A DNA stretch of 64,000 nt from Microbacterium murale (GTDB lineage Bacteria; Actinomycetota; Actinomycetes; Actinomycetales; Microbacteriaceae), in the NCBI RefSeq assembly GCF_030815955.1, contig NZ_JAUSXK010000001.1, positions 1,860,001 through 1,924,000 of the forward strand. The letters run 5' to 3'. The stretch's first letter is position 1, and each line of letters begins with the position of its first letter. Made by a program: the position numbers and the translations under genes. Below are positions 1-64,000 of the stretch, piece by piece. The notes below the pieces were generated by a model, which saw nothing but the letters and a program-made list of their open reading frames with translations, did no database searches and was not told the origin of the DNA.

Positions 1-1195
1 CAACGGTGCCGGCGGGAACGGTCACGGTCACGTCATACGTTCCGTCGCCGATCAACGGGAACGAATAGGTTCCGTCACTCGCCGTCGTGGTCGTGAGTGT
101 GCCGCCGGGCCCCGTCGCGGTGACGGTCACGCCGGCGATGCCGGAACCTGCTGCGGTCACGGTTCCTGCCAGGGATGCGATATCGCGAACTGTGAGGTCG
201 ACGACGGCGTCTGCGGTGCGGAGGTCAGCGGTCCCCGTGCCGACCACTCCGATCTTGCCCGGAGGAGGGGTCGCAGTGACCTGGTATCCGTCGGTGGCGA
301 AGTATCCGGGGAAGGAATAGAGGCCGCCACCGGCAGTGGTCGTGGTGGCGACGACGTTTCCGTTCGCATCGGTGAGCGACACGGCGACACCGTCGAGCGG
401 GCCGTCATCCACGTCACTGACCGCGCCGGTGATGTCTCTCGCCATCGACGCGAACCAGGTCTGGTAGACGGGGAATCCGGAGCGCTGCGTGAATTCGAAG
501 GTGAGGCTCGCGATCGAAGTGGTGGGTTCGAACCAGGCGGCAGAGCCGGAGGTGTCGACTGCGCCCAGATTTCCGACCAACGTCAGTGCCGCGGGGTCCC
601 ACGTCGGGACATCTGCCGGATCACCCGTGCACGACGGCTTGCCGGCGACGCCGGGCGCGCAGTAGTTGAATCCGTCCTGGAAGCCGAGGTCGGCGGCAGT
701 GAGAGCTGCGCCGGATGCCGAGACACCGGAGATCCGCACCGAGTCGGCGTCGATGTCGCCGAGTGCGAAGGCCCATCCGGATGCGGGGGCAGGAGTGTCG
801 AAGGTGTACGTGGTCGTCGAAGGCGACGTCGCATTGTCAGCCGCCGGGCGAAGGTTCAGATAGGGCTGATCGCGGCTCGACCCGTACTTCGCGCCGATCG
901 GCGTCCCCTCGGACAACCAGTTCGATGCACCGGAGATGACGCCCACGCTGCCGGCGCGGGAGTCGCTCGTGATGCTCGCGGACAGAGCGGGTTGTCCGGC
1001 GAGAGTCACCGCCGAGGTGTAGTTCCCTGCCGTGCCGGAGAGGGGTGCCCATGCGGCCCACGCCGTCGTGGTGGCGGCCGACGCCGCGGGTACGACGGTC
1101 AGGCTCAGCGCCGCGACGGCGATGATGGCCGACATCGAACGCGTGAAAGCACGGCGAGGGGACACAGTCGTGTCTTTGAACGGACGCTGAGGCAT
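1..1195 (-). CDS. Secreted repeat protein with carboxypeptidase-regulatory/Cna-B-like modules, 3' end outside window
   Basis: The reading frame runs from ATG at 1195 down to base 1 without a stop, so at least 398 residues are present and the C-terminus lies off the window. The N-terminus has a basic stretch with two adjacent arginines (PRRAFTR), a hydrophobic core (AIIAVAALSLTVV) and an Ala-x-Ala site near residue 38, so it is an exported protein; the RR pair is loosely Tat-like. The middle is a Thr/Ser/Gly-rich extracellular domain containing FNYCAPG and PSC, possibly one disulfide. From about residue 245 two Cna-B or carboxypeptidase-regulatory-like beta-sandwich repeats begin (DITGAVSD, then DIASLAGTV), each with a GxYSFP strand. 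Such modules are common in surface proteins. No substrate or anchor can be assigned because the C-terminus is missing. An internal ATG 60 bases downstream is a less likely start. Confidence 0.75.
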   Translation of the reverse strand, partial: MPQRPFKDTTVSPRRAFTRSMSAIIAVAALSLTVVPAASAATTTAWAAWAPLSGTAGNYTSAVTLAGQPALSASITSDSRAGSVGVISGASNWLSEGTPIGAKYGSSRDQPYLNLRPAADNATSPSTTTYTFDTPAPASGWAFALGDIDADSVRISGVSASGAALTAADLGFQDGFNYCAPGVAGKPSCTGDPADVPTWDPAALTLVGNLGAVDTSGSAAWFEPTTSIASLTFEFTQRSGFPVYQTWFASMARDITGAVSDVDDGPLDGVAVSLTDANGNVVATTTTAGGGLYSFPGYFATDGYQVTATPPPGKIGVVGTGTADLRTADAVVDLTVRDIASLAGTVTAAGSGIAGVTVTATGPGGTLTTTTASDGTYSFPLIGDGTYDVTVTVPAGTV

Positions 1196-1284
1196 GCGCC
1201 AAGTCTGGTGGACAGAACCTCGCGGCGGCAACCTTTCGGCGCAGATATCGGTTGAGCTCTCTTCGAGGTGGATGATCGTGACGC

Positions 1285-2232
1285 TCAGCCCACCGGGCGC
1301 CGCCGCATCCGAGTGACGAGTACGCCGAGCAGGCAGAGTGCCCCGCCGACGAACATCATCAGCGTCGGCACTTCGCCGAGGATCATCCACGACATCAGGA
1401 TGGCGATCGCCGGAACGACGTACGTCGTCGCCGAGGTCTGACCGGCGGTGCTGCGCTGCAGCACGTACGCCCAGGTGGTGAAGGCGATCGCGGTCGGGAA
1501 GATGCCCAGGTACACGACCCAGAGGGTCGCATCCAGCGGCGCGGTCTGCAGATCGGCGACGAGACGGCCCGCCCACGGCAGCAGAGCGACAGTGCCCGCG
1601 ATCGCTCCGAGCCAGGTCAGCGTCGTCGCGTCGACTCCTGAGGTGAGCAGATGCTTCTGCACCAGCGTGCAGCCCGCGTACATCACGGCTGCGAGCAAGG
1701 CGAGCAGCAGACCGGTGATGTCGAGTCCGGCGCTCGTCGTCGAGTTCATTCCGATCAGCACCACGCCGAGGAAGGCGATCGGAGCCCCGATCAGCAGCGG
1801 CTTGGGGAAGCCTTCGCGAAGGAACAGGCCGCTGAAGACGACCACCATGAGCGGAGCGAGGTTCACGACCATCGCCGCGGTGCCGGCGTCGAGCGTGCGC
1901 TCGGCGCTGTTCAGCGCCAGGTTGTAGATGCAGAACCAGCCGACGCCCCACACGACCACCAGCAGCCAATGCCGGCGCTCGGGCAGGCGGATGCCGTGCC
2001 GGAGCGCGATGATCGCCAAGGCGACGGTGCCGACGGCCATCCGCAGCAGTGCCAGTGCGCCGGGGTCGAAGTGCGGGCCGGCGCCGCGGATGCCTATGAA
2101 GGCCGACGCCCACAGCACGACGGTGACGAGAGCAGCGATGAGGGTGAGCGACCCCCGCGATCTCGGCTCATCGACGCCAGGCACGGCGACTTTCGCCACG
2201 GGCGGTGTGGGACGGATCGGCACTTCTGGCAT
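1285..2232 (-). CDS. EamA-family (DMT) transporter
   Basis: A 315-residue inner membrane protein with about ten hydrophobic segments in two homologous EamA halves. The first half ends near FLREGFP and the second near LGEVP, the usual motif positions of drug/metabolite exporters of this family. The substrate cannot be told from sequence. An upstream in-frame ATG at 2412 exists, but the extra 60 residues are not hydrophobic and look non-coding. ATG 2232 starts the conserved region, and a GAGGAT hexamer lies exactly 6 nt before it, the spacing expected for a leaderless mRNA. It is divergent from purA. Confidence 0.85.
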   Translation of the reverse strand: MPEVPIRPTPPVAKVAVPGVDEPRSRGSLTLIAALVTVVLWASAFIGIRGAGPHFDPGALALLRMAVGTVALAIIALRHGIRLPERRHWLLVVVWGVGWFCIYNLALNSAERTLDAGTAAMVVNLAPLMVVVFSGLFLREGFPKPLLIGAPIAFLGVVLIGMNSTTSAGLDITGLLLALLAAVMYAGCTLVQKHLLTSGVDATTLTWLGAIAGTVALLPWAGRLVADLQTAPLDATLWVVYLGIFPTAIAFTTWAYVLQRSTAGQTSATTYVVPAIAILMSWMILGEVPTLMMFVGGALCLLGVLVTRMRRRPVG

Positions 2233-2234
2233 GA

Positions 2235-3716
<1,482 letters not shown>

Positions 3717-3718
3717 GA

Positions 3719-4957
3719 ATGACGCAGTTCTGGGTCGGCGGCTACGGCGCCGGGATGGGCGGGGATGCCGCAGGCATCGGCCTGCTCGAGGGAGACGAGG
3801 GGCGTGAGCCCGATACGCTCGCCTACCGCGGTGCTGTGACGCAGACCTCTTCGCCGTCCTGGCTCGCACGGCATCCGTCGCTCGACGTCGTCTACGCAGC
3901 GCTCGAGGACGACGGCACGGTGCAGGCGTTCGCCCGCACCGGTCAGTCGACGCTCGCGCCGCTCGCCCGGCCGGTCGCGGCGGGCGACTCGGCGTGCCAT
4001 ATCGCCGTCGCTGCGAGCGGCTCGTACCTGATCGCCAGTTGCTACGGCGACGGCCGGGTCGTGCGCATCGGGCTCTCCGCAGACGGCTCGCTCCTGAAGC
4101 CGACGGTCTCGGTCGCCGCGCGCGATCCCTACGATCCGGATGCCGCACAGAATCCCTCAGAGGAAGCGATGGAGGCTTCGGCGCAGGAGATCGCCGCAGC
4201 GATGCTGCGCAACGGGTCGATGACGTTCGAGCAGCCTCCCACCGAAGTCGCGGATCCGCCGCGGTCGGGACTGCTGCTCTTCGACGAGGCGCTCGGGCTC
4301 AACCCCGTCACCGCGCCAGAGCCGGAACCCGCTGTCAAGGCGGAGGATCAGCCCGCCCGCGCCTCGCATGCGCACGCTGCGGCGTTCCTGCCTGACGGGC
4401 GCATCGCGACCACAGACCTGGGGTTCGATCTCGTGCGCATCTGGCGTCCGACGTCGGGAGGCCTGGCGCTGGACCACGAGATCGTGCTGCCGCTCGGCAC
4501 CGGGCCGCGGCACATGGTCGTGCACCCGAGCGGACACCTCCATGTGGTGACCGAGTACTCCTGCGAGATCTTCACGCTCGCCGTTCAACCCGACGGGCGC
4601 TGGGCCCTCGCCGCCGCGACCTCGGTGACGCCCGCCGCAGAGCTCGGCACCGACTTCCCCGCTGAGCTGGCCCGCTCCAGGGACGGCGCGACGCTGTACA
4701 CGGCGCTGCGGGGCAGCAACACGATCGCGGCGCTTCGCGTGCGCGGCGGCGGCGAGAGCGTCGAGCCGTTCGCGCTCGCTGAATCCGGAGTGGACTGGCC
4801 GCGTCACCACCTCATCCACGATGGCTCGCTGCTCGTCGCCGGCCAGCGCTCGAACGAGATCAGTGTGCTCGACCTCGATGACCGCACGGGCGCCCCCCGC
4901 GGCATCCGTCACCGTACTGCGGCGCCGGCACCGACGCACCTGCTGCTCGCCCGCTGA
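3719..4957 (+). CDS. Lactonase-family seven-bladed beta-propeller protein (6-phosphogluconolactonase-like)
   Basis: A 412-residue soluble protein without signal peptide. Repeated Gly/His-rich blade motifs (WLARHPSLDVVYA, HAAAFLPDGRIATTDLG, GPRHMVVHPSGHLHVVTEY, WPRHHLIHDGSLLVAGQ) match the YbhE/Pgl lactonase propeller family. Some members hydrolyse 6-phosphogluconolactone, others muconate or carboxy lactones, so the exact substrate is open. A low-complexity insertion of about 60 residues in the middle (around residues 140-210) makes it longer than typical members. It starts two bases after purA and is followed by a repeat array rather than a gene. Confidence 0.8.
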   Translation: MTQFWVGGYGAGMGGDAAGIGLLEGDEGREPDTLAYRGAVTQTSSPSWLARHPSLDVVYAALEDDGTVQAFARTGQSTLAPLARPVAAGDSACHIAVAASGSYLIASCYGDGRVVRIGLSADGSLLKPTVSVAARDPYDPDAAQNPSEEAMEASAQEIAAAMLRNGSMTFEQPPTEVADPPRSGLLLFDEALGLNPVTAPEPEPAVKAEDQPARASHAHAAAFLPDGRIATTDLGFDLVRIWRPTSGGLALDHEIVLPLGTGPRHMVVHPSGHLHVVTEYSCEIFTLAVQPDGRWALAAATSVTPAAELGTDFPAELARSRDGATLYTALRGSNTIAALRVRGGGESVEPFALAESGVDWPRHHLIHDGSLLVAGQRSNEISVLDLDDRTGAPRGIRHRTAAPAPTHLLLAR

Positions 4958-4960
4958 GGG

Positions 4961-5116
4961 CGCACCCGCTCACCCGCGCCGCCCGCGCTCACCTCGTGCC
5001 GCACCCGCTCATCTCGTGCCGCCCCCGCTCATCTCGTGCCGCCCCCGCTCATCTCGTGCCGCACCCGCTCATCTCGTGCCGCACCCGCTCATCTCGTGCC
5101 GCACCCGCTCATCTCG
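4961..5116. repeat. 20-bp tandem repeat array, about seven copies
   Basis: Consecutive units of GCACCCGCTCATCTCGTGCC run from 5001 to 5100 (five copies, varying only at the third base). Two diverged copies precede them from 4961, and a truncated 15-base copy ends at 5115. No spacers separate the units, so it is not CRISPR. It lies directly after a stop codon, is not open as a gene in any conserved way, and runs straight into the palindromic element at 5116, whose units also begin GCAC with a 20-base period. Confidence 0.9.
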
Positions 5117-5200
5117 CACAGATGGCCGTCAGAATGCACACCTGTATGTCGGAACAGGCCGAAATCGACGGCCATCCGTGCTTCGGCCAGCCATTCGTAC
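5116..5200. repeat. Intergenic palindromic element A (four-word repeat)
   Basis: GCACAGATGGCCGTC at 5116-5130 is the inverse of GACGGCCATCCGTGC at 5167-5181 with one mismatch. A second, degenerate direct copy starts at 5136 (20 bases on). A second inverted copy, CCAGCCATTCGTAC, starts at 5187, 19 bases after the first. The right half (about 5166-5200) recurs in inverted orientation at 42628-42667. It sits between the lactonase gene and the convergent soxR and could also help end transcription. See elements at 8182, 26972, 33619, 42628 and 52507. Confidence 0.75.
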
Positions 5201-5254
5201 CGTGAGCTGCGGCATCGGCTGCGGTGTGGGCTGCGGCCGCGGATGGCGGCCTGC

Positions 5255-5731
5255 TCACTCCGCGGCCGCGGCCCCGGTCTTGAGCCAGCGGATCGGTCCA
5301 GCACCCTTGTTCCCGAGCACGTCGGCCGGGTTCTGCAGCGCGCAGGAGTTCAGGCTCAGGCATCCGCATCCGATGCATCCGTCGAGATGGCCGCGCAGGT
5401 GCTCGAGCTGGCGGATGCGGGCGTCGAGTTCGTCGCGCCACCGCTGCGAGAGGCGTGCCCAGTCCTTCTTGGTCGGCGTGCGTCCTTCCGGCAGTGATTC
5501 GAGCGCGGAGCGGATGTCTTTGAGCGGGATGCCGACGCGCTGCGAGACCCGGATGAACGCCACGCGGCGCAGGGTGTCGCGACAATAGCGGCGCTGATTC
5601 CCCTCCGTGCGCGCCGAGCGGATCAGGCCGTTTCGTTCGTAGAAATGCAGGGCAGACGAAGCCACTCCGCTGCGGCTGGAAAGCTCGCCGATCGTGAGCT
5701 GTCGGTGCTTGTCTCCGTCCAACTGCGGCAT
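5255..5731 (-). CDS. soxR: Redox-sensing MerR-family regulator SoxR
   Basis: A 158-residue transcription factor. The N-terminal MerR winged helix (LTIGELSSRSGVASSALHFYE) is followed by a dimerisation helix and the [2Fe-2S] cluster motif C119-x2-C122-x-C124-x5-C130 in GCIGCGCLSLNSC, diagnostic of SoxR. Oxidation of the cluster by redox-cycling compounds switches the promoter on. I chose the ATG at 5731 because GGGGGAG lies 6-7 nt before it; an in-frame ATG at 5755 is possible. It is divergent from an MFS pump, with a SoxR box between them. In Streptomyces coelicolor SoxR controls an efflux/oxidoreductase set rather than soxS, and the neighbours here fit that. Confidence 0.95.
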   Translation of the reverse strand: MPQLDGDKHRQLTIGELSSRSGVASSALHFYERNGLIRSARTEGNQRRYCRDTLRRVAFIRVSQRVGIPLKDIRSALESLPEGRTPTKKDWARLSQRWRDELDARIRQLEHLRGHLDGCIGCGCLSLNSCALQNPADVLGNKGAGPIRWLKTGAAAAE

Positions 5732-5759
5732 GCTCTTCTCCCCCGTTGCATCCACTTAC

Positions 5760-5790
5760 TTGACCTCAACCATAGTTGAGGTCCTAACGT
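5760..5790 (+). promoter_or_regulatory. SoxR box inside a MerR-type promoter for the efflux operon
   Basis: TTGACC (5760-5765) and TAACGT (5785-5790) are separated by 19 bp, the stretched spacing that MerR-family activators require. The perfect dyad GACCTCAAC-CATA-GTTGAGGTC (5762-5783) lies in the spacer and matches the known SoxR box core CCTCAA...TTGAGG. The -10 is 7 nt before the ATG at 5798, so the mRNA should be leaderless. Confidence 0.85.
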
Positions 5791-5797
5791 CGGGGAA

Positions 5798-7189
5798 ATG
5801 ACAACGGAAACAGGAGAGGTGCGGACTGCCCCGTCCACCGCACCGGGCATCATGAGCGGCACGTTCCTCTGGATCACGATCGGCGCGTGCGCACTCGTCT
5901 TCCTCGGAGCGTTCGAGTCGTTGGCGGTCACGACGGTGATGCCGGTGGTGAGCGACGACCTCGGTGGCGAGCGACTGTACGCTCTCGCCTTCGCCGGCCC
6001 GCTGGCCACGGGAGTCATCGGCATGGTCGCTGCGGGGAACTGGGCCGACCGCCGCGGACCGACGGCGCCGCTGTACACGTCGGTCATCGCCTTCGTCGCC
6101 GGCCTGCTCATCGCCGGACTCGCGCCGAGCATGGAAGCCCTCGTGGCAGGGCGTTTCGTGCAGGGACTGGGCAGCGGCGCGATGATGGTCGCGCTCTACG
6201 TCGTCGTCGCCCGGGTGTATCCGCAGGACAAGCATCCGGCGATCTTCGCCGCATTCGCGGCGGCCTGGGTCGTGCCGTCGCTGATCGGACCCACCATCGC
6301 CGCCGTGGTGACGGACCTGTGGAGCTGGCATTGGGTGTTCCTCGGCGTCGTCGTGCTCGCGCTCGCCGCGCTCCTCATGGTGGTTCCGGCGCTCCGCGGT
6401 CTGTCGGGCGGCGGCGATGCGACGGCGCCCTGGGCTCTGGGCCGGCTCGGCTGGTCGGTGCTCGCGGCGGTCGCAGTGCTCGCGCTGAACCTCGTCGGCG
6501 ATATCCCGGGTGTCGGCCCGGTGCTCGCGGCGGTCGCCGTCGTCGTCGCGCTGGTCGCCGTGCGACCACTGGTGCCGACGGGCACGCTGCGCGCACGCCG
6601 GGGCCTGCCGTCGGTCATCCTCGTCCGAGGGCTCGTGGCGGGTGCGTTCTTCGGCACGCAGGTGTACGTGCCGTACCTGCTGACGGATCGGTACGCGCTC
6701 AGCCCGACTCTCGCCGGGCTCGCATTGACGGGCGGCGCCCTGGCGTGGTCCGCCGCATCGACGGTGCAGGGCCGGATGGGTACCCGACTGTCGAATGCGC
6801 TCGCGCTGCGGATCGGAACGGCGCTCGTGCTCATCGGCATCGCGCTCGTGCTGGCCATCGCCGCTTTCCGATGGGATGCTCTGGTGATCGCTGTGGCGTG
6901 GGTCGTCGCAGGTTCGGGCATGGGCCTCATGAGCCCGAGAAGCAGTGTGCTGACGCTGTCGCTCTCGACACCCGTGAATCAGGGATTCAACAGCGCGGCC
7001 ATGACGGTCGCCGACTCCTTCGGCAGTGCGATGGTGCTGGCCATCACCGGGACCCTGTTCGCCGCCCTGGCGACGACCGCGGATCCGTTCACCGCCGTGT
7101 TCGCCCTGACCGGGGTGATCGCCGCTGTTGCGGTCATCCTGGCGCCAAGGGTGGCCGTCGTCCGCACCCGTGAGGAGGCGGGGGCATGA
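5798..7189 (+). CDS. MFS drug efflux transporter under SoxR control
   Basis: A 463-residue integral membrane protein of the major facilitator superfamily with 12-14 hydrophobic segments. Loop 2-3 has the MFS motif NWADRRGPTAPL. The first long helix contains GAFESLAVTTVMPVVSDDL, similar to motif D1 of drug:H+ antiporters (multidrug class). The start follows the SoxR-box promoter directly (TAACGT, 7 nt, ATG), and no Shine-Dalgarno sequence is expected. The stop overlaps the start of the quinone oxidoreductase (ATGA), so the two form an operon. By context it probably exports redox-active toxins; the substrate is unknown. Confidence 0.88.
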   Translation: MTTETGEVRTAPSTAPGIMSGTFLWITIGACALVFLGAFESLAVTTVMPVVSDDLGGERLYALAFAGPLATGVIGMVAAGNWADRRGPTAPLYTSVIAFVAGLLIAGLAPSMEALVAGRFVQGLGSGAMMVALYVVVARVYPQDKHPAIFAAFAAAWVVPSLIGPTIAAVVTDLWSWHWVFLGVVVLALAALLMVVPALRGLSGGGDATAPWALGRLGWSVLAAVAVLALNLVGDIPGVGPVLAAVAVVVALVAVRPLVPTGTLRARRGLPSVILVRGLVAGAFFGTQVYVPYLLTDRYALSPTLAGLALTGGALAWSAASTVQGRMGTRLSNALALRIGTALVLIGIALVLAIAAFRWDALVIAVAWVVAGSGMGLMSPRSSVLTLSLSTPVNQGFNSAAMTVADSFGSAMVLAITGTLFAALATTADPFTAVFALTGVIAAVAVILAPRVAVVRTREEAGA

Positions 7190-8166
7190 GGGCGGTCGTC
7201 CAGCGCGAGTTCGGGGGGCCGCAGGTGCTCGTCGTCGAGGAAACCGATCTTCCTGATCCCGCCGAGGGGCAGGTCCGCGTGCGGGTCGCTGCTGCCGGTG
7301 TCCATGCGGTGGACACGAACATCCGGCAGGGAGACGGCCCGCCATCGATGCCGCGACCGTCGCTTCCCATGACACCCGGTCGCGAGGTGGCGGGCATCGT
7401 GGACGCGGTAGGACCCGGGGGCGATCGGTCGCTCATCGGTACGCGAGTGGTCGCGCATGTCGGGTTCCTGAACGGCGGCTATGCCGAGTATGCGCTGGCA
7501 CCGGTGGCCGCGTTGCACTCCGTGCCCGACGGCGTGACGTTCCCTCACGCCGTCGCCTCGATCGGCACTGGACGCACGGCGCAGTACGTGCTGGAAGACG
7601 CGCGCGTGCAGCCTGGCGACGTCGTCATCATTCCAGGGGCCTCAGGAGGTCTCGGCAGTCAGCTCGCGCAACTTGCGCTCTCGATCGGGGCCACTGTCGT
7701 GGCGCTGTACGGAGGCGAGGCGAAGCGAACCGTCGTGGAAGGGCTGGCACCGGATGCCGCGGGATTCTTCGCTCTGGATGCCACGGACGAGTCCTGGCCC
7801 TCGCAGATGACCGCACTGCTCGGGGAGCGCGAACCGTCGCTGCTGATCGATGGTGTCGGTGGATCGACGGGCCGCGCGGCTTTCGAGACGCTGGGCCGCG
7901 GTGGGCGTGTCGTGATCATCGGATGGTCGAGCGGTGAGGCGGTGCGGATCGACACCGACGACATCGTCGGCCGATCGCTCACCGTGACGGTCCCGCTCGG
8001 GCGCCCCGTTCCGCAGCTGCGTGAACTCGAGACGCGTGCGCTCGCCGCCGTGGCGGATGGCCGGGTGATTCCGCCGGTCGATGAGTTCCCCCTCGAGCGT
8101 GCAGCCGATGCGCATGCGGCGATCGAGCAGCGTCGTCAGCGAGGGAAGGTCGTGCTGATCCCGTGA
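7186..8166 (+). CDS. Quinone oxidoreductase / zinc-type alcohol dehydrogenase superfamily (MDR)
   Basis: A 326-residue cytoplasmic NADPH-dependent oxidoreductase of the medium-chain dehydrogenase family. The N-terminal GroES-like domain is followed by a Rossmann domain with the nucleotide motif GASGGLGSQLAQLA near residue 150. No structural-zinc cysteine cluster is present, so it belongs to the zinc-free quinone oxidoreductase branch. It overlaps the MFS gene by 4 bp and shares its SoxR-box promoter. An oxidoreductase of this family (SCO4266) is a known SoxR target in Streptomyces. The likely role is two-electron reduction of quinone-like compounds so that they do not redox-cycle. Confidence 0.88.
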   Translation: MRAVVQREFGGPQVLVVEETDLPDPAEGQVRVRVAAAGVHAVDTNIRQGDGPPSMPRPSLPMTPGREVAGIVDAVGPGGDRSLIGTRVVAHVGFLNGGYAEYALAPVAALHSVPDGVTFPHAVASIGTGRTAQYVLEDARVQPGDVVIIPGASGGLGSQLAQLALSIGATVVALYGGEAKRTVVEGLAPDAAGFFALDATDESWPSQMTALLGEREPSLLIDGVGGSTGRAAFETLGRGGRVVIIGWSSGEAVRIDTDDIVGRSLTVTVPLGRPVPQLRELETRALAAVADGRVIPPVDEFPLERAADAHAAIEQRRQRGKVVLIP

Positions 8167-8181
8167 TGCAGTCGCGGATCC

Positions 8182-8265
8182 GCACACATGCAGGGCCAAG
8201 GCACACTTGCAGGGCGAAACGCCGGTATCCGACCCTGCATCCGTTCAAACTCCCTACAGGTGTAC
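8182..8265. repeat. Intergenic palindromic element B (word TGCAGGG)
   Basis: TGCAGGG occurs at 8189 and 8208 (19 bases apart). Its inverse CCCTGCA occurs at 8233, and CCCTACA at 8252 (again 19 apart). The units start GCACACATG and GCACACTTG, and the last inverted unit ends in GTGTACCCC. The same word, period and centre spacing (25 bases) occur at 26972-27054. Located between the convergently unrelated quinone oxidoreductase and the flavoprotein gene. Confidence 0.75.
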
Positions 8266-8347
8266 CCCGCCCGGGAACAACCCCGGTGACATCGCGTTGC
8301 ATCTCGACGAGACTGGTGCGGTACCGGTTCCGACGGAAGGCGACGCT

Positions 8348-9772
8348 ATGCCAACGGATGAATACGATCTGATCGTCCTGGGCGGAGGCCCTGTCGGTGA
8401 GAACGTCGCTGACCGGGCGGTGCAGGGCGGACTCACCGCGATCATCGTCGAGAGCGAACTCGTCGGAGGCGAATGCTCGTACTGGGCGTGCATGCCGTCC
8501 AAGGCACTGCTGCGTTCGGCACAGGCGCTGCGCGCGGCCCAGCACGTGGCCGGGGCAGCCGAGGCGGTCACCGGCACACTCGACGTGCGCGCCGTGCTCG
8601 CACGCCGCAACTCGTTCACCAGCGACTGGTCGGATGATGGACAGGTCGGCTGGCTGCAGTCGGCAGGTATCGACCTGGCGCGCGGCCACGGCCGTATCTC
8701 CGGCCCACGCGAAGTCACCGTGACCGCAGAAGACGGCACGACGACAGTGTTGAAGGCCCGCCACGCGGTCGCGATCAGTACAGGAACGGATGCCGCGATC
8801 CCCCCGATAGACGGGCTGGTGAACGCTGCGCCCTGGACGAGCCGCGAGGCGACGAGTGCGCAGGAGATTCCGGCATCCCTCGCGATCATCGGCGGGGGCG
8901 TCGTCGCCGTGGAGATGGCAACCGCCTACGCGGGCCTGGGTGCGAAAGTGACCCTGATCGCCCGCAGCGGTCTGCTCGAGAAGATGGAACCTTTCGCGGG
9001 CGAGCTGGTCGAGAAGGGGCTGCGCGCGCTGGGCGTCGACATTCGAACGAACACCGGTACGACTCGTGTCTCGCGCGACGAGGCCGGCGTGACGGTGACA
9101 CTCGACGACGGCACGGACATCGTCGCGGAGGAGGTGCTCGCAGCGACGGGACGCACCCCGCGCAGCCGTGACATCGGGCTCGAGACTGTCGACCTCGAAC
9201 CGGGGAAGTACGTCGAGACGGATGACACCCTCCGCGTTCCGGGCAGCGACTGGCTGTACGCCGTCGGCGACGTCAACGGACGGGTTCTGCTGACCCACCA
9301 GGGCAAGTACCAGGCCAGGGCGGCGGGCGACGTGATCGCCGCGCGCGCGAACGGCGACGACGTCGACGACGCCGCGTGGGGTCGACATGTCGCCACCGCC
9401 GACCACGCCGCGGTACCGCAGGTCGTGTTCGGGGAGCCGGAGGTCGCATCGGTCGGGTTGACAGCTCAGGCCGCGAAGGATGCCGGATACGAAACACGAG
9501 TGATAGATCAGGACCTCGGAGCCATAGCCGGCTCCAGCCTCCGCGAGGACGGCTACAGCGGGCAGGCTCGGATGGTCGTCGACGCCGCGCGCGACGTCAT
9601 CCTCGGCGTCACCTTCGTGGGGCCGGACGTCGCCGACCTGCTGCAGGCTGCGACCTTCGCGATCGTCGGCGAAGTGCCGATCTCACGGCTGTGGCATGCG
9701 GTGCCCGCATATCCGACAGTCAGCGAGGTCTGGCTCCGGCTGCTCGAGCAGTACGGGCGGGAATCGGCCTGA
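8348..9772 (+). CDS. FAD-dependent pyridine nucleotide-disulfide oxidoreductase
   Basis: A 474-residue flavoenzyme of the class I disulfide reductase family (dihydrolipoyl dehydrogenase / mercuric reductase / mycothione reductase group). It has the FAD motif LIVLGGGPVGENVA at the N-terminus and the redox-active pair GGECSYWACMPSKALL (C-x4-C). The NAD(P) motif AIIGGGVVAVEMA lies near residue 180, the second FAD motif YAVGDVNGRVLLTHQGKYQ near 300, and a C-terminal dimerisation domain ends HAVPAYPTVSEVW. The catalytic His-Glu pair of lipoamide dehydrogenase is replaced by HAVPAYPT, so the disulfide substrate is uncertain. ATG 8348 is preceded by GGAAGG with good spacing; a longer frame to 8207 covers the palindromic repeat and is not coding. 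Confidence 0.85.
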   Translation: MPTDEYDLIVLGGGPVGENVADRAVQGGLTAIIVESELVGGECSYWACMPSKALLRSAQALRAAQHVAGAAEAVTGTLDVRAVLARRNSFTSDWSDDGQVGWLQSAGIDLARGHGRISGPREVTVTAEDGTTTVLKARHAVAISTGTDAAIPPIDGLVNAAPWTSREATSAQEIPASLAIIGGGVVAVEMATAYAGLGAKVTLIARSGLLEKMEPFAGELVEKGLRALGVDIRTNTGTTRVSRDEAGVTVTLDDGTDIVAEEVLAATGRTPRSRDIGLETVDLEPGKYVETDDTLRVPGSDWLYAVGDVNGRVLLTHQGKYQARAAGDVIAARANGDDVDDAAWGRHVATADHAAVPQVVFGEPEVASVGLTAQAAKDAGYETRVIDQDLGAIAGSSLREDGYSGQARMVVDAARDVILGVTFVGPDVADLLQAATFAIVGEVPISRLWHAVPAYPTVSEVWLRLLEQYGRESA

Positions 9773-9888
9773 GGCGCTCCCCGTCAGCATCCCATCCATC
9801 TGGCCGTCGGCTCCGAACAGCCGAGGAATATGCCCCATATGTCCGAGCCTTCCCATACGCTCGAAACCGAATCTGAGGAGACATGACC

Positions 9889-10194
9889 ATGAAGGCTGTA
9901 CTCGCAGGAACCGTGATCGCCGAAGCAGACGAGAGCGAACTCATCTCGATCGAGGGCAACTGGTACTTCCCGCTGTCCTCCGTGAAGGACGGGGTGCTCG
10001 TCGACAGTCCCACGCCGTATACGTGTCCATGGAAAGGCGAGGCCCAGTACCACTCGGCCATCGTCGGCGGAGAGACGCACGCCGACGCCGCCTGGGGCTA
10101 CCCGAACCCATACCCGACCGCTTTCGAACGTCTCGGCAAGGACATCTCCGGCCACATCGCGTTCGATCCGCGCCAGGTAGAGGTCGGACCATAG
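9889..10194 (+). CDS. DUF427 domain protein
   Basis: A small 101-residue cytoplasmic protein matching the DUF427 family: a beta-rich fold with WYFPLSSV, the conserved YTCPWKGEAQYHS core and AAWGYPNPYPTA. Its biochemical function is unknown. Two ATGs lie 6 bp apart. GAGGAG (9875-9880) is 8 nt from the second (9889) but only 2 nt from the first (9883), so 9889 is preferred. The ABC transporter operon starts 25 bp after its stop with its own GGAAG, so it may be the first gene of that operon. Confidence 0.85.
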   Translation: MKAVLAGTVIAEADESELISIEGNWYFPLSSVKDGVLVDSPTPYTCPWKGEAQYHSAIVGGETHADAAWGYPNPYPTAFERLGKDISGHIAFDPRQVEVGP

Positions 10195-10219
10195 TCCGGG
10201 CGACGGAAGCGAGCCGCGC

Positions 10220-11086
10220 ATGATCGAGTTCCGTTCGGTCTCGAAGCGATTCCCCGATGGCACGCTCGCCGTCGAGGACTTCAGCCTTGTGCTGCCGTCA
10301 CGCAAGACGACGGTGTTCGTCGGATCGTCCGGATGCGGCAAGACGACCCTGCTGCGCATGATCAATCGGATGGTCGAGCCGAGCAGCGGCAACGTCGAGA
10401 TCGACGGCGAGAGCGTGCTCGACAAGAACCCGGTGGCGTTGCGGCGCAGTATCGGCTACGTGATGCAGAACTCGGGCCTCATGCCGCACTTCACCGTGAT
10501 CGACAACGTCGCAACGGTGCTGCGCCTGACCGGCACTTCGAAGAAGGACGCGCACGAGCGCGCCCGCTCACTTCTCGACACCGTCGGTCTCGACCGTGCG
10601 CTCGCAGATCGCTACCCGAGCCAGCTCTCCGGTGGGCAGCAGCAGCGCGTGGGAGTGGCACGCGGCCTCGCGGCCGACCCGAACATCCTGCTCATGGACG
10701 AGCCGTTCGGCGCGGTCGACCCGATCGTGCGCGCTGATCTGCAGCAAGAGCTCATCCGGTTGCAGGTCGAGCTCGACAAGACCGTCGTATTCGTCACGCA
10801 TGACATCGATGAGGCGTTCCTACTCGGCGACCAGGTGGTGATCCTCGACAAGGGCGCCCGCATCGTGCAGGTCGGCAGCCCGAGCGAGATCATCGAGAAT
10901 CCCGCCGACGACTTCGTCTCCGCCTTCATCGGCACCGAGCGCGGCAAGAGGGCGTTGCGCATCAAGCAGACGTCGCGCGGTCGGGTGGTCGTCGACTCCG
11001 AGGGGCGCACGCAGGGCGCGCTTCTGGACGAGGCAGCTCCGAACCCGTCGCCCTCTGAGTCCGTTGAAGGGCCCGGCACCCAGTGA
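10220..11086 (+). CDS. Osmoprotectant (glycine betaine/choline-type) ABC transporter ATP-binding subunit
   Basis: A 288-residue ATPase of the OpuCA/ProV class that drives import through the next two membrane subunits. It has Walker A GSSGCGKTT (about residues 36-44), the Q-loop YVMQNSG, the signature LSGGQQQR, Walker B ILLMDEPFGAVD and the H-loop THD. After the ATPase domain there is a short basic and Pro/Ser-rich tail instead of paired CBS domains, unlike the second osmolyte ATPase at 39265. The final codons overlap the first permease by 4 bp. The pairing of one ATPase, two short permeases and an OpuBC-type binding lipoprotein is the OpuC arrangement. Confidence 0.9.
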   Translation: MIEFRSVSKRFPDGTLAVEDFSLVLPSRKTTVFVGSSGCGKTTLLRMINRMVEPSSGNVEIDGESVLDKNPVALRRSIGYVMQNSGLMPHFTVIDNVATVLRLTGTSKKDAHERARSLLDTVGLDRALADRYPSQLSGGQQQRVGVARGLAADPNILLMDEPFGAVDPIVRADLQQELIRLQVELDKTVVFVTHDIDEAFLLGDQVVILDKGARIVQVGSPSEIIENPADDFVSAFIGTERGKRALRIKQTSRGRVVVDSEGRTQGALLDEAAPNPSPSESVEGPGTQ

Positions 11087-11769
11087 ACTGGATCGCCGAC
11101 AACATCGGCCTCATCCTCGAGCTCACACTCGCGCATCTCTGGCAGAGCGCGATCCCGATCGTGCTCGGATTCTTCCTGTCGCTGCCGCTGGGGTGGGTCG
11201 CCTGGCGTTACCGGCTCGCGAGGGGACCGGTCATCATCCTCACCGGTCTGCTGTACACGATCCCGTCTCTCGCCCTGCTCATCCTGCTCCCCGCGGTCAT
11301 CGGCCTGTCGACTCGGAGCCCGGCGAACCTGATCATCGGACTCACGATCTACGCCGTCGCGATCCTGGTGCGGGCGGTCGCCGACGGGCTCGATTCGGTC
11401 GATCCGGCGATCCGGCAATCCGCGACCGCGATGGGCTACGGCGGACTTCGCAGGTTCTGGACGGTGGACTTCCCTCTCGCGGCGCCGGTGATCCTCGCCG
11501 GTCTCCGAGTGACAGCCGTGAGTACGATCTCGCTGGCCACCGTCGGGATCCTGGTCGGTGTGGAGAACCTCGGCTACCTGTTCACCAACGGCCTGCAACG
11601 GCGGATCATCGCCGAGGTGTTCGCCGGGGTGATCGCCGTCGTGGTGATCGCCCTCATCATCGATCTTCTTCTTCTGCTCGCCGGGCGCGCGCTGATGCCG
11701 TGGACGCGCGCAGTGAAGACACCGACTGCGACTCGCGCCCCCGCCCGTATCGTCAGGGCCGCCGCATGA
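11083..11769 (+). CDS. Osmoprotectant ABC transporter permease 1 (OpuCB-like)
   Basis: A 228-residue membrane subunit with about five to six hydrophobic helices. The cytoplasmic EAA-type loop IRQSATAMGYGGLRRFWTVD contacts the ATPase. The segment ILTGLLYTIPSLALLILLP is typical of the OpuBB/OpuCB and ProW family. It overlaps the ATPase gene before it (ATGA) and the second permease after it (ATGA), implying coupled translation at fixed ratio. The two permeases of this system are paralogues that should form a heterodimer. Confidence 0.9.
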   Translation: MNWIADNIGLILELTLAHLWQSAIPIVLGFFLSLPLGWVAWRYRLARGPVIILTGLLYTIPSLALLILLPAVIGLSTRSPANLIIGLTIYAVAILVRAVADGLDSVDPAIRQSATAMGYGGLRRFWTVDFPLAAPVILAGLRVTAVSTISLATVGILVGVENLGYLFTNGLQRRIIAEVFAGVIAVVVIALIIDLLLLLAGRALMPWTRAVKTPTATRAPARIVRAAA

Positions 11770-12524
11770 ATCTCTTCGCCGAAGCCTTCGCCTGGCTGTT
11801 CTCCCCGGAACGGCTGGAAGGTCAGTATGCGCTGCCCATCCTCCTCGGTCAGCACCTCTACTACACGGTCATCTCCGTTCTGATCGCGGCGGTGATCGCC
11901 GTCCCGTCCGGCTGGCTCATCGGTCACAGCGGGCGCGGACGCGAGGTGGCAGTCGCGATCTCCGGTGCGGCACGTGCTGTGCCGTCGTTCGGACTCATGG
12001 TGCTGCTCGTGCTGCTGCTGGGCGTGCTGCGCGTCCCGGAGGCGGCGACCATCACTTTCGTGCTGCTGGCGATCCCCTCGCTGCTCGCGGGGGCGTACAC
12101 CGGTCTCGAGGCCATCGATCGTCGCGTGATCGATGCTGCGCGCGCCACCGGGATGACCGAGTGGCAGATCTTCTGGAAGGTCGAAGTGCCGTTGGGGCTG
12201 CCGTTGCTCGTCGGCGGTCTGCGCGCCGCGACATTGCAGGTGATCGCCACGGTCACCATCGCCGCGTACGTCAACCTCGGCGGCCTCGGCTGGCCGATCA
12301 TCCAGGGCATTCCGTTGCGACGGTTCGACCAGGTGCTCGGTGGCGCGATCCTCGTCGCCGTGCTCGCACTGATCGCCGACCTGCTGCTCGCCCTCGCCCA
12401 GCGAGCGGCCGTTCCCGCCGGTATCCGCGCCGCCACGCCGCGCTCCCAGACGCCGCGTTCAGTCCGCCGCGCGGCATCCGCCGGAACATCGACCACAACA
12501 TCCGCTACAGCCTCCACCACTTGA
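11766..12524 (+). CDS. Osmoprotectant ABC transporter permease 2 (OpuCD-like)
   Basis: A 252-residue membrane subunit with six predicted helices. Its EAA loop reads VIDAARATGMTEWQIFWKVEVPLG and is better conserved than in permease 1. The family segment GAARAVPSFGLMVLLVLLLG is present. ATG 11766 overlaps the stop of the first permease, which fixes the start; an upstream extension in this frame is the antisense-like shadow of permease 1. The C-terminal 35 residues are Arg/Ala/Thr-rich and hydrophilic. It should pair with the preceding permease. Confidence 0.9.
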   Translation: MNLFAEAFAWLFSPERLEGQYALPILLGQHLYYTVISVLIAAVIAVPSGWLIGHSGRGREVAVAISGAARAVPSFGLMVLLVLLLGVLRVPEAATITFVLLAIPSLLAGAYTGLEAIDRRVIDAARATGMTEWQIFWKVEVPLGLPLLVGGLRAATLQVIATVTIAAYVNLGGLGWPIIQGIPLRRFDQVLGGAILVAVLALIADLLLALAQRAAVPAGIRAATPRSQTPRSVRRAASAGTSTTTSATASTT

Positions 12525-12552
12525 CCAGCACTCCCCACCAGGAAGGAACATC

Positions 12553-13473
12553 ATGTTCACCGCACGAAAGTCACGCCTCGCCCTCATCGGCGGCATCGGG
12601 CTCGCAGCCTCGCTGGTGCTCGCCGGCTGCGCCAGCAGCAACCCGCTGGACACCCCCACCGAAGACGGCGGCGAGAGCGCCGGTTCCGACACCATCGTGA
12701 TCGGCTCGCAGGCCTACTACTCCAACGAGATCATCGCGGAGATCTACGCGCAGGCACTGGAGAACGCCGGCTTCGATGTCAAGAAGGAGTTCAACATCGG
12801 TCAGCGGGACGCCTACATGCCCGATCTGGAGTCCGGTGCGATCGACCTGTTCCCGGAGTACACCGGCAACCTGCTGGAGTTCTACGACGACGCGGCCGAC
12901 GTGACCAGCCCGGAAGACGTGTATGCGGCTCTGCAGGACGCGCTTCCAGAAGGACTGACGGCTCTCGATTACGCCGAGGCCAGTGACCAGGACACGTACA
13001 CGGTCACGAAGGAGTTCGCCGAGGCGAACAACCTCACCACGATCGCCGATCTCGCGAACCTCAGCGAGAAGGCCACGATCGGAGGTGCGCCCGAGTTCGA
13101 GCAGCGCCCGTACGGGCCGGCCGGCGCCAAGGAGCTCTACAACGTCGACCTCGCTTTCTCGGCCACTGGCGACACGACGCTGGAAGCCCTGCTGGCCGGC
13201 GAGATCCAGGTCGCAGACATCTATTCTGCGGACCCGGCATTCGAGACCGAGGAGATCGTCGCGCTTGAAGACCCGAAGAACCTCATCCTGGCGTCGAACG
13301 TCGTGCCGATCGCCTCGAGCGATGTGGCCGATGAGATCGCCGACGTCATCAACGGGGTCAGCGCCGCGCTCGGTGCCGATGACCTCGTCGCGCTCGGGGT
13401 GCAGAGCACGGTCGACGAGAAATCTCCCGAGGACATCGCGAAGCAGTGGCTGACGGACAACGATCTGCTCTGA
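12553..13473 (+). CDS. Osmoprotectant ABC transporter substrate-binding lipoprotein (OpuBC/OsmX family)
   Basis: A 306-residue secreted lipoprotein. The signal peptide has the lipobox LVLAGC, so Cys26 is lipidated and the protein is tethered outside the membrane. The mature part is a type II periplasmic-binding fold: IVIGSQAYYSNEIIAEIYA, then LESGAIDLFPEYTGN, which in this family is the ligand-lining segment seen in glycine betaine/choline/carnitine binders. The start follows GAAGGAA in a 28-bp gap after the permease. It is the last gene of the operon, ended by a strong hairpin. The exact quaternary-amine ligand cannot be read from sequence. Confidence 0.9.
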   Translation: MFTARKSRLALIGGIGLAASLVLAGCASSNPLDTPTEDGGESAGSDTIVIGSQAYYSNEIIAEIYAQALENAGFDVKKEFNIGQRDAYMPDLESGAIDLFPEYTGNLLEFYDDAADVTSPEDVYAALQDALPEGLTALDYAEASDQDTYTVTKEFAEANNLTTIADLANLSEKATIGGAPEFEQRPYGPAGAKELYNVDLAFSATGDTTLEALLAGEIQVADIYSADPAFETEEIVALEDPKNLILASNVVPIASSDVADEIADVINGVSAALGADDLVALGVQSTVDEKSPEDIAKQWLTDNDLL

Positions 13474-13483
13474 TCAGTCAAAT

Positions 13484-13519
13484 GGAGGGGCCTTCCGGCG
13501 ATCTGCGGAAGGCCCCTCC
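13484..13519 (+). terminator. Strong hairpin terminator of the OpuC-type operon
   Basis: GGAGGGGCCTTCCG (13484-13497) is followed by an 8-base loop and its exact inverse (13506-13519), a 14-bp perfect stem. It starts 10 bases after the stop codon. No long T-run follows, as is usual in high-GC Gram-positives. Confidence 0.85.
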
Positions 13520-13573
13520 TGCGTGTTCAGCCGGGCCTGAGACAATGGAGCCCATGGCAACGGACTCACCCGC

Positions 13574-13948
13574 ATGATCTCGAAGCGCGATCTCGCCCAG
13601 CGGCTCGACATCTCCTTGGAGATGGTCGCCCGTCACGGACTCGGAGACGGCATCAGCGAGGCTGAGTTCGCAGCGCTTGAGCAGGACCCGCCCGCCTGGC
13701 TCATCCAGTCCAGGGCCAACCGCAAGAAGGGCGCGCGCCCGGTGTGGGCCACCCTGACCTGCGACGTGTGCGGATACACCGAGACGGCCAGACCCAAGAA
13801 GTGGTGGCCGGAGTTCACCTACCTGAGTTGCAGGCATCACTCGCCGGCGGAACTTCCGAAGCCGGCCCCCGGACACCACCGCGGTGAGTTCGACGGCGTC
13901 GGCAGTCGGTTCGTCGGCTTCGTGGATCAGTCGATCGAAGGGGTTTAG
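13574..13948 (+). CDS. Small protein with a possible zinc-binding CxxC...CxHH site
   Basis: A 124-residue cytoplasmic protein I do not recognise. The N-terminal half looks like a helix-turn-helix-like domain (KRDLAQRLDISLEMVARHG) followed by LEQDPPAWLIQSRANRK, which loosely resembles DUF5997 proteins. The second half has CDVCGY and CRHH, enough ligands for one zinc ion. A seven-codon leaderless-looking ORF (ATG 13554) ends on TGA overlapping this ATG, so translation may be coupled. The last 4 bp overlap the end of the convergent AI-2E family gene. Possibly a regulator; this is inference. Confidence 0.7.
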   Translation: MISKRDLAQRLDISLEMVARHGLGDGISEAEFAALEQDPPAWLIQSRANRKKGARPVWATLTCDVCGYTETARPKKWWPEFTYLSCRHHSPAELPKPAPGHHRGEFDGVGSRFVGFVDQSIEGV

Positions 13949-15174
13949 ACCCTCGAGTCCTGACGCGGGATCCAGATCTTCTTGATGATGATCAGGATGG
14001 ATGCCGTGACCGGGACGGCCACGAGCGCTCCGAGCAGCCCGAGCAGGGTTCCTCCGACGAGGGCGCCGATCACGACCAGCGACCCCGGGATCGAGATGGC
14101 CCTGTTCATCACGCGCGGGGTGAGGAAGTACGACTCCACCTGCATGTAGATGAGGTAGATCACCGCGAAGATCAGAGCGAAGACGATGTTGTCGCCGAAC
14201 AGTGCGATGCCGGTGCCGATCACCCAGAAGAGCAGTGAGCCCACGAGCGGGATCAGCGTGATGAGGAATGCGACGACGGCCAGCAGCAGGGGGAACGGCA
14301 ATCCGAGCACCGTGTACAGGAGCAGCACGACCATAGCGTTGATGAACGCCAGAGTCACCATGCCCATGACGTAGCCGCCGACCGAGTCGGTGATCTGGGT
14401 GCTGATGATGTCGGCGTTCGCGCGGTCGCGTGCCGGCACGAGACGGAGCATCGCGGTCTTGATCCCTGGCAGCGTGGCGACGAAGTAGATGATGAGCACG
14501 AGCACGATGACCGCGCCGGAGATGCCGTTGGCGATGGATGCGCCCACCTGGAGGGCGCCGCCGCCGATCGCGGCGATGTTTCCTGGATCGGTGAGGAACC
14601 CTTGCACGTCCCCCACGAGCGACTCGAACTGTTCGCCGAACTGATCTTCCAGAGTCGCGTAGAGGTCGCTGCCCTGGAAGTCCGCGATCATCCCAGGGAC
14701 GTCCTTCACGAAGGACGTGATCTGCGCAACGACGACCGGGACGATCGCCCAGATGATGAGGCCGAGCGCGATGATGAGGCCGAGGAGCACGATCATGACG
14801 CCCCACCCTCGACTCAGTCCGCGCCGTTCGAGGAAGCGGACCGCGGGGTCGAGGCCCAAGGCGGCGAACAGGGCGAGTGCGATGTAGATGATGACCGTCG
14901 ACAGGTTCGACAGTGCGAGCCCGAGCAGGATCGCGGCCAGGCCCCCGAGAGTGACGAGAAATCCGAACCCGAAAGGGCGCTCGATGCGCGTCCAGAACGA
15001 GCGGTTCGACAGTACCGGCTCGATGACGGGCTTCGTCGTGATCTCGGGTTCCGTGGCGGGCTCCGGCTTCGACTTCTTCTTGGACTTCGCTTTCGTGGAG
15101 ACCTTCGCTCGCGAGGCGTCTGAGATGTCGGCATCGGTGGGGTCATCGGAGGCCGCAGGCGTGTCGGTGCTCAT
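13945..15174 (-). CDS. AI-2E family transporter (PerM-like membrane protein)
   Basis: A 409-residue integral membrane protein. A hydrophilic, Lys-rich N-terminal tail of about 75 residues (KAKSKKKSKPEPATEPE) precedes seven to eight hydrophobic segments. A long amphipathic stretch (VAQITSFVKDVPGMIADFQ to DVQGFLTDPGN) between early helices and the conserved FLITLIPLVGSLLFW near residue 290 are hallmarks of the AI-2E/UPF0118 family. Members export diverse small molecules or ions, and quorum signalling should not be assumed. TAGAGT lies exactly 6 nt before the ATG, so the mRNA is probably leaderless. It is divergent from chorismate mutase. Confidence 0.88.
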   Translation of the reverse strand: MSTDTPAASDDPTDADISDASRAKVSTKAKSKKKSKPEPATEPEITTKPVIEPVLSNRSFWTRIERPFGFGFLVTLGGLAAILLGLALSNLSTVIIYIALALFAALGLDPAVRFLERRGLSRGWGVMIVLLGLIIALGLIIWAIVPVVVAQITSFVKDVPGMIADFQGSDLYATLEDQFGEQFESLVGDVQGFLTDPGNIAAIGGGALQVGASIANGISGAVIVLVLIIYFVATLPGIKTAMLRLVPARDRANADIISTQITDSVGGYVMGMVTLAFINAMVVLLLYTVLGLPFPLLLAVVAFLITLIPLVGSLLFWVIGTGIALFGDNIVFALIFAVIYLIYMQVESYFLTPRVMNRAISIPGSLVVIGALVGGTLLGLLGALVAVPVTASILIIIKKIWIPRQDSRV

Positions 15175-15265
15175 GCGCCCACTCTAAGGCGTGGGTCCCA
15201 GCCTGACGTGAGCCGCTCCCTGAGCCCGTCGCGATATCGTCGTACCTGCGACCAGGAGGAGATTC

Positions 15266-15565
15266 ATGACTGACGCCGAAGACGCCCGCGCCGAACTGCT
15301 GCGACTGCGCGGCAGCATCGACAACATCGATGCCGCGCTCATCTACATGCTCGCCGAGCGTTTCCGTGCCACTCAGCAGGTCGGCGTGCTCAAGGCTGAG
15401 CACGAGATGCCTGCCTCTGATCCGAAGCGGGAGGAGCAGCAGGTCGCCCGACTGCGCGCGCTCGCCGAAGAGGCCCACCTCGACCCCGAGTTCGCCGAGA
15501 AGTGGTTCAACTTCGTGGTCGCCGAAGTCATCCGCCACCACACAGAGGCCAAAGAGGGGCGATGA
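15266..15565 (+). CDS. Chorismate mutase, AroQ class
   Basis: The 99-residue all-helical enzyme converts chorismate to prephenate for phenylalanine and tyrosine synthesis. LRLRGSIDNIDAALIYMLAE is the long first helix with the catalytic Arg. FRATQQVGVLKAEH supplies the second active-site Arg/Lys, and DPKREEQQVARLRALAEE is the loop-helix before EKWFNFVVAEVIRHH. It is a free-standing enzyme without signal peptide, so the cytoplasmic form. The start is well supported by AGGAGGAG 5-6 nt before ATG 15266. Confidence 0.93.
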   Translation: MTDAEDARAELLRLRGSIDNIDAALIYMLAERFRATQQVGVLKAEHEMPASDPKREEQQVARLRALAEEAHLDPEFAEKWFNFVVAEVIRHHTEAKEGR

Positions 15566-15598
15566 CCCCATGAATCGACCCGGCGCGCGCCCGTTCAG

Positions 15599-16192
15599 TC
15601 AGACGGTGATCACGCGGCCGGTCACAAGCCCCTCCACGGCCAGCCTGTAGGCCCGGCCGATCTCGGCATCGGTCACCGGGCGCTGGCCGGCGAACAGGGA
15701 GTGGTATCCGGGCGAGTTCTCCAGCACGTTCGGCGAGATGGCGTTGATGCGGATGCCGCGCGGCGCCTCAGCGGCGGCGGTGACGACGAACGACTCCACG
15801 GCGCCGTTGGCGGCGGCAGCCGCAGCACCGGTCGCGATCGGCTCACGGGCGAGCACTCCCGACGTGAGGGTGATGGATCCGCCGTCGCGTACGTGGTCGA
15901 GAGCCGTGCGCACGACGTCGATCTGCGACAGGGCCTTCGACGTGAACGCGGTGAGGTAGTCGTCGCGGGTCAGCTCGGTGAGGTGCGCGAACGGGACGGA
16001 TCCGGATGCGACGACCACAGCATCCACTTCGCCGACCTTCTCGAACAGGGCGCGCACCGATGGCGGATCGGTGACGTCGACGGTCCATTCGCTGCCGCGC
16101 GACGCGCGGAGCACTTCGTGACCGCCCGATTCGAGCGTCGCGCTGACGACGCTGCCGATGTGTCCCGTTGCTCCGATGATCAGGATGCGCAT
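15599..16192 (-). CDS. Short-chain dehydrogenase/reductase, small form
   Basis: A 197-residue Rossmann-fold protein. The N-terminal motif LIIGATGHIGSVVS is the glycine-rich nucleotide site. GDVDAVVVASGS-type strand 4 (here EVDAVVVASGSVPF) and INAISPNVLEN near the C-terminus match SDRs. The usual Tyr-x3-Lys is not evident (ATGAAAAAANGAVESF stands in its place), so catalysis may differ or be lost. TAGGCT lies 7 nt before the ATG, suggesting a leaderless transcript. It is downstream of the ngcEFG operon on the same strand but separated by a hairpin. Confidence 0.82.
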   Translation of the reverse strand: MRILIIGATGHIGSVVSATLESGGHEVLRASRGSEWTVDVTDPPSVRALFEKVGEVDAVVVASGSVPFAHLTELTRDDYLTAFTSKALSQIDVVRTALDHVRDGGSITLTSGVLAREPIATGAAAAAANGAVESFVVTAAAEAPRGIRINAISPNVLENSPGYHSLFAGQRPVTDAEIGRAYRLAVEGLVTGRVITV

Positions 16193-16216
16193 GCGCTCGA
16201 GCCTATCGAGACTCCC

Positions 16217-16259
16217 TGTTGTCGGCGCCGCTCTCGTGGGAACTGCGCCGACACCACAG
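16217..16259 (-). terminator. Probable terminator of the ngc operon
   Basis: TGTCGGCGC (16220-16228) and its inverse GCGCCGACA (16245-16253) form a 9-bp stem that can be extended by CTG/CAG. It begins 19 bases after the ngcG stop, reading leftward. Confidence 0.55.
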
Positions 16260-16271
16260 GGCGCTGCCCCT

Positions 16272-17180
16272 CTACTTCGAAGTGCCCTGCGACACCGACC
16301 CCTGCAGCTGACGCTGGAAGAAGATGTAGACGATCAGCACCGGGACGATCGTGATGACCACGGCCGCGAACATCTCCCCGAAGTCGAGTGCGTAGCCCGC
16401 CGACGACGCATAGGACGCCATGCCCTGCGAGAGCACGTACTTGCTCTTGTCGGTGTTCAACGAGATCGGCAGCAGGAACTGGTTCCACAGGCCGAGGAAG
16501 TTCATGATCGCCACCGCCGCCATTCCAGGCTTCGCCATGGGCAGCATCACCTGGAAGAACGTGCGCCACTCGCTCGCACCGTCGACGTAAGCGGCCTCCT
16601 GGATCTCATACGGGAGCGACTTGAAGAACGAGAACAGGAAGAACACCGTGAACGGCAGTGCGAACGCGACGTACGTGATGATCAGGCCGGGCAACGTGTT
16701 CAGCAGCCCCATGCCCTGCAGGATGAAGAACAACGGGACGATCGCGAGGAACACTGGGAACGTGAGTCCTGCGAGCATCAGGTAGTAGATCACCCGGCTG
16801 CCGGGAACAGAGAAGCGCGCCAGCACGTATGCGCACATCGCGCCCAGCACCATCACCAGCACGAGCGAGACGCCCACGACGACGACCGTGTTGATGAACA
16901 TGCCGCCGAAGTTGTTCCCCACCCAGGCGTTGATGTAGTTGTCGAAGTTCCAGTCCGCAGGCAGTCCGAACGGTGAGGCGAAGATCTCTTTCGTGGTCTT
17001 GAAGGAGCCGATGAGGGTCCACAGCATCGGCATGATCACGACGAGCGACCAGATGACCAGGACGACGTGGGATGCGCCGCCGACCGCCTTGTCGCTCTTG
17101 GTGGATTTCGTCTTCGAGGCAGTCGGCCGAGTCGCCGACTTCGGATCGATCGTGACTGCGGCACGGGTGGTCAGGCTCAT
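16272..17180 (-). CDS. ngcG: N-acetylglucosamine/chitobiose-type ABC transporter permease NgcG
   Basis: A 302-residue inner membrane subunit of the MalG/carbohydrate uptake-1 family, with a Lys/Thr-rich N-terminal tail of about 35 residues and six transmembrane helices. The EAA loop YEIQEAAYVDGASEWRTFFQVMLP is clear near residue 205. It overlaps the preceding permease by 4 bp and belongs with the NgcE-like binding protein. No ATPase gene is present in the operon. In Streptomyces the NgcEFG system borrows the shared ATPase MsiK, and the same is likely here. Confidence 0.9.
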   Translation of the reverse strand: MSLTTRAAVTIDPKSATRPTASKTKSTKSDKAVGGASHVVLVIWSLVVIMPMLWTLIGSFKTTKEIFASPFGLPADWNFDNYINAWVGNNFGGMFINTVVVVGVSLVLVMVLGAMCAYVLARFSVPGSRVIYYLMLAGLTFPVFLAIVPLFFILQGMGLLNTLPGLIITYVAFALPFTVFFLFSFFKSLPYEIQEAAYVDGASEWRTFFQVMLPMAKPGMAAVAIMNFLGLWNQFLLPISLNTDKSKYVLSQGMASYASSAGYALDFGEMFAAVVITIVPVLIVYIFFQRQLQGSVSQGTSK

Positions 17181-18202
17181 GAGCGTCCTCCTTCATCCTT
17201 GCCGCCGGCGAGGCGGAACACGCCGATCACGATCGCGGCGAACAACAGGGTGATCACGGCGAGGATGACGCCCATCGCGCTCGCCATGCCGAACTGCCCC
17301 TTCTCGAAGGCGGTGCGGAACAGGTACTGGCTCATCACCAGTGTGCTGTTGCCCGGTCCGCCCGTGGAGTTGAGGCCTGCCATGTAGACGAAGGCGTCCA
17401 ATGCGAGGATGCCGAGATAGATGTAGGCCGTCTGGACGTTGTCGCGGATCTGGGGGAGAACGATCGAGATGACGGTGCGGAACCGGCCCGCCCCGTCGAT
17501 GCGCGCGGCCTCAAGGGTCTCCCCTGGGATCCCCTTGATCGCGGCGATGAACAGCACCATGTAGAAGCCGACCATGCTCCAGACGATCACGAAGATCGTC
17601 GCGCCCATCGCGGTGCGCGCGTCGCCGAGCCACGCGAAGTCGTTCGTGTCGACGCCCACCACCCCGAGAAGACCGTTGAGCAGCCCGCTGGGCGTGTAGA
17701 TCATGTTCCACAGGATCGCGATCACGATCGCGGGGATGACGTACGGGAAGAACGACACGACTCGATAGAAGCTCGAGCCCTTCAACCCGCGCACCTGACC
17801 GTGACTCGGGCCTCCGACGGTGATCATGCTCGCGAAGATCAGGGCGATCACGATCGTGATCAGCGGGACGACGATCGCCAACAGGATGTTGTTGCCCATC
17901 GCCTGCAGGAACGTCGGGTCCTGGAACAGCCTCACGAAGTTGTCGACGCCGACGAAGTCCATGTTCGGCGAGAAGCCGGTCCAGTTCGTCATCGCGTAGT
18001 ACACGGCCTGAATGAACGGCGAGATGACGAAGATCAGGAAGATCGCGACCGGTAGCCCGAGGAAGATCAGCAGGAACGACGCGTAGTCGAACGTCATCTT
18101 GCGCCGAAGGCCCGCACGGGGCGCCTTGCGGCGTCCCGTGCGGGCGGTGACGACGGCGCTGGTGTCCAGCGCCACGTCGAGACCGGGAGCGCTGAGGCTC
18201 AT
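17177..18202 (-). CDS. ngcF: N-acetylglucosamine/chitobiose-type ABC transporter permease NgcF
   Basis: A 341-residue MalF-type membrane subunit with about 45 hydrophilic N-terminal residues and six helices. The EAA loop reads IPGETLEAARIDGAGRFRTVISIVLPQI. The ATG at 18202 overlaps the TGA of the binding-protein gene (ATGA); a longer open frame upstream is the shadow of that gene and is not used. Its own stop overlaps the start of ngcG. With NgcG it should form the translocation pore. Confidence 0.9.
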   Translation of the reverse strand: MSLSAPGLDVALDTSAVVTARTGRRKAPRAGLRRKMTFDYASFLLIFLGLPVAIFLIFVISPFIQAVYYAMTNWTGFSPNMDFVGVDNFVRLFQDPTFLQAMGNNILLAIVVPLITIVIALIFASMITVGGPSHGQVRGLKGSSFYRVVSFFPYVIPAIVIAILWNMIYTPSGLLNGLLGVVGVDTNDFAWLGDARTAMGATIFVIVWSMVGFYMVLFIAAIKGIPGETLEAARIDGAGRFRTVISIVLPQIRDNVQTAYIYLGILALDAFVYMAGLNSTGGPGNSTLVMSQYLFRTAFEKGQFGMASAMGVILAVITLLFAAIVIGVFRLAGGKDEGGRS

Positions 18203-19617
18203 TTGATCTCGATCTTCTCGATGGAACTGTCGTTGCGGATCTTGTCGGTGAGGTCCTGCAGCTGCTTCGTGATGTCCGCGACCGACATCTTGCCGTCGAG
18301 GAACGAGTTCCAGATCGGCAGCTGGTCGGAGTTCATGCCGTACAGGTTGAACGACTTGATCGTGAACATGCCCGTTCCGGCGGCCGCGATCATCTCGACC
18401 TGCGACACGAGCGCCGTCGATCCGAATCCGTCCTCGGGCACGATGTCCTTGACGACGGTCGGGGCGAGCTTCTCCTTCGAGAATGCCGATGCCGCCTCCT
18501 TCGAGAGCATCGTGCGCAGCAGTTCCTTGCCACCGGCGGGGTTCTTCGCCTTGGAGGGAACGATGAACGGCTCGCCGGCTTCGGCTCGCATGAAGCCGGC
18601 GGGCGTGGTGGCGTTGTCGTCCAGGGGCATCTCGCGCACGCCCTTCATCTGGAAGTTCTCCGCAGTCGTCTTCTTCATCTCGTTCTCGATCCACGAGCCC
18701 GAGGGGTAGAGCAGCGCCTCCTGGTCGAGGCTCCACTGCGACTGGGCCTGCGTGAACTGCGTGCCACCGCCGCCAGGCTTGACGTAGCCGGCTGCGATGA
18801 GTTCGTGCAGGATCGTGAGGATCGACTGCAGTGTGGGATGCGACCAGCAGCCCTCTTCCAGGTTCTCCAGCGGCAGGCGCACGTCGTCACCGGACTGGAT
18901 GACAGCGGAGTCGACGACGAAGGTCTGGTAGTAGGTCGCCGCCTCCTTGCCCCAGAGGAACAGGTACTTGCCCTGTGCCTTCGCGGCCTCGCCGAGGGCC
19001 TTCAGATCCTGCCAGGTGGTCGGCGGTTCCCAGCCGTTCTCTTCGAACAGGCTCCCCGAGTACCACAGGCCATAAGTGGTGAACACGTAGTTGAGCGCTG
19101 CGAACTTGTCGCCGAAGGTGCCCGGCGCCTTCACGCCGTCGAACAGCGTGTCAGCGATCTTCTTGCCCTCGAGGTTCTCCGACTCGAGCACATCGCTGAG
19201 GTCTTCGAGCTGGTCGAGGATGGTGTTCCAGCCGATCGAGTTCGCGCCGGAGTTGTCGACGAGGTCCGGCGGGTTCCCACCGACGAACCGCGGCTGCAGC
19301 TCCTGCGCGATCTTGGTGGAGGCGGAGACCTTGGCGGTGACGCCGTCCAGGCCCTTGTTGCCCGCCATGATCTTGGCCGCGTTCTCGACGTAGTCGACGC
19401 CGTAGCCGCCGTCGAAGATGACTGCGTCGACCTCGGTGTTGGCAGCGACGCCGAACGGGTTGTCTGCGGTGACTTCACCCTTGGCGCCGCCACCGCCTCC
19501 TCCGCCGCCTGGTGCTGCGCAGGAGGCGAGCGACATGCCAAATGGCAGCAGCAGCGCCGTCGCTGCCGCGCCGCGCAACAGGTTGCGGCGGCTGATGGAG
19601 GTTTGTGTGAGTTCCAT
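18199..19617 (-). CDS. ngcE: N-acetylglucosamine/diacetylchitobiose-binding lipoprotein NgcE
   Basis: A 472-residue extracellular binding protein. The N-terminus combines a Tat motif (SRRNLLR) with a lipobox (SLASC), so it is a Tat-exported lipoprotein. The NPFGV start of the mature domain, the GGYGVDY segment, LQPRFVGGNPPDLVDNSGA and GSWIENEMKKTT match what I know of Streptomyces NgcE, which binds GlcNAc and N,N'-diacetylchitobiose. Homologous binders with other amino sugars cannot be excluded. It follows the SIS gene by 50 bp and leads ngcF and ngcG with overlapping ends. Confidence 0.88.
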   Translation of the reverse strand: MELTQTSISRRNLLRGAAATALLLPFGMSLASCAAPGGGGGGGGAKGEVTADNPFGVAANTEVDAVIFDGGYGVDYVENAAKIMAGNKGLDGVTAKVSASTKIAQELQPRFVGGNPPDLVDNSGANSIGWNTILDQLEDLSDVLESENLEGKKIADTLFDGVKAPGTFGDKFAALNYVFTTYGLWYSGSLFEENGWEPPTTWQDLKALGEAAKAQGKYLFLWGKEAATYYQTFVVDSAVIQSGDDVRLPLENLEEGCWSHPTLQSILTILHELIAAGYVKPGGGGTQFTQAQSQWSLDQEALLYPSGSWIENEMKKTTAENFQMKGVREMPLDDNATTPAGFMRAEAGEPFIVPSKAKNPAGGKELLRTMLSKEAASAFSKEKLAPTVVKDIVPEDGFGSTALVSQVEMIAAAGTGMFTIKSFNLYGMNSDQLPIWNSFLDGKMSVADITKQLQDLTDKIRNDSSIEKIEIK

Positions 19618-19667
19618 CTTCGTACCTTTCGTTTTGGTGTTCGGGTTCTGGTGTTCCGGGGATCCGA

Positions 19668-20420
19668 TCAGGTGCCCCGGCGGATTCGACCGCGGTAGCG
19701 GTCTTCGAGGACGGAGTTGTGCTCATCGCCGCCGGGAATGTTCGCGGAGATGTACATCGGGGGCGTGTCGCCGCGGTCGGCGATGGTGCGTGCCACGCCG
19801 AGCGTGAGCAGCTGCGCGATGTACGCCGCGGTGATCGACGAGATCGCACCGGCGCCGATGCCTCCGGAGACTTCGAGAGTCGTATCGCCATAGGGGGCGA
19901 GATTGTCGATCACGACGTCGGCGACGTCGGCGAGGCGTCTGCCGGACGGATGCTTCGGCTCGACGCGCATGGTGTGCTCCATGCTCGTCACCGCGATCAC
20001 GCTGTGACCGCGCTCCTTCGCCCACAGCGCTGCGCCGACGATCGAACCGTTCACCCCGGAGTTCGAGGCGATCATGAAGACGTCGTTCTCGCCGACCGGG
20101 ACCGTCGCCATCAGTTCTTCGACCAACCAGGGCTCTCGCTCCAGCGCGGGCGTCAGCACGCCGATCTCGCGATCGCCGTGCAGCACGAGGTCGCGGAGAG
20201 CGAAGTGATTGGTCGGGATCAACCCGCCTGCGCGCCCGGAGATCTCCATAGCGAAGGCTTCGGAGTGCCCTGTGCCGAAGGCATGGATCACTCCGCCGGC
20301 GTCCAAGGCGCCGACCATCAGCTCGATCGCCGGGTCGAGGGAGCCCGCCTCGGCATCGGCAGTCAGGCGAGTGAGGCGTTCGTTCGCCTCACGGAAGAGA
20401 TCGGACGGTGTCGCGGTCAA
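19668..20420 (-). CDS. SIS-domain sugar isomerase-like protein (UPF0309 type)
   Basis: A 250-residue cytoplasmic protein with one sugar isomerase (SIS) domain of the UPF0309 kind. Phosphosugar-site motifs are visible: HAFGTGHSEAFAMEISGRAGG near residue 50 and MIASNSGVNGS near 117, then VTSMEHT. The family is annotated as binding phosphorylated amino sugars, but its reaction is not established. It overlaps the RpiR regulator by 4 bp and precedes ngcE. A clear relative lies at 59685 in the second amino-sugar operon. Confidence 0.88.
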   Translation of the reverse strand: MTATPSDLFREANERLTRLTADAEAGSLDPAIELMVGALDAGGVIHAFGTGHSEAFAMEISGRAGGLIPTNHFALRDLVLHGDREIGVLTPALEREPWLVEELMATVPVGENDVFMIASNSGVNGSIVGAALWAKERGHSVIAVTSMEHTMRVEPKHPSGRRLADVADVVIDNLAPYGDTTLEVSGGIGAGAISSITAAYIAQLLTLGVARTIADRGDTPPMYISANIPGGDEHNSVLEDRYRGRIRRGT

Positions 20421-21364
20421 CTTGCTTCCTCCTGGAGTTCCGATCGGGCTTCCGGCGAACGGGAGTTCAGCTTCCGAGGTCGACGGTGCCCCGACACGGC
20501 CGTCGCGGTGGCGGCGAGCCGCCTCGTGGCCGGATCGAACATCTGCTGCGCGATGAGGAGATAGAGCAGATCGATCACGAAGAGCTGCGAGTGCTTCACC
20601 GACATGTCGTCAGGGCGCAGGTAGCCGACAGGTGCCGCCGTGGTTATCGACACATCGGCGATATCCGCGATCCAGCTCTCGTCGTCGTGAGTGATCGCAA
20701 CAGTGAGCGCGCCGACGGCACCCGCCTGGGCGAGCATCTGCACTGTCTCGTTGGTCTGCCCAGTGCTGGACACTCCGATCGCGACGGAGCTCTCACTCTG
20801 CAGGACGGCGCTGGCCAGACCGTCGTGCACATCCGACCAGGCATGCGCACTGATTCCGATGCGGTGCATCCTGCGCTGGAACTCCTGAGCGATTCCTGCG
20901 CTGCCGCCGAGGCCGTAGATGTCGACGTGCGTGCTGGCGGTGATCGCGCGCGCGGCCCGACCGACAGCATCCAGGTCGATGCCTTCTCGGGTGGTCTCGA
21001 GGCCGCTCACATGCACGTTGAGCAGCGTGCGCAGGATCTTCTCCGGCGAATCCGTCGGCTCGAACTCGGCACCGATGTCGGTGAGCCAGGCATGCTCGGC
21101 GGCAGCGTGCCCCAGTTCGGTCGCGATCGCGACACGGAACTGGGTGTATCCGTCGAAGCCGAGCGAGCGGCAGAAACGCGTGACGCTCGCAGGGGAGCTT
21201 CCCGACCGCTCAGCGAGTTCCGTGATCGTCAGCTCCGCGGGAGTGGTCGGGTGCGAGATCACTAGATCGGCGATCCGGGCCAGAGCGACCGGCATGGCAT
21301 GACGGCGCTCGGCGATACGGCTGACGATCGCGCCGTTGCCGGTGTTCATACTGCGTGGCACCAT
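20417..21364 (-). CDS. RpiR/MurR-family transcriptional regulator
   Basis: A 315-residue regulator. The N-terminal HTH (TITELAERSGSSPASVTRFCRSLGF) is followed by a C-terminal SIS domain (IYGLGGSAGIAQEFQRR, then GVSSTGQTNETVQML) that senses a phosphosugar. It heads the leftward operon with the SIS protein and ngcEFG and is divergent from a sugar kinase, so it likely controls both directions. GGAGG lies only 2 nt before ATG 21364 and 5 nt before the GTG at codon 2; the exact start is therefore uncertain within a few codons (a later ATG is at 21349). The 89-bp gap to the kinase would hold its operator; I see no clear dyad. Confidence 0.9.
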   Translation of the reverse strand: MVPRSMNTGNGAIVSRIAERRHAMPVALARIADLVISHPTTPAELTITELAERSGSSPASVTRFCRSLGFDGYTQFRVAIATELGHAAAEHAWLTDIGAEFEPTDSPEKILRTLLNVHVSGLETTREGIDLDAVGRAARAITASTHVDIYGLGGSAGIAQEFQRRMHRIGISAHAWSDVHDGLASAVLQSESSVAIGVSSTGQTNETVQMLAQAGAVGALTVAITHDDESWIADIADVSITTAAPVGYLRPDDMSVKHSQLFVIDLLYLLIAQQMFDPATRRLAATATAVSGHRRPRKLNSRSPEARSELQEEAS

Positions 21365-21453
21365 TGCCTCCAGAACTCACTCTCGCAGGAAGTTCCCGTT
21401 TGGATGAAAACTATTCTCACCGTCAGGGTGCGTCAAGTTAGGACGCGTAACAA

Positions 21454-22440
21454 ATGGGTCACGACATTCTGATGCTCGGAGTGGATGCGGGCGGAACATC
21501 GACCAGGGCGGTGCTGACGACCGGTGAGGGCGAGTGCATCGGCTACGGCGTCGGCGGGCGCGGGAACCCCATCGCTGTGGGTCCCGACCGCGCGGCGGAC
21601 GGTGTGCTCGATGCCATCGCGCTGGCGCTCGCGCCGTCCGCCCGCACCCTGGCCGAGGTGGAAGTCGTCACCGCGGCCATGGCAGGGCAGCGCGCCGAAG
21701 ACGGCGAAGGCGGATGGCTGGCCGACCGGCTCGCTGCCGAGGGATTCAGCGGCCGGCTCACCTTCGAGTCGGATCTGATGGCGACATACGCCAGCGGTTC
21801 GGTGGAGCCCTTCGGCTACGCGATCGTTGCCGGCACCGGGGCGTCCGCAGTCCGCGTCGCCGGTGGCCGTATCGACGCGACGGCGGATGGGCTGGGCTGG
21901 TTGCTGGGAGATCGTGGCAGCGGCTTCTGGATCGGGCACCGGGTGGCGCGGGCGGTCGTGCGGGATCTGGATCATGCGGGACCGGCGACGGTGCTGACGC
22001 GCGGCGTGCTGGAGCATCTCGGCATCGTCGAGGATGCGACACGCAGAGAGGGGCGCTCTCGCACGCTCGAACAGTTGGTCGAGACGTTGTACGCCATGCG
22101 GCCGATCGAGCTCGCTGCTCTCGCACCGCTCGCCTTCGTGGCCGGTGATCCGGTGGCCGAGAGCATTCTGCGGCGAGCGGGCGAGCACCTCGCCGATTCG
22201 CTCGCCGCAGTTCTGGCCGGCCCGGGGCCGCTCGTCGTCGGAGGCAGCGTGCTCTTTCGCCCGACCCCCGTCAGAGACGCGTTCCTCCACCGTCTCGGCG
22301 CTGCTGCGGCGGGCCTCGAGCTGATTCCGGTCATCGACGGTGCGGTCGGCGCCGGGCTGCTCGCGGTGCGTGCCGGCGGCGCGCGCGTGTCGTCCGAGAC
22401 ATTCGCCAGGCTCAGCGAGACGCTCTCGCGCTTCCGGTGA
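21454..22440 (+). CDS. N-acetylglucosamine kinase-like ATPase (BadF/BadG/BcrA/BcrD family)
   Basis: A 328-residue ASKHA-fold kinase. The phosphate-1 motif GVDAGGTSTRAVL is at the N-terminus, the phosphate-2 motif AIVAGTGASAVR near residue 130, GWLLGDRGSGFWIGHRV near 160 is characteristic of GlcNAc kinases of this family, and LVVGGSVLF near 265 is the adenosine motif. It probably phosphorylates an imported amino sugar at O6, acting after NgcEFG. It is divergent from rpiR and followed by the deaminase operon with its own promoter region. Confidence 0.87.
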   Translation: MGHDILMLGVDAGGTSTRAVLTTGEGECIGYGVGGRGNPIAVGPDRAADGVLDAIALALAPSARTLAEVEVVTAAMAGQRAEDGEGGWLADRLAAEGFSGRLTFESDLMATYASGSVEPFGYAIVAGTGASAVRVAGGRIDATADGLGWLLGDRGSGFWIGHRVARAVVRDLDHAGPATVLTRGVLEHLGIVEDATRREGRSRTLEQLVETLYAMRPIELAALAPLAFVAGDPVAESILRRAGEHLADSLAAVLAGPGPLVVGGSVLFRPTPVRDAFLHRLGAAAAGLELIPVIDGAVGAGLLAVRAGGARVSSETFARLSETLSRFR

Positions 22441-22476
22441 TCCCGCGCGATGCCACATCATCCTCGAAAGCTACTC

Positions 22477-22514
22477 TATGATCGTAATTTGGGGCAAGCA
22501 ATCAAAAACAAGCA
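22477..22514 (+). promoter_or_regulatory. Promoter and candidate DeoR operator before the deaminase operon
   Basis: TATGAT (22477-22482) is a -10 candidate. Downstream CAAGCA is repeated directly at 22495-22500 and 22509-22514, separated by the A-rich ATCAAAAA. AT-rich direct repeats just after the promoter are typical of DeoR-family repressor sites, and a DeoR gene ends this operon. Confidence 0.4.
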
Positions 22515-22535
22515 TTGAGCGGAAGGCATCCACAC

Positions 22536-23438
22536 ATGGCCAATTCGGTCCCCGGCGCATACATGCGCGAGGAACTCCTCTCCCAGCCGCAGACCTGGGC
22601 GCGCGCCGCCGAGATGCGCGACGAGCAGAAGGTGCTCCCGGCCGCGGGTGCACGTGTCGCCGTCGTGGGTTGCGGCACGTCCTGGTTCATCGCGCAGTCG
22701 TACGCCGCGCTGCGCGAGACGGCCGGTCTCGGCGTGACGGACGCTTACGCGGCATCCGAGGCGTTCCTCGATCGTGACTACGACGCCGTCGTGGCGCTCA
22801 CGCGCTCTGGGACCACCAGCGAGGTGCTGGAGCTCACTGAGCAGGTCAAGGGGAAGGTCCCGGTCATCGGCGTGATCGGCGACCCGACTTCGCCACTGGT
22901 CGACCTCGTCGACGAGGTCGTGCTGCTGCCCTTCGCCGACGAGCAATCGGTCGTGCAGACGCGCTTCGCCACCACCGCGCTCACACTGTTCCGCGCCTCG
23001 CTCGGCCTCCACGACGACGTCGCCCGTTCGATCGCGGATGCCGAAGCGGTGCTCGCGACCGCAGACGATAGCACGCTTACCGAAGCAGAGCAGTACACAT
23101 TCCTCGGGCGTAACTGGACCATCGGTCTCGCGCATGAGGCTGCGCTGAAGATGCGCGAGTCCTCGCAGTCCTGGACGGAGTCGTATCCTTCGATGGACTA
23201 CCGCCATGGCCCGATCGCGATCGCCGCGCCCGGCCGCATCACCTGGCAGTTCGGCGTCGCTCCCGAAGGGCTCGCAGGCCAGATCGAGGCCACCGGCGGC
23301 CGCTTCGTGCAGCACGACGTCGATCCGCTCGCCGACCTCGTACGACTGCACCGCGTCGCACTCGATCGCGCCGTGGCCAAGGGACTCAACCCGGATCTCC
23401 CCCGAAACCTCAGCCGATCGGTCATTCTGGACGCGTGA
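22536..23438 (+). CDS. SIS-domain aldose-ketose isomerase/deaminase (AgaS-like)
   Basis: A 300-residue protein with two SIS domains like the isomerase half of GlmS, without the glutaminase half. Motifs: VVGCGTSWFIAQSYA (phosphosugar loop 1), ALTRSGTTSEV (loop 2), then HEAALKMRESSQSWTESYPSMDYRHGP, the conserved active-site helix. AgaS-type enzymes deaminate galactosamine- or glucosamine-6-phosphate to a ketose 6-phosphate. The following ROK, PfkB and class II aldolase genes give exactly the next steps, which supports this role. ATG 22536 follows GGAAGG; a TTG at 22515 is a poorer alternative. Confidence 0.87.
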   Translation: MANSVPGAYMREELLSQPQTWARAAEMRDEQKVLPAAGARVAVVGCGTSWFIAQSYAALRETAGLGVTDAYAASEAFLDRDYDAVVALTRSGTTSEVLELTEQVKGKVPVIGVIGDPTSPLVDLVDEVVLLPFADEQSVVQTRFATTALTLFRASLGLHDDVARSIADAEAVLATADDSTLTEAEQYTFLGRNWTIGLAHEAALKMRESSQSWTESYPSMDYRHGPIAIAAPGRITWQFGVAPEGLAGQIEATGGRFVQHDVDPLADLVRLHRVALDRAVAKGLNPDLPRNLSRSVILDA

Positions 23439-24379
23439 TGTCCGCAGCAGCGATCGACCCGCCCAGCATCGGCGAGGGTGCGCCCGTACTCGCCTTCGAC
23501 GTCGGAGGCACCGACATCAAGTCGGCGATCTTCGACGCGAACGGCATCGCACTCGGGCTGCGTCGCACGCCGACCCCGGCTCTGGGTGACGACCCGGCTG
23601 CGGCGCTGATCGAAGAGCTCGCCCGTCTCTCGGACGAGCTGCGGGCGCAGCATCCGGAAGTCGCACCTGCGGCCCTCGGCTTCGTCGTGCCGGGCATCGT
23701 CGATGCGGATGCCGGGATCGGCGTCTTCGCGAGCAACCTGGGGTGGCGCGATGCGCCGCTGCGTGCGCTTGCCGCTGAACGGCTGCAGCTGCCGATCGCC
23801 TTCGATCACGACGTGCGCTCCGCGAGCTGGGCAGAGCACCAGCTCGGCGGCGCCCGCGCACATGACGACGTCGTCGTGCTGATCATCGGCACCGGTATCG
23901 CCGGAGCGATCCTCGTGGGCGGCGAGCCATACACCGCGGGCGGCTACGCCGGCGAGATCGGGCATTCCCCGATCGCTGACGGCCCCGTGTGCGCGTGCGG
24001 TGCGCGCGGCTGCCTCGAGGCCGTCGCTTCTGCGGGGGCCATCGCCCGCCGCTATGCCGCAGAGACCGGCACCACTCCGGACGGCGCCAGGGATGTGATC
24101 GCACGTGCTGCCGCCGGCGACACTGTCGCCGCGCGCATCTGGGACGACGCGCTCGACGCGCTCACGATGTCGCTCGCACAGCTGACCGCGATGTTCGCGC
24201 CGGAGGCGATCGTGATCGGCGGCGGCCTCTCCCGCGCCGGGGGCGCACTGTTCGACGAGCTGCGCAGGCGGCTGGCGGCCAGGCTCAGTTTCCATCGGCT
24301 GCCGGAACTGCTGCCGGCCGAGCTTCAAGGCGACGCCGGGCTCATCGGCGCAGCCCTGCGCGCGAGGGAGTCGACATGA
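23438..24379 (+). CDS. ROK-family sugar kinase
   Basis: A 313-residue cytoplasmic kinase. The ATP-binding DVGGTDIKSA motif lies near residue 21. The ROK signature and zinc site are GEIGHSPIADGPVCACGARGCLEAV (residues about 170-195, given here in part: His plus three Cys). No N-terminal HTH is present, so it is an enzyme and not a ROK repressor. It overlaps the deaminase stop (GTGATG: GTG 23435 or ATG 23438 are both possible starts). It likely phosphorylates a hexose or amino sugar. Together with the BadF-type kinase there are two kinases in this island, hinting at two entry sugars. Confidence 0.88.
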   Translation: MSAAAIDPPSIGEGAPVLAFDVGGTDIKSAIFDANGIALGLRRTPTPALGDDPAAALIEELARLSDELRAQHPEVAPAALGFVVPGIVDADAGIGVFASNLGWRDAPLRALAAERLQLPIAFDHDVRSASWAEHQLGGARAHDDVVVLIIGTGIAGAILVGGEPYTAGGYAGEIGHSPIADGPVCACGARGCLEAVASAGAIARRYAAETGTTPDGARDVIARAAAGDTVAARIWDDALDALTMSLAQLTAMFAPEAIVIGGGLSRAGGALFDELRRRLAARLSFHRLPELLPAELQGDAGLIGAALRAREST

Positions 24380-25317
24380 TCGTCACCGTCACGGCGAACC
24401 CCGCACTCGACCTGACGTGGGAGATCGACCGCATCGAGATCGGTGCCGCGCACCGCGCAGACACCGGTGCCGTTCGCGCCGGCGGCAAGGGTCTCAACGT
24501 CGCAAGGGTCGCTCACGCCCAGGGATATCCGGTTCGTGCGGTGACGACCTGCGGCGGCGCGACCGGTGCAGAGCTGCGCGCCGAGCTCGAGGCGAGCGGG
24601 GTGCCGCACCTGCTCGTTCCGGTCGCCGCGCCGACCCGGCGCAGCGTCGCGTGGGTCGACCGTGCGCTCGGAGACACCACGATCGTCAATGAGCGCGGTG
24701 CGAATCCGAGCGCCGACGAATGGGCGGCATTCAGTGACGTCGTGCGCGCAGAGGCCGCCGCTGCATCGGTGCTGGTGATCTCCGGGAGCTTCCCGCCCGG
24801 TGCACCGCCGACGCTTCTGCCGGAACTCATCACCGCAGGCGCCGGGCGGCCCGTGATCGTCGACACGTCGGGCCCCGCGCTGCTCGCGGCGGCGGATGCC
24901 GGGGTCGCGGTGCTCAAGCCCAACAAAGCCGAACTCGCGGAAGCCACCGGGCTCGCCGATCCGATCGCCGGGGCTCGCGAGCTTCTGCGCCGCGGTGCGG
25001 GTCTCGTGCTGCTCTCGCTCGGCGCCGACGGCATGTACGCGGTCACGACCGATCGGCTGCTGCGCGCATGCCTGCCTGAGCCGCTCGCCGGGAACCCGAC
25101 GGGGGCGGGAGATGCCGCTGTCGCGGCCGCGGCGACGCTGCTGACCGACGGCACCAGCGATCCCGAATCGATCCTGCGTCGTGCGACCGCCTGGTCGGCA
25201 GCAGCCGTGCTCATGCCTCTGGCCGGCGAGATCCATCCGACCTGGCGTGACATTGAACGAGCGCTGATCGTGGACACCTTTCCCGCCCCGACGCACCATC
25301 TGGAAGAGCCCGCATGA
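24376..25317 (+). CDS. PfkB-family hexose kinase (1-phosphofructokinase / tagatose-6-phosphate kinase type)
   Basis: A 313-residue ribokinase-fold enzyme. TANPALDLTW at the N-terminus and AGGKGLNVARV near 40 are the PfkB substrate motif. The C-terminal AGNPTGAGDAAVAA is PfkB signature 2 with the anion hole and the catalytic Asp. VLKPNKAELAEATG is typical of the FruK/LacC branch, which phosphorylate ketose monophosphates. In this operon it should turn the deaminase product into the bisphosphate cleaved by the next gene. ATG 24376 overlaps the ROK stop; the long frame beginning 23989 is a shadow. Confidence 0.9.
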   Translation: MIVTVTANPALDLTWEIDRIEIGAAHRADTGAVRAGGKGLNVARVAHAQGYPVRAVTTCGGATGAELRAELEASGVPHLLVPVAAPTRRSVAWVDRALGDTTIVNERGANPSADEWAAFSDVVRAEAAAASVLVISGSFPPGAPPTLLPELITAGAGRPVIVDTSGPALLAAADAGVAVLKPNKAELAEATGLADPIAGARELLRRGAGLVLLSLGADGMYAVTTDRLLRACLPEPLAGNPTGAGDAAVAAAATLLTDGTSDPESILRRATAWSAAAVLMPLAGEIHPTWRDIERALIVDTFPAPTHHLEEPA

Positions 25318-26156
25318 CCCTCGTCTCCGCCGCCGACCTCGTCCGCGAGGCTGCCGCCCGCAACCGTGGCATCGGCGCCTTCAACGTGATCCACCTCGAG
25401 ACCGCCGAGGCACTGGTCGCGGCATCCGCTCAGGCTCGGCTCCCGGTCATCCTGCAGATCTCGCAGAACTGCGCGAAGTATCACGGCGCGCTCGAGCCGA
25501 TCGCCCTGGCGACGCTCGCCGTCGCTCGCAGGGCCGAGACACCGGTCGCCGTGCACCTCGATCACGCCGAGCTGCCAGAACTCGTGGACGAGGCCATCGC
25601 GCTCGGATTCGGATCGGCGATGTTCGACGGCGGCGCCCTGCCCTACGACGAGAACGTCGCCCTGACCCGTGAGGTCGCGGCCCGCGCGCACGCGGCCGGC
25701 GTCTACGTCGAAGGCGAGCTGGGCGAGGTCGGCGGGAAGGACGGCGCCCACGCGCCGGGCGTGCGCACCGATCCTGACGAGGCCAGCGCGTTCGTCGCCG
25801 AGACCGGAGTTGACGCGCTCGCCGTCGCTGTGGGGTCGTCCCACGCAATGACCGATCGCAGCGCATCCCTCGACGTCGACCTCATCGCGCGGCTGAGAGG
25901 AGCCCTCGATGTGCCGTTGGTGCTGCACGGGTCGTCCGGCGTCGCGGATGCTGTCATCATGGATGCCGTGCACGCCGGTATGACCAAGATCAACGTCTCC
26001 ACACATCTGAACGGTTTCTTCACACGGGCCGTGCGTCAGACGCTCGACGCCGATGAGCGCCTGGTCGACTCGCGCAAGTACATCGCCCCCGGCCGTGCGG
26101 CGGTCGTCGACGAGGCCGCCCGGATGCTGCGGCTGTTCGCCCTGCAGGGCGCGTGA
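25314..26156 (+). CDS. Class II ketose-bisphosphate aldolase (tagatose/fructose type)
   Basis: A 280-residue zinc-dependent aldolase. GIGAFNVIHLETAEALV opens the barrel. VAVHLDHAELPELV near residue 80 holds the catalytic Asp and the first zinc His. GELGEVGGKDG, VAVGSSHAM (second zinc His) and VLHGSSGV (third zinc His) follow in order. It resembles the GatY/KbaY/AgaY subfamily of tagatose-1,6-bisphosphate aldolases and also FbaA; which epimer is used cannot be decided. It ends the catabolic set by giving dihydroxyacetone phosphate and glyceraldehyde 3-phosphate. It overlaps neighbours on both sides. Confidence 0.9.
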   Translation: MTLVSAADLVREAAARNRGIGAFNVIHLETAEALVAASAQARLPVILQISQNCAKYHGALEPIALATLAVARRAETPVAVHLDHAELPELVDEAIALGFGSAMFDGGALPYDENVALTREVAARAHAAGVYVEGELGEVGGKDGAHAPGVRTDPDEASAFVAETGVDALAVAVGSSHAMTDRSASLDVDLIARLRGALDVPLVLHGSSGVADAVIMDAVHAGMTKINVSTHLNGFFTRAVRQTLDADERLVDSRKYIAPGRAAVVDEAARMLRLFALQGA

Positions 26157-26932
26157 TGAAGCGGGCGGCTCGACTGAGTGCGATCCTCGATCTGCTGGCG
26201 ACGCAGGGGGAGGTCACGGTCGATGAGCTGGTGGAGCAGCTCGATGCGTCTCCGGCGACGGCCAGGCGCGACCTCGACAGCCTCGCGGAGCAGCGGTTGC
26301 TCACCCGCACGCATGGTGGAGCGGTTGCGCAGTCGGTCGCCTACGAGCTGCCCATCAGGTACAAGAGCCATCACCGCACCGATGAGAAAGCGCGCATAGC
26401 GCAGGTCGCAAGACACCTGGTCGCCCCCGGTGCCGTGGTCGGGCTGTCCGGAGGCACCACGACGACAGCGATCGCGGCCGCCCTCGCCGCCAGGGAAGAC
26501 ACCGCTCAGCACGGCCTGACGATCGTCACCAACGCGGTGAACATCGCCGCTCAGCTGGCGACGCGGCCCGATATCAAGGTCGTGGTCACCGGTGGAGTGA
26601 TCCATTCGCGCAGCTACGAGCTCGTCGGTCCTTTCGTGGAGCAACTGCTCAGCGGCATCCAACTCGATATCGCGTTCATCGGCGTGAACGGAATGGATGC
26701 CGGGGCCGGTGCCACCACGCACGATGAGCGTGAGGCGGCCGTGAATCGGATGATGGCGCAGCGCGCGAGGCGAGCGGTGATCGTCGCCGATTCGAGCAAG
26801 ATCGGCGTCTCCGCCTTCGCATTCGTCGGAGGACCGGAGCTGTTCCCGACGGTGATCACCGACGCGGGCATCACCGAGGCCAATCGCACCGCTCTGGAGT
26901 CCGTGGGGCACAGCGTCCTCCTCGCCCGCTGA
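26156..26932 (+). CDS. DeoR-family transcriptional regulator
   Basis: A 258-residue repressor. The HTH near the N-terminus (VTVDELVEQLDASPATARRDLDSL) is the DeoR signature and is followed by the hinge RTHGGAV. The C-terminal sensor domain has GLSGGTTTTAIAAAL and VADSSKIGVSAFA, which bind phosphosugars. It closes the deaminase-kinase-aldolase operon (GTGATG at the junction, so GTG 26153 or ATG 26156). It likely represses this operon, possibly through the CAAGCA repeats near 22500, with a sugar phosphate intermediate as inducer. Confidence 0.9.
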   Translation: MKRAARLSAILDLLATQGEVTVDELVEQLDASPATARRDLDSLAEQRLLTRTHGGAVAQSVAYELPIRYKSHHRTDEKARIAQVARHLVAPGAVVGLSGGTTTTAIAAALAAREDTAQHGLTIVTNAVNIAAQLATRPDIKVVVTGGVIHSRSYELVGPFVEQLLSGIQLDIAFIGVNGMDAGAGATTHDEREAAVNRMMAQRARRAVIVADSSKIGVSAFAFVGGPELFPTVITDAGITEANRTALESVGHSVLLAR

Positions 26933-26942
26933 CGCGGTGCAC

Positions 26943-27054
26943 CTGCTGACCCGGCTCGCCTGCTGACCCGGGTACATCTGCAGGGCCGTTGCACGGATGC
27001 AGGGGCATCCGGCGGCGTGTCGTCCTGCATCCGTGCGATCTCCCTGCATCTGTA
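26943..27054. repeat. Intergenic palindromic element C (word TGCAGGG)
   Basis: TGCAGGG at 26979 and 26998 (19 apart) is followed by CCTGCA at 27024 and CCCTGCA at 27042, again 19 apart on the frame of the word. Inner arms GCACGGATGCAGG and CCTGCATCCGTGC are fully complementary, and outer arms GTACATCTGCAGGG/CCCTGCATCTGTAC nearly so. CTGCTGACCCG occurs twice just upstream (26943 and 26960, 17 apart). Same architecture and word as element B at 8182. Confidence 0.78.
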
Positions 27055-27089
27055 CCCGATGTGCCCTTGCGGTCGACCGATCACGCTGT

Positions 27090-27111
27090 GTTCACCTGAC
27101 GTTCCATTCCA
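27090..27111 (+). promoter_or_regulatory. Candidate PHO box upstream of phnDCE
   Basis: Two adjacent 11-bp units, GTTCACCTGAC and GTTCCATTCCA, resemble the actinobacterial PHO box (tandem 11-mers starting GTTCACC). The first is an exact match over its seven core bases, the second matches about five. ACACCT (27137) and AGGTGT (27159) further down form a separate weak dyad. If real, the transporter-phosphatase operon is induced by phosphate starvation. Confidence 0.45.
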
Positions 27112-27200
27112 AGTACGACGGTCTCGTAATTCCTGGACACCTTCGAGAGTTCGAATACAGGTGTTCTCGAAATCCCGTCATCCTTGGAAAGGCCACATCC

Positions 27201-28115
27201 ATGCGTCGCTACACCCTCCCCGCGGTGGGCTTGCTCGGCATCGCTGCTCTCGCTCTCACCGGCTGCCAGACCCCTGCCGCAGACACCGACGCGAACGCCG
27301 CGGCAGCTGCGCCTGATGCCCCGATCACGATCGCCACTCTCCCCGCGTCCGACGATCCCACCCAGGTCAACCCGGTCGATGCACTCGCCGAGCTCATCGA
27401 GAAGGAAACCGGACGCACCGTCGAGATCACCGACGTGCCCGACTACCTCAGCGTCGTCGAGGCCATTCGCAGCGACCACGTCGACATCGGGATCATGAGC
27501 GGTTTCCCCTCGGCACTCGCCGTCAACACCGGCGAGGTCGATGCGCTCCTGGCGTGGAAGGGGTCGGATGAGCCGGTCTCCACCTGCGTCGTGAAGGACG
27601 ACTCTCCGATCAAGACCGTCGCCGACCTCAAAGGCAAGACGGTCGCCTTCGCCGATCAGGCATCCAGCTCCGGATACTTCATGCCGGTGTACATGCTGCA
27701 CGAGGCCGGGCTGGAACAGGGCGAGGACTACGAGGGCATCTTCGCCGGCGGCCACGAAGGCAGCTTCGCCGCGTTGCAGCAGGACCAGGTGGATGCCGCA
27801 TGCACGGCCTTCGTGCTCACCGAGATGGGGGCTCCGATGTTCCCCTTCGCCGATGGTGAGTGGCGGGCAGTGGGCGAGAGCCCCTCGATGGACGTCATGG
27901 GAACGGTGCTCGCGCGGCAGTCGCTCGACGACGAGACCCGCACGCTCCTGGAAGAGGCGCTGCCGAAGGTGTTCTCCGAGGAGAACGCGGACGCGCTCGC
28001 CGCCTACAGCTCGTTCATCGGTCTTGAGGTCGAGATCGCGCCGGACCCGAGCATCTTCGCGTCCTTCGCTGAGATCGCAGGCGTCGCCGGGGTCGAGCTC
28101 AAGGATCTGAAATGA
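27201..28115 (+). CDS. phnD: Phosphate/phosphite/phosphonate ABC transporter substrate-binding lipoprotein
   Basis: A 304-residue lipoprotein with lipobox LALTGC (Cys22). The mature domain is a PhnD-type binding fold: ITIATLPASDDP, SVVEAIRSDHVDIGIMS, then ADLKGKTVAFADQASSSGYFMP, where the Ser-rich helix start binds the phospho group. Family ligands are phosphonates, phosphite or phosphate; the PhnDCE system of Mycobacterium smegmatis takes up phosphate. ATG 27201 follows GGAAAGG. No C-P lyase gene is nearby, so phosphonate use by that route is not supported here. Confidence 0.9.
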   Translation: MRRYTLPAVGLLGIAALALTGCQTPAADTDANAAAAAPDAPITIATLPASDDPTQVNPVDALAELIEKETGRTVEITDVPDYLSVVEAIRSDHVDIGIMSGFPSALAVNTGEVDALLAWKGSDEPVSTCVVKDDSPIKTVADLKGKTVAFADQASSSGYFMPVYMLHEAGLEQGEDYEGIFAGGHEGSFAALQQDQVDAACTAFVLTEMGAPMFPFADGEWRAVGESPSMDVMGTVLARQSLDDETRTLLEEALPKVFSEENADALAAYSSFIGLEVEIAPDPSIFASFAEIAGVAGVELKDLK

Positions 28116-29020
28116 GCAACCAGGTGACACGGGTGACGGATGCCGCGGCATCCGCCACTGCCCAGGCGGCGCCCGTGCGTGCCGGTGCTGGGCAGGCATC
28201 CGTCACCGCGACCGATCGCACGACCACGGCCGAGCTGCGGCAGGCGCTCCCACTCGTGACGGTGCGGGATCTCCGCGTCGCGTACGACGACAAGCCGGAG
28301 ACCAAGCCGGTGCTCGACGGCGTCGATCTCGAACTGTTCCCCGGCGAGATGGTGGCGCTGCTCGGTGCCTCCGGCTCGGGAAAGTCCACGCTGATGAAGA
28401 GTCTCACCGGGTTCGCACCGGTCTCCGGTGGTTCGGTGCGCATCGCCGGTCACGACGTCACCAACCTCGCACGGGGTGAGCTGCGCACTCTCCGCTCGGA
28501 CGTCGGGCAGGTGTTCCAGCAGTTCCAGCTGATCCCACGGTTGAGCGTGCTCACGAATGTGCTCACGGGGGCGCTGCACGGCGCAGGACCGATCAACCTC
28601 GTCGGCGGGTTCTCGTCGGCGCACCGTCAGCGCGCGCTGTCGCTGCTGGACCGCGTGGGCATCGCCCACAAGGCCAAGGACCCCGCCCGCTCCCTCAGCG
28701 GCGGCCAGCAGCAGCGAGTCGCGATCGCACGGGCGCTGATGCAGCAGCCGCGGGTGATCCTCGCCGATGAGCCGGTGGCGTCGCTGGATCCGAAGCTCGC
28801 CGACTCGGTGCTCGGGCTGCTGCGTCGGATCGCGACGGAGGACGGCATCCCGGTGCTCGTCAGTCTGCACGTGCTGCCGCTGGCGCTCGCGCACAGCGAC
28901 CGGATCGTCGGGCTCCGCCACGGCGAGATGCTCGTCTCGGCGCGCACGACCGACCTCGACGCCGCGAAACTGTCGGTGCTCTACGACGAGGAGGATGACG
29001 ATGTCGACCACCACGCCTGA
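28112..29020 (+). CDS. phnC: Phosphonate/phosphate-type ABC transporter ATP-binding subunit
   Basis: A 302-residue ATPase. An unusual Ala/Thr-rich N-terminal extension of about 45 residues precedes the PhnC domain. Walker A is LGASGSGKST (about residue 87), Q-loop VFQQFQLIPRLSVLTNVLTG is PhnC-like, the signature is LSGGQQQR, Walker B VILADEPVASLD and the H-loop SLH. It overlaps phnD by 4 bp and phnE by 20 bp. Cytoplasmic partner of PhnE. Confidence 0.92.
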   Translation: MSNQVTRVTDAAASATAQAAPVRAGAGQASVTATDRTTTAELRQALPLVTVRDLRVAYDDKPETKPVLDGVDLELFPGEMVALLGASGSGKSTLMKSLTGFAPVSGGSVRIAGHDVTNLARGELRTLRSDVGQVFQQFQLIPRLSVLTNVLTGALHGAGPINLVGGFSSAHRQRALSLLDRVGIAHKAKDPARSLSGGQQQRVAIARALMQQPRVILADEPVASLDPKLADSVLGLLRRIATEDGIPVLVSLHVLPLALAHSDRIVGLRHGEMLVSARTTDLDAAKLSVLYDEEDDDVDHHA

Positions 29021-29873
29021 ATCGCGCACGCCCGAGTCGCACTCGCCGCAGCCGCGCGCGAAGCGCGAGCAGCCGACGCTGTCGACAGCGGACAGGGCGC
29101 GACTGGAGCGGGCGTTCTCGATTCCGCGGACCCGTTTCCTGATCGGCATCCCGGTCGCGATCATCGTGCTGTTCTGGTCGGCAGGCGGAGTCGGCTTCGA
29201 CTTCTTCAAGCTCGGCGAGGGCGCCATCAACATGGGCGAGTTCCTCTCGCGGCTGTTCCCACCGGACTTCTCCAAGCTCGGCACGATCCTCGCCCTGCTG
29301 CTGGAGACGCTGCAGATGGCGATCATCGCCACCGTGCTCGGTGCGGTGCTCTCGCTGATCGTGGCCTTCGGCGCGGCATCCAACATCGCGCCGAAGTGGC
29401 TGTACTACCCCTCGCGCTGGGTGATGAACATCATCCGCTCGGTGCCCGACCTCGTCTTCGCGCTGATGTTCGTGTCGGCGGTCGGGCTCGGCCCGTTCGC
29501 CGGAATCCTGGCGATGACGCTGGGCTCGCTGGGTTCGATCGGCAAGATCTTCGCCGAGGCGATGGAGTCGGTCGATCGCGGCCCGATCACCGCGATGCAG
29601 GCGGTCGGTGCATCCAAGCGTCAGGTCATCCAGTACGGGGTGCTTCCGCAGGCGGCCCCTCTGCTCGTGTCGTACACGCTGCTGTTGTTCGAGGGCAACG
29701 TGCGCGGCGCCACGATCCTCGGCCTCGTCGGCGCCGGCGGCATCGGTCTCGAACTCACCACAGCGATGCGGATGTACGACTACGGACACCTCAGCGCCAT
29801 CATCATCTGCATCATCGTGCTCGTCACGGCAATCGATCAGGGCAGCGCCCTCATCAGAAGGAGAATCACATGA
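29001..29873 (+). CDS. phnE: Phosphonate/phosphate-type ABC transporter permease
   Basis: A 290-residue membrane subunit with a hydrophilic N-terminus of about 45 residues and six helices. The cytoplasmic loop VDRGPITAMQAVGASKRQVIQYGVLPQ is the PhnE EAA motif, and FEGNVRGATILGLVGAGGIG is highly conserved in the family. Of two ATGs, 29001 has GAGGAGG at proper distance while 28995 abuts it, so 29001 is taken. The stop overlaps the start of the phosphatase gene (ATGA). Confidence 0.92.
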   Translation: MSTTTPESRTPESHSPQPRAKREQPTLSTADRARLERAFSIPRTRFLIGIPVAIIVLFWSAGGVGFDFFKLGEGAINMGEFLSRLFPPDFSKLGTILALLLETLQMAIIATVLGAVLSLIVAFGAASNIAPKWLYYPSRWVMNIIRSVPDLVFALMFVSAVGLGPFAGILAMTLGSLGSIGKIFAEAMESVDRGPITAMQAVGASKRQVIQYGVLPQAAPLLVSYTLLLFEGNVRGATILGLVGAGGIGLELTTAMRMYDYGHLSAIIICIIVLVTAIDQGSALIRRRIT

Positions 29874-30649
29874 CCACGGCATCCATGGACACCGCCGCGA
29901 TCGACATCACCCTGAGCGCACCGGTCAACCTGCGCGATCTCGGCGGAATCCCGATCGACGGAGGGGTGCTGCGCGAAGGCCTGGCGATTCGCACCGACGA
30001 CCTCGCGTACGTCACCTCGGATGTGGTCGACGAGCTGATCGATGCGGGCCTCACCGCGATCATCGACCTGCGCTCTCCGGCCGAGGTCGCCGCGACAGGG
30101 CGCGGCCCTTTCGGGGAACGCGCCCTGGGCTATCACCACCTCCCTCTCATCGCGAACGTCGCGGACTCGATGGCCGAGGGCGCTCCTGATCTCAGCCACG
30201 AGGGCATGGGGAGGATGTACGTACGGATGGTCGAGACCGCAGCCCCTCAGCTCGTCACGGCCCTGAACGTCATCGCGTACACCCCGGGGGCGACCGCCTT
30301 CCACTGCGCCGCGGGCCGCGATCGCACCGGCGTGCTCGCCGCAATGCTGCTGCTGGTCCTGGGGGCGCACGACGATGACATCGTCGCCGACTACACGCGC
30401 ACCGGCGAGAACATGGTCGCCATCATGCAGCGCACCGCCCCTGTCATGGGTGCGATGTGGCGAGCGCTCGGCTTCGAGCCCGACGCGCGTCAGGCTTCGA
30501 CGAAGCTCCTCGAAGGATCGATGGAGGTCTCCATGCGTTCACTGCTGGGCACCTTGCGTGAGCGGCACGGTGATGCCCTCGCACCACTGCGCGCTGCCGG
30601 CCTCAGCGATGACACGATCGCCCGACTCAGTGAGCGGGCGCGCTCGTAA
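29870..30649 (+). CDS. Tyrosine-phosphatase-like protein (Tyr_phosphatase_3 type)
   Basis: A 259-residue cytoplasmic phosphatase. The family hallmark NLRDLGG is near residue 20 and the P-loop FHCAAGRDRTG has the nucleophile Cys146 and Arg152 (C-x5-R-T/S). Members of this family remove phosphate from phosphotyrosine, phosphoinositides or small phosphoesters. Being translationally coupled to phnE, it may process the imported compound or release its phosphate, but this is inference. AAGGAG lies 6 nt before ATG 29870. The last base of its stop is the first of the TetR gene. Confidence 0.85.
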   Translation: MTTASMDTAAIDITLSAPVNLRDLGGIPIDGGVLREGLAIRTDDLAYVTSDVVDELIDAGLTAIIDLRSPAEVAATGRGPFGERALGYHHLPLIANVADSMAEGAPDLSHEGMGRMYVRMVETAAPQLVTALNVIAYTPGATAFHCAAGRDRTGVLAAMLLLVLGAHDDDIVADYTRTGENMVAIMQRTAPVMGAMWRALGFEPDARQASTKLLEGSMEVSMRSLLGTLRERHGDALAPLRAAGLSDDTIARLSERARS

Positions 30650-31269
30650 TGACGGTTGTCGTGGCGGATGCCGGGACCGCGGTGCGCCGTAGGCCCGGCC
30701 GTCCGCGGGACGAGGAGATCGACGGTCAGATCATCGCGGCGACGCTGGGGCTGATCGATGCAGAGGAACCGGTGACGGTCACCAGGATCGTGCAGCGCAG
30801 CGGTGTGAGCCGCGCTGCGCTGTACCGGCGCTGGCCGTCGTTGACGACACTGATCGCGGCGGCCCTGGATGTGGGACGTTCGATCCCGCCTGCGGTCGAC
30901 GCGGAGGGCGATCTTCGAACAGCGATCTTCGCATCGATGTTCGGCGCGGCGGGGATGGCGACGACATCCGCCTACTCCGAGGCGCGCTTCCGGCACCGCA
31001 TCCGCCTCGTGATGGCCGATCGGGCGTTGCAGAAGGCGTACTGGAGATCGCACGTCGCACGTCGCCGCGTTCCGGTGGAGTCCGCGCTGAGCGCAGGCAT
31101 CGCACGTGGCATCCTGCGTGACGACCTCGACGTCGAGGCGTGCTTCGACGCGATAGCCGGGGTCGTGTACTACCAGCTCGTCGTTCGGGGCGACCGGCTC
31201 GAGGACGAGAGCACTCGTGCCAGGGTGAGCGCGGCGATGGACGTCGTGTGGCGCGGGATGCTGGCCTGA
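30649..31269 (+). CDS. TetR/AcrR-family transcriptional regulator
   Basis: A 206-residue regulator. The HTH spans residues about 22-70 (TVTRIVQRSGVSRAALYRRWPS), preceded by a basic segment RRRPGRPRDEE. The C-terminal all-helical domain is of the TetR_C type and binds an unknown ligand. Its ATG shares one base with the phosphatase stop (TAATG), so it is the fifth gene of the phnDCE operon. It may autoregulate the operon, perhaps together with a phosphate-responsive regulator acting at the PHO-like box. Confidence 0.88.
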   Translation: MTVVVADAGTAVRRRPGRPRDEEIDGQIIAATLGLIDAEEPVTVTRIVQRSGVSRAALYRRWPSLTTLIAAALDVGRSIPPAVDAEGDLRTAIFASMFGAAGMATTSAYSEARFRHRIRLVMADRALQKAYWRSHVARRRVPVESALSAGIARGILRDDLDVEACFDAIAGVVYYQLVVRGDRLEDESTRARVSAAMDVVWRGMLA

Positions 31270-31314
31270 CGCTCACGGCGCGGCAGGCAGTGGTCAAGGC
31301 AATAGCGTAGAGAG

Positions 31315-31533
31315 GTGATCGCTCTCGCCGTGCTCCTGTTCGTCAACGCCGCCTTCAACGTCATCGTGTGGCCGCGGTTCTACAAGCGGGTCGCGAACGA
31401 CCCGAGGGCGCGGGACGCCGAGGGCAGGGCCACGACGTTCCTCAAAGTGCACGCGGTGCTGATCGCGCTCGCACTGGTGATCGCGCTCGTGTCCGTGATC
31501 GCGGGCATAGCCGCACTCACCGGCGCTCTCTGA
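31315..31533 (+). CDS. SCO4848-family small membrane protein
   Basis: A 72-residue protein with two transmembrane helices separated by a basic loop (WPRFYKRVANDPRARD). It matches the actinobacterial SCO4848 family, of unknown function. The start is GTG 31315, with TAGCGT exactly 6 nt upstream, so it is probably leaderless. It converges on the MFS gene; CCGGCGC (31520) and GCGCCGG (31546) could form a shared terminator stem over its end. Confidence 0.8.
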   Translation: MIALAVLLFVNAAFNVIVWPRFYKRVANDPRARDAEGRATTFLKVHAVLIALALVIALVSVIAGIAALTGAL

Positions 31534-31570
31534 CCGGACCGGCAGGCGCCGGCCGCTCGTGCTGTGCGAC

Positions 31571-32875
31571 TCACTCGAACTGGCGCGCGTGCGAGGTCCA
31601 GCCGGCTTCGGCGGGAAGCGCACGCAGACCGCGATTCGCGACGGCGAGCAGTACCGAGATCGCGCACAGGACGGATGCCGTGATCAGGGTGTTCTCGCGC
31701 CCGATCGCAGCGAGACCGAACCCGGCGATCAGCGGAGCGAAGGGCATCGCGCCCATCCCGAGGACTGCAGATGCGCTGTTGGCTCGACCGAGCAGTTCGG
31801 TCGGCGTCGCGACCATGAAGTAGCCCATCAGAGCGGCGTTCACGGCGGGGATGAAGAACACCGTGACGCCGAGGACAGCGATCAGTGCGAGCGGCTCGCG
31901 TGCGGGGATCATGCTGAACACCCCGGCAGTGGCGACGGCGAGGCCGCCGATGATGACGATGCTCGCGCGGATCCGTGACACCAGGAGGGGCGCGATCAGC
32001 GCGCCGATCAGCATCGCGACCCCAGCGCCGGTCGCGAGCAGGCCGATCGTGACCGTTGAGTGGCCCGCCTGCTGCAATGCGTAGATGACGGTCGTCATGG
32101 CGGTGCTGAATCCGAGGTTGACGATGGTCGCCACGAACAGCACGCCGCGCAGGTCGGGTCGGGAGATCAGCCAACGGAAGCCCTCCGCGATCTCCCGCAG
32201 TGCGTTCGGGCGGGCGATCGCCACTGCGGCGGCCGCGAGCCCGACCTCCGATGCCGCCGGATCTGGTGCTGCAGGACCTGTTGCTGCAGGGGCCGAGCGC
32301 CGCAGCATCCATGCCGTCGCCGTTGCGACCACGTGGCACGCCGCCATCGCAGCACCGATCAGCCACGCTCCGGACGCGAGCAGCACGCCGCCGAGCGGCC
32401 CTCCCGCGAGCTGCAGCACGGCATCGCGCCCCTGATTCGCCGCCTGTGCTCTGCCCATCGCGTCATCGGGCACGATCTCCTTCAACGCGCTCTCGCCGGC
32501 GACGTCGAAGAGGCCCGCGCGCGCGGCGAGGGCCACATCGATCACCAGCAGAGTCGCGAACGTGAGCGCGTCCGCGAGGGCCAGGACGGTGAACGCCCCG
32601 GCGAGCACGACGCCGGCGGCAGAGCCGACGATCATCATGACGATGCGGTCGTGCCGATCGGCGAGCACGCCGCCGAACACCGTCGTGAGCGTGCGGATCG
32701 TCATGCCGACGGCGCTGATGATGCCGGCCTGCGCCGGGTCGTTCGTGACGAACAGCGCGATCAGCGGGATGGCGAAGCCGAACAGCGCAGAAGCCAGCCC
32801 CTTGGCCGTGTCGCTGATCAGCCAGGTGATGTAGCGGATGTTGTGCACCAGGCGATGCGCGGTGGCTGTTGTCAT
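31571..32875 (-). CDS. MFS transporter (enterobactin-exporter/tetracycline-like branch)
   Basis: A 434-residue membrane protein with twelve hydrophobic segments. The loop 2-3 motif VFGGVLADRHDRIVMM is the MFS_3 signature, and VDVALAARAGLFDVAGESALKEIVP with AANQGRDAVLQLAGGPLGG matches the EntS/MFS_3 group of exporters. Substrate unknown. ATG 32875 has TACTCT 7 nt upstream, so a leaderless mRNA. It is divergent from an ArsR-type regulator with strong palindromes in between, implying control by that protein. Confidence 0.87.
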   Translation of the reverse strand: MTTATAHRLVHNIRYITWLISDTAKGLASALFGFAIPLIALFVTNDPAQAGIISAVGMTIRTLTTVFGGVLADRHDRIVMMIVGSAAGVVLAGAFTVLALADALTFATLLVIDVALAARAGLFDVAGESALKEIVPDDAMGRAQAANQGRDAVLQLAGGPLGGVLLASGAWLIGAAMAACHVVATATAWMLRRSAPAATGPAAPDPAASEVGLAAAAVAIARPNALREIAEGFRWLISRPDLRGVLFVATIVNLGFSTAMTTVIYALQQAGHSTVTIGLLATGAGVAMLIGALIAPLLVSRIRASIVIIGGLAVATAGVFSMIPAREPLALIAVLGVTVFFIPAVNAALMGYFMVATPTELLGRANSASAVLGMGAMPFAPLIAGFGLAAIGRENTLITASVLCAISVLLAVANRGLRALPAEAGWTSHARQFE

Positions 32876-32893
32876 GTGATCCAGAGTAGATCC

Positions 32894-32934
32894 GCAACAG
32901 AAGTTGCGCAACTTTTATTGCGCAATATTTGTTG
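32894..32934. promoter_or_regulatory. Double palindromic operator between the MFS and ArsR genes
   Basis: Two perfect palindromes lie side by side: AAGTTGCGCAACTT (32901-32914) and TATTGCGCAATA (32916-32927), flanked by GCAAC (32894) and GTTG (32931). The stretch is AT-rich against its surroundings. It covers the expected -35 regions of both divergent promoters (TACTCT for the MFS, TAGGAT at 32939-32944 for the regulator), so binding would repress both. Confidence 0.75.
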
Positions 32935-32950
32935 TGGATAGGATGTCGAG

Positions 32951-33586
32951 ATGGCAGACGAGAGATCGCCGAAGAATCCGCGGCCGAACGCGATGCCCGC
33001 GCACTCGGGCTCGAAGGGCACGCACCCCGACGCGAAGCCGGCGACCACGGCCATGCTGAAGGCGTATGCGCACCCGCTGCGTCGGCGGATCGCCAAGGCG
33101 GTCGCCGGTCGTGGCCACGCGCGCGCCGCAGACGTCGCGGCCGACCTCGGCGTTCCCGCCAACAGCGTCAGCTTTCATCTGCGTGTCCTCGCCGAGGCCG
33201 GGCTGATCGAAGAGGCACCCGAGTTCGCCCGCGACAAGCGCGATCGGGTGTGGAAGGCGACTGAGGGGTCTTGGAACGTCGGTTCGCCGGAGCATCCGAT
33301 CGCCGACGAAGTGCTCGGCGGAGTGCTGATGAATGCACTCGTCGATGATCATCTCGACATGATGCGGCGGTTCATGGCGTGGGCACCGGAGTACGTGTCC
33401 GGTCGCGACCCCGTCGTGCACGGGACCTTCTCGCAGGCCAACCTACGACTGACCGAGGCGGAGTTCAGTGAGATCGAGCGGCGGATCCACGAGGTCATCA
33501 AGGAGGTCGGCGATGCCCATGACCCCGACGATCCCGACACTCGCATCTGGAGCCTCGACATCATCGCCGCCGATGACACGATCTGA
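32951..33586 (+). CDS. ArsR-type winged-helix transcriptional regulator
   Basis: A 211-residue regulator. After a disordered, basic N-terminus of about 35 residues comes an ArsR-like winged HTH (HPLRRRIAKAVAGRGHARAADVAADLGVPANSVSFHLRVL). The C-terminal 100 residues are helical and contain no obvious metal-binding Cys/His cluster, so it is more like the HTH_20 drug/lipid-responsive regulators than metal sensors. TAGGAT lies 6 nt before the ATG: a leaderless start. It is divergent from the MFS exporter and probably represses it via the GTTGCGCAAC sites. Confidence 0.87.
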   Translation: MADERSPKNPRPNAMPAHSGSKGTHPDAKPATTAMLKAYAHPLRRRIAKAVAGRGHARAADVAADLGVPANSVSFHLRVLAEAGLIEEAPEFARDKRDRVWKATEGSWNVGSPEHPIADEVLGGVLMNALVDDHLDMMRRFMAWAPEYVSGRDPVVHGTFSQANLRLTEAEFSEIERRIHEVIKEVGDAHDPDDPDTRIWSLDIIAADDTI

Positions 33587-33618
33587 GCCCGGCCCCTGCG
33601 TCGCGCGGCACAGACCCT

Positions 33619-33703
33619 GCACGCTTGGCCGTGGATCTGCACACTTGGCCGTCCGGATCGGCGATCTGGGCAGCCATCCGTGATTCCGGACGGCCATCTG
33701 TAC
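33619..33703. repeat. Intergenic palindromic element D (word TTGGCCGT)
   Basis: Direct units GCACGCTTGGCCGT (33619) and GCACACTTGGCCGT (33639) are 20 bases apart. Inverted units follow around 33670 (GCAGCCATCCGTG) and 33690 (ACGGCCATCTGTAC), again 20 apart. TTGGCCGTCCGGA and TCCGGACGGCCA pair perfectly over 12 bases. Lies between the ArsR gene and a convergent ABC permease. Confidence 0.75.
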
Positions 33704-33785
33704 CCGCGCACCCACGTGTACCCGCACCGAGGCGCCCGCATCCCAAGGATGACGGGCGCCCCGTGACGCGGCTGCAGCTCGAGGA

Positions 33786-34472
33786 CTACGGGATCGTCCT
33801 GCGGAACGCGAGAAACGAGATCACCGAGAGCAACGCGACGACGACCAGGCCCCACAGTGCCAGGCCGACCGCGCCGAGTGCCAGGATGCCCTCCCAGACC
33901 TGCCCCCACGCCTCGAGACGGGTGACGAGGAACACCAGACCGAGGATCAGGAGCACGACCGCGAAGCTCGCGATGAGGAGCACCATCTGGCCCCAGCTCT
34001 TGAAGATCGTCGCGCCGGTGAATCCGACCACGAAGAAGAACAGGGCGAGGGTGAAGTAGACCACGAACGCTCCGAGCGGACCGGCTTCCCACAGCCACGG
34101 CAGATGGAAGACGTACCCGTTCACGCCGTACCCGTTGGTCAGCATCTCGATCCCACCGCCGATCAGGAACAACGCGCCCATGAGGGCACTGCCGAGGATC
34201 GCGGTGAGCATCGTGCCGAGGAAGAATTCCCGGCGCGTGATGCTCATGGCCTGGGAGAACGGGAAGGTCAGAGTCATCGCCGACATACCGATCGCGAAGA
34301 AGTACCACAGCGGGGCCTGTCCGCCACCGCCGTACTTCGGCTGATCGATGGGAATCATCGCGTAGATGAGCACCGAGATGAGCACTGCGCCGGCGAGGAT
34401 CACCAGCGGGTACCAGATGAAGGTGCCCTTGTTGATCAACTGCAGGCGGATGACGTTGAGTGTGCGTCGCAT
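33786..34472 (-). CDS. ABC-2 type exporter permease
   Basis: A 228-residue membrane protein with six hydrophobic segments and a short cytoplasmic N-terminus (MRRTLNVIRLQLINKG). A Gly-rich extracellular loop (KYGGGGQAP) follows helix 1. The start ATG overlaps the last base of the ATPase gene; the longer frame above is a shadow. With the ATPase and the GntR regulator it makes a YtrABC-like module, a type often induced by cell-envelope antibiotics in Firmicutes. Substrate unknown. Confidence 0.82.
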   Translation of the reverse strand: MRRTLNVIRLQLINKGTFIWYPLVILAGAVLISVLIYAMIPIDQPKYGGGGQAPLWYFFAIGMSAMTLTFPFSQAMSITRREFFLGTMLTAILGSALMGALFLIGGGIEMLTNGYGVNGYVFHLPWLWEAGPLGAFVVYFTLALFFFVVGFTGATIFKSWGQMVLLIASFAVVLLILGLVFLVTRLEAWGQVWEGILALGAVGLALWGLVVVALLSVISFLAFRRTIP

Positions 34473-35371
34473 CAGTGGACCTCCTCCGTGGCGGATGCAG
34501 CGGCGGCTTTCTGGGTGAGTCGGACGACGAGTTGTTGCAAGGAGACCGGTGCCAGATCCAACCCCGATGCCGCGATACTGGAGCGATCGTCGTCGGTCAG
34601 AGCGCCGAGAACGGTCACCGAGGCCACTCGTCCGAGCGCCTCGCGGTGCAGGACGTCGCGTCCGGCCGACCACGTGTCGACCTTGTCCGCATCGCCGATG
34701 ACGGTGATGGCGCGGTCGCGCACCGCATCCGTGTCCTCGTTGAGCAGGATCTGGCCGTTGTCGATGACGATGACCTTCTCGATGAGGTTGGAGACCTCGT
34801 CAATGAGGTGCGAGGAGAGGATGATCGTGCGCGGGTGCTCCGCGTAGTCCTCGACGAGGCGGTCGTAGAAGATCTGCCGGGCGACGGCGTCCAGGCCGAG
34901 GTATGGCTCGTCGAAGAAGGTGATCTCTGCCCGGGATGCCAGGCCGATGATCACGCCGACCGCGGAGAGCTGCCCACGGGAGAGCTTCTTGATCGTGGTC
35001 TTCATCGGCAACTGGAACTCGGCGATCAGGTCGTCGGCGAGCGCTTGGTCCCAATTCGGGAAGAACAGGCTGGATGCCTTGAATGCGTGCCGGGGGTACG
35101 CGTCGTCCGGGTACTTCTGGCTCTCACGGACGAAGCAGATCCGGCTGAGCACGTGGGCGTTCTCGTACGGGTGCTGGCCGAAGATCTTGACGGTGCCGGA
35201 CGACTCGAAGTTCTGGGCCGTGAGGATGGACATCAGCGTCGTCTTGCCGGCGCCGTTGCGGCCGAGGAGGCCGTAGATGGCGCCGCCTTCGACCGACAGC
35301 GAAACGTTGTCGAGTGCGCGCGTGTCCTTGTAGCGCTTGGAGAGGTTCTGCACCTCGATGACGGCGGTCAT
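34472..35371 (-). CDS. ABC transporter ATP-binding protein (YtrB-like)
   Basis: A 299-residue exporter ATPase. Walker A is LLGRNGAGKTT (about residue 35), the signature is the variant LSRGQLSAV instead of LSGGQ, Walker B is ITFFDEPYLGLD and the H-loop is ILSSHL. The LSRGQ signature is common in YtrB-type ATPases whose operon has a short GntR regulator. It overlaps the regulator by 4 bp and the permease by 1 bp. Confidence 0.88.
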   Translation of the reverse strand: MTAVIEVQNLSKRYKDTRALDNVSLSVEGGAIYGLLGRNGAGKTTLMSILTAQNFESSGTVKIFGQHPYENAHVLSRICFVRESQKYPDDAYPRHAFKASSLFFPNWDQALADDLIAEFQLPMKTTIKKLSRGQLSAVGVIIGLASRAEITFFDEPYLGLDAVARQIFYDRLVEDYAEHPRTIILSSHLIDEVSNLIEKVIVIDNGQILLNEDTDAVRDRAITVIGDADKVDTWSAGRDVLHREALGRVASVTVLGALTDDDRSSIAASGLDLAPVSLQQLVVRLTQKAAAASATEEVH

Positions 35372-35769
35372 GCGGGGTTCTTCCCTTCTGTGATGGTGTC
35401 TGTGGCGGTGGATGCTGCCGCGCGTTCGCGCAGCAATGCGGCCAGATCCTCCGGGCCGAGTCCAAGTGTGCGGGCCTCGGCGAGGAGAGGGTCGATGTAG
35501 CGGTCGGCGAATTCGGCTCGGCGCTCGGTGAGGAGCTGGTCGCGGGCGCCGGCGGTGACGAACATGCCGATGCCGCGACGTTTGTACAGCACGCCCTTGT
35601 CGGTGAGCATGGCGACTCCCTTCGCTGCGGTGGCGGGGTTGATCCGGTAGAAGGCGGCGAGCTCATTGGTCGATGGAGCCTTGGTTTCCTCGTCCAGCGA
35701 TCCGTCGACGATCGAGTCCTCGATCTGCTCGGCGATCTGCAGGAAGAGTGCCTTGCCTTCTTCGATCAC
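35368..35769 (-). CDS. GntR-family regulator, YtrA subfamily
   Basis: A 133-residue repressor: a GntR winged HTH (APSTNELAAFYRINPATAAKGVAML) followed by only about 50 residues, the short C-terminus that defines the YtrA subfamily. Dimers of this group bind long dyads in front of their own ABC operon. A fitting 24-bp dyad lies 23 bp upstream of its ATG. First gene of the regulator-ATPase-permease operon. Confidence 0.9.
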   Translation of the reverse strand: MIEEGKALFLQIAEQIEDSIVDGSLDEETKAPSTNELAAFYRINPATAAKGVAMLTDKGVLYKRRGIGMFVTAGARDQLLTERRAEFADRYIDPLLAEARTLGLGPEDLAALLRERAAASTATDTITEGKNPA

Positions 35770-35791
35770 TGGTGCCTCCAGGTGGTCAGTT

Positions 35792-35815
35792 GGTTACTTA
35801 CTCGACTAATTAACC
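35792..35815 (-). promoter_or_regulatory. Probable YtrA-type operator
   Basis: The interval reads as a 24-bp imperfect dyad with ends GGTTA and TAACC and centre CTCGAC, AT-rich within GC-rich DNA; about 20 of 24 positions are symmetric. It is directly upstream of the GntR/YtrA gene. Confidence 0.65.
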
Positions 35816-35875
35816 ATAGAACCGCGGGCAGGTCAAGCCCTTCGGCGAGGAGGAAGGGGTGAAAAGGGATGCGGG

Positions 35876-36673
35876 TCAGCCGCGCAGGTCGCGGGCGCGC
35901 AAGGTGAAGGCGGATGCTGCGGCGAGAACCAGCCCGATCGCCCAGGTGAGCGTGAGGCCGCCGAGGTCGATGCCCTCGGCGAGCGGCGACTGCCGGAACA
36001 CCCAGGCGTACGGCGACAGCGCGTTCAGCCACTCGAGATCGTCGGACTGCTTCGCGAGCGCCTGCAGGATGTACCCGAGCACGGCGATACCCGCACCCAC
36101 TCCCGTCGCCCAGATGCGGCGTCCGGTCGCGGCGCCCGCGAGCAGCGCGGCGCCGGCGGTGAGGAAGGCCAGACCCACGAGCGCCGCGCTCGCACCGATG
36201 ATGCGCACCGGCTCCAACTCGAGCTCTGCCGGGCCATTGAGCCCCCAGATCACGAGCCCGGCGAAGGCGCCGAGCCAGATCAGGCGCACGAGCACCGAGA
36301 GTGCTGTCTCGAGTGCGTACTGACCGCGACCGATGCCGTGCGCGAGGTCGAGTTCGGCGCGGCCGCTCTCCTCCGCAGCCGCGAGCGACGAACCCCACAG
36401 CACCGCGGCGATGGTCGTCAGGAGGAACCCCATCAGCCCGTAGAACGTGGCCTCGGTGTAGCCGGCGCCACTGGCGATCTGGTCGTAGCCGAGCGTGTCG
36501 ACCAACTGTTTGGGCATCGAATCGATGAGCTGCGTCATCTGATCGCTCGCCCCGATGCTCGGGTACAGCGGCAGGTACAGGAACAGTACGGCGGCGATGC
36601 CGGCCGTCCAGCCGAGCAGGCTCCGCCACGATTCCCGCATGCTGCGCCGGAACACCGGCAGGATGCTGCGCAT
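35876..36673 (-). CDS. ABC exporter permease (ABC-2 family)
   Basis: A 265-residue protein with six hydrophobic segments. The extracellular loop after helix 1 is long and acidic (ASDQMTQLIDSMPKQLVDTLGYD), a feature of the permease subunits annotated as quinol-type or multidrug ABC-2 exporters. The conserved SAAAEESGRAELDLAHG-like cytoplasmic segment (here LAAAEESGRAELDLAHGIGR) is the coupling element. Its start lies one base after the ATPase stop; upstream codons in this frame are a shadow. Substrate unknown. Confidence 0.83.
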   Translation of the reverse strand: MRSILPVFRRSMRESWRSLLGWTAGIAAVLFLYLPLYPSIGASDQMTQLIDSMPKQLVDTLGYDQIASGAGYTEATFYGLMGFLLTTIAAVLWGSSLAAAEESGRAELDLAHGIGRGQYALETALSVLVRLIWLGAFAGLVIWGLNGPAELELEPVRIIGASAALVGLAFLTAGAALLAGAATGRRIWATGVGAGIAVLGYILQALAKQSDDLEWLNALSPYAWVFRQSPLAEGIDLGGLTLTWAIGLVLAAASAFTLRARDLRG

Positions 36674-36674
36674 A

Positions 36675-37652
36675 TCAGTGCCTCCGCCCGCGGCTCGAGC
36701 GTCTGGTGGTCGGAGCGGTGTCGGCGTGGGAGCGGTCGCCGTACAGTCGCAGCACCGACTCCTCGAGATCGGGCTCCTCGACCGTGAGATCCTGCACCTC
36801 GTATCGTGCAAGGGTCTTCAGGAAGGGGTCGATTCCGCCCTCGATCGTGGTCGAGAGCTGCACGCCCTCGCCATGATCGACGACATCCAGCGCTTCGACC
36901 CCGGCGAGCCTCTCGAACGCCGCGCGTGCGACCACGGCATCCGTTCCGCCGATGCGCACGCGCACGCGGCGTACGGACCCGAGACGGAGCGAGGCGACGT
37001 CTCCCTCGGCGACGATGCGACCAGCGCTGAGCACCGCCACCTCGTCGGCGGTCTGCTGGATCTCGCTGAGCACGTGCGAGCTCAGAAGGACGGTCTGCCC
37101 GGCATCGCGCGCCTCGCGCACCATCGAGAGGAACTCGCGCTGCACCAGCGGATCGAGTCCGCTGGTCGGTTCGTCGAGGATCAGCAGTTCTGGGCGGTGC
37201 ATGAAGGCCTGGATCAGCCCGACCTTCTGCTTGTTGCCCTTCGACAGCGTACGCACCGGCCGGTCGAGGTCGACGCCGAGACGATCGGCGAGGTCGCGGG
37301 CTGTGCGCAGCACGGATGTCGTCGAGCCGTTGGATCCGGACACCTCGGCATAGAAGGCGAGCAGTCGATGCCCGCTCGCCCGGCCCTCGAGGTGCAGTTC
37401 GCCGGGCACGTATCCGATCCGCCGGCGCAGCGCGGCTCCACCGTGGCGCGGATCCTCACCGAGTACACGCACGGTGCCAGACGACGGGCGGATGACGTCG
37501 ACGAGGGTGCGCAGCGTTGTCGTCTTGCCGGCGCCGTTGGGTCCGATCAGCCCGAACACGGCGCCGGCGCGCACGTGCAGATCGAGCTCGTGCAGGGCGG
37601 TGTGCTGCTGGTACTTCTTATGCAGCCGGGTGATCTCGATCGCTGCGCTCAT
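36675..37652 (-). CDS. ABC exporter ATP-binding protein
   Basis: A 325-residue ATPase of the drug-exporter (CcmA/DrrA-like) class. Walker A LIGPNGAGKTTTLR (about residue 37), signature LSKGNKQKVGL, Walker B LLILDEPTSGLD, H-loop LLSSHVL. The C-terminal 100 residues form the usual regulatory domain of this class, and the end is Arg/Ser-rich. GAAGGG precedes its ATG by about 8 nt; TAGTGT about 45 bases upstream is a -10 candidate. Forms a two-gene operon with the permease. Confidence 0.9.
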   Translation of the reverse strand: MSAAIEITRLHKKYQQHTALHELDLHVRAGAVFGLIGPNGAGKTTTLRTLVDVIRPSSGTVRVLGEDPRHGGAALRRRIGYVPGELHLEGRASGHRLLAFYAEVSGSNGSTTSVLRTARDLADRLGVDLDRPVRTLSKGNKQKVGLIQAFMHRPELLILDEPTSGLDPLVQREFLSMVREARDAGQTVLLSSHVLSEIQQTADEVAVLSAGRIVAEGDVASLRLGSVRRVRVRIGGTDAVVARAAFERLAGVEALDVVDHGEGVQLSTTIEGGIDPFLKTLARYEVQDLTVEEPDLEESVLRLYGDRSHADTAPTTRRSSRGRRH

Positions 37653-37799
37653 GGACGTTGGCCCTTCTCCGGTGTGACGCCACCGCTGAACAGCACACTA
37701 GGCCTGAACGAGGACCAGTGGTAGAAGTGTTCGCGGAGGTCGATGCCGTGTTCGAGCCAGGCCTTCATGAAGGCACGCCGGCACGCGTAAATTGAGGGG

Positions 37800-38928
37800 G
37801 TGCCCGATTTCCCATACGACGGCTTGCGTCGATTCCCCGACGTCGAGGCCGACAATCTCTTCGCGTATGACGCGACAGATCGGATGCTGGTCGATCAGGC
37901 ACTCGCCCTGATCGCGGAACGCGCGCTGACCGGCTCGGAGATCAGCGTGATCGGCGACGAATACGGCGCGATCACACTGGCGCTGACGGACGCCGGGTAA
38001 CGACGGCGTCCGCGTGCACCAGGACCTCGCCACCGGGAGGCAGGCGCTCGCTCGCAACGCCGCCGCGCTCGAGCTGGGCGGGTTCGTCTCGCACGAACTC
38101 GAATCGTCATTGCTCAAGGGCGCGCGCCTCGTGCTGCTGCAGCTGCCGAAGGCGCTCGCCGAACTCGAGGAGATCGCGGATGCCGTGGCCCGCTGGGCGG
38201 CGCCCGACGTGGTGATCGTCGCCGGAGGACGCGTGAAGCACATGACCCTCGCGCAGAACGAGGTGCTCGGGCGCAGCTTCGCCCAGGTTCAGGCGCAGCG
38301 CGCCGAGCGGAAGTCGCGGCTGATCGTGGCTGCGGGCCCCCTGACCGTGTCGGCCGAACCTCCGTACCCGCAGTGGTCGGAGCATCCGGAGTTCGGGCTC
38401 AGGCTCGCAGCGCACGGCGGCGCCTTCGCCGCGAGCCGGATCGACATCGGCACGCGGGTGCTGCTCGAGGTGCTGGGTGAGCAGCGCGAAGGGTCAACCG
38501 ACGTCATCGACCTCGGCTGCGGTACCGGAGCGCTCGCCGCCTACTACGCGCTGACTCACCCCGAAGCCGGCGTCACGGCGACCGATCGATCTGCGGCGGC
38601 CGTGGCATCCGCTCGGGCGACGATCATCGCGAACGGCGTCGCCGACCGCGTGAAAGTGACCCACGACGATGCGGGCTCGGCCCTGTCGGACGGCAGCGCC
38701 GACCTCATCCTGCTCAACCCGCCGTTCCATCTCGGCGCCAGTGTCCACACCGGTGCCGCGACGCGTCTGTTCGAGGCATCCGCCCGCCTGCTCAAGCCTG
38801 GCGGCGCACTGCTCACCGTGTTCAATTCGAGCCTCTCGTACCGGCCGGAACTGACGCGTTTGATCGGCCCGACCGAGCAGTTGCACCGTACGCCGAAGTT
38901 CACCGTGACCCGCAGCATCCGTCGCTGA
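37800..38928 (+). pseudogene. Class I methyltransferase (RsmC/RlmG-like), interrupted by a +1 frameshift at 37995-38000
   Basis: The gene reads from GTG 37800 for 66 codons (PDFPYDGLRRFPDVEADNLF), then hits TAA at 37998. Skipping one base there (GGG-T-AAC) continues without break into the 38014-38928 frame, giving about 375 residues. The downstream part has the SAM motif DLGCGTGALAAYYAL and the NPPF catalytic motif LLNPPFHLGA of guanine-N2 rRNA methyltransferases. The GTG start has TAAATT 6 nt upstream (leaderless). The shift may be a real mutation, a sequencing error or programmed; the context GGG TAA C resembles the slip-at-stop design of prfB. If real and not bypassed, the N-terminal dimer/RNA part is lost. 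Confidence 0.8.
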
Positions 38929-39264
38929 CACGCCCACACGCAGATTGTCGACATTCGACAGAACCCCCGTTCAGGCTACAAAAATCCAGAAGCCCAGACT
39001 GGGCGAGATTTGCCCCTGACCGGCCCTTTTGTTACGTTGAAATGTAGGCCTTTCGGCTTATAGACCAGTCCGCGGTCACGTCCTTCATTCGATGAGCTGT
39101 GCTGCGAAGAGGCGTGGACGTACGGTCGATGTTCTTTGCGCGGATCCGAAATCCGTTGCCCGAGCCGCCAGCACGACACTGTCGAAGCGGCCCTGCGATC
39201 ATCACCCGGGCGTAACCGAAGTCGGCTACCGAGACCCGAAAAATCGGAAGCCACCGGGGGAAAC
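38929..39264 (+). promoter_or_regulatory. 336-bp gene-free region with promoter and long leader for the ProVWX-type operon
   Basis: TTGAAA (39037-39042) and TATAGA (39059-39064) with a 16-bp spacer form a good sigma-70-type promoter. Transcription would start near 39071 and leave a leader of about 190 nt before GTG 39265. The leader contains local hairpins such as CGGAT-CCGAA-ATCCG. I see no coding frame of note and cannot match a known riboswitch by eye. Confidence 0.55.
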
Positions 39265-40611
39265 GTGACCGAAACCGCTCTCGAAGCGCGCAATCTTTTC
39301 AAGGTCTTCGGACGAAATCCGAAGCAGGCCGTCCAGCGTCTGAAGTCCGGCGAATCCCGCACCGCCGTGCAGGATGCCGGAACCGCGGCCGTCATCGACG
39401 CCAGCTTCACCGTCAACCGCGGTGAGATCTTCGTCATCATGGGACTGTCCGGTTCGGGCAAGTCCACCATCATCCGCATGCTCAACGGCCTGCACGACAT
39501 CACCGACGGCTCCGTCGTGGTCGGCGGCGACGAGATCGCCGGGGTGCCGGCATCCCGACTGCGCGAGATCCGCCGCGAGAACGTGTCGATGGTCTTCCAG
39601 CACTTCGCGCTGCTGCCGCACCGCACGGTCGCCGCGAACGTCGCCTACCCGCTCGAGCTCAAGGGCGTCGGCAAGGCCGAACGCTCGGCCAAGGCCGAAG
39701 AAGTGCTCACCATGGTCGGCCTCGACGGATGGGGCGATAAGCTCCCGTCGGAACTGTCCGGAGGCATGCAGCAGCGCGTAGGCATCGCCCGCGCGCTCGC
39801 CGCTGACACCGACATCCTGCTCATGGACGAGGCCTTCAGCGCCCTGGACCCGCTCATTCGTCGCGAGATGCAGGAGCAGCTGCTCGAACTGCAGGAGAAG
39901 CTGCAGAAGACCATCGTCTTCATCACGCACGACCTGAACGAAGCCATGTTCCTCGGCGATCGGATCGCGGTCATGCGCGACGGCCGCATCGTGCAGATCG
40001 GCACACCGGAAGACATCCTCACCGACCCCGCCAACGACTACGTCGAGCAGTTCGTGCAGGACGTCGACCGCGCCCGTGTGCTCACTGCGTCGAACGTCAT
40101 GGAGCGCCCGCGCCCCGTGGTCGCAGAGAACGCGGGACCCCGCACAGCGCTGCGTCAGATGCGCGACGCCTACATGTCGGCCGCATACGTCACGGGCCGC
40201 GACCGCAAGCTGCTCGGCATGGTCACCGACCGCGACGCCGTCAAGCTCGTGCGCAAGGGGGAGACCGCACTCGCATCGATCCTGAAGCCCGTGCCGCAGA
40301 GCGTCCCCGAGGACGAGGTGCTGATGAACCTCTTCGTCCCCGCCGTCGAGTCGCAGTTGCCGCTCGCGGTCGTCGATGGGGCCGGCCGCCTGACAGGTGT
40401 CATCCCGCGCGTCACGCTGCTCGCAGCGCTCGGCCCCGGTCCGAACTCGACCGAGGAGATCACGTTGCCGCTTCCGCCGGTCTCCCACGCCGAGATCGCC
40501 GCCGTGCTCGGAGAGGCTGCGGATGCCGTCGCCCCGACGGCCACCACGGTTCGCGGAGAGGCGGCAGATGCCGTCGCCCCGGAAGCCACGGCTGAAGGGG
40601 AGGTGCGCTGA
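39265..40611 (+). CDS. proV: Glycine betaine/proline ABC transporter ATP-binding subunit with CBS domains
   Basis: A 448-residue ATPase of the ProV/OpuAA type. Family N-terminus EARNLFKVFGRNPKQAV, Walker A MGLSGSGKST (about residue 60), signature LSGGMQQRVGIARAL, Walker B DILLMDEAFSALD, then a pair of CBS domains (about residues 285-400; MVTDRDAVKLVRKG marks the first). In OpuA the CBS pair senses ionic strength or c-di-AMP. The C-terminal 50 residues hold two near-identical copies of a short motif (GEAADAVAPTA / GEAADAVAPEA). Start is GTG 39265 after GGGGG; a longer frame to 39136 lies in the leader and is rejected. Confidence 0.92.
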   Translation: MTETALEARNLFKVFGRNPKQAVQRLKSGESRTAVQDAGTAAVIDASFTVNRGEIFVIMGLSGSGKSTIIRMLNGLHDITDGSVVVGGDEIAGVPASRLREIRRENVSMVFQHFALLPHRTVAANVAYPLELKGVGKAERSAKAEEVLTMVGLDGWGDKLPSELSGGMQQRVGIARALAADTDILLMDEAFSALDPLIRREMQEQLLELQEKLQKTIVFITHDLNEAMFLGDRIAVMRDGRIVQIGTPEDILTDPANDYVEQFVQDVDRARVLTASNVMERPRPVVAENAGPRTALRQMRDAYMSAAYVTGRDRKLLGMVTDRDAVKLVRKGETALASILKPVPQSVPEDEVLMNLFVPAVESQLPLAVVDGAGRLTGVIPRVTLLAALGPGPNSTEEITLPLPPVSHAEIAAVLGEAADAVAPTATTVRGEAADAVAPEATAEGEVR

Positions 40612-41564
40612 TGGACGGATTCCGCATTCCGATCGGTGAGTGGGCGGCCGCTGCCGTCGGGTGGGTCAAGGACAACCTCGAGGGTCTGCTCGACTTCATC
40701 TCGTTCATCGTCAAGTTCCTCGTCAACGGCCTGACCGACGTGCTCCTCGGCACGCCGATAGTCGCCGTGATCATCATCGCCGCGTTGATCGCCTGGGCTG
40801 TCCGCTCCATCTGGATGGCGCTCGGCACCGCCGTGTCATTCGCGCTGATCCTCAGCATGGGGCTGTGGGTCGCGGCGATGCAGACGCTCTCGCTGGTGAT
40901 CGTCGCCGCGCTCGTCGCGGTCGTCATCGCGATCCCACTGGGCATCTGGTCGGCGCGCAACAACACCGTCCGCGCCATCCTCAAGCCGATTCTCGACTTC
41001 ATGCAGACGATGCCGGCGATGGTCTATCTGATCCCCGCGATCGTGTTCTTCAGCATCGGCGTCGTGCCAGGGCTCGTGGCCACCGTCATCTTCGCCCTGC
41101 CTCCTGGCGTACGCATGACCGAACTCGGCATCCGCGGTGTGGACTCCGAGACCGTCGAGGCCGGACACGCCTTCGGCGCGACGCCGGGTCAGATCCTGCG
41201 AGGCATCCAGCTTCCGCTCGCGATGCCGACCATCATGGCCGGTGTCAACCAGGTCATCATGCTCTCGCTGTCGATGGCCGTCATCGCCGGTATGGCCGGC
41301 GCCGACGGACTCGGAAAGCTGGTCGTCGAGGCGATCGCGACCGTGAACATCGGCAAGGGCGTCGAGGCGGGACTCGCCGTCGTCCTGCTCGCCGTGTTCC
41401 TCGACCGCGTCACGGCTGCGCTCGGTACGCCGGGCGAGTTCCCGTCGTCGCTGCTGGGCATGATGTCGCGCCGTCGCGCTTCGCAGCAGGCCGAGAAGGC
41501 GGATGCCGCGGCGTTGGAGACCAACCGAGCCACGGCTAAGGGCATGCGCCGCGCGGCCCCTTGA
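40611..41564 (+). CDS. proW: Glycine betaine/proline ABC transporter permease
   Basis: A 317-residue ProW-type membrane protein with seven hydrophobic segments. IPIGEWAAAAVGWVKDNLEG at the N-terminus is the family's amphipathic helix, MQTMPAMVYLIPAIVFFSIG is the signature helix, and VEAGHAFGATPGQILRGIQLPL the EAA loop. A single permease, it should work as a homodimer, in contrast to the two permeases of the OpuC-type system at 11083. Its ATG overlaps the ProV stop by one base. Confidence 0.92.
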   Translation: MDGFRIPIGEWAAAAVGWVKDNLEGLLDFISFIVKFLVNGLTDVLLGTPIVAVIIIAALIAWAVRSIWMALGTAVSFALILSMGLWVAAMQTLSLVIVAALVAVVIAIPLGIWSARNNTVRAILKPILDFMQTMPAMVYLIPAIVFFSIGVVPGLVATVIFALPPGVRMTELGIRGVDSETVEAGHAFGATPGQILRGIQLPLAMPTIMAGVNQVIMLSLSMAVIAGMAGADGLGKLVVEAIATVNIGKGVEAGLAVVLLAVFLDRVTAALGTPGEFPSSLLGMMSRRRASQQAEKADAAALETNRATAKGMRRAAP

Positions 41565-41613
41565 CCATCCCTCACCCATACGAAACGCAGCAGAACATAC
41601 GGAAGGAAGCACC

Positions 41614-42537
41614 ATGAAGAAGTTCCGGCACATCACAGCCGCCGTGGCCCTGGGGGCCGTGGCATCCCTCACCCTCGCCGGTTGCGCGACCGGCAATGAC
41701 ACCGCAGGCGGAAACGGCGGCGGTGACAGCGAAGGCGGAGACAAGGGCACCATCACCCTCGGCTTCATCCCCTCGTGGACCGATGGTCTGAGCATGGCGT
41801 ACCTGGTCCAGGACCAGCTCGAGAAGCTCGGCTACACGGTCGAGCTCGAGACGCTGACTGAGGCCGGCCCGCTGTACACCGGCCTCGCGCAGGGCGATGT
41901 CGACCTGTTCCCGTCGGCATGGCCCGAGGTCACGCACGCGCAGTACATGGAGACCTATGGCGACGACCTCGAGGATCTCGGCGCGTACTACGACAACGCC
42001 AAGCTCACGATCGCCGTGCCCAGCTACATGGACATCGACTCGATCGAAGACCTCAAGGGCCAGGCCGCCCGTTTCGACGGCAAGATCACTGGTATCGAGC
42101 CAGGCGCGGGCCTCACCGGCGTGACGCAGGACTCGATGATGCCCGAGTACGGCCTCGATGGTGAGTACACCCTCGAGACTTCGTCGACCTCGGCGATGCT
42201 CACCGTTCTCGGTGAGGCCATCGACAATAAGGAAGACCTCGTCGTCACGCTGTGGAAGCCGTTCTGGGCGAACAGCAAGTACGACGTCAAGGAACTCGAA
42301 GACCCGCTGGGCGCGATGGGTGAGGCGGAGACGCTGAACTTCATGGCGCACAAGGGCTTCGCCGAGGAGTTCCCCGAGGCCGCTGAGCTCGTCAAGCAGA
42401 TCAAGCTCGACGACGACCAGTACGGTTCGCTCGAGGACCTCGTCGTCAACGAGTTCGGTGAAGGCCAGGAGGCCGACGCCGTCGACAAGTGGCTCGAGGA
42501 AAACGGCGACCAGTTCGACTGGGTCGTCAAGGAGTAA
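41614..42537 (+). CDS. proX: Glycine betaine-type ABC transporter substrate-binding lipoprotein
   Basis: A 307-residue lipoprotein with lipobox LTLAGC (Cys24) and a Gly-rich linker. The mature OpuAC-type domain contains ITLGFIPSWTDGLSMAYLV, LFPSAWPEVTHAQYM and VTLWKPFWANSKYDV; several Trp residues (in PSWTD, SAWPE, LWKPFW) can build the aromatic box that holds a quaternary amine. GGAAGGAAG precedes ATG 41614. Last gene of the operon, followed by a hairpin. Confidence 0.92.
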   Translation: MKKFRHITAAVALGAVASLTLAGCATGNDTAGGNGGGDSEGGDKGTITLGFIPSWTDGLSMAYLVQDQLEKLGYTVELETLTEAGPLYTGLAQGDVDLFPSAWPEVTHAQYMETYGDDLEDLGAYYDNAKLTIAVPSYMDIDSIEDLKGQAARFDGKITGIEPGAGLTGVTQDSMMPEYGLDGEYTLETSSTSAMLTVLGEAIDNKEDLVVTLWKPFWANSKYDVKELEDPLGAMGEAETLNFMAHKGFAEEFPEAAELVKQIKLDDDQYGSLEDLVVNEFGEGQEADAVDKWLEENGDQFDWVVKE

Positions 42538-42561
42538 TCACTTCACGCTCACCGAGCGACA

Positions 42562-42593
42562 GAGGGCGTCGCGACTCCGGTCGCGGCGCCCTC
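42562..42593 (+). terminator. Hairpin terminator of the ProVWX-type operon
   Basis: GAGGGCGTCGCGA (42562-42574) pairs with TCGCGGCGCCCTC (42581-42593) with one mismatch and a 6-base loop, 25 bases after the stop codon. Confidence 0.8.
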
Positions 42594-42627
42594 CTGCGTG
42601 CGTGCGGTCGTGCGTGCTTGCGTGCCG

Positions 42628-42712
42628 GTACGAATGGCTGGCGGAAGCCACGGTTGGCCGTCGGGATGGCCGATTTCGTCAGCCATCCGTGCGTTTCGAC
42701 GTGCAAGCGTGC
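42628..42712. repeat. Intergenic palindromic element E
   Basis: Units GTACGAATGGCTGG (42628) and GCCACGGTTGGCCGT (42647) are 19-20 bases apart, followed by inverted units GTCAGCCATCCGTGC (42678) and GACGTGCAAGCGTGC (42698), 20 apart. The left half is an inverted copy of the right half of element A at 5166-5200: about 34 of 38 bases agree. Confidence 0.72.
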
Positions 42713-42719
42713 GGCGGGA

Positions 42720-43514
42720 TCACGGAACGATCGAGTCGATGTACCCGCCGTCGACCCGCACCGCAGCGCCCGTCGTCGCGGAGGCCAGGGGTGAGGCGAG
42801 GTACGCGACCATGTTCGCGATCTCCTCGGGCTCGATGAGCCGCTGCAACAGCGACTGCGGCCGGTGCAGGCGCATGAACTCGCGCTGCGCCTCATCCCAA
42901 GGAAGGGCAGCATCGACCAGCTCGTAGACGAACGTCTCCACGCCGCCGGTGTGCGTCGGACCGGCGAGTACCGAGTTGACCGTGACGCCGGTGCCGGCGG
43001 CATCCTTTGCGAAGCCGCGCGAGACGGCGAGAAGGGCGGTCTTGGACATGCCGTAGTGGATCATCTCGGCGGGGATGACGACCGCCGAGTCGCTGGCGAT
43101 ATTGAGGACGCGGCCCCATCCGCGTGACTTCATCCCCGGCAGCGTGGCACGGATGAGCCGTACAGCGGCGAGCACATTCACGTCGAAGTAGCGGCGCCAC
43201 TCCTCGTCGGTGATCTCGAGCGCGGGCTCCGTCCCGAAGATGCCGAGGTTGTTGACGAGAACGTCGATGTCGCCGGTCGCGGCGAGCACGGCATCCGCTC
43301 CCTCTTGGTTCGTGACGTCACCCGGAGCGGCAATGAGGTGGCGGTCGGCGGACTCTGCCTGCAGTTCCGCGATGACGGATGCCACGCCGTCGGCGCTGCG
43401 GCCGTTGATGGCGACGCGCGCGCCGGCATCGGCGAGGGTGGCGGCGATGGCCCGTCCGATCCCCTGGGTGGAACCGGTGACGAGTGCGGTCTTGCCTCTG
43501 AGATCGATGCGCAT
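42720..43514 (-). CDS. Short-chain dehydrogenase/reductase (3-oxoacyl-ACP reductase-like)
   Basis: A 264-residue SDR. TGSTQGIGRAIAATLADAG is the cofactor loop (TGxxxGIG), NNLGIF stands for the NNAG motif, and IHYGMSKTALL holds the catalytic Tyr-x3-Lys after a Ser in NIASDSAVV. The C-terminus GAAVRVDGGYIDSI is typical of classical SDRs. Substrate unknown; closest annotation classes are oxidoreductases acting on small carbonyls. The ATG at 43514 starts the conserved MRIDLRGKTALVTG; a long upstream extension is antisense to the next gene. Confidence 0.88.
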   Translation of the reverse strand: MRIDLRGKTALVTGSTQGIGRAIAATLADAGARVAINGRSADGVASVIAELQAESADRHLIAAPGDVTNQEGADAVLAATGDIDVLVNNLGIFGTEPALEITDEEWRRYFDVNVLAAVRLIRATLPGMKSRGWGRVLNIASDSAVVIPAEMIHYGMSKTALLAVSRGFAKDAAGTGVTVNSVLAGPTHTGGVETFVYELVDAALPWDEAQREFMRLHRPQSLLQRLIEPEEIANMVAYLASPLASATTGAAVRVDGGYIDSIVP

Positions 43515-43616
43515 GGTGGATGCAACCACGGCCGGGGCGGAATCATGCCGCGGCTCACCGATGCACGGTGCACGCAACCCCCTGCCGCGTCGGGGTGACG
43601 CGCGTAGCCTGAGGGC

Positions 43617-45065
43617 ATGGACGGTTTCGCGGCTGTCGACTTCGGTTTCTCTCGCGAGGTGCTCCAGCGGGGCATTGCGGCGCTGTATCTCGTCGCCTTC
43701 GTCTCGTCGTTGAACCAGTTCCGCCCGCTGCTGGGCGAGCACGGGCTGCTGCCTGCGCCCGCGCTGCTGGGATGGGCTGCCTCGTCGAAGGCGCGCGGAC
43801 GGATGCTGCAACCGACGCTGTTCCGCCGCATCCGCTACACGGATCGACGCCTCGCGATTCTCTGCTGGGCGGGCATCGTCATCTCGGTGCTGCTCGTCGC
43901 AGGCATCCCGCAACTGGCACCGCCGTGGGTACCGATGACGTGCTTCCTGGCACTCTGGATCGGGTACATGTCGATCTCGAGCATCGGGCAGACGTTCTAC
44001 GGCTTCGGCTGGGAGATGCTGCTGCTGGAGGCCGGGTTCCTCGCCGCATTCCTCGGCTCGAGGGATCAGCCGCCGCCGACCGTCGTGATCGTGCTGATGT
44101 GGTGGCTGGTGTTCCGCCTGGAGTTCGGTGCGGGCATGATCAAGATCCGCGGCGGACGGGAATGGCGCGACCTCACCGCTCTCACCTATCACCACGAGAC
44201 GCAGCCGATGCCGGGTCCGCTCAGCCGTCAGGCGCATCTGCTGCCTCGGTGGCTCCACAAGGGTGAGGTGCTGGGCAATCACTTCGCGCAGCTCATCGTT
44301 CCGTTCTTCCTGTTCGCTCCGATCCTCTCGCTCTGGATGCCGGGGCCCGTGCCCCAGATCATCGGCGCCGTCGCGGGCGTGATCATCATCGTGACGCAGG
44401 TCTGGCTCGTCATCACCGGAAACTTCGCATGGCTGAACTGGGCGACGATCGTGCTGGCGTTCTCAGCGATCGGGGTGCCGATGCGCGCCAGTGCCGAGCA
44501 GACCCTCCCGCTCTACTGGATCATCATCACCTCGGCTGTCGGCATCCTGTATCTCGTCGTCAGCTGGCCCGCCCTTCGCAACCTCTTCGCCCACCGTCAG
44601 CTGATGAACGCGAGCTTCAACCGCTGGCAGCTGGCGAATGCCTACGGTGCCTTCGGGACGGTCACGAAGGCACGGATCGAGATCGTCATCGAGGGGACGC
44701 TGGATGAGGACCCCGATGCCGCGACCTGGCGCGAGTACGAGTTCAAGGGCAAGCCCGGCGACGTGCGCCGCGTGCCGCGGCAGTTCGCGCCGTACCATCT
44801 GCGCCTGGACTGGCTGATGTGGTTCCTGCCGCTCGGGCGGTCGCTGGATGACTGGTTCACGGTGTTCCTCGCCCGACTGCTGCAGGCGGATGCCCCGACG
44901 CTGGCGCTGCTGCGCGCCGATCCGTTCGCCGGCCGTCCGCCGCGGTGGGTGCGTGCGGTGTCATACCGCTACCGCTTCGCGACCCGCGAGGAGCGGCACC
45001 GCGATGGTGTGATCTGGATGCGGGATCGGCGGCGAGTGATCGTAGGGGCGGCGGAGCTGCCGTGA
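43617..45065 (+). CDS. Lipase maturation factor family membrane protein
   Basis: A 482-residue protein of the LMF1 family, whose animal members act in the ER on lipase folding. Bacterial members have unknown roles. About nine hydrophobic segments are visible. The family signature spans RLEFGAGMIKIRGGREWRDLTALTYHHETQPMPGPLS (residues about 170-205; key residues Lys, Trp, Tyr, His, Glu) and VPRQFAPYHLRLDWLMWF near 395. TAGCCT lies 6 nt before the ATG, so it is likely leaderless. Divergent from the SDR. Confidence 0.9.
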   Translation: MDGFAAVDFGFSREVLQRGIAALYLVAFVSSLNQFRPLLGEHGLLPAPALLGWAASSKARGRMLQPTLFRRIRYTDRRLAILCWAGIVISVLLVAGIPQLAPPWVPMTCFLALWIGYMSISSIGQTFYGFGWEMLLLEAGFLAAFLGSRDQPPPTVVIVLMWWLVFRLEFGAGMIKIRGGREWRDLTALTYHHETQPMPGPLSRQAHLLPRWLHKGEVLGNHFAQLIVPFFLFAPILSLWMPGPVPQIIGAVAGVIIIVTQVWLVITGNFAWLNWATIVLAFSAIGVPMRASAEQTLPLYWIIITSAVGILYLVVSWPALRNLFAHRQLMNASFNRWQLANAYGAFGTVTKARIEIVIEGTLDEDPDAATWREYEFKGKPGDVRRVPRQFAPYHLRLDWLMWFLPLGRSLDDWFTVFLARLLQADAPTLALLRADPFAGRPPRWVRAVSYRYRFATREERHRDGVIWMRDRRRVIVGAAELP

Positions 45066-45070
45066 GTGGT

Positions 45071-45117
45071 GCGCCTCCTCCCGGGACGTGCCGGGCGAAT
45101 GCGGAGGGGTAGGGCGC
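45071..45117. terminator. Possible bidirectional terminator between convergent genes
   Basis: GCGCCTCCTCC and a following GGAGGGGTAGGGCGC can pair, with an inner CCCGG/CCGGG hairpin. It fills the 52-bp gap between the convergent LMF and hypothetical genes. The stem has a bulge, so confidence is low. Confidence 0.4.
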
Positions 45118-45951
45118 CTACGCCCGGTCGTCTTCCCGGTTCAACCGGACACGCTCAGGCTCCGGCGCACGGACGGGTTCGGGCGCAGGCTCGGCATTCG
45201 GTTCCCGTTCGGGGGCCGGAGTCGGAGTCGGTCCCGCCGTGATCTCGCGCGCCACCTGCTTCTCGAGCACCGTCACGGCGTCGTCGGAGAGGAGGATCAG
45301 TCCTTCGAGTTCTTCGCGCACGCGCTTGTAGGCGACGTTGCGTTCGGCCTGCGTGGCCGATTCGTCGATGGCGACCTTCAACAGCTTCTGGGCGCGGTCG
45401 AGGCGCTTGCGCTCGGCCTCGCTGAACGTGGAATCGCGCAGCCGCCTGGCGTCCTTCTCGGCGATCTCGAACGCGACGGCGTAATTGCCGACAGCATCCA
45501 GATACTCGGAGACGCGCTGCTCGCTGATCTTGGCGTCTGCCGATGCCGGACGCAGAGCATCCGCCGTCTTCTTCGCTCGCAGGAACGCGGCAGTCAGAGG
45601 CTGGCGGCCGTCGCTCATGGCGGGGAAGGCGATGAGCTTCGCGACGTCGAGTTCGTAGTCCAGCCACCGGGCCGTGATCTCGTCGTGCTCCTGGAACAGT
45701 CGCTCCAACAACTGGTTCGACGACACCTGCGCGTCCGATACGATCTCTCGCGGCTTCCTGGAAGGTGCGACCTGGCCGCGGGCGGCGAGTTCGGCGGCCT
45801 TGAGCTCGCCCTTCAGTCGCAGCGTCTCGAGGCGTCGCTCGTGCCGGCGCTTCGCGCCCTGCTCCCACGCCTTCGCAGCCCCGCCGGCCATTCCCATGAT
45901 GGGGAAGATGAGCCACCAGAAGCTGCCCGCCCACTGCCAGAACTCTTGCAT
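45118..45951 (-). CDS. Hypothetical protein with one membrane segment and coiled-coil
   Basis: A 277-residue protein I do not recognise. The N-terminus has one hydrophobic helix (FWWLIFPIMGMAGGAA), then a charged helical region rich in Arg/Lys/Glu (about residues 28-220) likely to form coiled coils, and a Pro/Glu-rich tail (TPTPAPEREPNAEPAPEPV). This layout suggests a cytoplasmic domain anchored by the N-terminus. TAGGCT lies 9 nt before the ATG. Codon use matches the neighbours. It is convergent to the LMF gene. Confidence 0.75.
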   Translation of the reverse strand: MQEFWQWAGSFWWLIFPIMGMAGGAAKAWEQGAKRRHERRLETLRLKGELKAAELAARGQVAPSRKPREIVSDAQVSSNQLLERLFQEHDEITARWLDYELDVAKLIAFPAMSDGRQPLTAAFLRAKKTADALRPASADAKISEQRVSEYLDAVGNYAVAFEIAEKDARRLRDSTFSEAERKRLDRAQKLLKVAIDESATQAERNVAYKRVREELEGLILLSDDAVTVLEKQVAREITAGPTPTPAPEREPNAEPAPEPVRAPEPERVRLNREDDRA

Positions 45952-46184
45952 GATGCGTTCAGCCTACTGCGCGCTGTTGCCCTGCACCCCTCCCCATTCG
46001 ATGGGACCTGCGCAGCGATCTCAGCGGGTGGGAGCGCTGCTGCGTCCCTCCGCCCGTCCGGTCATCTCCGCGTCGAATGTCTCCTGCGCGACGCGCATCT
46101 GCTCGGCGTACTTCGGCTGTGCATGGCCCGCCCGAGCTGAGGGCTCAGCTCGACAGCATCCACCGGCGAACCCGCTGAGCATGC

Positions 46185-46215
46185 GGTCGCGCCCGGTCAG
46201 CGTCCGGGCGCGACC
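46185..46215 (-). terminator. Hairpin terminator overlapping the end of the response regulator gene
   Basis: GGTCGCGCCCGG (46185-46196) and its exact inverse (46204-46215) make a 12-bp stem with a 7-base loop. The distal arm codes for the last residues (VAPG) and the loop includes the stop codon. The following 46021-46184 stretch contains a perfect CGAGCTGAG/CTCAGCTCG dyad (46133-46152) and no gene I can support. Confidence 0.75.
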
Positions 46216-46860
46216 AGCCCCGTCTCGTATGCCAACACGACGAGCGCTGCGCGGTCGCGGGCGGAGAGCGTGCCGAGCAGGCGACTGACATAGGTGCGGG
46301 CGGTGGCGGGGCTGAGGAAGAGCTCGGCGCCGATCTCGTCGTTGGTCCTGCCTCGGCCCACCAGCGTCAACACCTCGAGCTCGCGTTCGGTGAGTCCGGC
46401 GAGCAGCGTGCGGTCTATGACCGTCTGCGATGCGGCGGCCCGCATCACTGTCGCCGTCACCGACGGAGACAGCAGCGAATCGCCGGCGGCGACCGTGCGG
46501 GATCGCGGCGCGCAGGTCCTCCGGCGACACGTCCTTCAGCAGATACCCCGACGCCCCGGAGCGGATCGCGGCGTAGACGTTCTCGTCCTCGTCGAACGTC
46601 GTCAGGATCAGGACGCGGATGCCGTCGAGCGCAGCATCCGCGACAATCGCCCTCGTCGCCTCCAGCCCGTCCATCACCGGCATCCGGATGTCCATCAGCA
46701 CCACGTCGGGACGAAGCTCACGCACGCGCGAGAGCCCGCTGCGCCCGTCCGGCGCCTCATCCACGACGGCGATGTCGCCGTCGCGTTCGGCGAGCGAACG
46801 CAGCCCCGCGCGTACGAGTTCCTGATCGTCGACGATCACCACACGAATCGGTTCGCTCAC
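46197..46860 (-). pseudogene. NarL/LuxR-family response regulator, split by a one-base insertion at 46499-46501
   Basis: The receiver domain reads well from ATG 46860: acidic pocket Asp11-Asp12, phospho-acceptor Asp57 in VLMDIRMP, and Lys in YLLKDVSPEDL. After RAAI the frame is lost. Dropping one C from the CCC run (GGG on the + strand at 46499-46501) restores RTVAAGDSLLSPSVTATVM and the LuxR HTH (LTERELEVLTLVGRGRTNDEIGAELF) to the stop at 46197. As sequenced the protein would have no DNA-binding domain. It overlaps the histidine kinase by 4 bp. Either a genuine loss of output or a base-calling error. Confidence 0.85.
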
Positions 46861-47993
46861 GCTTCTCCTTCTGACTGCGCCGGAATCTCGGCGTCCACGA
46901 TGAATCCGCCCGGTGCAGGGTGCGCGGTGAGCGTGCCGCCGAGCAGTTCTGCGCGCTCCTGCATGCCCCGGATGCCGGATCCCGCACGGTGGCTCTCACG
47001 CGCACTGGTGCCGTCATCCACGATGCGCAGGGTCAGCGTCCCCTCCACCGCGCGCGCGGTCACGCGAACCGTCGAGGCTCCCGAATGCCGGAGCACGTTC
47101 GTCAGTGACTCCTGCACGATCCGGTAGGCCGCAGCATCCACCGATCGCGACAGCGCATCCGATGCGGCTGACACTTCGGTCTCGACGCGCAGTCCGGCGT
47201 TCCGCGCGGCGGCGAATAGCGGGTCGAGCGACCCGAGACCCAGCACCGGTTCGGGGCCAGAGGCGTCGTCCGCCCGCAGCACCTTCACGGTGCGCCGCAG
47301 CTCACGCAGGGCGTCCGATGTCGCCGCGCGCACCTGGTCGAGCGCGGGTCGCGCTGCCGCGGCATCCGGAGCCTCGGCGGCGACCCCGGCGTGCAGGGAC
47401 GCGACCGAGAGCGTGTGCCCGATGGTGTCGTGCAGGTCACGGGCGATCTGCATCCGCTCGGCCTGCATCCTCGCATCCGCGGCGTGGGCTTCTTCTGTGG
47501 CGGTGAGCGCGGAGATCTGCGCGGTTCGCTCACGTGCCTCCCGCGCGAGGCGCACTGCAACGCCGAGCGCGATGGCCGCGGCGGCAAGCGCCAACTCGGT
47601 GACGAAGGTGTAGCCGTTGAGCGTTGCCTCCGGCTCTGACCCGTCGAGGCGGAAGTAGGTTGCGACCGCGAGCAGCACTGCGGCCGACCCGACCGCCCAG
47701 TACGTGCGATGCTGCTCAGCGGCAGAGAAGAGGGCGCCGATGGCGGGGAGCACGATGCCGACGGGCGGCAGATCCAGGGTGTAGTACGCGAAGATCGCGA
47801 GCAGCGTCACGACCAGCGTGGTCCGCGGCAGCAGGCGCCGGACGAGCAGGATCAGCCCGAATCCGAGCGCGAACGCATATCCGCCGAAGGACGTGCGACC
47901 GACCGGATCAGCGGCGATGACGACCGCGAGAACCAGCGTCACCGCGATCGCGAGTCCCGCGTCGGTGAGCCGTGGGTTCACCTCGCTGCGCAT
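46857..47993 (-). CDS. Two-component sensor histidine kinase (NarL-type partner, HisKA_3)
   Basis: A 378-residue membrane kinase. Four to five hydrophobic segments fill residues 10-150 with little extracellular sequence, so it may sense a signal in the membrane (an intramembrane-sensing layout like LiaS/DesK). The DHp helix contains the phospho-acceptor His188 in ARDLHDTIGHTLS, and the ATPase domain has GSGIRGMQERAELLGG. ATG 47993 is chosen since TACGCT lies 6 nt upstream (leaderless) and the preceding codons of the longer frame are not conserved-looking. The cognate regulator is frameshifted as sequenced. Confidence 0.88.
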   Translation of the reverse strand: MRSEVNPRLTDAGLAIAVTLVLAVVIAADPVGRTSFGGYAFALGFGLILLVRRLLPRTTLVVTLLAIFAYYTLDLPPVGIVLPAIGALFSAAEQHRTYWAVGSAAVLLAVATYFRLDGSEPEATLNGYTFVTELALAAAAIALGVAVRLAREARERTAQISALTATEEAHAADARMQAERMQIARDLHDTIGHTLSVASLHAGVAAEAPDAAAARPALDQVRAATSDALRELRRTVKVLRADDASGPEPVLGLGSLDPLFAAARNAGLRVETEVSAASDALSRSVDAAAYRIVQESLTNVLRHSGASTVRVTARAVEGTLTLRIVDDGTSARESHRAGSGIRGMQERAELLGGTLTAHPAPGGFIVDAEIPAQSEGEA

Positions 47994-48154
47994 GCCTCCA
48001 GCGTAGAAGTGCACGGTGCAGTGCGCGATCCCCTCAAGGCGACGAGCATGTCGCTCCCAGGCGACACCCGACCGCCCGGACGTCGCCTGCTGCCGGTGCG
48101 AGGAGACGCCCCGGGCCAGATGTGCCTTCCGCCGCGGCTGGCGAGGCTGGAGGC

Positions 48155-48541
48155 ATGACTGAGACAACTCCTTCCACCACCGCCCGACCCGCACTGCCCT
48201 GGCTGCTCATCGTCGGCCTCGCCTCGCTCTCGCTGCTGTGGCCGCTCACGAACCTGATCGGCATCGGCCAGGGTGCCCCGCGCGCGCTGACGATCATCGC
48301 GGTCGTCGCTGTGACCTGGATCGCCGTCGTCGGCTTCGGCCGAGTGCCGCGCCCGGTGCTGGTCCTCACGCTCACGGGGCTCGCCCACGGTGCGATCTCG
48401 ATGGTCGTCGCGGCGATCTTCGGCGGCGTCGACGGACCGGTCTGGACCGTGTTCGTGGCCCTCGTCATCGACACCTTCTGGGGTGCGATCGCCGGACTCC
48501 TCGCTCTCGCCATCCAGCAGATGCGGAAGCCCCGAGCATGA
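48155..48541 (+). CDS. Small four-helix membrane protein of unknown function
   Basis: A 128-residue protein with four hydrophobic segments and short loops (WLLIVGLASLSLLWPL, LTIIAVVAVTWIAVV, VLVLTLTGLAHGAISMV, WTVFVALVIDTFWGAIAG). I do not recognise the family. GAGGCT lies 6 nt before ATG 48155. It is divergent from the histidine kinase and ends overlapping an ATG of the multicopper oxidase, so it may share an operon with it; a role in copper or redox homeostasis would be speculation. Confidence 0.75.
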   Translation: MTETTPSTTARPALPWLLIVGLASLSLLWPLTNLIGIGQGAPRALTIIAVVAVTWIAVVGFGRVPRPVLVLTLTGLAHGAISMVVAAIFGGVDGPVWTVFVALVIDTFWGAIAGLLALAIQQMRKPRA

Positions 48542-48579
48542 GCAGACCGGCACGAGCCCGCACAACTCCGGAGAATCCG

Positions 48580-50184
48580 ATGAATAGCGTGGTTAGGGCC
48601 CCGGGAATCCGGGCATCCGGGAAAATCCTCCGGAGTTATGGAGCACCACGACCGCGCGGCAGGCGCATCGCCGCCGCGCTCGCCGCAGTCGCAGCATCCG
48701 CCGTACTCCTCACCGCATGCGACTCGTTCTCCACCACCGCTGTCGCCGAGCACGACTTCGTGAACGAGCTCGCCATCCCGCCGCTCGCCGATTCCACCGT
48801 CGAGGACGGCGTGCGCACGTTCCAGCTGACGGCGGGGCAGGGCACAACCAGCTTCCTCGGCATCGGGGATGCGGAGACCTGGGGCTTCAACGGCGCCTTC
48901 CTCGGCCCGACACTCCGCGCCGAGCGCGGTGAGCGGGTCGCTTTCGAGATCGACAACCAGCTGCCGGAGGCCACCAGTGTGCACTGGCACGGGATGCATC
49001 TGCCGGCTGCGATGGACGGTGGTCCGCACCAGATGATCGAGCAGGGTGAGACGTGGCGGTCGACGTGGACGATCGATCAGCCCGCGTCGACGCTCTGGTA
49101 TCACCCGCATCCGCATGGGGAGACGGAGAAGCACGTGTATCTCGGTCTGGCCGGGATGTTCATCCTCGACGACGATGCGAGCCTCGCCGCAGATCTGCCG
49201 AGTGAGTACGGCGTGGACGATCTGCCGCTCATCGTGCAGGACAAGGAGTTCGACAATTCTGGCCGACTCGCGCTGAACGACGACGGTTCGGAGCCGGGGA
49301 CGCTGGGCGACACGGTCATGGTGAACGGCACGGTCGGCGCGTACCAGGAGGTGACGACCGAGCAGGTGCGTCTGCGGCTGCTGAACGGTTCGACCGCCCG
49401 GACGTACACGTTCGAGATGCCGGATCGGCCCATGACTCTTATCTCGACCGACGGCGGTTTCCTCGATGCTCCGGTCGAGATGGATCAGGTGCGACTCGCT
49501 CCTGGCGAGCGTGCCGAAGTCGTCGTATCGTTCGACGCCGGCGAGACCGTGCGCCTGCACTCGTCGAAGACCGACCTCGGCGGCATCGTCGTGCCTGCGA
49601 CGTCGGGCGGAAACGACGAGTTCGATGTGCTGGAGTTCCGGGCGGCAGCAACGTTGACGCCGTCCTCCGAGCCGTCATGGCCGCAGGCGAAGGATGCTGT
49701 CGCCGATGAGCTGCATGAGGACGAAGCATCCGTCACTCGGGACTTCGTACTGAACACCCGTGAGATCAACGGTGAGCAGATGGACATGAACCGGATCGAT
49801 GAGGTCGTCCACGTCGGCGCCACCGAGGTGTGGGAGGTGCGCAGCACCCAGCCGATTCCGCACAGCTTCCACATCCACGATGTGCAGTTCCGGGTGCTGA
49901 GCATCGACGGACGGGAGCCGCCGCCCGAGCTGGCCGGGCCCAAGGACACGATCTACCTCAACCCGAACCTGACCTACCGGCTGCTGGTGCGCTTCGAGGA
50001 CTACGCCGATCCGACCATGCCGTACATGTACCACTGCCACATGCTGCTGCACGAGGACGAGGGCATGATGGGGCAGTTCGTCGTGATCGAGTCAGGGGAT
50101 GAGGACAGGGTCGGGGTGCCGGAGCATTCGGGGCACGACGAGGACACCGATGATGCTGCGACCGGAGGCCACGCGGGGCACTGA
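48580..50184 (+). CDS. Multicopper oxidase, lipoprotein
   Basis: About 534 residues. A long basic N-region precedes the signal and lipobox LLTAC. Three cupredoxin domains follow, with all four copper motifs: HWHGMH and WYHPHPHG in domain 1, HSFHIHDVQF and YHCHMLLHEDEGMMGQ in domain 3 (trinuclear cluster plus type 1 copper, axial Met). This fits CueO/CotA/bilirubin-oxidase-like enzymes that oxidise Cu(I) or phenols outside the membrane. A His/Asp-rich tail (HSGHDEDTDDAATGGHAGH) may bind metal. ATG 48580 has GGAG at 6 nt; ATG 48538, overlapping the previous stop, is an alternative. AACTCCGGAG (48564) and its inverse (48629) flank the start and could hide the ribosome site. Confidence 0.9.
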   Translation: MNSVVRAPGIRASGKILRSYGAPRPRGRRIAAALAAVAASAVLLTACDSFSTTAVAEHDFVNELAIPPLADSTVEDGVRTFQLTAGQGTTSFLGIGDAETWGFNGAFLGPTLRAERGERVAFEIDNQLPEATSVHWHGMHLPAAMDGGPHQMIEQGETWRSTWTIDQPASTLWYHPHPHGETEKHVYLGLAGMFILDDDASLAADLPSEYGVDDLPLIVQDKEFDNSGRLALNDDGSEPGTLGDTVMVNGTVGAYQEVTTEQVRLRLLNGSTARTYTFEMPDRPMTLISTDGGFLDAPVEMDQVRLAPGERAEVVVSFDAGETVRLHSSKTDLGGIVVPATSGGNDEFDVLEFRAAATLTPSSEPSWPQAKDAVADELHEDEASVTRDFVLNTREINGEQMDMNRIDEVVHVGATEVWEVRSTQPIPHSFHIHDVQFRVLSIDGREPPPELAGPKDTIYLNPNLTYRLLVRFEDYADPTMPYMYHCHMLLHEDEGMMGQFVVIESGDEDRVGVPEHSGHDEDTDDAATGGHAGH

Positions 50185-50212
50185 GGACGTACCCTCCACT
50201 AGCCTGGGCCGC

Positions 50213-50767
50213 ATGATCATCACCGACTTCCCGCGTGATCTGCTCATGACGGGCGCGATCTTCGGCGTCGCGGCGTTCGTGTGGGCGGGGTGGGCGCAGG
50301 AGCGTCCGCCGAAGCACTGGATCTGGCGGGTCATCCTCGCGGTGCTCGGCCTCGGTGGCGCGGCGCTCGCCGGTATCAGCCTTCCCGCGGCGATCAGGAA
50401 CTGGTCGGAGCCGACGGCCATCAGCGTCGGCACTCCGGCGTTCATCGTCTACATCGTCGTGTTCTGGTTGGAGGTCGCTGCGATGATCGCACTCGCGATC
50501 TGGGCGTCGCGCAAGAAGCGCCAGGACCTCATTCCGGTGTTCGTTCTCGCGGTGGTCGGCATCCATTTCGTGCCGCTCGCGTGGGTGTTCGTGCAGCCGA
50601 TGTACGCCCTGGTCGGCATGGTGCTCACAGGGCTCGCAGTGCTCATCGGACGGATGAACGAGACGCCCATCGCGCGCAGTTTCTGGTGCGGACTGACCGC
50701 GGCTCCCGTGCTCCTGGTGGCGGGAATCGCGTGCGCTGTGGCGGGGTTCGGTGCGCTCGGCGACTGA
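50213..50767 (+). CDS. Hypothetical membrane protein, five to six helices
   Basis: A 184-residue protein with five to six hydrophobic segments, positively charged loops (ASRKKRQD) and no recognised signature. TAGCCT lies 7 nt before ATG 50213, so the start is well placed and leaderless; a longer frame to 50099 overlaps the oxidase and is rejected. Function unknown. It follows the multicopper oxidase by 28 bp on the same strand. Confidence 0.78.
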   Translation: MIITDFPRDLLMTGAIFGVAAFVWAGWAQERPPKHWIWRVILAVLGLGGAALAGISLPAAIRNWSEPTAISVGTPAFIVYIVVFWLEVAAMIALAIWASRKKRQDLIPVFVLAVVGIHFVPLAWVFVQPMYALVGMVLTGLAVLIGRMNETPIARSFWCGLTAAPVLLVAGIACAVAGFGALGD

Positions 50768-50840
50768 CGATGCGGGCGAGCGCCGGGGCATCCGCAGCGC
50801 CGGTGCGTCCTTCACGGCGAATCATCGCCCTCGTGCACCA

Positions 50841-50869
50841 TTGTTCCGGCGCCTCGAGCGGACTATGGT
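50841..50869 (+). promoter_or_regulatory. Promoter of the VOC gene
   Basis: TTGTTC (50841-50846), a 17-bp spacer and TATGGT (50864-50869), followed 6 nt later by ATG 50876. This is the clearest leaderless promoter in the window. Confidence 0.7.
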
Positions 50870-50875
50870 GCGGAC

Positions 50876-51274
50876 ATGGCACTAGGCGACTATCCCGTCA
50901 GAGCATCAATCGGAGTCACCCACATCGGACGTGCGGCGGCGTTCTACGAAGGTGTGCTCGGTCTCGTCCCCGAGGGCGAAGGTCCGAGCGCTGATATCGA
51001 AGGAGGCGCTCGGTTCTACGCTGCCGGGGAGGGCACGATGCTCAACGTGTTCGAGACGCCGACAGCGGGTGGGACGCGGTCGACTGTCGCGACATGGTAC
51101 GTCGATGACATCGATGCGATCGTCGACCAGCTCTCGGCAGCGGGCGCGGAGTTCGCTCGCTACGACGCGTTCGATCAGGATGAGCGTGGGATCGCGCCTC
51201 GAGCCGGGGGCGGACGCATCGCCTGGGTCGCGGATCCGGACGGCAACACCCTCGCGATCGAGGCGGACATCTGA
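50876..51274 (+). CDS. VOC-family (glyoxalase/bleomycin-resistance fold) protein
   Basis: A 132-residue protein with the paired beta-alpha-beta-beta-beta modules of the vicinal oxygen chelate superfamily: ASIGVTHIGRAAAFYEGVLGL at the start (first metal His in VTHIG) and GRIAWVADPDGNTLAIE near the end (metal Glu). The family includes glyoxalases, dioxygenases and drug-binding resistance proteins, so function is open. Leaderless start at ATG 50876 with a full -35/-10 promoter upstream. Confidence 0.87.
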   Translation: MALGDYPVRASIGVTHIGRAAAFYEGVLGLVPEGEGPSADIEGGARFYAAGEGTMLNVFETPTAGGTRSTVATWYVDDIDAIVDQLSAAGAEFARYDAFDQDERGIAPRAGGGRIAWVADPDGNTLAIEADI

Positions 51275-51423
51275 CGGTCCAGCGGATGCCGGGCTGTTAT
51301 CACCCGCGAGATGGTGCTCCCAGCGCCAGTGCGTCCGATCGATGCTGGCACCGTGCCGGTCGTCGTGTCAGGATGGCCACGACTCGGCTCACCGCGAGCC
51401 GAACTTGAACGGCAGGAGCGGAT

Positions 51424-52479
51424 ATGCAGCTGGCCATGGTCGGACTCGGCAGGATGGGCGCGAACATCGTCCGACGGTTGATGAGAGATGGGCACGATTG
51501 CGTCGTCTATGACGTGAACGCGGATGCCGTCGCCGCACTGGTCGCGGAGGGGGCAGTCGGCGCGGACAGCGTGGCCGATCTCGCCGCGAAGCTCGAGCCC
51601 ACGCGGGTCGTGTGGATGATGGTGCCCGCCTCGCTCACCGGTTCCGTCGCTGAAGAGGTTGCGGCAGTTCTGGACAAGGGCGACATCCTCATCGACGGCG
51701 GCAACTCCAACTATCGCGACGACGTGCGCCGGGCGGCCGCATTGCGCGAGCGCGGCATCGAGTACGTCGACGTCGGCACCAGCGGCGGCGTGTTCGGCCT
51801 GGAGCGCGGCTACTGCCTCATGGTCGGCGGCAGCGACACCGCCTTCGCTCATATCGAGCCGGTGCTGCGCACGATCGCGCCGGGGGTCGGCGAGATCGAG
51901 CGCACGCCCGGTCGCGACGGAGACCTCACTCCGGAGGAGCAGGGCTACCTGCACTGCGGTCCCTCCGGCGCGGGCCACTTCGTGAAGATGGTCCACAACG
52001 GCATCGAGTACGGCATCATGGCGTCGATCGCCGAAGGCCTCAACCTGCTCGACAATGCGGATGCCGGAGTGCGCGAAGCCGAGCACTCCGCCGAGATCGC
52101 CCCGCTCGAGGAGCCGGAGTTCTACCAGTTCCCCATCGACACCGAAAAGGTGTCCGAGCTGTGGCGGCGCGGATCGGTGATCTCGTCGTGGCTGCTCGAC
52201 CTCACAGCGGCCGCCCTGCACGAGAACCCCACGCTCAACGGGCTGGCGGGTCGAGTCTCGGACTCCGGCGAGGGCCGCTGGACCGTCAAGGCCGCCGTCG
52301 ACGTCGGCGTTCCGGTGCCCGTGCTCGCGGCATCGCTCTTCGAGCGCTTCTCATCACGCGACGAGGACCTCTTCGCCAATCAGGTGCTCTCGGCGATGCG
52401 ACTGCAGTTCGGCGGACACAAGGAACTCCCGGCGGGCGACGTGCTCGAGGCGGGTGCGCGCAAGGCCGACGCCGGCTGA
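51424..52479 (+). CDS. gnd: 6-phosphogluconate dehydrogenase, decarboxylating (short NAD-type)
   Basis: The 351-residue enzyme oxidises 6-phosphogluconate to ribulose 5-phosphate and CO2. N-terminal cofactor motif MVGLGRMGANIVRRLMRDGH; ILIDGGNSNYRDD with the substrate Ser/Asn; VGTSGGVFGLERGYCLMVGG; and CGPSGAGHFVKMVHNGIEYG with the catalytic Lys. At 351 residues it is the short GntZ/YqeC-type form rather than the 470-residue enzyme. An Asp at the end of strand 2 (VVYDVNADA) would favour NAD+. AGGAG precedes the ATG. The gene stands alone. Confidence 0.93.
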   Translation: MQLAMVGLGRMGANIVRRLMRDGHDCVVYDVNADAVAALVAEGAVGADSVADLAAKLEPTRVVWMMVPASLTGSVAEEVAAVLDKGDILIDGGNSNYRDDVRRAAALRERGIEYVDVGTSGGVFGLERGYCLMVGGSDTAFAHIEPVLRTIAPGVGEIERTPGRDGDLTPEEQGYLHCGPSGAGHFVKMVHNGIEYGIMASIAEGLNLLDNADAGVREAEHSAEIAPLEEPEFYQFPIDTEKVSELWRRGSVISSWLLDLTAAALHENPTLNGLAGRVSDSGEGRWTVKAAVDVGVPVPVLAASLFERFSSRDEDLFANQVLSAMRLQFGGHKELPAGDVLEAGARKADAG

Positions 52480-52506
52480 GCTGCAAGAGCCGGCCCGGGT
52501 CGCGGC

Positions 52507-52583
52507 GTGCCGTCGTTCGCAGATGTGCGCTTCGTTCGCAGGGAATCCTTGAATTCCTGCGGATCAGGTGCACAACTGCGAAC
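52507..52583. repeat. Intergenic palindromic element F (word TTCGCAG)
   Basis: GTTCGCAG at 52515 and 52534 (19 apart), then CTGCGGAT at 52557 and CTGCGAAC at 52576 (19 apart). Outer arms GTTCGCAGATGTGC and GCACAACTGCGAAC pair with one mismatch; inner arms CGCAGGGAAT and ATTCCTGCG nearly pair. It lies between the convergent gnd and MmyB-like genes. Confidence 0.78.
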
Positions 52584-52606
52584 AGGAGTATCGCGGATGC
52601 CGGGCC

Positions 52607-53467
52607 TCAGGCCCGCGGCGCCCGCTCAGTGCTGAACCGCTGCGCCCCGAGCACTCGGAGCAGGCGGATCTTCTCCTCGTCCTCGCTACGGGGCGCGGCG
52701 GTCAGCACGAGCAGCGCCTGTCCGCGGTCTTCGGTGAACAGCACCTGACAATCTACTTCGATCGCTCCCACCTCGGGGTGGATCAGCGTCTTGTGGTCGG
52801 CGAATCGCTGGGCGACCTCCTGCCGATCCCACAGTGCACGGAACTCCTCGCTGCGCCGGGACAGCTCTGCGACCAGCATCCCGGCCTGCGACCCCGCGCC
52901 CATGACACCGTATGCCGCGCGCAACCCCGCGACCTGCGCACGACTGTTGCGGGCGTGATCGTCCTCGGGATAGTGCGCTCGCGCCTGCTCGGGCTGCGCG
53001 AACCAGCGGTACGGCTCGTAACGCTCGAGCCCCGTGGCGCCGACGTTGTCGCCGAGCAGTGCAGCGGCCAGCGCGTTCTGCACGAGCGTCTCGCCGAGGC
53101 TGGAGATGATCAGGGCCGGGGTGTCGTCCAACCGGTCGAACACGCGCTGAAGTGCCGGCGCGACGTGATCAGATGGCGCTATCCGGTCGGGCACCGTTTG
53201 CCCCGCGACGCGATAGAGGTAGTCGCGCTCGTCGGAGGAGAGCCGCAGGGCACGCGCGAGCGAGGAGAGGATCTGCGTGCTCGGCTGGGGTCCACGCTGC
53301 TGCTCGAGCCGCGTGTAGTAGTCGGTGGACATCAACGCGAGCTGCGCGACCTCCTCACGGCGCAGCCCCGGTGCGCGGCGGCGCACGCCGGTCGACAGCC
53401 CGACGTCGCCGGGCTGCAACTGCTCCCGGTGTCGGCGGAGGAACTCGGCGAGGGCTTCACGATCCAT
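52607..53467 (-). CDS. XRE-family regulator with MmyB-like ligand-binding domain
   Basis: A 286-residue regulator. The N-terminal HTH (LRREEVAQLALMSTDYYTRLEQQRG) sits in the family block RRRAPGLRREEVAQLA, and the C-terminal PAS-like domain (TLVQNALAAALLGD, then HPEVGAIEVDCQVLF) is the MmyB type that can bind fatty acids. Regulators of this group usually control a divergent short-chain dehydrogenase, exactly the gene arrangement here. ATG 53467 has CATGAT 6 nt upstream. Confidence 0.9.
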   Translation of the reverse strand: MDREALAEFLRRHREQLQPGDVGLSTGVRRRAPGLRREEVAQLALMSTDYYTRLEQQRGPQPSTQILSSLARALRLSSDERDYLYRVAGQTVPDRIAPSDHVAPALQRVFDRLDDTPALIISSLGETLVQNALAAALLGDNVGATGLERYEPYRWFAQPEQARAHYPEDDHARNSRAQVAGLRAAYGVMGAGSQAGMLVAELSRRSEEFRALWDRQEVAQRFADHKTLIHPEVGAIEVDCQVLFTEDRGQALLVLTAAPRSEDEEKIRLLRVLGAQRFSTERAPRA

Positions 53468-53567
53468 GAGTCCATCATGCGCGCGTGGCGCTGCGGTATC
53501 CAGGGATCGCCAGTCCCCCGACAACCGCTCTCTGCCGCCGGCTTCTCGGGCGGCGGACACTCGAATC

Positions 53568-54335
53568 ATGCGAATCAATGGAAACACCATCTTCATCCCC
53601 GGCGCGACCAGCGGCATCGGCCTCGCCCTCGCTCTGCGCTTGCAGGACGCTGGCAACCAGGTCATCATCGGCGGCCGGCGCACCGAGCTGCTCGAGGAGA
53701 TCGCGGCGCAGCATCCGGGGATCGACACGGTCCGGATCGATACGACGGATGCCGCGTCCATCGCCGCTGCGGCTTCAAAGGTCATCGAGAGTCATCCCGA
53801 TCTCAACGTGATCGTCCCGATGGCGGGCATCATGCGCGTGGAGGACTGGACCGAGCCCGGCAGCTTCCTCGAGACCGCCGAGGCCACCGTGACGACGAAC
53901 CTGCTCGGCCCGATCCGATTGATCGCCGCCTTCATCGAGCACCTGCTCGCACAGCCGGATGCCACGATCATGACCGTCTCGTCGGGACTGGCGTTCGCGC
54001 CACTGCGCGTCACGCCGACGTACAACGCGACGAAGGCCGCGATCCACCAGCTCAGTGAGTCGTTGCGACTGCAGTTCGCCGGCTCGAGCGTGAGCGTCGT
54101 CGAACTCGTGCCGCCGTCTGTGCAGACCGAGCTGATGCCCGGACACCAGGACGAGCCGACAGCGATGCCTCTCGACGAGTACATCGACGAGACGATGAAC
54201 ATCCTGGAGACACAGCCGGAGGCCACCGAAGTGCAGGTCGAGCGCGTGAAGTTCCTGCGTTACGGCGAGGCGCGGGGGGATCAGGAGCAGGTCATTGCGG
54301 CGCTGAACGGATTCGCCGCGCACGCCGCGCGCTGA
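53568..54335 (+). CDS. Short-chain dehydrogenase (DltE-like)
   Basis: A 255-residue SDR. The cofactor motif PGATSGIGLALALRLQDAG is at residues 10-28, IVPMAGI replaces NNAG, TVSSGLAF has the catalytic Ser, and PTYNATKAAIHQL the Tyr-x3-Lys pair. It resembles DltE-type oxidoreductases. GACACT lies 6 nt before ATG 53568, suggesting a leaderless mRNA; the longer frame overlaps the divergent regulator. It is presumably the target of that regulator, acting on a hydrophobic carbonyl or alcohol; substrate unknown. Confidence 0.9.
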   Translation: MRINGNTIFIPGATSGIGLALALRLQDAGNQVIIGGRRTELLEEIAAQHPGIDTVRIDTTDAASIAAAASKVIESHPDLNVIVPMAGIMRVEDWTEPGSFLETAEATVTTNLLGPIRLIAAFIEHLLAQPDATIMTVSSGLAFAPLRVTPTYNATKAAIHQLSESLRLQFAGSSVSVVELVPPSVQTELMPGHQDEPTAMPLDEYIDETMNILETQPEATEVQVERVKFLRYGEARGDQEQVIAALNGFAAHAAR

Positions 54336-54339
54336 GTCC

Positions 54340-54376
54340 CAAGCGCACGGTCACGTAACCCCTGGCCGTGCGCTTG
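54340..54376. terminator. Bidirectional hairpin terminator between convergent genes
   Basis: CAAGCGCACGG (54340-54350) and its exact inverse CCGTGCGCTTG (54366-54376) form an 11-bp stem with a 15-base loop, filling the gap between the SDR and the small acidic gene. Confidence 0.8.
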
Positions 54377-54377
54377 C

Positions 54378-54542
54378 TCAGGCGTCGGCATCCGTCTCGT
54401 CGGTGTCGTCCTCGTCGTCGACCTGGGCGGGCGGGAGGTCGTCGAGATAGGCGCGGTCATCGTTCGGGTCGCCCGTCCCCTTGTCGAGACCGGTCTCGGT
54501 GGGGTCGTCCATGTGGGGCTCGCCGGTGTTCGGATCGCTCAT
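54378..54542 (-). CDS. Small acidic protein, 54 residues
   Basis: ATG 54542 to TGA 54378 encodes a 54-residue, strongly acidic, helix-poor protein rich in Asp/Glu/Pro (for example QVDDEDDTDETDADA at the C-terminus). AGGAG lies 6 nt before the start. No family is recognised; it is probably intrinsically disordered. It lies between the DksA-like gene on the same strand and a terminator. Confidence 0.65.
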   Translation of the reverse strand: MSDPNTGEPHMDDPTETGLDKGTGDPNDDRAYLDDLPPAQVDDEDDTDETDADA

Positions 54543-54623
54543 GAGGTGCTCCTGTTCATCGGATGTCCGCTCAGCGTCGCCCGGCGGGCCGACGGCGACC
54601 AGAGGGTTGACAAACGCACGTCG

Positions 54624-54977
54624 TCAGCGTCCGAGCTTCTCGGCGCACGGCACGCAGAGCGTGGCGAACGGCCGCACACGTAGCCGCGCGATCGGGATGC
54701 TGCGACCGCAGTTCGCGCAGACGCCGTAGTCGCCGGCATCCATTCGGGTGAGTGCATCGTCGACCTGCTTCAGCTCGTCGCGAGCGCCGTCGAGCAGCCC
54801 ACTGAGCCGCGACCATTCGGCTGACAGCGGCACGCCCTCCGGGTCGTGCTCATCGTCGTCGCTCTGGGTGCTGCGATCGTGCGTCAGCTCGGTGAGCGCG
54901 GCAGCGATCGTCTCCGTGCGAGCGTTCGCCTCGCGGCGCAGCACCTCCAGCAACGTGTGCAGCTCGGTGTCGGTCAC
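54624..54977 (-). CDS. DksA/TraR-type zinc-finger protein
   Basis: A 117-residue protein with a helical, acidic N-terminal half (coiled-coil-like) and a C-terminal four-cysteine zinc finger, CANCGRSIPIARLRVRPFATLCVPC, the DksA/TraR signature (key residues: four Cys). DksA proteins bind RNA polymerase through the secondary channel; actinobacterial members are less studied. I chose GTG 54977 because TACTCT stands exactly 6 nt upstream (leaderless). GTG 54998 or ATG 55028 would add 7 or 17 residues. Divergent from the next gene. Confidence 0.82.
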   Translation of the reverse strand: MTDTELHTLLEVLRREANARTETIAAALTELTHDRSTQSDDDEHDPEGVPLSAEWSRLSGLLDGARDELKQVDDALTRMDAGDYGVCANCGRSIPIARLRVRPFATLCVPCAEKLGR

Positions 54978-55048
54978 GGTCTCAGAGTACGCGTGCACTT
55001 CTTTCTGCCGTGAAGCCTGCCCTCGCACGGCTGGGTTAGGATCGCGCC

Positions 55049-55432
55049 ATGACTGATGCTGCCGCTCCTCGCGTTCTCCTCATCGGACTGGCCCCGGAGG
55101 CTGTCGACCTGTCCGAAGCGCCGATCGATTACGAGACGCTCAAGGCGCGGATCGCCGCGGGAGATGCGGCTGTCGCAGCAGCAGGGTACGAGGCGATCTC
55201 GTGCCAGCTCGGCACCGACCCCTCAGAGGGTGAGGCGACCGTCCGTGCGCGGCTCGGCGAAGGAGTATGGGATGCCGTGATGATCGGCGCCGGCATCCGC
55301 GCACTGCCAGTGCACACCGAACTCTTCGAACGAATCGTCAACGCCGTGCATGAACTCGCTCCCACAGCCCGCTTCGCATTCAACGCCAGCCCTGACACGA
55401 CCCTTGACGCGCTCGCACGCGTGCTCGCCTGA
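55049..55432 (+). CDS. Hypothetical protein, 127 residues
   Basis: A soluble alpha/beta protein without recognised family. The N-terminal strand VLLIGLAPEAVDLS and later WDAVMIGAGIRALPVHTELFERIVNAV suggest a flavodoxin- or Rossmann-like fold. TAGGAT lies exactly 6 nt before the ATG (leaderless). No catalytic motif is evident. Related small proteins are common in actinobacteria and of unknown role, as far as I can tell. Confidence 0.75.
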   Translation: MTDAAAPRVLLIGLAPEAVDLSEAPIDYETLKARIAAGDAAVAAAGYEAISCQLGTDPSEGEATVRARLGEGVWDAVMIGAGIRALPVHTELFERIVNAVHELAPTARFAFNASPDTTLDALARVLA

Positions 55433-55503
55433 CGCGCGCGTCCACCCGTCCCCTGGTCGGCGTGCTCGTGCCTTCGTGGGCCCGGGCGTGAATGTCGTCG
55501 GAG

Positions 55504-55827
55504 CTACTCGAGCCACTCCGTGACGAAGCGATCGTTCGCGTGCAGGTGGGTGGCCTCGTAAGTGCCGCCGTCCAGCACTTCGAAACGATGGATCACGAGC
55601 GCGGGCACGACGAGGATCTGCCCACCTGTGCCGACGACCTGCTCTTCTCCGACAGTGAACAGCGCCCGCCCCCGGTGGATCAGGAAGGTCTCCGCATAGG
55701 GATGCCTGTGCAGCCGTGGCCCTCTGCCGGCCGTTGTGATGTACTCGCGCATGATGCTCACCGGCGAGCCGAGCAGGTAACCCTCGATGTCTTCGTCGCG
55801 GGCGACGTCCACGGGCTGAATGGTCAT
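55504..55827 (-). CDS. Cupin-2 domain protein
   Basis: A 107-residue single-domain cupin. Motif 1 is RLHRHPYAETFLIHRGRA (two His and a Glu as metal ligands), and motif 2 lies in VVPALVIHRFEV (third His). Such mini-cupins bind small molecules or act as isomerases. GGAGG is 4 nt before ATG 55827. A short coding-like remnant ends just upstream, so the gene may once have been the second of an operon. Confidence 0.85.
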   Translation of the reverse strand: MTIQPVDVARDEDIEGYLLGSPVSIMREYITTAGRGPRLHRHPYAETFLIHRGRALFTVGEEQVVGTGGQILVVPALVIHRFEVLDGGTYEATHLHANDRFVTEWLE

Positions 55828-55838
55828 GGTTCCTCCGT

Positions 55839-56039
55839 TCACGCCCGAGGGTACCCGTCCGGTCGTTCGGCGAACAGGGTCACGTCGCATCCGTCCACGC
55901 GGAGATCGAGCAGACCGATCGAGCGCAGCCCGCGCGCGGCGAGGTCGGGTTCTCCCGGTTTCCCGACCGGGTCATCCGCACGGTTTCCCGGCGAATCCGC
56001 GTTCCAGGAACGAAACCCTTGCAATGCAAACGATTGCAT
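55839..56039 (-). other. Possible gene remnant upstream of the cupin gene
   Basis: The minus-strand frame ends GLRSIGLLDLRVDGCDVTLF and RPDGYPRA, then a stop, directly followed by the ribosome site of the cupin gene. The last 45 residues look protein-like, but the start (ATG 56039) lies inside the symporter operator and the first 20 residues are not convincing. It may be the truncated 3' end of a lost gene or a small gene with another start. No family recognised. Confidence 0.3.
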
Positions 56040-56062
56040 GCAACCGTTCCGAACAATTGTTC
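56024..56062 (+). promoter_or_regulatory. Candidate LacI-type operators upstream of the symporter operon
   Basis: ATGCAA-ACGA-TTGCAT (56024-56039) is a perfect dyad with the central CG-containing core usual for LacI-family sites. TTGCATGCAA (56034-56043) overlaps it. GAACAATTGTTC (56051-56062) is a second perfect palindrome. All lie 45-85 bp before the symporter ATG, and a LacI regulator is the last gene of the operon. Confidence 0.6.
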
Positions 56063-56106
56063 CCGGTCTCGGTGCCGCCGTGACGAACTGTCTGAAGGAG
56101 TCTTCT

Positions 56107-57669
56107 ATGGGTGTGCTCGACTGGGTTGTCGTTGCGCTGTACTTCCTCGTGATGATCGCGATCGGCATCTACGCGAGATCTCGTATCAAGAATGCTGCAG
56201 ACTTCTTCGTCGCGGGAGGCAAGATCCCTTGGTGGCTGACCGGGATCTCGCACCACATGTCCGGGTACTCGGCCGCGGTCTTCGTCGGCTATGCAGCCCT
56301 CGCTTATACGACCGGGTTCTCTGTGTACGTCTGGTGGGCACTGAGCATCACGATCGCCTGTGGTCTCGGTACATGGTTGTTCGCCCCGCGCTGGCCGCGG
56401 TTGCGCCAGCGTCTCGGGATCATCTCTCCGCTCGAGTACGTGGCCAAGCGCTTCAACATCGCCACCGAGCAGGTGCTCGCATGGTCGGGCGTGGCCCTGA
56501 AGGTCTTCGACGTCGCCGCGAAATGGAGCGCTTCGGCGATCCTGTTGCAGGTGTTCGCTGGCGTGCCGATCGGCTGGGGCATCCTCCTCGTCGGCGGCGT
56601 GACGATGATCTACTCGACTATCGGCGGAGTCTGGGCTGACGTGCTCACCGACTTCGGTCAGTTCCTGATCCAGCTGGTCGCAGCCATCGCCCTGGCCGTC
56701 ATCGTCATGGTCCACCTCGACGGATTCGCGACCATCTGGACGATGTGGGACGACCTTCCGGCCGGTCACGCCGATCCCTTTGCCGGCACGCTGACGGCAC
56801 CGTTCTTCCTGGCCTACATCCTCATCTCCACCCTCTCCTACAACGGGGGGACGTGGAATCTCGCCATGCGCATGATCTCGACTCCGAACGGTCGTGAAGC
56901 GCGACGATCGATGATCCTCTCCGGCGTTCTGTATCTGGTGTGGCCGCTTGTGCTGTTCTTCCCGATGTGGGCGGCGCCGATTCTGTTGCCCGGCCTCGAG
57001 GATCCGAGTCAGTCGTACGCGTTGCTGGTGAACAACCTGCTCCCGGTGGGACTTGTCGGTCTCGTGCTGGTCGGCATGTTCAGCCACACCATGGCGATGA
57101 CTTCGTCCGACTCGAATGCGATCGCCTCAGTCGTCGTGCGAGACATCATCCCGATGTTCCGCAAGGGGCGCAGCTTCCTTCCGGCCAAGGCCGAGTTGTG
57201 GTTCAGCCGGTTCATCACCTTCCTCTTCATCGCCGGTTCCATGGTCATCGCACTCACGAGCGACTCCTTCGGCGGCGTTCTCGGCCTGCTGATCCTGTGG
57301 TTCGGTGCATTGGTCGGCCCTGTCGCGGTGCCGATGCTGCTCGGGATGCTTCCCTGGTTCCGCCGTTCCGGCTCCGCCGCAGCGCTCATTTCGACCGCCC
57401 TCGGCCTGGTCACATTCGCGCTGAACCGATGGGTCTGGCCAGGCTGGGTCGAGTCGTTCGGAGCGAACGCACAGGCCTGGTCGGTCGCCACACCTGTGAT
57501 CGTCTCTCTCGTCTCATTCATTGCGATCGGCCTCATCCGCTCCGAAGCCAGCGTCGAGACCGACGCGCTGCTCGACTCGATCGCCGCAGATGTTCCGGAA
57601 GCCGAAGTCGTGCCCACGGCAGGATACGGAACGGCCGCCGACGTAAGCGCAGACGACGCCCGTGCCTGA
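56107..57669 (+). CDS. Sodium:solute symporter (SSS family), amino-sugar operon
   Basis: A 520-residue transporter with 13 or so helices. LDWVVVALYFLVMIAIGIYA at the N-terminus, FVAGGKIPWWLTGISHHMSGYSA with the unwound helix of the first repeat, and MFSHTMAMTSSDSNAIASV with Ser residues typical of the Na2 site, place it in the SSS family. Members move sugars, sialic acid or myo-inositol with sodium. AAGGAG is 6 nt before ATG 56107. It heads the operon; its stop overlaps the epimerase start. The cargo is probably an amino sugar or derivative, by context. Confidence 0.9.
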   Translation: MGVLDWVVVALYFLVMIAIGIYARSRIKNAADFFVAGGKIPWWLTGISHHMSGYSAAVFVGYAALAYTTGFSVYVWWALSITIACGLGTWLFAPRWPRLRQRLGIISPLEYVAKRFNIATEQVLAWSGVALKVFDVAAKWSASAILLQVFAGVPIGWGILLVGGVTMIYSTIGGVWADVLTDFGQFLIQLVAAIALAVIVMVHLDGFATIWTMWDDLPAGHADPFAGTLTAPFFLAYILISTLSYNGGTWNLAMRMISTPNGREARRSMILSGVLYLVWPLVLFFPMWAAPILLPGLEDPSQSYALLVNNLLPVGLVGLVLVGMFSHTMAMTSSDSNAIASVVVRDIIPMFRKGRSFLPAKAELWFSRFITFLFIAGSMVIALTSDSFGGVLGLLILWFGALVGPVAVPMLLGMLPWFRRSGSAAALISTALGLVTFALNRWVWPGWVESFGANAQAWSVATPVIVSLVSFIAIGLIRSEASVETDALLDSIAADVPEAEVVPTAGYGTAADVSADDARA

Positions 57670-58936
57670 ATCGGCGACGTCATGGCGCAGACACCTTGAG
57701 ACGGTGGTGTTGCCGTGGTGGGAGCAGGCTGTTCGACCGCACGGTGGCGTGTTCACTTGCTACAGCAATGACGGGACGCGCATCAGTGACGACCTCTACA
57801 CCTGGTCGCAGGGACGTTGGGCGTGGCTCGCGGCCGAACTCGCCGAAGAGGCGCGCGCCGGTCGGCTGTCCGTCGACGCCGAGCTCTGGCAGCAGCGTGC
57901 CGTCGACTCCGCGGCGCTGATCGCGGATCACGCTCTGCTGGGCGACGGCACCGTCGCGTTCCGCTTGTCGTCCGACGGGACGCCCTTGCCGAGCGGCCCG
58001 GATGGAGAACTCGCGACGAGCGTGTTCGCCGATCTGTTCGCCGCTCTGGGATTGGCGGGCGGCCTCCGGGCACTCCCGGTGGACGACTCGCGACGTTCGC
58101 ACTGGACGGGTGCTGCGACCCAGCTGCTGCTCACGGCAGAGCTGAGCAGTGTTGAGCGTACGGCGCTCAGCGAGCCGTATCCGGTACCCGAGGGGTACGC
58201 CGATCTCGCCGCACCGATGAGTCTCGTGCATACGGCATCCGAGTTGCTGCGCGCGGTGCCCGACAGTGCACCCGCTCGCGCGGTACGCGACCGCGCCTGG
58301 ACGCGGCTGCACGGCGAGAACGGCTTTCTGCGCGAAGACTGGTGGTGGGAGTTTCGCCCCGATGATCAGACAGAGCAGACCCTGCTCTCTCGGCACCGTA
58401 CACCGGGACATCTGCTGGAGCTGACGTGGATGCTGGTGCATTCCGCCGAGGAAGCATCCGCTCGAGGTGATATCGGCGCGGAACAGCTACCTGGTACGCG
58501 CGGCCTCGCCCGACTCGCGCGGCGTGCAGTCGCGATCGGCGAAGACAACGAACAGGGCGGACTGTTCCGCTACGTCGACGCCTCCGGACGGAGGCCTGAG
58601 GGGCCGCATGCCGAAGCCTTGTCACGTTACGAGCAACTCGTCACCGACACGTGGGACACGAAGCTCTGGTGGGTGCACGCCGAGGCCATGTACGCGACGG
58701 CGCTGCTCGCCCAGCGCACTGGCGATGCTCATCTCGCCGCGGTCGCCCAGCTCATCTCCGACTACACGTTGTCGACGTTCCCCGATCCTGATGGCGCGGA
58801 GTGGCTGCAGATCCGCAACCGCGCGGGCGTGCCGCTCGATCAGGTCGTGGCCCTCCCCGTCAAGGATCCGTTCCATATCGCCCGCAGCCTGCTGCTGCTC
58901 AATCGGCTTACCGCCACACTTTCCCAGGAGATCTGA
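57662..58936 (+). CDS. AGE-family epimerase/isomerase (N-acylglucosamine 2-epimerase fold)
   Basis: A 424-residue (alpha/alpha)6-barrel enzyme. GRWAWLAAELAEE, RHRTPGHLLELTWML (catalytic His region) and TDTWDTKLWWVHAEAMYATAL (second His) are the AGE signature blocks. Members interconvert N-acetylmannosamine and N-acetylglucosamine, mannose and fructose, or cellobiose. Next to NagA- and NagB-like genes, a 2-epimerase for an N-acyl hexosamine is likely. Start GTG 57662 overlaps the symporter stop by 8 bp. Confidence 0.88.
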   Translation: MPESATSWRRHLETVVLPWWEQAVRPHGGVFTCYSNDGTRISDDLYTWSQGRWAWLAAELAEEARAGRLSVDAELWQQRAVDSAALIADHALLGDGTVAFRLSSDGTPLPSGPDGELATSVFADLFAALGLAGGLRALPVDDSRRSHWTGAATQLLLTAELSSVERTALSEPYPVPEGYADLAAPMSLVHTASELLRAVPDSAPARAVRDRAWTRLHGENGFLREDWWWEFRPDDQTEQTLLSRHRTPGHLLELTWMLVHSAEEASARGDIGAEQLPGTRGLARLARRAVAIGEDNEQGGLFRYVDASGRRPEGPHAEALSRYEQLVTDTWDTKLWWVHAEAMYATALLAQRTGDAHLAAVAQLISDYTLSTFPDPDGAEWLQIRNRAGVPLDQVVALPVKDPFHIARSLLLLNRLTATLSQEI

Positions 58937-59692
58937 ATGCCGCTGTACCCTCTCGCTGTCCACCGCTTCAGCACGACGCACGAGCTCGGCCATGCCGCCG
59001 GCGCCCGTGCGGCCGTGCATATCGCCCAAGCGATCGAAGAGCGCGGCACCGCGCGCGTGATGCTCGCTGCCGCACCTTCACAACTCGCGACTCTGCAGGC
59101 GCTCGCCGCATCCGACGTCGACTTCTCGCGTGTGGAGTTCTTCCACATGGACGACTATCTCGGCCTCGCGCCGGATGCACCACAGGGCTTCGGCAACTGG
59201 CTGGAGAACAACTTCCTCTCCCAGTTGTCGCAGCCCGCCGCCTTCTACCGCATCGATGCGTCACGCCCGCCGGAGGAAAGCGCCGCCGCCTACGCTGAGG
59301 CAATGGGAGAGGCGGAATTCGACGTGACGCTCTGCGGCTTGGGTGTGAACGGCCACCTCGCCTTCAATGATCCTCCGGCGGATTTTGAAGACCCATTCGC
59401 CGCGCGCCCGGTGCTCCTCGACGACGTCTCGCGCGGACAGCAGGTCGATGAGGGACACTTCCCAGACCTCGACGCTGTGCCCGCTCAGGCGATCACTGTC
59501 ACGATTCCCCGGCTGCTGCACGCGCGGCATGTGATCTGCAGTGTTCTCGGCATCGCGAAGCGGCAGGCGGTCGCAGACACGATCGCCCGAGAACCCGACC
59601 CGCAATATCCTGGCACCGCTCTGCACACGCACCGCGACGCACATCTCTATCTCGACGCGGGCTCAACCCCCGACGGAGCCGATGATGAGTGA
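58937..59692 (+). CDS. nagB: Glucosamine-6-phosphate deaminase-like protein
   Basis: A 251-residue NagB-fold isomerase. FFHMDDYLGL contains the catalytic base Asp72. LCGLGVNGHLAFNDPP carries Asn138-Gly-His140 and Asp145 where E. coli NagB has Asp-Gly-His and Glu; Asn occurs in other bacterial NagBs as I recall, but Asp in place of the Glu is unusual. It should convert a hexosamine 6-phosphate to a ketose 6-phosphate and ammonia, perhaps for a non-standard substrate. Its ATG directly follows the epimerase stop. Confidence 0.85.
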   Translation: MPLYPLAVHRFSTTHELGHAAGARAAVHIAQAIEERGTARVMLAAAPSQLATLQALAASDVDFSRVEFFHMDDYLGLAPDAPQGFGNWLENNFLSQLSQPAAFYRIDASRPPEESAAAYAEAMGEAEFDVTLCGLGVNGHLAFNDPPADFEDPFAARPVLLDDVSRGQQVDEGHFPDLDAVPAQAITVTIPRLLHARHVICSVLGIAKRQAVADTIAREPDPQYPGTALHTHRDAHLYLDAGSTPDGADDE

Positions 59693-60440
59693 GATCGCCG
59701 ACGAGTACTTCGATGCCGTCACCGGACTGATGGCCAGAATCAGGGCCGAGGAGGGTGCAGGTGTCGCGCAGGCCGCGGGTGTGCTCGCGGCCCAGATCCG
59801 TGAAGATCGCCTGGTCCACGTCTACGGTCCAGGCGGCCACTCGAATCTCGCCAGCCAGGAGGTCTTCTTCCGCGCGGGTGGGCTCATGCATGTTTCGGCG
59901 ATCCTCGACGAGGGCACACTGCTGTCATCAGGTGCGCTTCGTTCGATGGCGATGGAACGGCTGCCCGGCTACGGTCGCATCGTGATCGATGATGCGGGAC
60001 TCGGCGCGGATGACGTGCTCGTGCTCGTGAATGCTTACGGGATCAACGCTGCGCTCATTGACGCGGCGCTACGTGCCGGTGAGCTGGGTGTGAAGGTCAT
60101 CGGTGTCTCGTCTCGCGCGCACGCAGAGCAGACCGCCGCGGAGCATCCGGCCCGGCATCCGTCGAAGTCGAATCTGCATGACGTCGTCGACGTGCACATC
60201 GACACGAAGGTGCCAGTGGGGGATGCCGTCGTGAAGGTGCCCGGCGCGATCGAGGCGTCCGGCGCGGTTTCGACTTTCGCGAATGCCTTCGCGATGAACT
60301 GGCTCATGCTGGAGACGCTGGAACTGCTCTCGGTCGATGGCGCAGAGGTGCCGATGTGGCGTTCCGGCAATGCGCCGGGTGGTGACGAGGCGAATGCTCG
60401 TTTCATCGAGCGGTTCTCCGGAAGGGTCGCATGGCTGTGA
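59685..60440 (+). CDS. SIS-domain sugar isomerase-like protein (UPF0309 type), second copy
   Basis: A 251-residue single SIS-domain protein: VHVYGPGGHSNLASQEVFFRAGG (phosphosugar loop) and VLVNAYGINAALIDAAL, then a cysteine-free loop SSRAHAEQTAAEHPARHPSKSN rich in His. It is a diverged relative of the protein at 19668. The reaction is unknown. ATG 59685 (GGAG 7 nt upstream) overlaps the NagB-like gene by 8 bp; ATG 59682 is an alternative. Its end overlaps the deacetylase gene by 10 bp. Confidence 0.86.
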   Translation: MSEIADEYFDAVTGLMARIRAEEGAGVAQAAGVLAAQIREDRLVHVYGPGGHSNLASQEVFFRAGGLMHVSAILDEGTLLSSGALRSMAMERLPGYGRIVIDDAGLGADDVLVLVNAYGINAALIDAALRAGELGVKVIGVSSRAHAEQTAAEHPARHPSKSNLHDVVDVHIDTKVPVGDAVVKVPGAIEASGAVSTFANAFAMNWLMLETLELLSVDGAEVPMWRSGNAPGGDEANARFIERFSGRVAWL

Positions 60441-61570
60441 CCACCCTCGTCGGACGATCGGTGTCCACCGGCGGTGGAATCGCGGTCGACGTCGAGGGCG
60501 ATCGGATCACCGGCATCTCGGACTGCGCTGTCGATCCGGGAGCGCCCTGGATCGTGCCAGGCTTCGTCGATCTGCAGGTCAACGGATTCGCAGGTCATGA
60601 TGTGAATGCCGTGATGCCGGATGCCGAGGCCATCGGCGAGATCACGCGTGAGCTGGGCGCTCGTGGTGTGACCACCTGGGTGCCGACGGTGATCACCGGC
60701 ACTGAAGCGCAGATCTGCGCACGCCTCGACGCCGTGACCGCTGCGGTGCAGAGCGATCCGGTCGTCGCAGCGGCGGTGCCGTTCGTTCATGTGGAAGGTC
60801 CATTCCTCTCCGAGTTCGATGGGCCGCGCGGCGTGCACGATCGCAGCGCGGTCCGCCCGATCGATGCCTCCGAGGTTGCCCGCTGGGCGACGCACGGCCG
60901 GATCGGCTACGTCACGCTCTCACCTCACGATGACGCCACTCATGAGCAGATCGCCGAGATCGTCGCATCCGGAATCGCGGTCGCCGTCGGCCACACTCAT
61001 GCCGGTCCGGACCAGATCCGACGCGCGGTCGATGCAGGAGCGACCCTGTCCACGCATCTCGGCAATGGCATCTTCAGTGAGTTGCCGCGCCATCCCAACG
61101 CGATCTGGGCGCAGCTCGCCGAGGACCGACTGCGCTGCGGCCTCATCGGCGATGGGCATCATCTGCCCGCCGATGCGTTCACGGCGATGGCGCGGGCGCT
61201 CGGACCCGATCGCGCGTTTCTTGTGTCGGATGCCGTCGAGCTGGCGGGCGCAGCACCTGGGCGGTACCGCACTCCGGTCGGCGGTGAGGTCGAGTTGACG
61301 CCGGACGGAAAACTGGAGTATTCGGATACCGGCCTGCTTGCCGGGTCTGCAGCGAGCCTCGCCGACTGCGTCGAGTGGGTCACCACCGCGACCCCGATCG
61401 GCCTCGCGGGCGCCGTCATGATGGCCACCCGCGTGCCGGGCATGATCATCAGAGAGCTCACCGGAGGGGCGCACGATGCAGGACGGATCGTGCCAGGGGC
61501 GAGGGCCGACCTTGTCTTCTTGGACGACTTCGGTCGTGCGATCGAGACGTTCCGCGGGACGGACGGGTGA
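60431..61570 (+). CDS. nagA: N-acetylglucosamine-6-phosphate deacetylase-like amidohydrolase
   Basis: A 379-residue amidohydrolase. IVPGFVDLQVNGFAGHD opens the barrel, HVEGPFLSE gives the metal Glu122, VGHTHA His188, THLGNGI His209, GDGHHLP substrate contact and FLVSDAV the catalytic Asp267. All key NagA residues are present, but the HLFNAM block of classical NagA is HLGNGI with LPRHPNAIW, marking a separate subfamily. It removes the N-acyl group of an amino sugar phosphate. Overlaps the SIS gene by 10 bp and the ceramidase-like gene by 1 bp. Confidence 0.87.
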   Translation: MAVTTLVGRSVSTGGGIAVDVEGDRITGISDCAVDPGAPWIVPGFVDLQVNGFAGHDVNAVMPDAEAIGEITRELGARGVTTWVPTVITGTEAQICARLDAVTAAVQSDPVVAAAVPFVHVEGPFLSEFDGPRGVHDRSAVRPIDASEVARWATHGRIGYVTLSPHDDATHEQIAEIVASGIAVAVGHTHAGPDQIRRAVDAGATLSTHLGNGIFSELPRHPNAIWAQLAEDRLRCGLIGDGHHLPADAFTAMARALGPDRAFLVSDAVELAGAAPGRYRTPVGGEVELTPDGKLEYSDTGLLAGSAASLADCVEWVTTATPIGLAGAVMMATRVPGMIIRELTGGAHDAGRIVPGARADLVFLDDFGRAIETFRGTDG

Positions 61571-62808
61571 TGGTGGCGGCTGCGTCGACGGTGGCTGTCG
61601 GCGTCGCGGTGCGTTTCGTGCCGGTGCCGGTGGGGACGCCGATGGCGGGATTCGCCGGACGGGGGTCCAGCAGCACTGGTGTGCACGACCCGATGAGCGT
61701 CCGCGCCCTGGTGATCGCCGATGCAGCGTTTGTTGCAGTCGACTGCGGCGCATTGCACGAGCGCACGTGCGAGGAGCTGCGCGCGGAGATACCGGACCTC
61801 GTGCTGCATGCCACGCATACCCACTCCGGCCCCTGCGTGTCATGGGAGCGGATCGGCACCGACTCTCCTCACGTGCGGCACGCCGTGCAGGATGCCATCG
61901 CTGATGCCGTGCGCGCAGCGAAGGCAGCGCGCACGCCGTGCAGCGTCTCGTACACCGAGGTTCAGGGAGTCGGTGTCGCGAAGAATCGCAGACATCTCGA
62001 TCGCGTCATCGACCCTCCCGTGCAAGCGGTGGGCTTCGATCACGACGGCGCCCGAATTGCGACACTGGTGACGTATCCCTGTCATCCGGTGGTACTCGAC
62101 GGCGCGAACACCTTGATCTCCAGTGACTACATCTCGCCGTTGCGGACACGAATCGAAACCGCGTATCCGGGCAGCGTGTGCATCTTTGCGACAGGTGCTG
62201 CCGGTGACGTGAACACGGGGCACAGCGCGGAGGCATCTTATGTCCCGGGCGGAAGTACGCGCACATTCGAGGAAGCAGAGCGCGTGGGCACCCTGCTTGC
62301 TGACGCTGTCATCGGCAGCGTCACCACAGAGGTCCCGGTTTCGGGCGCGGTGCTCGAGGCGGCGGAGGTAGAGCTCGATCTTGAGCCGTTCTCGGCTGAT
62401 GCGGTGGGGCGCCACGTCGCAGCCTGGGAGCGCGAGCGCGAGGAGGGCACAGAGCGGGAACTGCTTCTGGAGACGTGGATGCAGTGGGCCGAGGCTCTTC
62501 CCGCCGCACCCGCATCGACCTGGCGCGGCCGAGTGTCGGTGCTGCGCTGCGGTGACCTGCGGATCGCGGGCCTTCCTGGTGAGCCCTTCCTCGCCGCTGC
62601 CGATGAGCTTCGTTCGAGGCATGATGGGCCGATGATGGTGCTCGGATATTGCGACGGGGTTCCCGGCTATCTGCCGACCGCCGAGGAGTATGTCCACGGC
62701 GGCTACGAGGTCGTCGACGCTCACCGGTACTACGCCATGCCCTCGCCGTTCGCGCGGGGTTCGCTGGAACGGGTCGTCGCGGCCGCAGCCGTACTGTTGG
62801 ACGCGTGA
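61570..62808 (+). CDS. Neutral/alkaline ceramidase-like zinc hydrolase, cytoplasmic
   Basis: A 412-residue protein matching the N-terminal catalytic domain of neutral ceramidases: HATHTHSGP (zinc His83, His85), TYPCHPVVL (His172), SSDYISPLR and IFATGAAGDVN. Neutral ceramidases cleave the amide bond of N-acyl sphingosines, are secreted and carry an extra C-terminal domain. This protein has no signal peptide and lacks the long C-terminal part, so it should act in the cytoplasm, probably on another amide. Being inside an amino-sugar operon, an N-acylated sugar or sugar acid is a plausible substrate. ATG 61570 shares a base with the nagA stop. Confidence 0.8.
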   Translation: MVAAASTVAVGVAVRFVPVPVGTPMAGFAGRGSSSTGVHDPMSVRALVIADAAFVAVDCGALHERTCEELRAEIPDLVLHATHTHSGPCVSWERIGTDSPHVRHAVQDAIADAVRAAKAARTPCSVSYTEVQGVGVAKNRRHLDRVIDPPVQAVGFDHDGARIATLVTYPCHPVVLDGANTLISSDYISPLRTRIETAYPGSVCIFATGAAGDVNTGHSAEASYVPGGSTRTFEEAERVGTLLADAVIGSVTTEVPVSGAVLEAAEVELDLEPFSADAVGRHVAAWEREREEGTERELLLETWMQWAEALPAAPASTWRGRVSVLRCGDLRIAGLPGEPFLAAADELRSRHDGPMMVLGYCDGVPGYLPTAEEYVHGGYEVVDAHRYYAMPSPFARGSLERVVAAAAVLLDA

Positions 62809-63782
62809 TGACCGTCGCGAATGCCCGTGCTTCGCTGGTGGACGTGGCGCGCACGCTCGGGGTCGCGCCATCGACGGTGTCGCGGGCCTTCAACCATCCG
62901 CAGTTGCTGAAACCGGAGACGGTCGCTGCCGTGCACGCGGAGGCGGAGCGGCTCGGGTATGTACCGAATCGTCATGCGCGCGCGCTCATCACAGGGCGCA
63001 CCGGCGCTGTCGGTCTCATCGTCCCGGACATCACCAACCCGTTCTTCCCGAAGCTCGCACGCGCCGCGCAGCGTGCCGGGGAGCAGCACGGTCTGGCGAT
63101 GTTCATCGCCGAGACGAACTACGACCCCGAGCAGGAGCGCCGGCAGATCGCGACGATGGCCCCCCAGGCTGAGGGTGTCATCGTCGCCTCGTCGCGTCTG
63201 CCGCACGATGAGCTGACGCTGATAGCCGAGCGCACCCGTCTGGTGCTCATCAACACCGACGCCCCCGGACTGTCACGGGTACTCATCAGCGCGCGGGATG
63301 CGTTGCGAGCGGGCGTGGATCACCTGGTCGCGCACGGCGCGAGACGTCTCTGCTACGTCGGCGGCCCGGCGCGCTCATGGGCGGAGAGTGAGCGGCGTGC
63401 GACTGTAGAGGCGGCGGTGGCGGCGTATCGGCTCCCGCTCGTGCAGCTTCGTGACGAATCGGGCACGTACAACGAAGCGCGCGCGTTGGCTGAGCGCGTG
63501 GTGGATGCCGAAGCCGACGCAGTGATCGCGTACGACGATGTCGTCGCGCACGGCGTGCTGGACGGGCTCTATGTGCGCGGCGTGCGGGTGCCACAGGACG
63601 TCGCACTGCTCGGATGCGACGACGCGCTGCCCATCCAGACGCATCCACGCATGTCGACCATCAGGTTTCCGTCGGCAGAAGCGGTGCGCGCCGCGATGGC
63701 GTTGGTGGTCGCTGACGGCGATCTTGTCGACAAGCGTATCGAGGTGCACGGCGTGCTCGAGATGCGCGAGACGACTCCGTAG
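62808..63782 (+). CDS. LacI-family transcriptional regulator
   Basis: A 324-residue repressor. The N-terminal HTH and hinge (LVDVARTLGVAPSTVSRAFN, then RLGYVPNRHARAL) are followed by a periplasmic-binding-like sensor domain (GLIVPDITNPFFPKLARAAQ). The usual hinge helix LP is intact enough (NRHARALITGRTG). Last gene of the seven-gene operon, overlapping the hydrolase by one base (TGATG). It likely binds the ATGCAAACGATTGCAT dyad upstream of the symporter; inducer unknown. Confidence 0.92.
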   Translation: MTVANARASLVDVARTLGVAPSTVSRAFNHPQLLKPETVAAVHAEAERLGYVPNRHARALITGRTGAVGLIVPDITNPFFPKLARAAQRAGEQHGLAMFIAETNYDPEQERRQIATMAPQAEGVIVASSRLPHDELTLIAERTRLVLINTDAPGLSRVLISARDALRAGVDHLVAHGARRLCYVGGPARSWAESERRATVEAAVAAYRLPLVQLRDESGTYNEARALAERVVDAEADAVIAYDDVVAHGVLDGLYVRGVRVPQDVALLGCDDALPIQTHPRMSTIRFPSAEAVRAAMALVVADGDLVDKRIEVHGVLEMRETTP

Positions 63783-63793
63783 GCGTCGCTTGC

Positions 63794-63970
63794 TCAGCCG
63801 AACAGCAGCGACAGCACGGTCGAGCCGCCACCGATGAGGATCAGTGCGACGATCGTCACCCAGGCGACGATGCGCATGCGCCGGGTGCGGCGCTCGCCGA
63901 GCCGGCCGTAGTCCTCTTCGCCGGAGGCGGGGGCCGGGCTGTCCTGGCCGTGCCGCTCGACGTCGCTCAT
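63794..63970 (-). CDS. Small single-helix membrane protein, 58 residues
   Basis: ATG 63970 to TGA 63794 encodes 58 residues: a hydrophilic N-terminal half (SDVERHGQDSPAPASGEEDY), a basic stretch RLGERRTRRMR and one transmembrane helix (IVAWVTIVALILIGGG). Charge pattern predicts the N-terminus in the cytoplasm. Family not recognised. It converges on the LacI gene with an 11-bp gap. Confidence 0.65.
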   Translation of the reverse strand: MSDVERHGQDSPAPASGEEDYGRLGERRTRRMRIVAWVTIVALILIGGGSTVLSLLFG

Positions 63971-64000
63971 ACGGGCTCCGAAACGGTCGGACCGAAGGCC

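Follow-up and report, generated by a model that had tools for sequence, protein, structure and literature searches.

The operon analyzed here raises the question of which sugar is degraded by a set of amino-sugar enzymes that contains a ceramidase-fold protein and no kinase. Its seven genes lie on the + strand at positions 56107..63782 of a 64,000-nucleotide stretch of the Microbacterium murale genome (the window) and encode, in this order, an SSS-family sodium:solute symporter, an AGE-family epimerase, a NagB-like deaminase, a SIS protein, a NagA-like N-deacetylase, a ceramidase-fold protein (CER) and a LacI-family regulator. The functions of all these proteins are predicted from sequence.

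Organization, conservation and control of the operon

The genes are joined by overlaps or zero gap, with junctions of -8 (SSS/AGE), 0 (AGE/NagB), -8 (NagB/SIS), -10 (SIS/NagA), -4 (NagA/CER) and -1 nt (CER/LacI). Their families and order are as given in the earlier note. Three start codons are ambiguous (SIS, 59682/59685; CER, 61567/61570/61573; LacI, 62805/62808). The Pfam cut-offs of SSF, GlcNAc_2-epim, Glucosamine_iso, SIS_2, Ceramidase_alk and LacI/Peripla_BP were passed in the operon. Pfam and NCBIfam models detected no kinase among the seven genes, as the earlier note had claimed, nor the NanA lyase, NanK or NanE of the sialic acid nan operon.

The symporter (56107..57669; PF00474, 113 bits) is 88% identical to its counterpart in the closest relative, locus L069, and no substrate-specific NCBIfam model reached its cut-off with this protein. 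The AGE-family protein (57662..58936, GTG start; PF07221, 66 bits) matched N-acylglucosamine 2-epimerases of the PDB (E about 1e-24) and is predicted to epimerize an N-acyl amino sugar at C2 in its unphosphorylated form. The substrates of AGE enzymes are free sugars.

The identical seven-gene order was found in 7 other actinobacterial loci, indicating that the arrangement is not due to chance, and a rearranged set in one further actinobacterial locus. On seven alphaproteobacterial plasmids an ABC transporter accompanies a NagB-SIS-NagA-CER core, AGE being annotated in only one of these seven loci. A related-locus search with CER as query returned one locus. The operon is real and conserved, which supports the earlier proposal that the genes act as one unit, and the ceramidase-fold gene belongs to this unit since it is kept with it in another phylum.

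A putative LacI-type operator, TGCAAACGATTGCA, is located at 56025..56038, upstream of the symporter gene, and no other site of the genome matches TGCAANCGNTTGCA exactly (0.01 expected by chance in the window). The motif lies upstream of 6 of the 8 actinobacterial seven-gene operons, the window counted, and in all 7 alphaproteobacterial loci. The regulator (62808..63782, alternative start 62805; PF00356, 38 bits; PF13377, 80 bits) would repress the operon at TGCAANCGNTTGCA until an inducer is present. A LacI regulon outside the operon was rejected: the genome holds no second exact operator, and 4 one-mismatch sites were found against 13 in a reversed-pattern control.

Substrate-contact residues and the relation to GlcNAc enzymes

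In alignments of the NagB-like protein (58937..59692; PF01182, 74 bits) the phosphate loop TGGTP is replaced by AAPSQ, D141 is changed to N and R172 is lost, while K208 is kept. The TG(G/S)TP loop was missing in 27/27 aligned NagB-like proteins, all of which retained the equivalent lysine; the SmuNagB study places the phosphate contacts Ser37 and Thr38 in this loop (PMC8369159). The other NagB of the genome retains the usual loop.

The NagA-like protein (60431..61570) matched Amidohydro_1 weakly (22.2 against 25 bits) and reached 148.7 bits with the TIGR00221 nagA model, below the cut-off of 225.65 bits, which the other NagA of the genome missed narrowly (222.4 bits). It retains the conserved N, R and H with which canonical NagA contacts its substrate. 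The earlier claim that both deaminase and deacetylase deviate from the classical motifs thus holds strongly for the NagB-like protein, and likewise for the SIS protein, but weakly for the NagA-like one.

The SIS protein (59685..60440, alternative start 59682; NF002805, 218 bits) belongs to UPF0309 and is a homologue of NagS, the GlcNAc-6P dehydratase of Streptomyces (SCO4393; 35.6% identity over 239 residues; PDB 9EOL, E=4e-34). It carries N-A-Y at the Ser119/Ser121 loop of NagS, two of the three phosphate-contact serines being lost, and Met at Ser91. N-A-Y was present in 24/24 proteins of this SIS type, which retain H53, R64, E94, D179 and N228, and the S-x-S loop in 23/29 other UPF0309 proteins examined. 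The second UPF0309 gene of the window (19668-20420, minus strand), beside BadF/BadG and ROK genes, keeps an S-N-S phosphate loop and may serve as a natural contrast. In NagS, S119 and S121 contact the phosphate and H53, R64, E94 and D179 are essential, and yet the S119A and S121A mutants have near-normal activity (PMC12680351); loss of these serines is therefore no proof of a changed substrate. The operon protein shares the four essential residues but differs from NagS in having N/Y for S119/S121 and M for S91, and in lying in a catabolic operon rather than beside dmdR1, where the NagS proteins of Streptomycetaceae, at least 58.7% identical to one another, are encoded (PMC12680351). Its 35.6% identity is below that level. 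The relationship to NagS was not part of the earlier reading.

The operon resembles the nag (GlcNAc-6-phosphate) pathway in combining a deacetylase and a deaminase of the same superfamilies with a sugar importer in one operon, but it has neither kinase nor PTS, its NagB phosphate loop is replaced, and AGE, UPF0309 SIS and ceramidase-fold proteins are added. With the ROK of this genome as query, 0/23 core loci were matched at E 1e-8, although L140 is annotated with a short ROK gene nearby and L153/L154 hold a PfkB gene of the KDG-kinase type. An ordinary GlcNAc/ManNAc operon, whose enzymes have diverged and whose kinase acts in trans, would account for the gene families, which are those of GlcNAc metabolism, for the retained NagA residues and for serine changes of a kind tolerated by NagS. 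We consider it highly improbable: the residue changes are fixed in both phyla, and three UPF0309 proteins that do not come from Streptomycetaceae acted on GlcNAc-6-P negligibly or not at all (PMC12680351). In addition, a separate GlcNAc-type locus lies at 3.01-3.02 Mb of the genome, where ROK genes accompany a NagB that retains the usual loop and a NagA that scores higher. Given this second locus, which has its own kinase genes, the substrate of the operon is probably not plain GlcNAc, in agreement with the earlier note.

Neighbouring uronate genes and a proposed pathway

Keto-uronate genes adjoin 7/23 core loci, 1/4 cousins, 0/6 SIS-CER-only loci and 0/15 lone-CER loci, in a count where some queries came from the counted loci themselves and gene labels from family models. 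In L069 a UxuB-like (fructuronate-reductase-like) gene and ManD (D-mannonate dehydratase; 684 bits, cut-off 550) are divergent from the operon across a shared operator. A Nitratireductor core locus has UxuB-like and UxuA genes (513 bits, cut-off 200), a UxuB-like gene adjoins the core locus L081, and two distant clusters, L153 and L154, carry UxaE (555 bits), a D-mannonate oxidoreductase (338 bits, cut-off 281) and a KDG-kinase-like PfkB kinase gene. The 20 kb checked in the window revealed no uronate gene next to the operon, and none was seen at 15 further core loci. This genome contains ManD, two UxuB-like genes and UxaC, and TIGR00695 UxuA is absent from it. The UxuB-like proteins miss the fructuronate reductase cut-off, and their family also holds mannitol and arabinitol dehydrogenases. 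The link to fructuronate and mannonate genes in relatives is likewise additional to the earlier note.

The reading we favour, to which we give about an even chance, is that the encoded proteins import an N-acetylated 2-amino-2-deoxy-hexuronic acid of the GlcNAcA/ManNAcA type and degrade it without a kinase. Enzymes of the GlcNAc-6-phosphate family would, on the best reading, have been re-fitted from a C6 phosphate to a C6 carboxylate, and this probable uronate identity goes beyond what had been proposed before. The kinase-free gene set, the separate GlcNAc-type locus, the phosphate-contact residues lost in the NagB-like and SIS proteins and the uronate neighbours argue for it. Against it stand the absence of a uronate gene by the window's operon and at 15 other core loci, the retained NagA contacts, the tolerance of NagS to serine loss, the UxuB-like scores below cut-off, the lack of UxuA in the genome, the PfkB gene of L153/L154 and the annotation of AGE in only 1/7 plasmid loci. 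Nor was a glycosidase specific for uronic acids identified.

In this amino-uronate pathway the free sugar acid would be imported by the SSS symporter, its ManNAc and GlcNAc forms interconverted at C2 by AGE and its N-acetyl group taken off by the NagA-like enzyme. The NagB-like enzyme would then isomerize and deaminate the amino-uronate to D-fructuronate and ammonia, a step proposed with moderate confidence. From there, 2-keto-3-deoxygluconate would be reached through fructuronate reductase and D-mannonate dehydratase, whose genes neighbour the operon in some relatives and lie elsewhere in this genome. The bacterial hexuronate pathway (UxuB, UxuA/ManD, UxaE), whose genes are those adjoining the core loci, would take the proposed product, with entry through the NagB-like deaminase and not glucuronate isomerase.

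Bacterial capsules, O-antigens and teichuronic acids commonly contain amino-uronic acids. AGE- and NagB-type chemistry needs a C1 aldehyde. The ong pathway of oxidative chitin degradation (PMC12017989) likewise deacetylates and deaminates an acidic amino sugar, GlcNAc1A, on the way to KDG without using a kinase, but its substrate is an aldonic acid (C1) and OngB is an amidohydrolase of another kind. No catabolic route for amino-uronic acids was found in the literature searched. The gene set would offer a concrete, testable route for their catabolism and suggests how phosphosugar enzymes could change from phosphate to carboxylate.

It is unlikely that the kinase-free route instead starts from a neutral N-acetylhexosamine (ManNAc, GlcNAc or GalNAc). 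In that case AGE would epimerize the free sugar, the NagA-like enzyme deacetylate it and the NagB-like enzyme convert glucosamine to fructose for a general fructokinase. The lost phosphate contacts in the NagB-like and SIS proteins, the lack of a kinase among the seven genes and the use of free sugars by AGE enzymes suit this route, and the UxuB-like proteins could be fructose or mannitol dehydrogenases. GH3 genes occur in the CER-less core loci L178 and L180 (those scanned), the GH3 of L178 being nearest, below cut-off, to beta-N-acetylhexosaminidase; these genes suit a neutral HexNAc and speak against a uronate. On the other hand, uronate genes (UxuA, ManD, UxaE and, by family model, D-mannonate oxidoreductase) lie next to the core in three separate lineages, and the lysine retained at the C6 pocket of the NagB-like protein suits an anion.

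The uronate neighbours could also reflect glycosaminoglycan-like material, with the NagA, NagB and SIS proteins acting on GlcNAc-6-P made by a kinase encoded elsewhere and the uronate genes on a separate glucuronate residue. The 21 ROK matches in the genome, the joint presence of uronate and amino-sugar genes in some relatives, and, about 1-2.5 kb past the LacI gene of L140, a NanE gene together with the short annotated ROK gene are consistent with this explanation. We nevertheless judge it quite unlikely: the NagB phosphate loop is missing throughout, the genome already holds another NagB and NagA, and its glucuronate isomerase, as a single query, had no match near any of the 23 core loci. 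L153 and L154 would require a source of tagaturonate or fructuronate, yet no UxaC match was found there.

The SIS and CER proteins

CER (61567..62808; PF04734, 41 bits, cut-off 32) is a predicted short amidohydrolase of the neutral ceramidase fold, with profile matches to the neutral ceramidases 2ZWS (2e-21) and 4WGK (1e-18). The histidine, glutamate and tyrosine motifs align and the zinc-site motifs are conserved, with invariant residues in 14/14 aligned proteins; we take these motif residues to have the corresponding zinc roles. CER differs from neutral ceramidase in its length (about 413 against 646-688 aa), in having AGDxN for the AGNLS segment of 2ZWS and in its place in a sugar operon, and it scored 17.9 against the 1200 bits of the full-length ceramidase model NF041649. 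An AlphaFold model of CER from two sequences had a pLDDT of 45.5.

CER lies at most two genes from the N-A-Y form of SIS in 22/24 loci. Under the amino-uronate reading the two would form an extra module, in which SIS probably acts at C2/C3, where it would eliminate or exchange a C3 substituent, and CER hydrolyzes an amide made or needed in the SIS step; this chemistry is proposed tentatively and we regard it as doubtful. CER may open a second amide of the substrate, as the earlier note suggested. The gene set would give a first functional frame to short ceramidase-fold proteins and to the non-NagS branch of UPF0309.

A more speculative and rather unlikely extension is a previously undescribed pathway for the 2,3-diacylamino-hexuronic acids of bacterial envelopes. 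In a reaction resembling those of NagS and MurQ, SIS would remove the acylamino group at C3 by elimination, which would explain Met in place of Ser91 near O3. The released amide would be hydrolyzed by CER, or in L153/L154 by an acetamidase/formamidase-family protein, whose gene lies between SIS and NagA in these two clusters, where no CER was found. The resulting HexNAc-uronate would be epimerized, deacetylated and deaminated to fructuronate without phosphorylation.

NagS is reported to be a relative of MurQ (PMC12680351), and SIS could accordingly be a MurQ-like etherase on unphosphorylated MurNAc, with CER cutting the lactyl-alanine amide of muramyl peptides. The SIS-CER pair of L175 is accompanied by an SBP_bac_5 peptide-type binding protein, with similar genes seen by eye in its relatives, as such a route would suggest. 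A muramic acid route is very unlikely, however, because it leaves the uronate genes unexplained and the seven-gene operon has no lactate gene.

The idea that SIS and CER always occur with NagA and NagB was refuted by L152 and L172-L176, where SIS-CER had no NagA/NagB match in 12-19 kb; L178-L180 are NagB-SIS-NagA loci with no CER match. CER was also rejected as sole marker of the operon, as operon and lone copies intermix in the CER tree. Lone CER copies of about 40% identity or more were present in 10 order-level genomes, and in 8 of these no SIS match exceeded 37% identity; the lone-CER genomes G245 and G295 had one of 72-74% identity, and G479, also with a lone CER, none above 32%. The loci with an N-N-I-type SIS (L159-L161) showed a weak NagB match in L160 alone and weak SDR/PfkB matches, other neighbours being inspected by eye.

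Structure and spread of the operon

The earlier note had placed seven joined genes at window positions 56107..63782 (window: bases 1860001-1924000 of the 4.11 Mb single-contig genome of Microbacterium murale). All seven were found there on the + strand; the successive junctions measure -8, 0, -8, -10, -4 and -1 bases. Pfam and NCBIfam assigned an SSS symporter, an AGE epimerase, a NagB/6PGL family protein, a UPF0309 SIS protein (PRK02947), a Ceramidase_alk protein (CER) and a LacI regulator; the NagA-like amidohydrolase scored under the curated cut-offs of both. The operon observation is correct, and its conservation exceeds what sequence alone could reveal. The novelty lies in an amino-sugar gene set that is conserved, contains no kinase and probably has an amino-uronate as its substrate. 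Literature searches (result listings, including UPF0309/ceramidase terms; one query was too broad to decide) returned no published description of this set.

A CER relative is present in 32 of 396 genomes of the order, M. murale included; 20 of these loci were fetched at 18 kb and L032 was added. Six fetched loci (L033, L034, L035, L043, L045 and L046) have the identical seven-gene order and strand; in L046 (6705-9702) the frames of SIS, NagA and CER are broken, indicating pseudogenes or sequencing errors. L069, from the same genus, retains all seven genes in order at 61-88% identity, and L081, from another family, carries them rearranged. An AGE relative was found in 4 of 247 genomes of the genus and in 13 of 394 of a class sample, indicating that the operon is sporadic yet widely spread. 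Two of the four genus genomes (M. murale and L069) have the full operon, and the others (L070, L071) have a cousin cluster of AGE, NagB, NagA and LacI. In cousin clusters L070 and L078, AGE/NagB/NagA lie beside large proteins (754-878 aa) with DUF6923, PQQ_2 or tachylectin-type matches, and L080 has a gene of similar size; these are possibly polysaccharide-active enzymes.

A protein search of plasmid records revealed SIS at 64-68% identity, each with CER, on seven alphaproteobacterial plasmids of five genera (Martelella, Ponticoccus, Nitratireductor x3, Microvirga and Devosia). All seven carry LacI, then NagB-SIS-NagA-CER, then ABC-transporter genes. AGE is annotated only on the Martelella plasmid; five have a 'hypothetical protein' at its place (the one in the Nitratireductor locus L139 gave no NCBIfam match) and Ponticoccus has no gene there. 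The NagB-SIS-NagA-CER order is thus constant across phyla while the transporter is exchanged.

The 4.1 Mb genome contains a single exact copy of the predicted operator TGCAANCGNTTGCA, which ends 69 bases upstream of where the symporter gene starts (chance expectation in the window, 0.01). The motif lies upstream of 6/8 actinobacterial seven-gene operons, being missing from L033 and L034 as well as from L152, and between LacI and NagB in 7/7 alphaproteobacterial loci. A TTGACA-like box directly adjoins it in the five alphaproteobacterial loci with sequence inspected.

Residues of the SIS, NagB-like, NagA-like and CER proteins

The operon SIS protein shares 35.6% identity with NagS, in which, according to PMC12680351, the phosphate is contacted by Ser54, Ser119 and Ser121, residues H53, R64, E94 and D179 are required, and Ser91 is a proposed helper in the C3 dehydration step. 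All 24 SIS proteins of the operon type keep H53, S54, R64, E94, D179 and N228, but differ from NagS in having N-A-Y at positions 119-121 and Met at position 91. Among 29 further UPF0309 proteins, drawn from 28 loci within the best-ranked 30 (matches in 53/396 genomes of the phylum), S-x-S is present in 23. As a caution, the same paper states that mutants S54A, S119A and S121A lost little activity, and that GlcNAc-6P activity was negligible or absent in three homologues from outside Streptomycetaceae.

In the 27 aligned NagB-like proteins, the TGGTP/TGSTP site of the references (E. coli NagB and the other NagB of M. murale) reads [AS]APSQ (25/27) or ATGNSQ (2/27). N replaces D141, H143 and the K208-equivalent lysine are kept, and a new motif, [SC]RxQQ, is present in every protein. 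The arginine at R172, presumably a phosphate-site residue, is missing from all 27 (one has K). Simulations assigned the C6-phosphate contacts of SmuNagB to Ser37, Thr38 and Lys194, as PMC8369159 reports. In alignment, the NagA-like protein retains the N, R and H residues with which MSNagA contacts its substrate (PMC6016474); no phosphate-site loss is therefore seen in it.

Profile comparison aligns the CER motifs with those of neutral ceramidases (E 2e-21), and H84, H86, H173, E339, Y368 and Y380 (window numbering), which we take to have zinc-site roles, are invariant in 14/14 aligned CER proteins. An N-A-Y/Met91 SIS has CER at most two genes away (adjacent, or with NagA between) in 22 of 24 loci, some of which were found via the CER query; in the two exceptions, L177 and L181, CER lies elsewhere in the same genome. 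Of the 24, 15 were found via AGE or SIS queries, the window left out, and CER was present in all 15. No CER match lay within the fetched 17-19 kb for five SIS proteins that have Thr91 and an N-A-F, S-A-F or N-A-C loop. Since Met91 is hydrophobic and goes together with an amide hydrolase, the C3 substituent may differ in the operon substrate, speculatively as an acylamino group; alternatively, and just as simply, CER may open a uronamide (C6 amide). Lone CER genes occur in genomes without such a SIS, indicating that CER can also serve elsewhere. SIS-CER pairs without NagA/NagB were seen in L152 (8600-10734) and L172-L176, with an unassigned gene of 600-650 aa just upstream (no Pfam match in L174 and L175); L175 also has an SBP_bac_5 binding protein, a DegT aminotransferase and an M81 protein (Pfam).

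Uronate genes near related loci

In L069, the closest relative, a gene of the Mannitol_dh family, which matches a fructuronate reductase model best (224 bits, under the cut-off of 603), and a D-mannonate dehydratase ManD (684 bits; cut-off 550), overlapping by 4 bases, are divergent from the symporter, with the exact predicted operator TGCAAACGTTTGCA between. The Nitratireductor loci have a fructuronate-reductase-like gene (truncated in L140) and UxuA directly behind the transporter; UxuA of L139 scored 513 bits (cut-off 200) and the other two copies are 96% identical. A fructuronate-reductase-like gene also adjoins NagB in L081.

Two joint clusters (L153, 919-11198; L154, 2812-12929; GC 0.38-0.40) combine a related SIS with an N-A-C loop, an acetamidase/formamidase-family gene between SIS and NagA, and NagA- and NagB-like proteins with tagaturonate epimerase UxaE, a KDG-kinase-like PfkB, 6PGDH, a LarA-type hexonate epimerase homologue and a D-mannonate oxidoreductase, which scored 338 bits against a cut-off of 281; L153 genes were scanned by models and those of L154 assigned by similarity. 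These clusters are perhaps a GalNAc-uronate version of the proposed pathway.

By tblastn (E 1e-8; 20 kb for the window), uronate genes were found near 7/23 core loci (at least NagB and SIS) and 1/4 cousins, and near 0/6 SIS-CER-only and 0/15 lone-CER loci, counts in which misses are possible, the queries being few and partly from counted loci, and the 23 core loci not independent. The genome's glucuronate isomerase as tblastn query gave no match near 23/23 core loci, and a 61-residue match in cousin L070. If the keto-uronate in those clusters does not come from glucuronate isomerase, the NagB-like deaminase would be its natural source. The central inference is that an amino-uronate would enter the pathway and fructuronate (or tagaturonate) and ammonia would leave it. 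The M. murale genome itself encodes ManD, UxaC and two fructuronate-reductase-like proteins, none of them beside the operon, and lacks TIGR00695 UxuA.

Other amino-sugar loci

A second UPF0309 cluster (window 18199-26156) encodes a UPF0309 SIS with an intact S-N-S loop, an RpiR-type regulator, a BadF/BadG ATPase, a SIS protein, a ROK protein, a class II aldolase and an ABC solute-binding protein. The loops thus differ within one window, S-N-S in a kinase-bearing cluster and another in the kinase-free operon. A GlcNAc-type locus separate from the operon, at 3.01-3.02 Mb, carries two genes of the ROK family together with a NagB whose loop is TGSTP, and its NagA scores higher than that of the operon (222.4 bits, also just under the cut-off); an adjoining gene appears GH20-like by eye. 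A further UPF0309 variant, with an N-N-I loop, was seen in L112, L113 and L115 (L159-L161), with neighbours LmbE-like by eye and a weak NagB match in L160.
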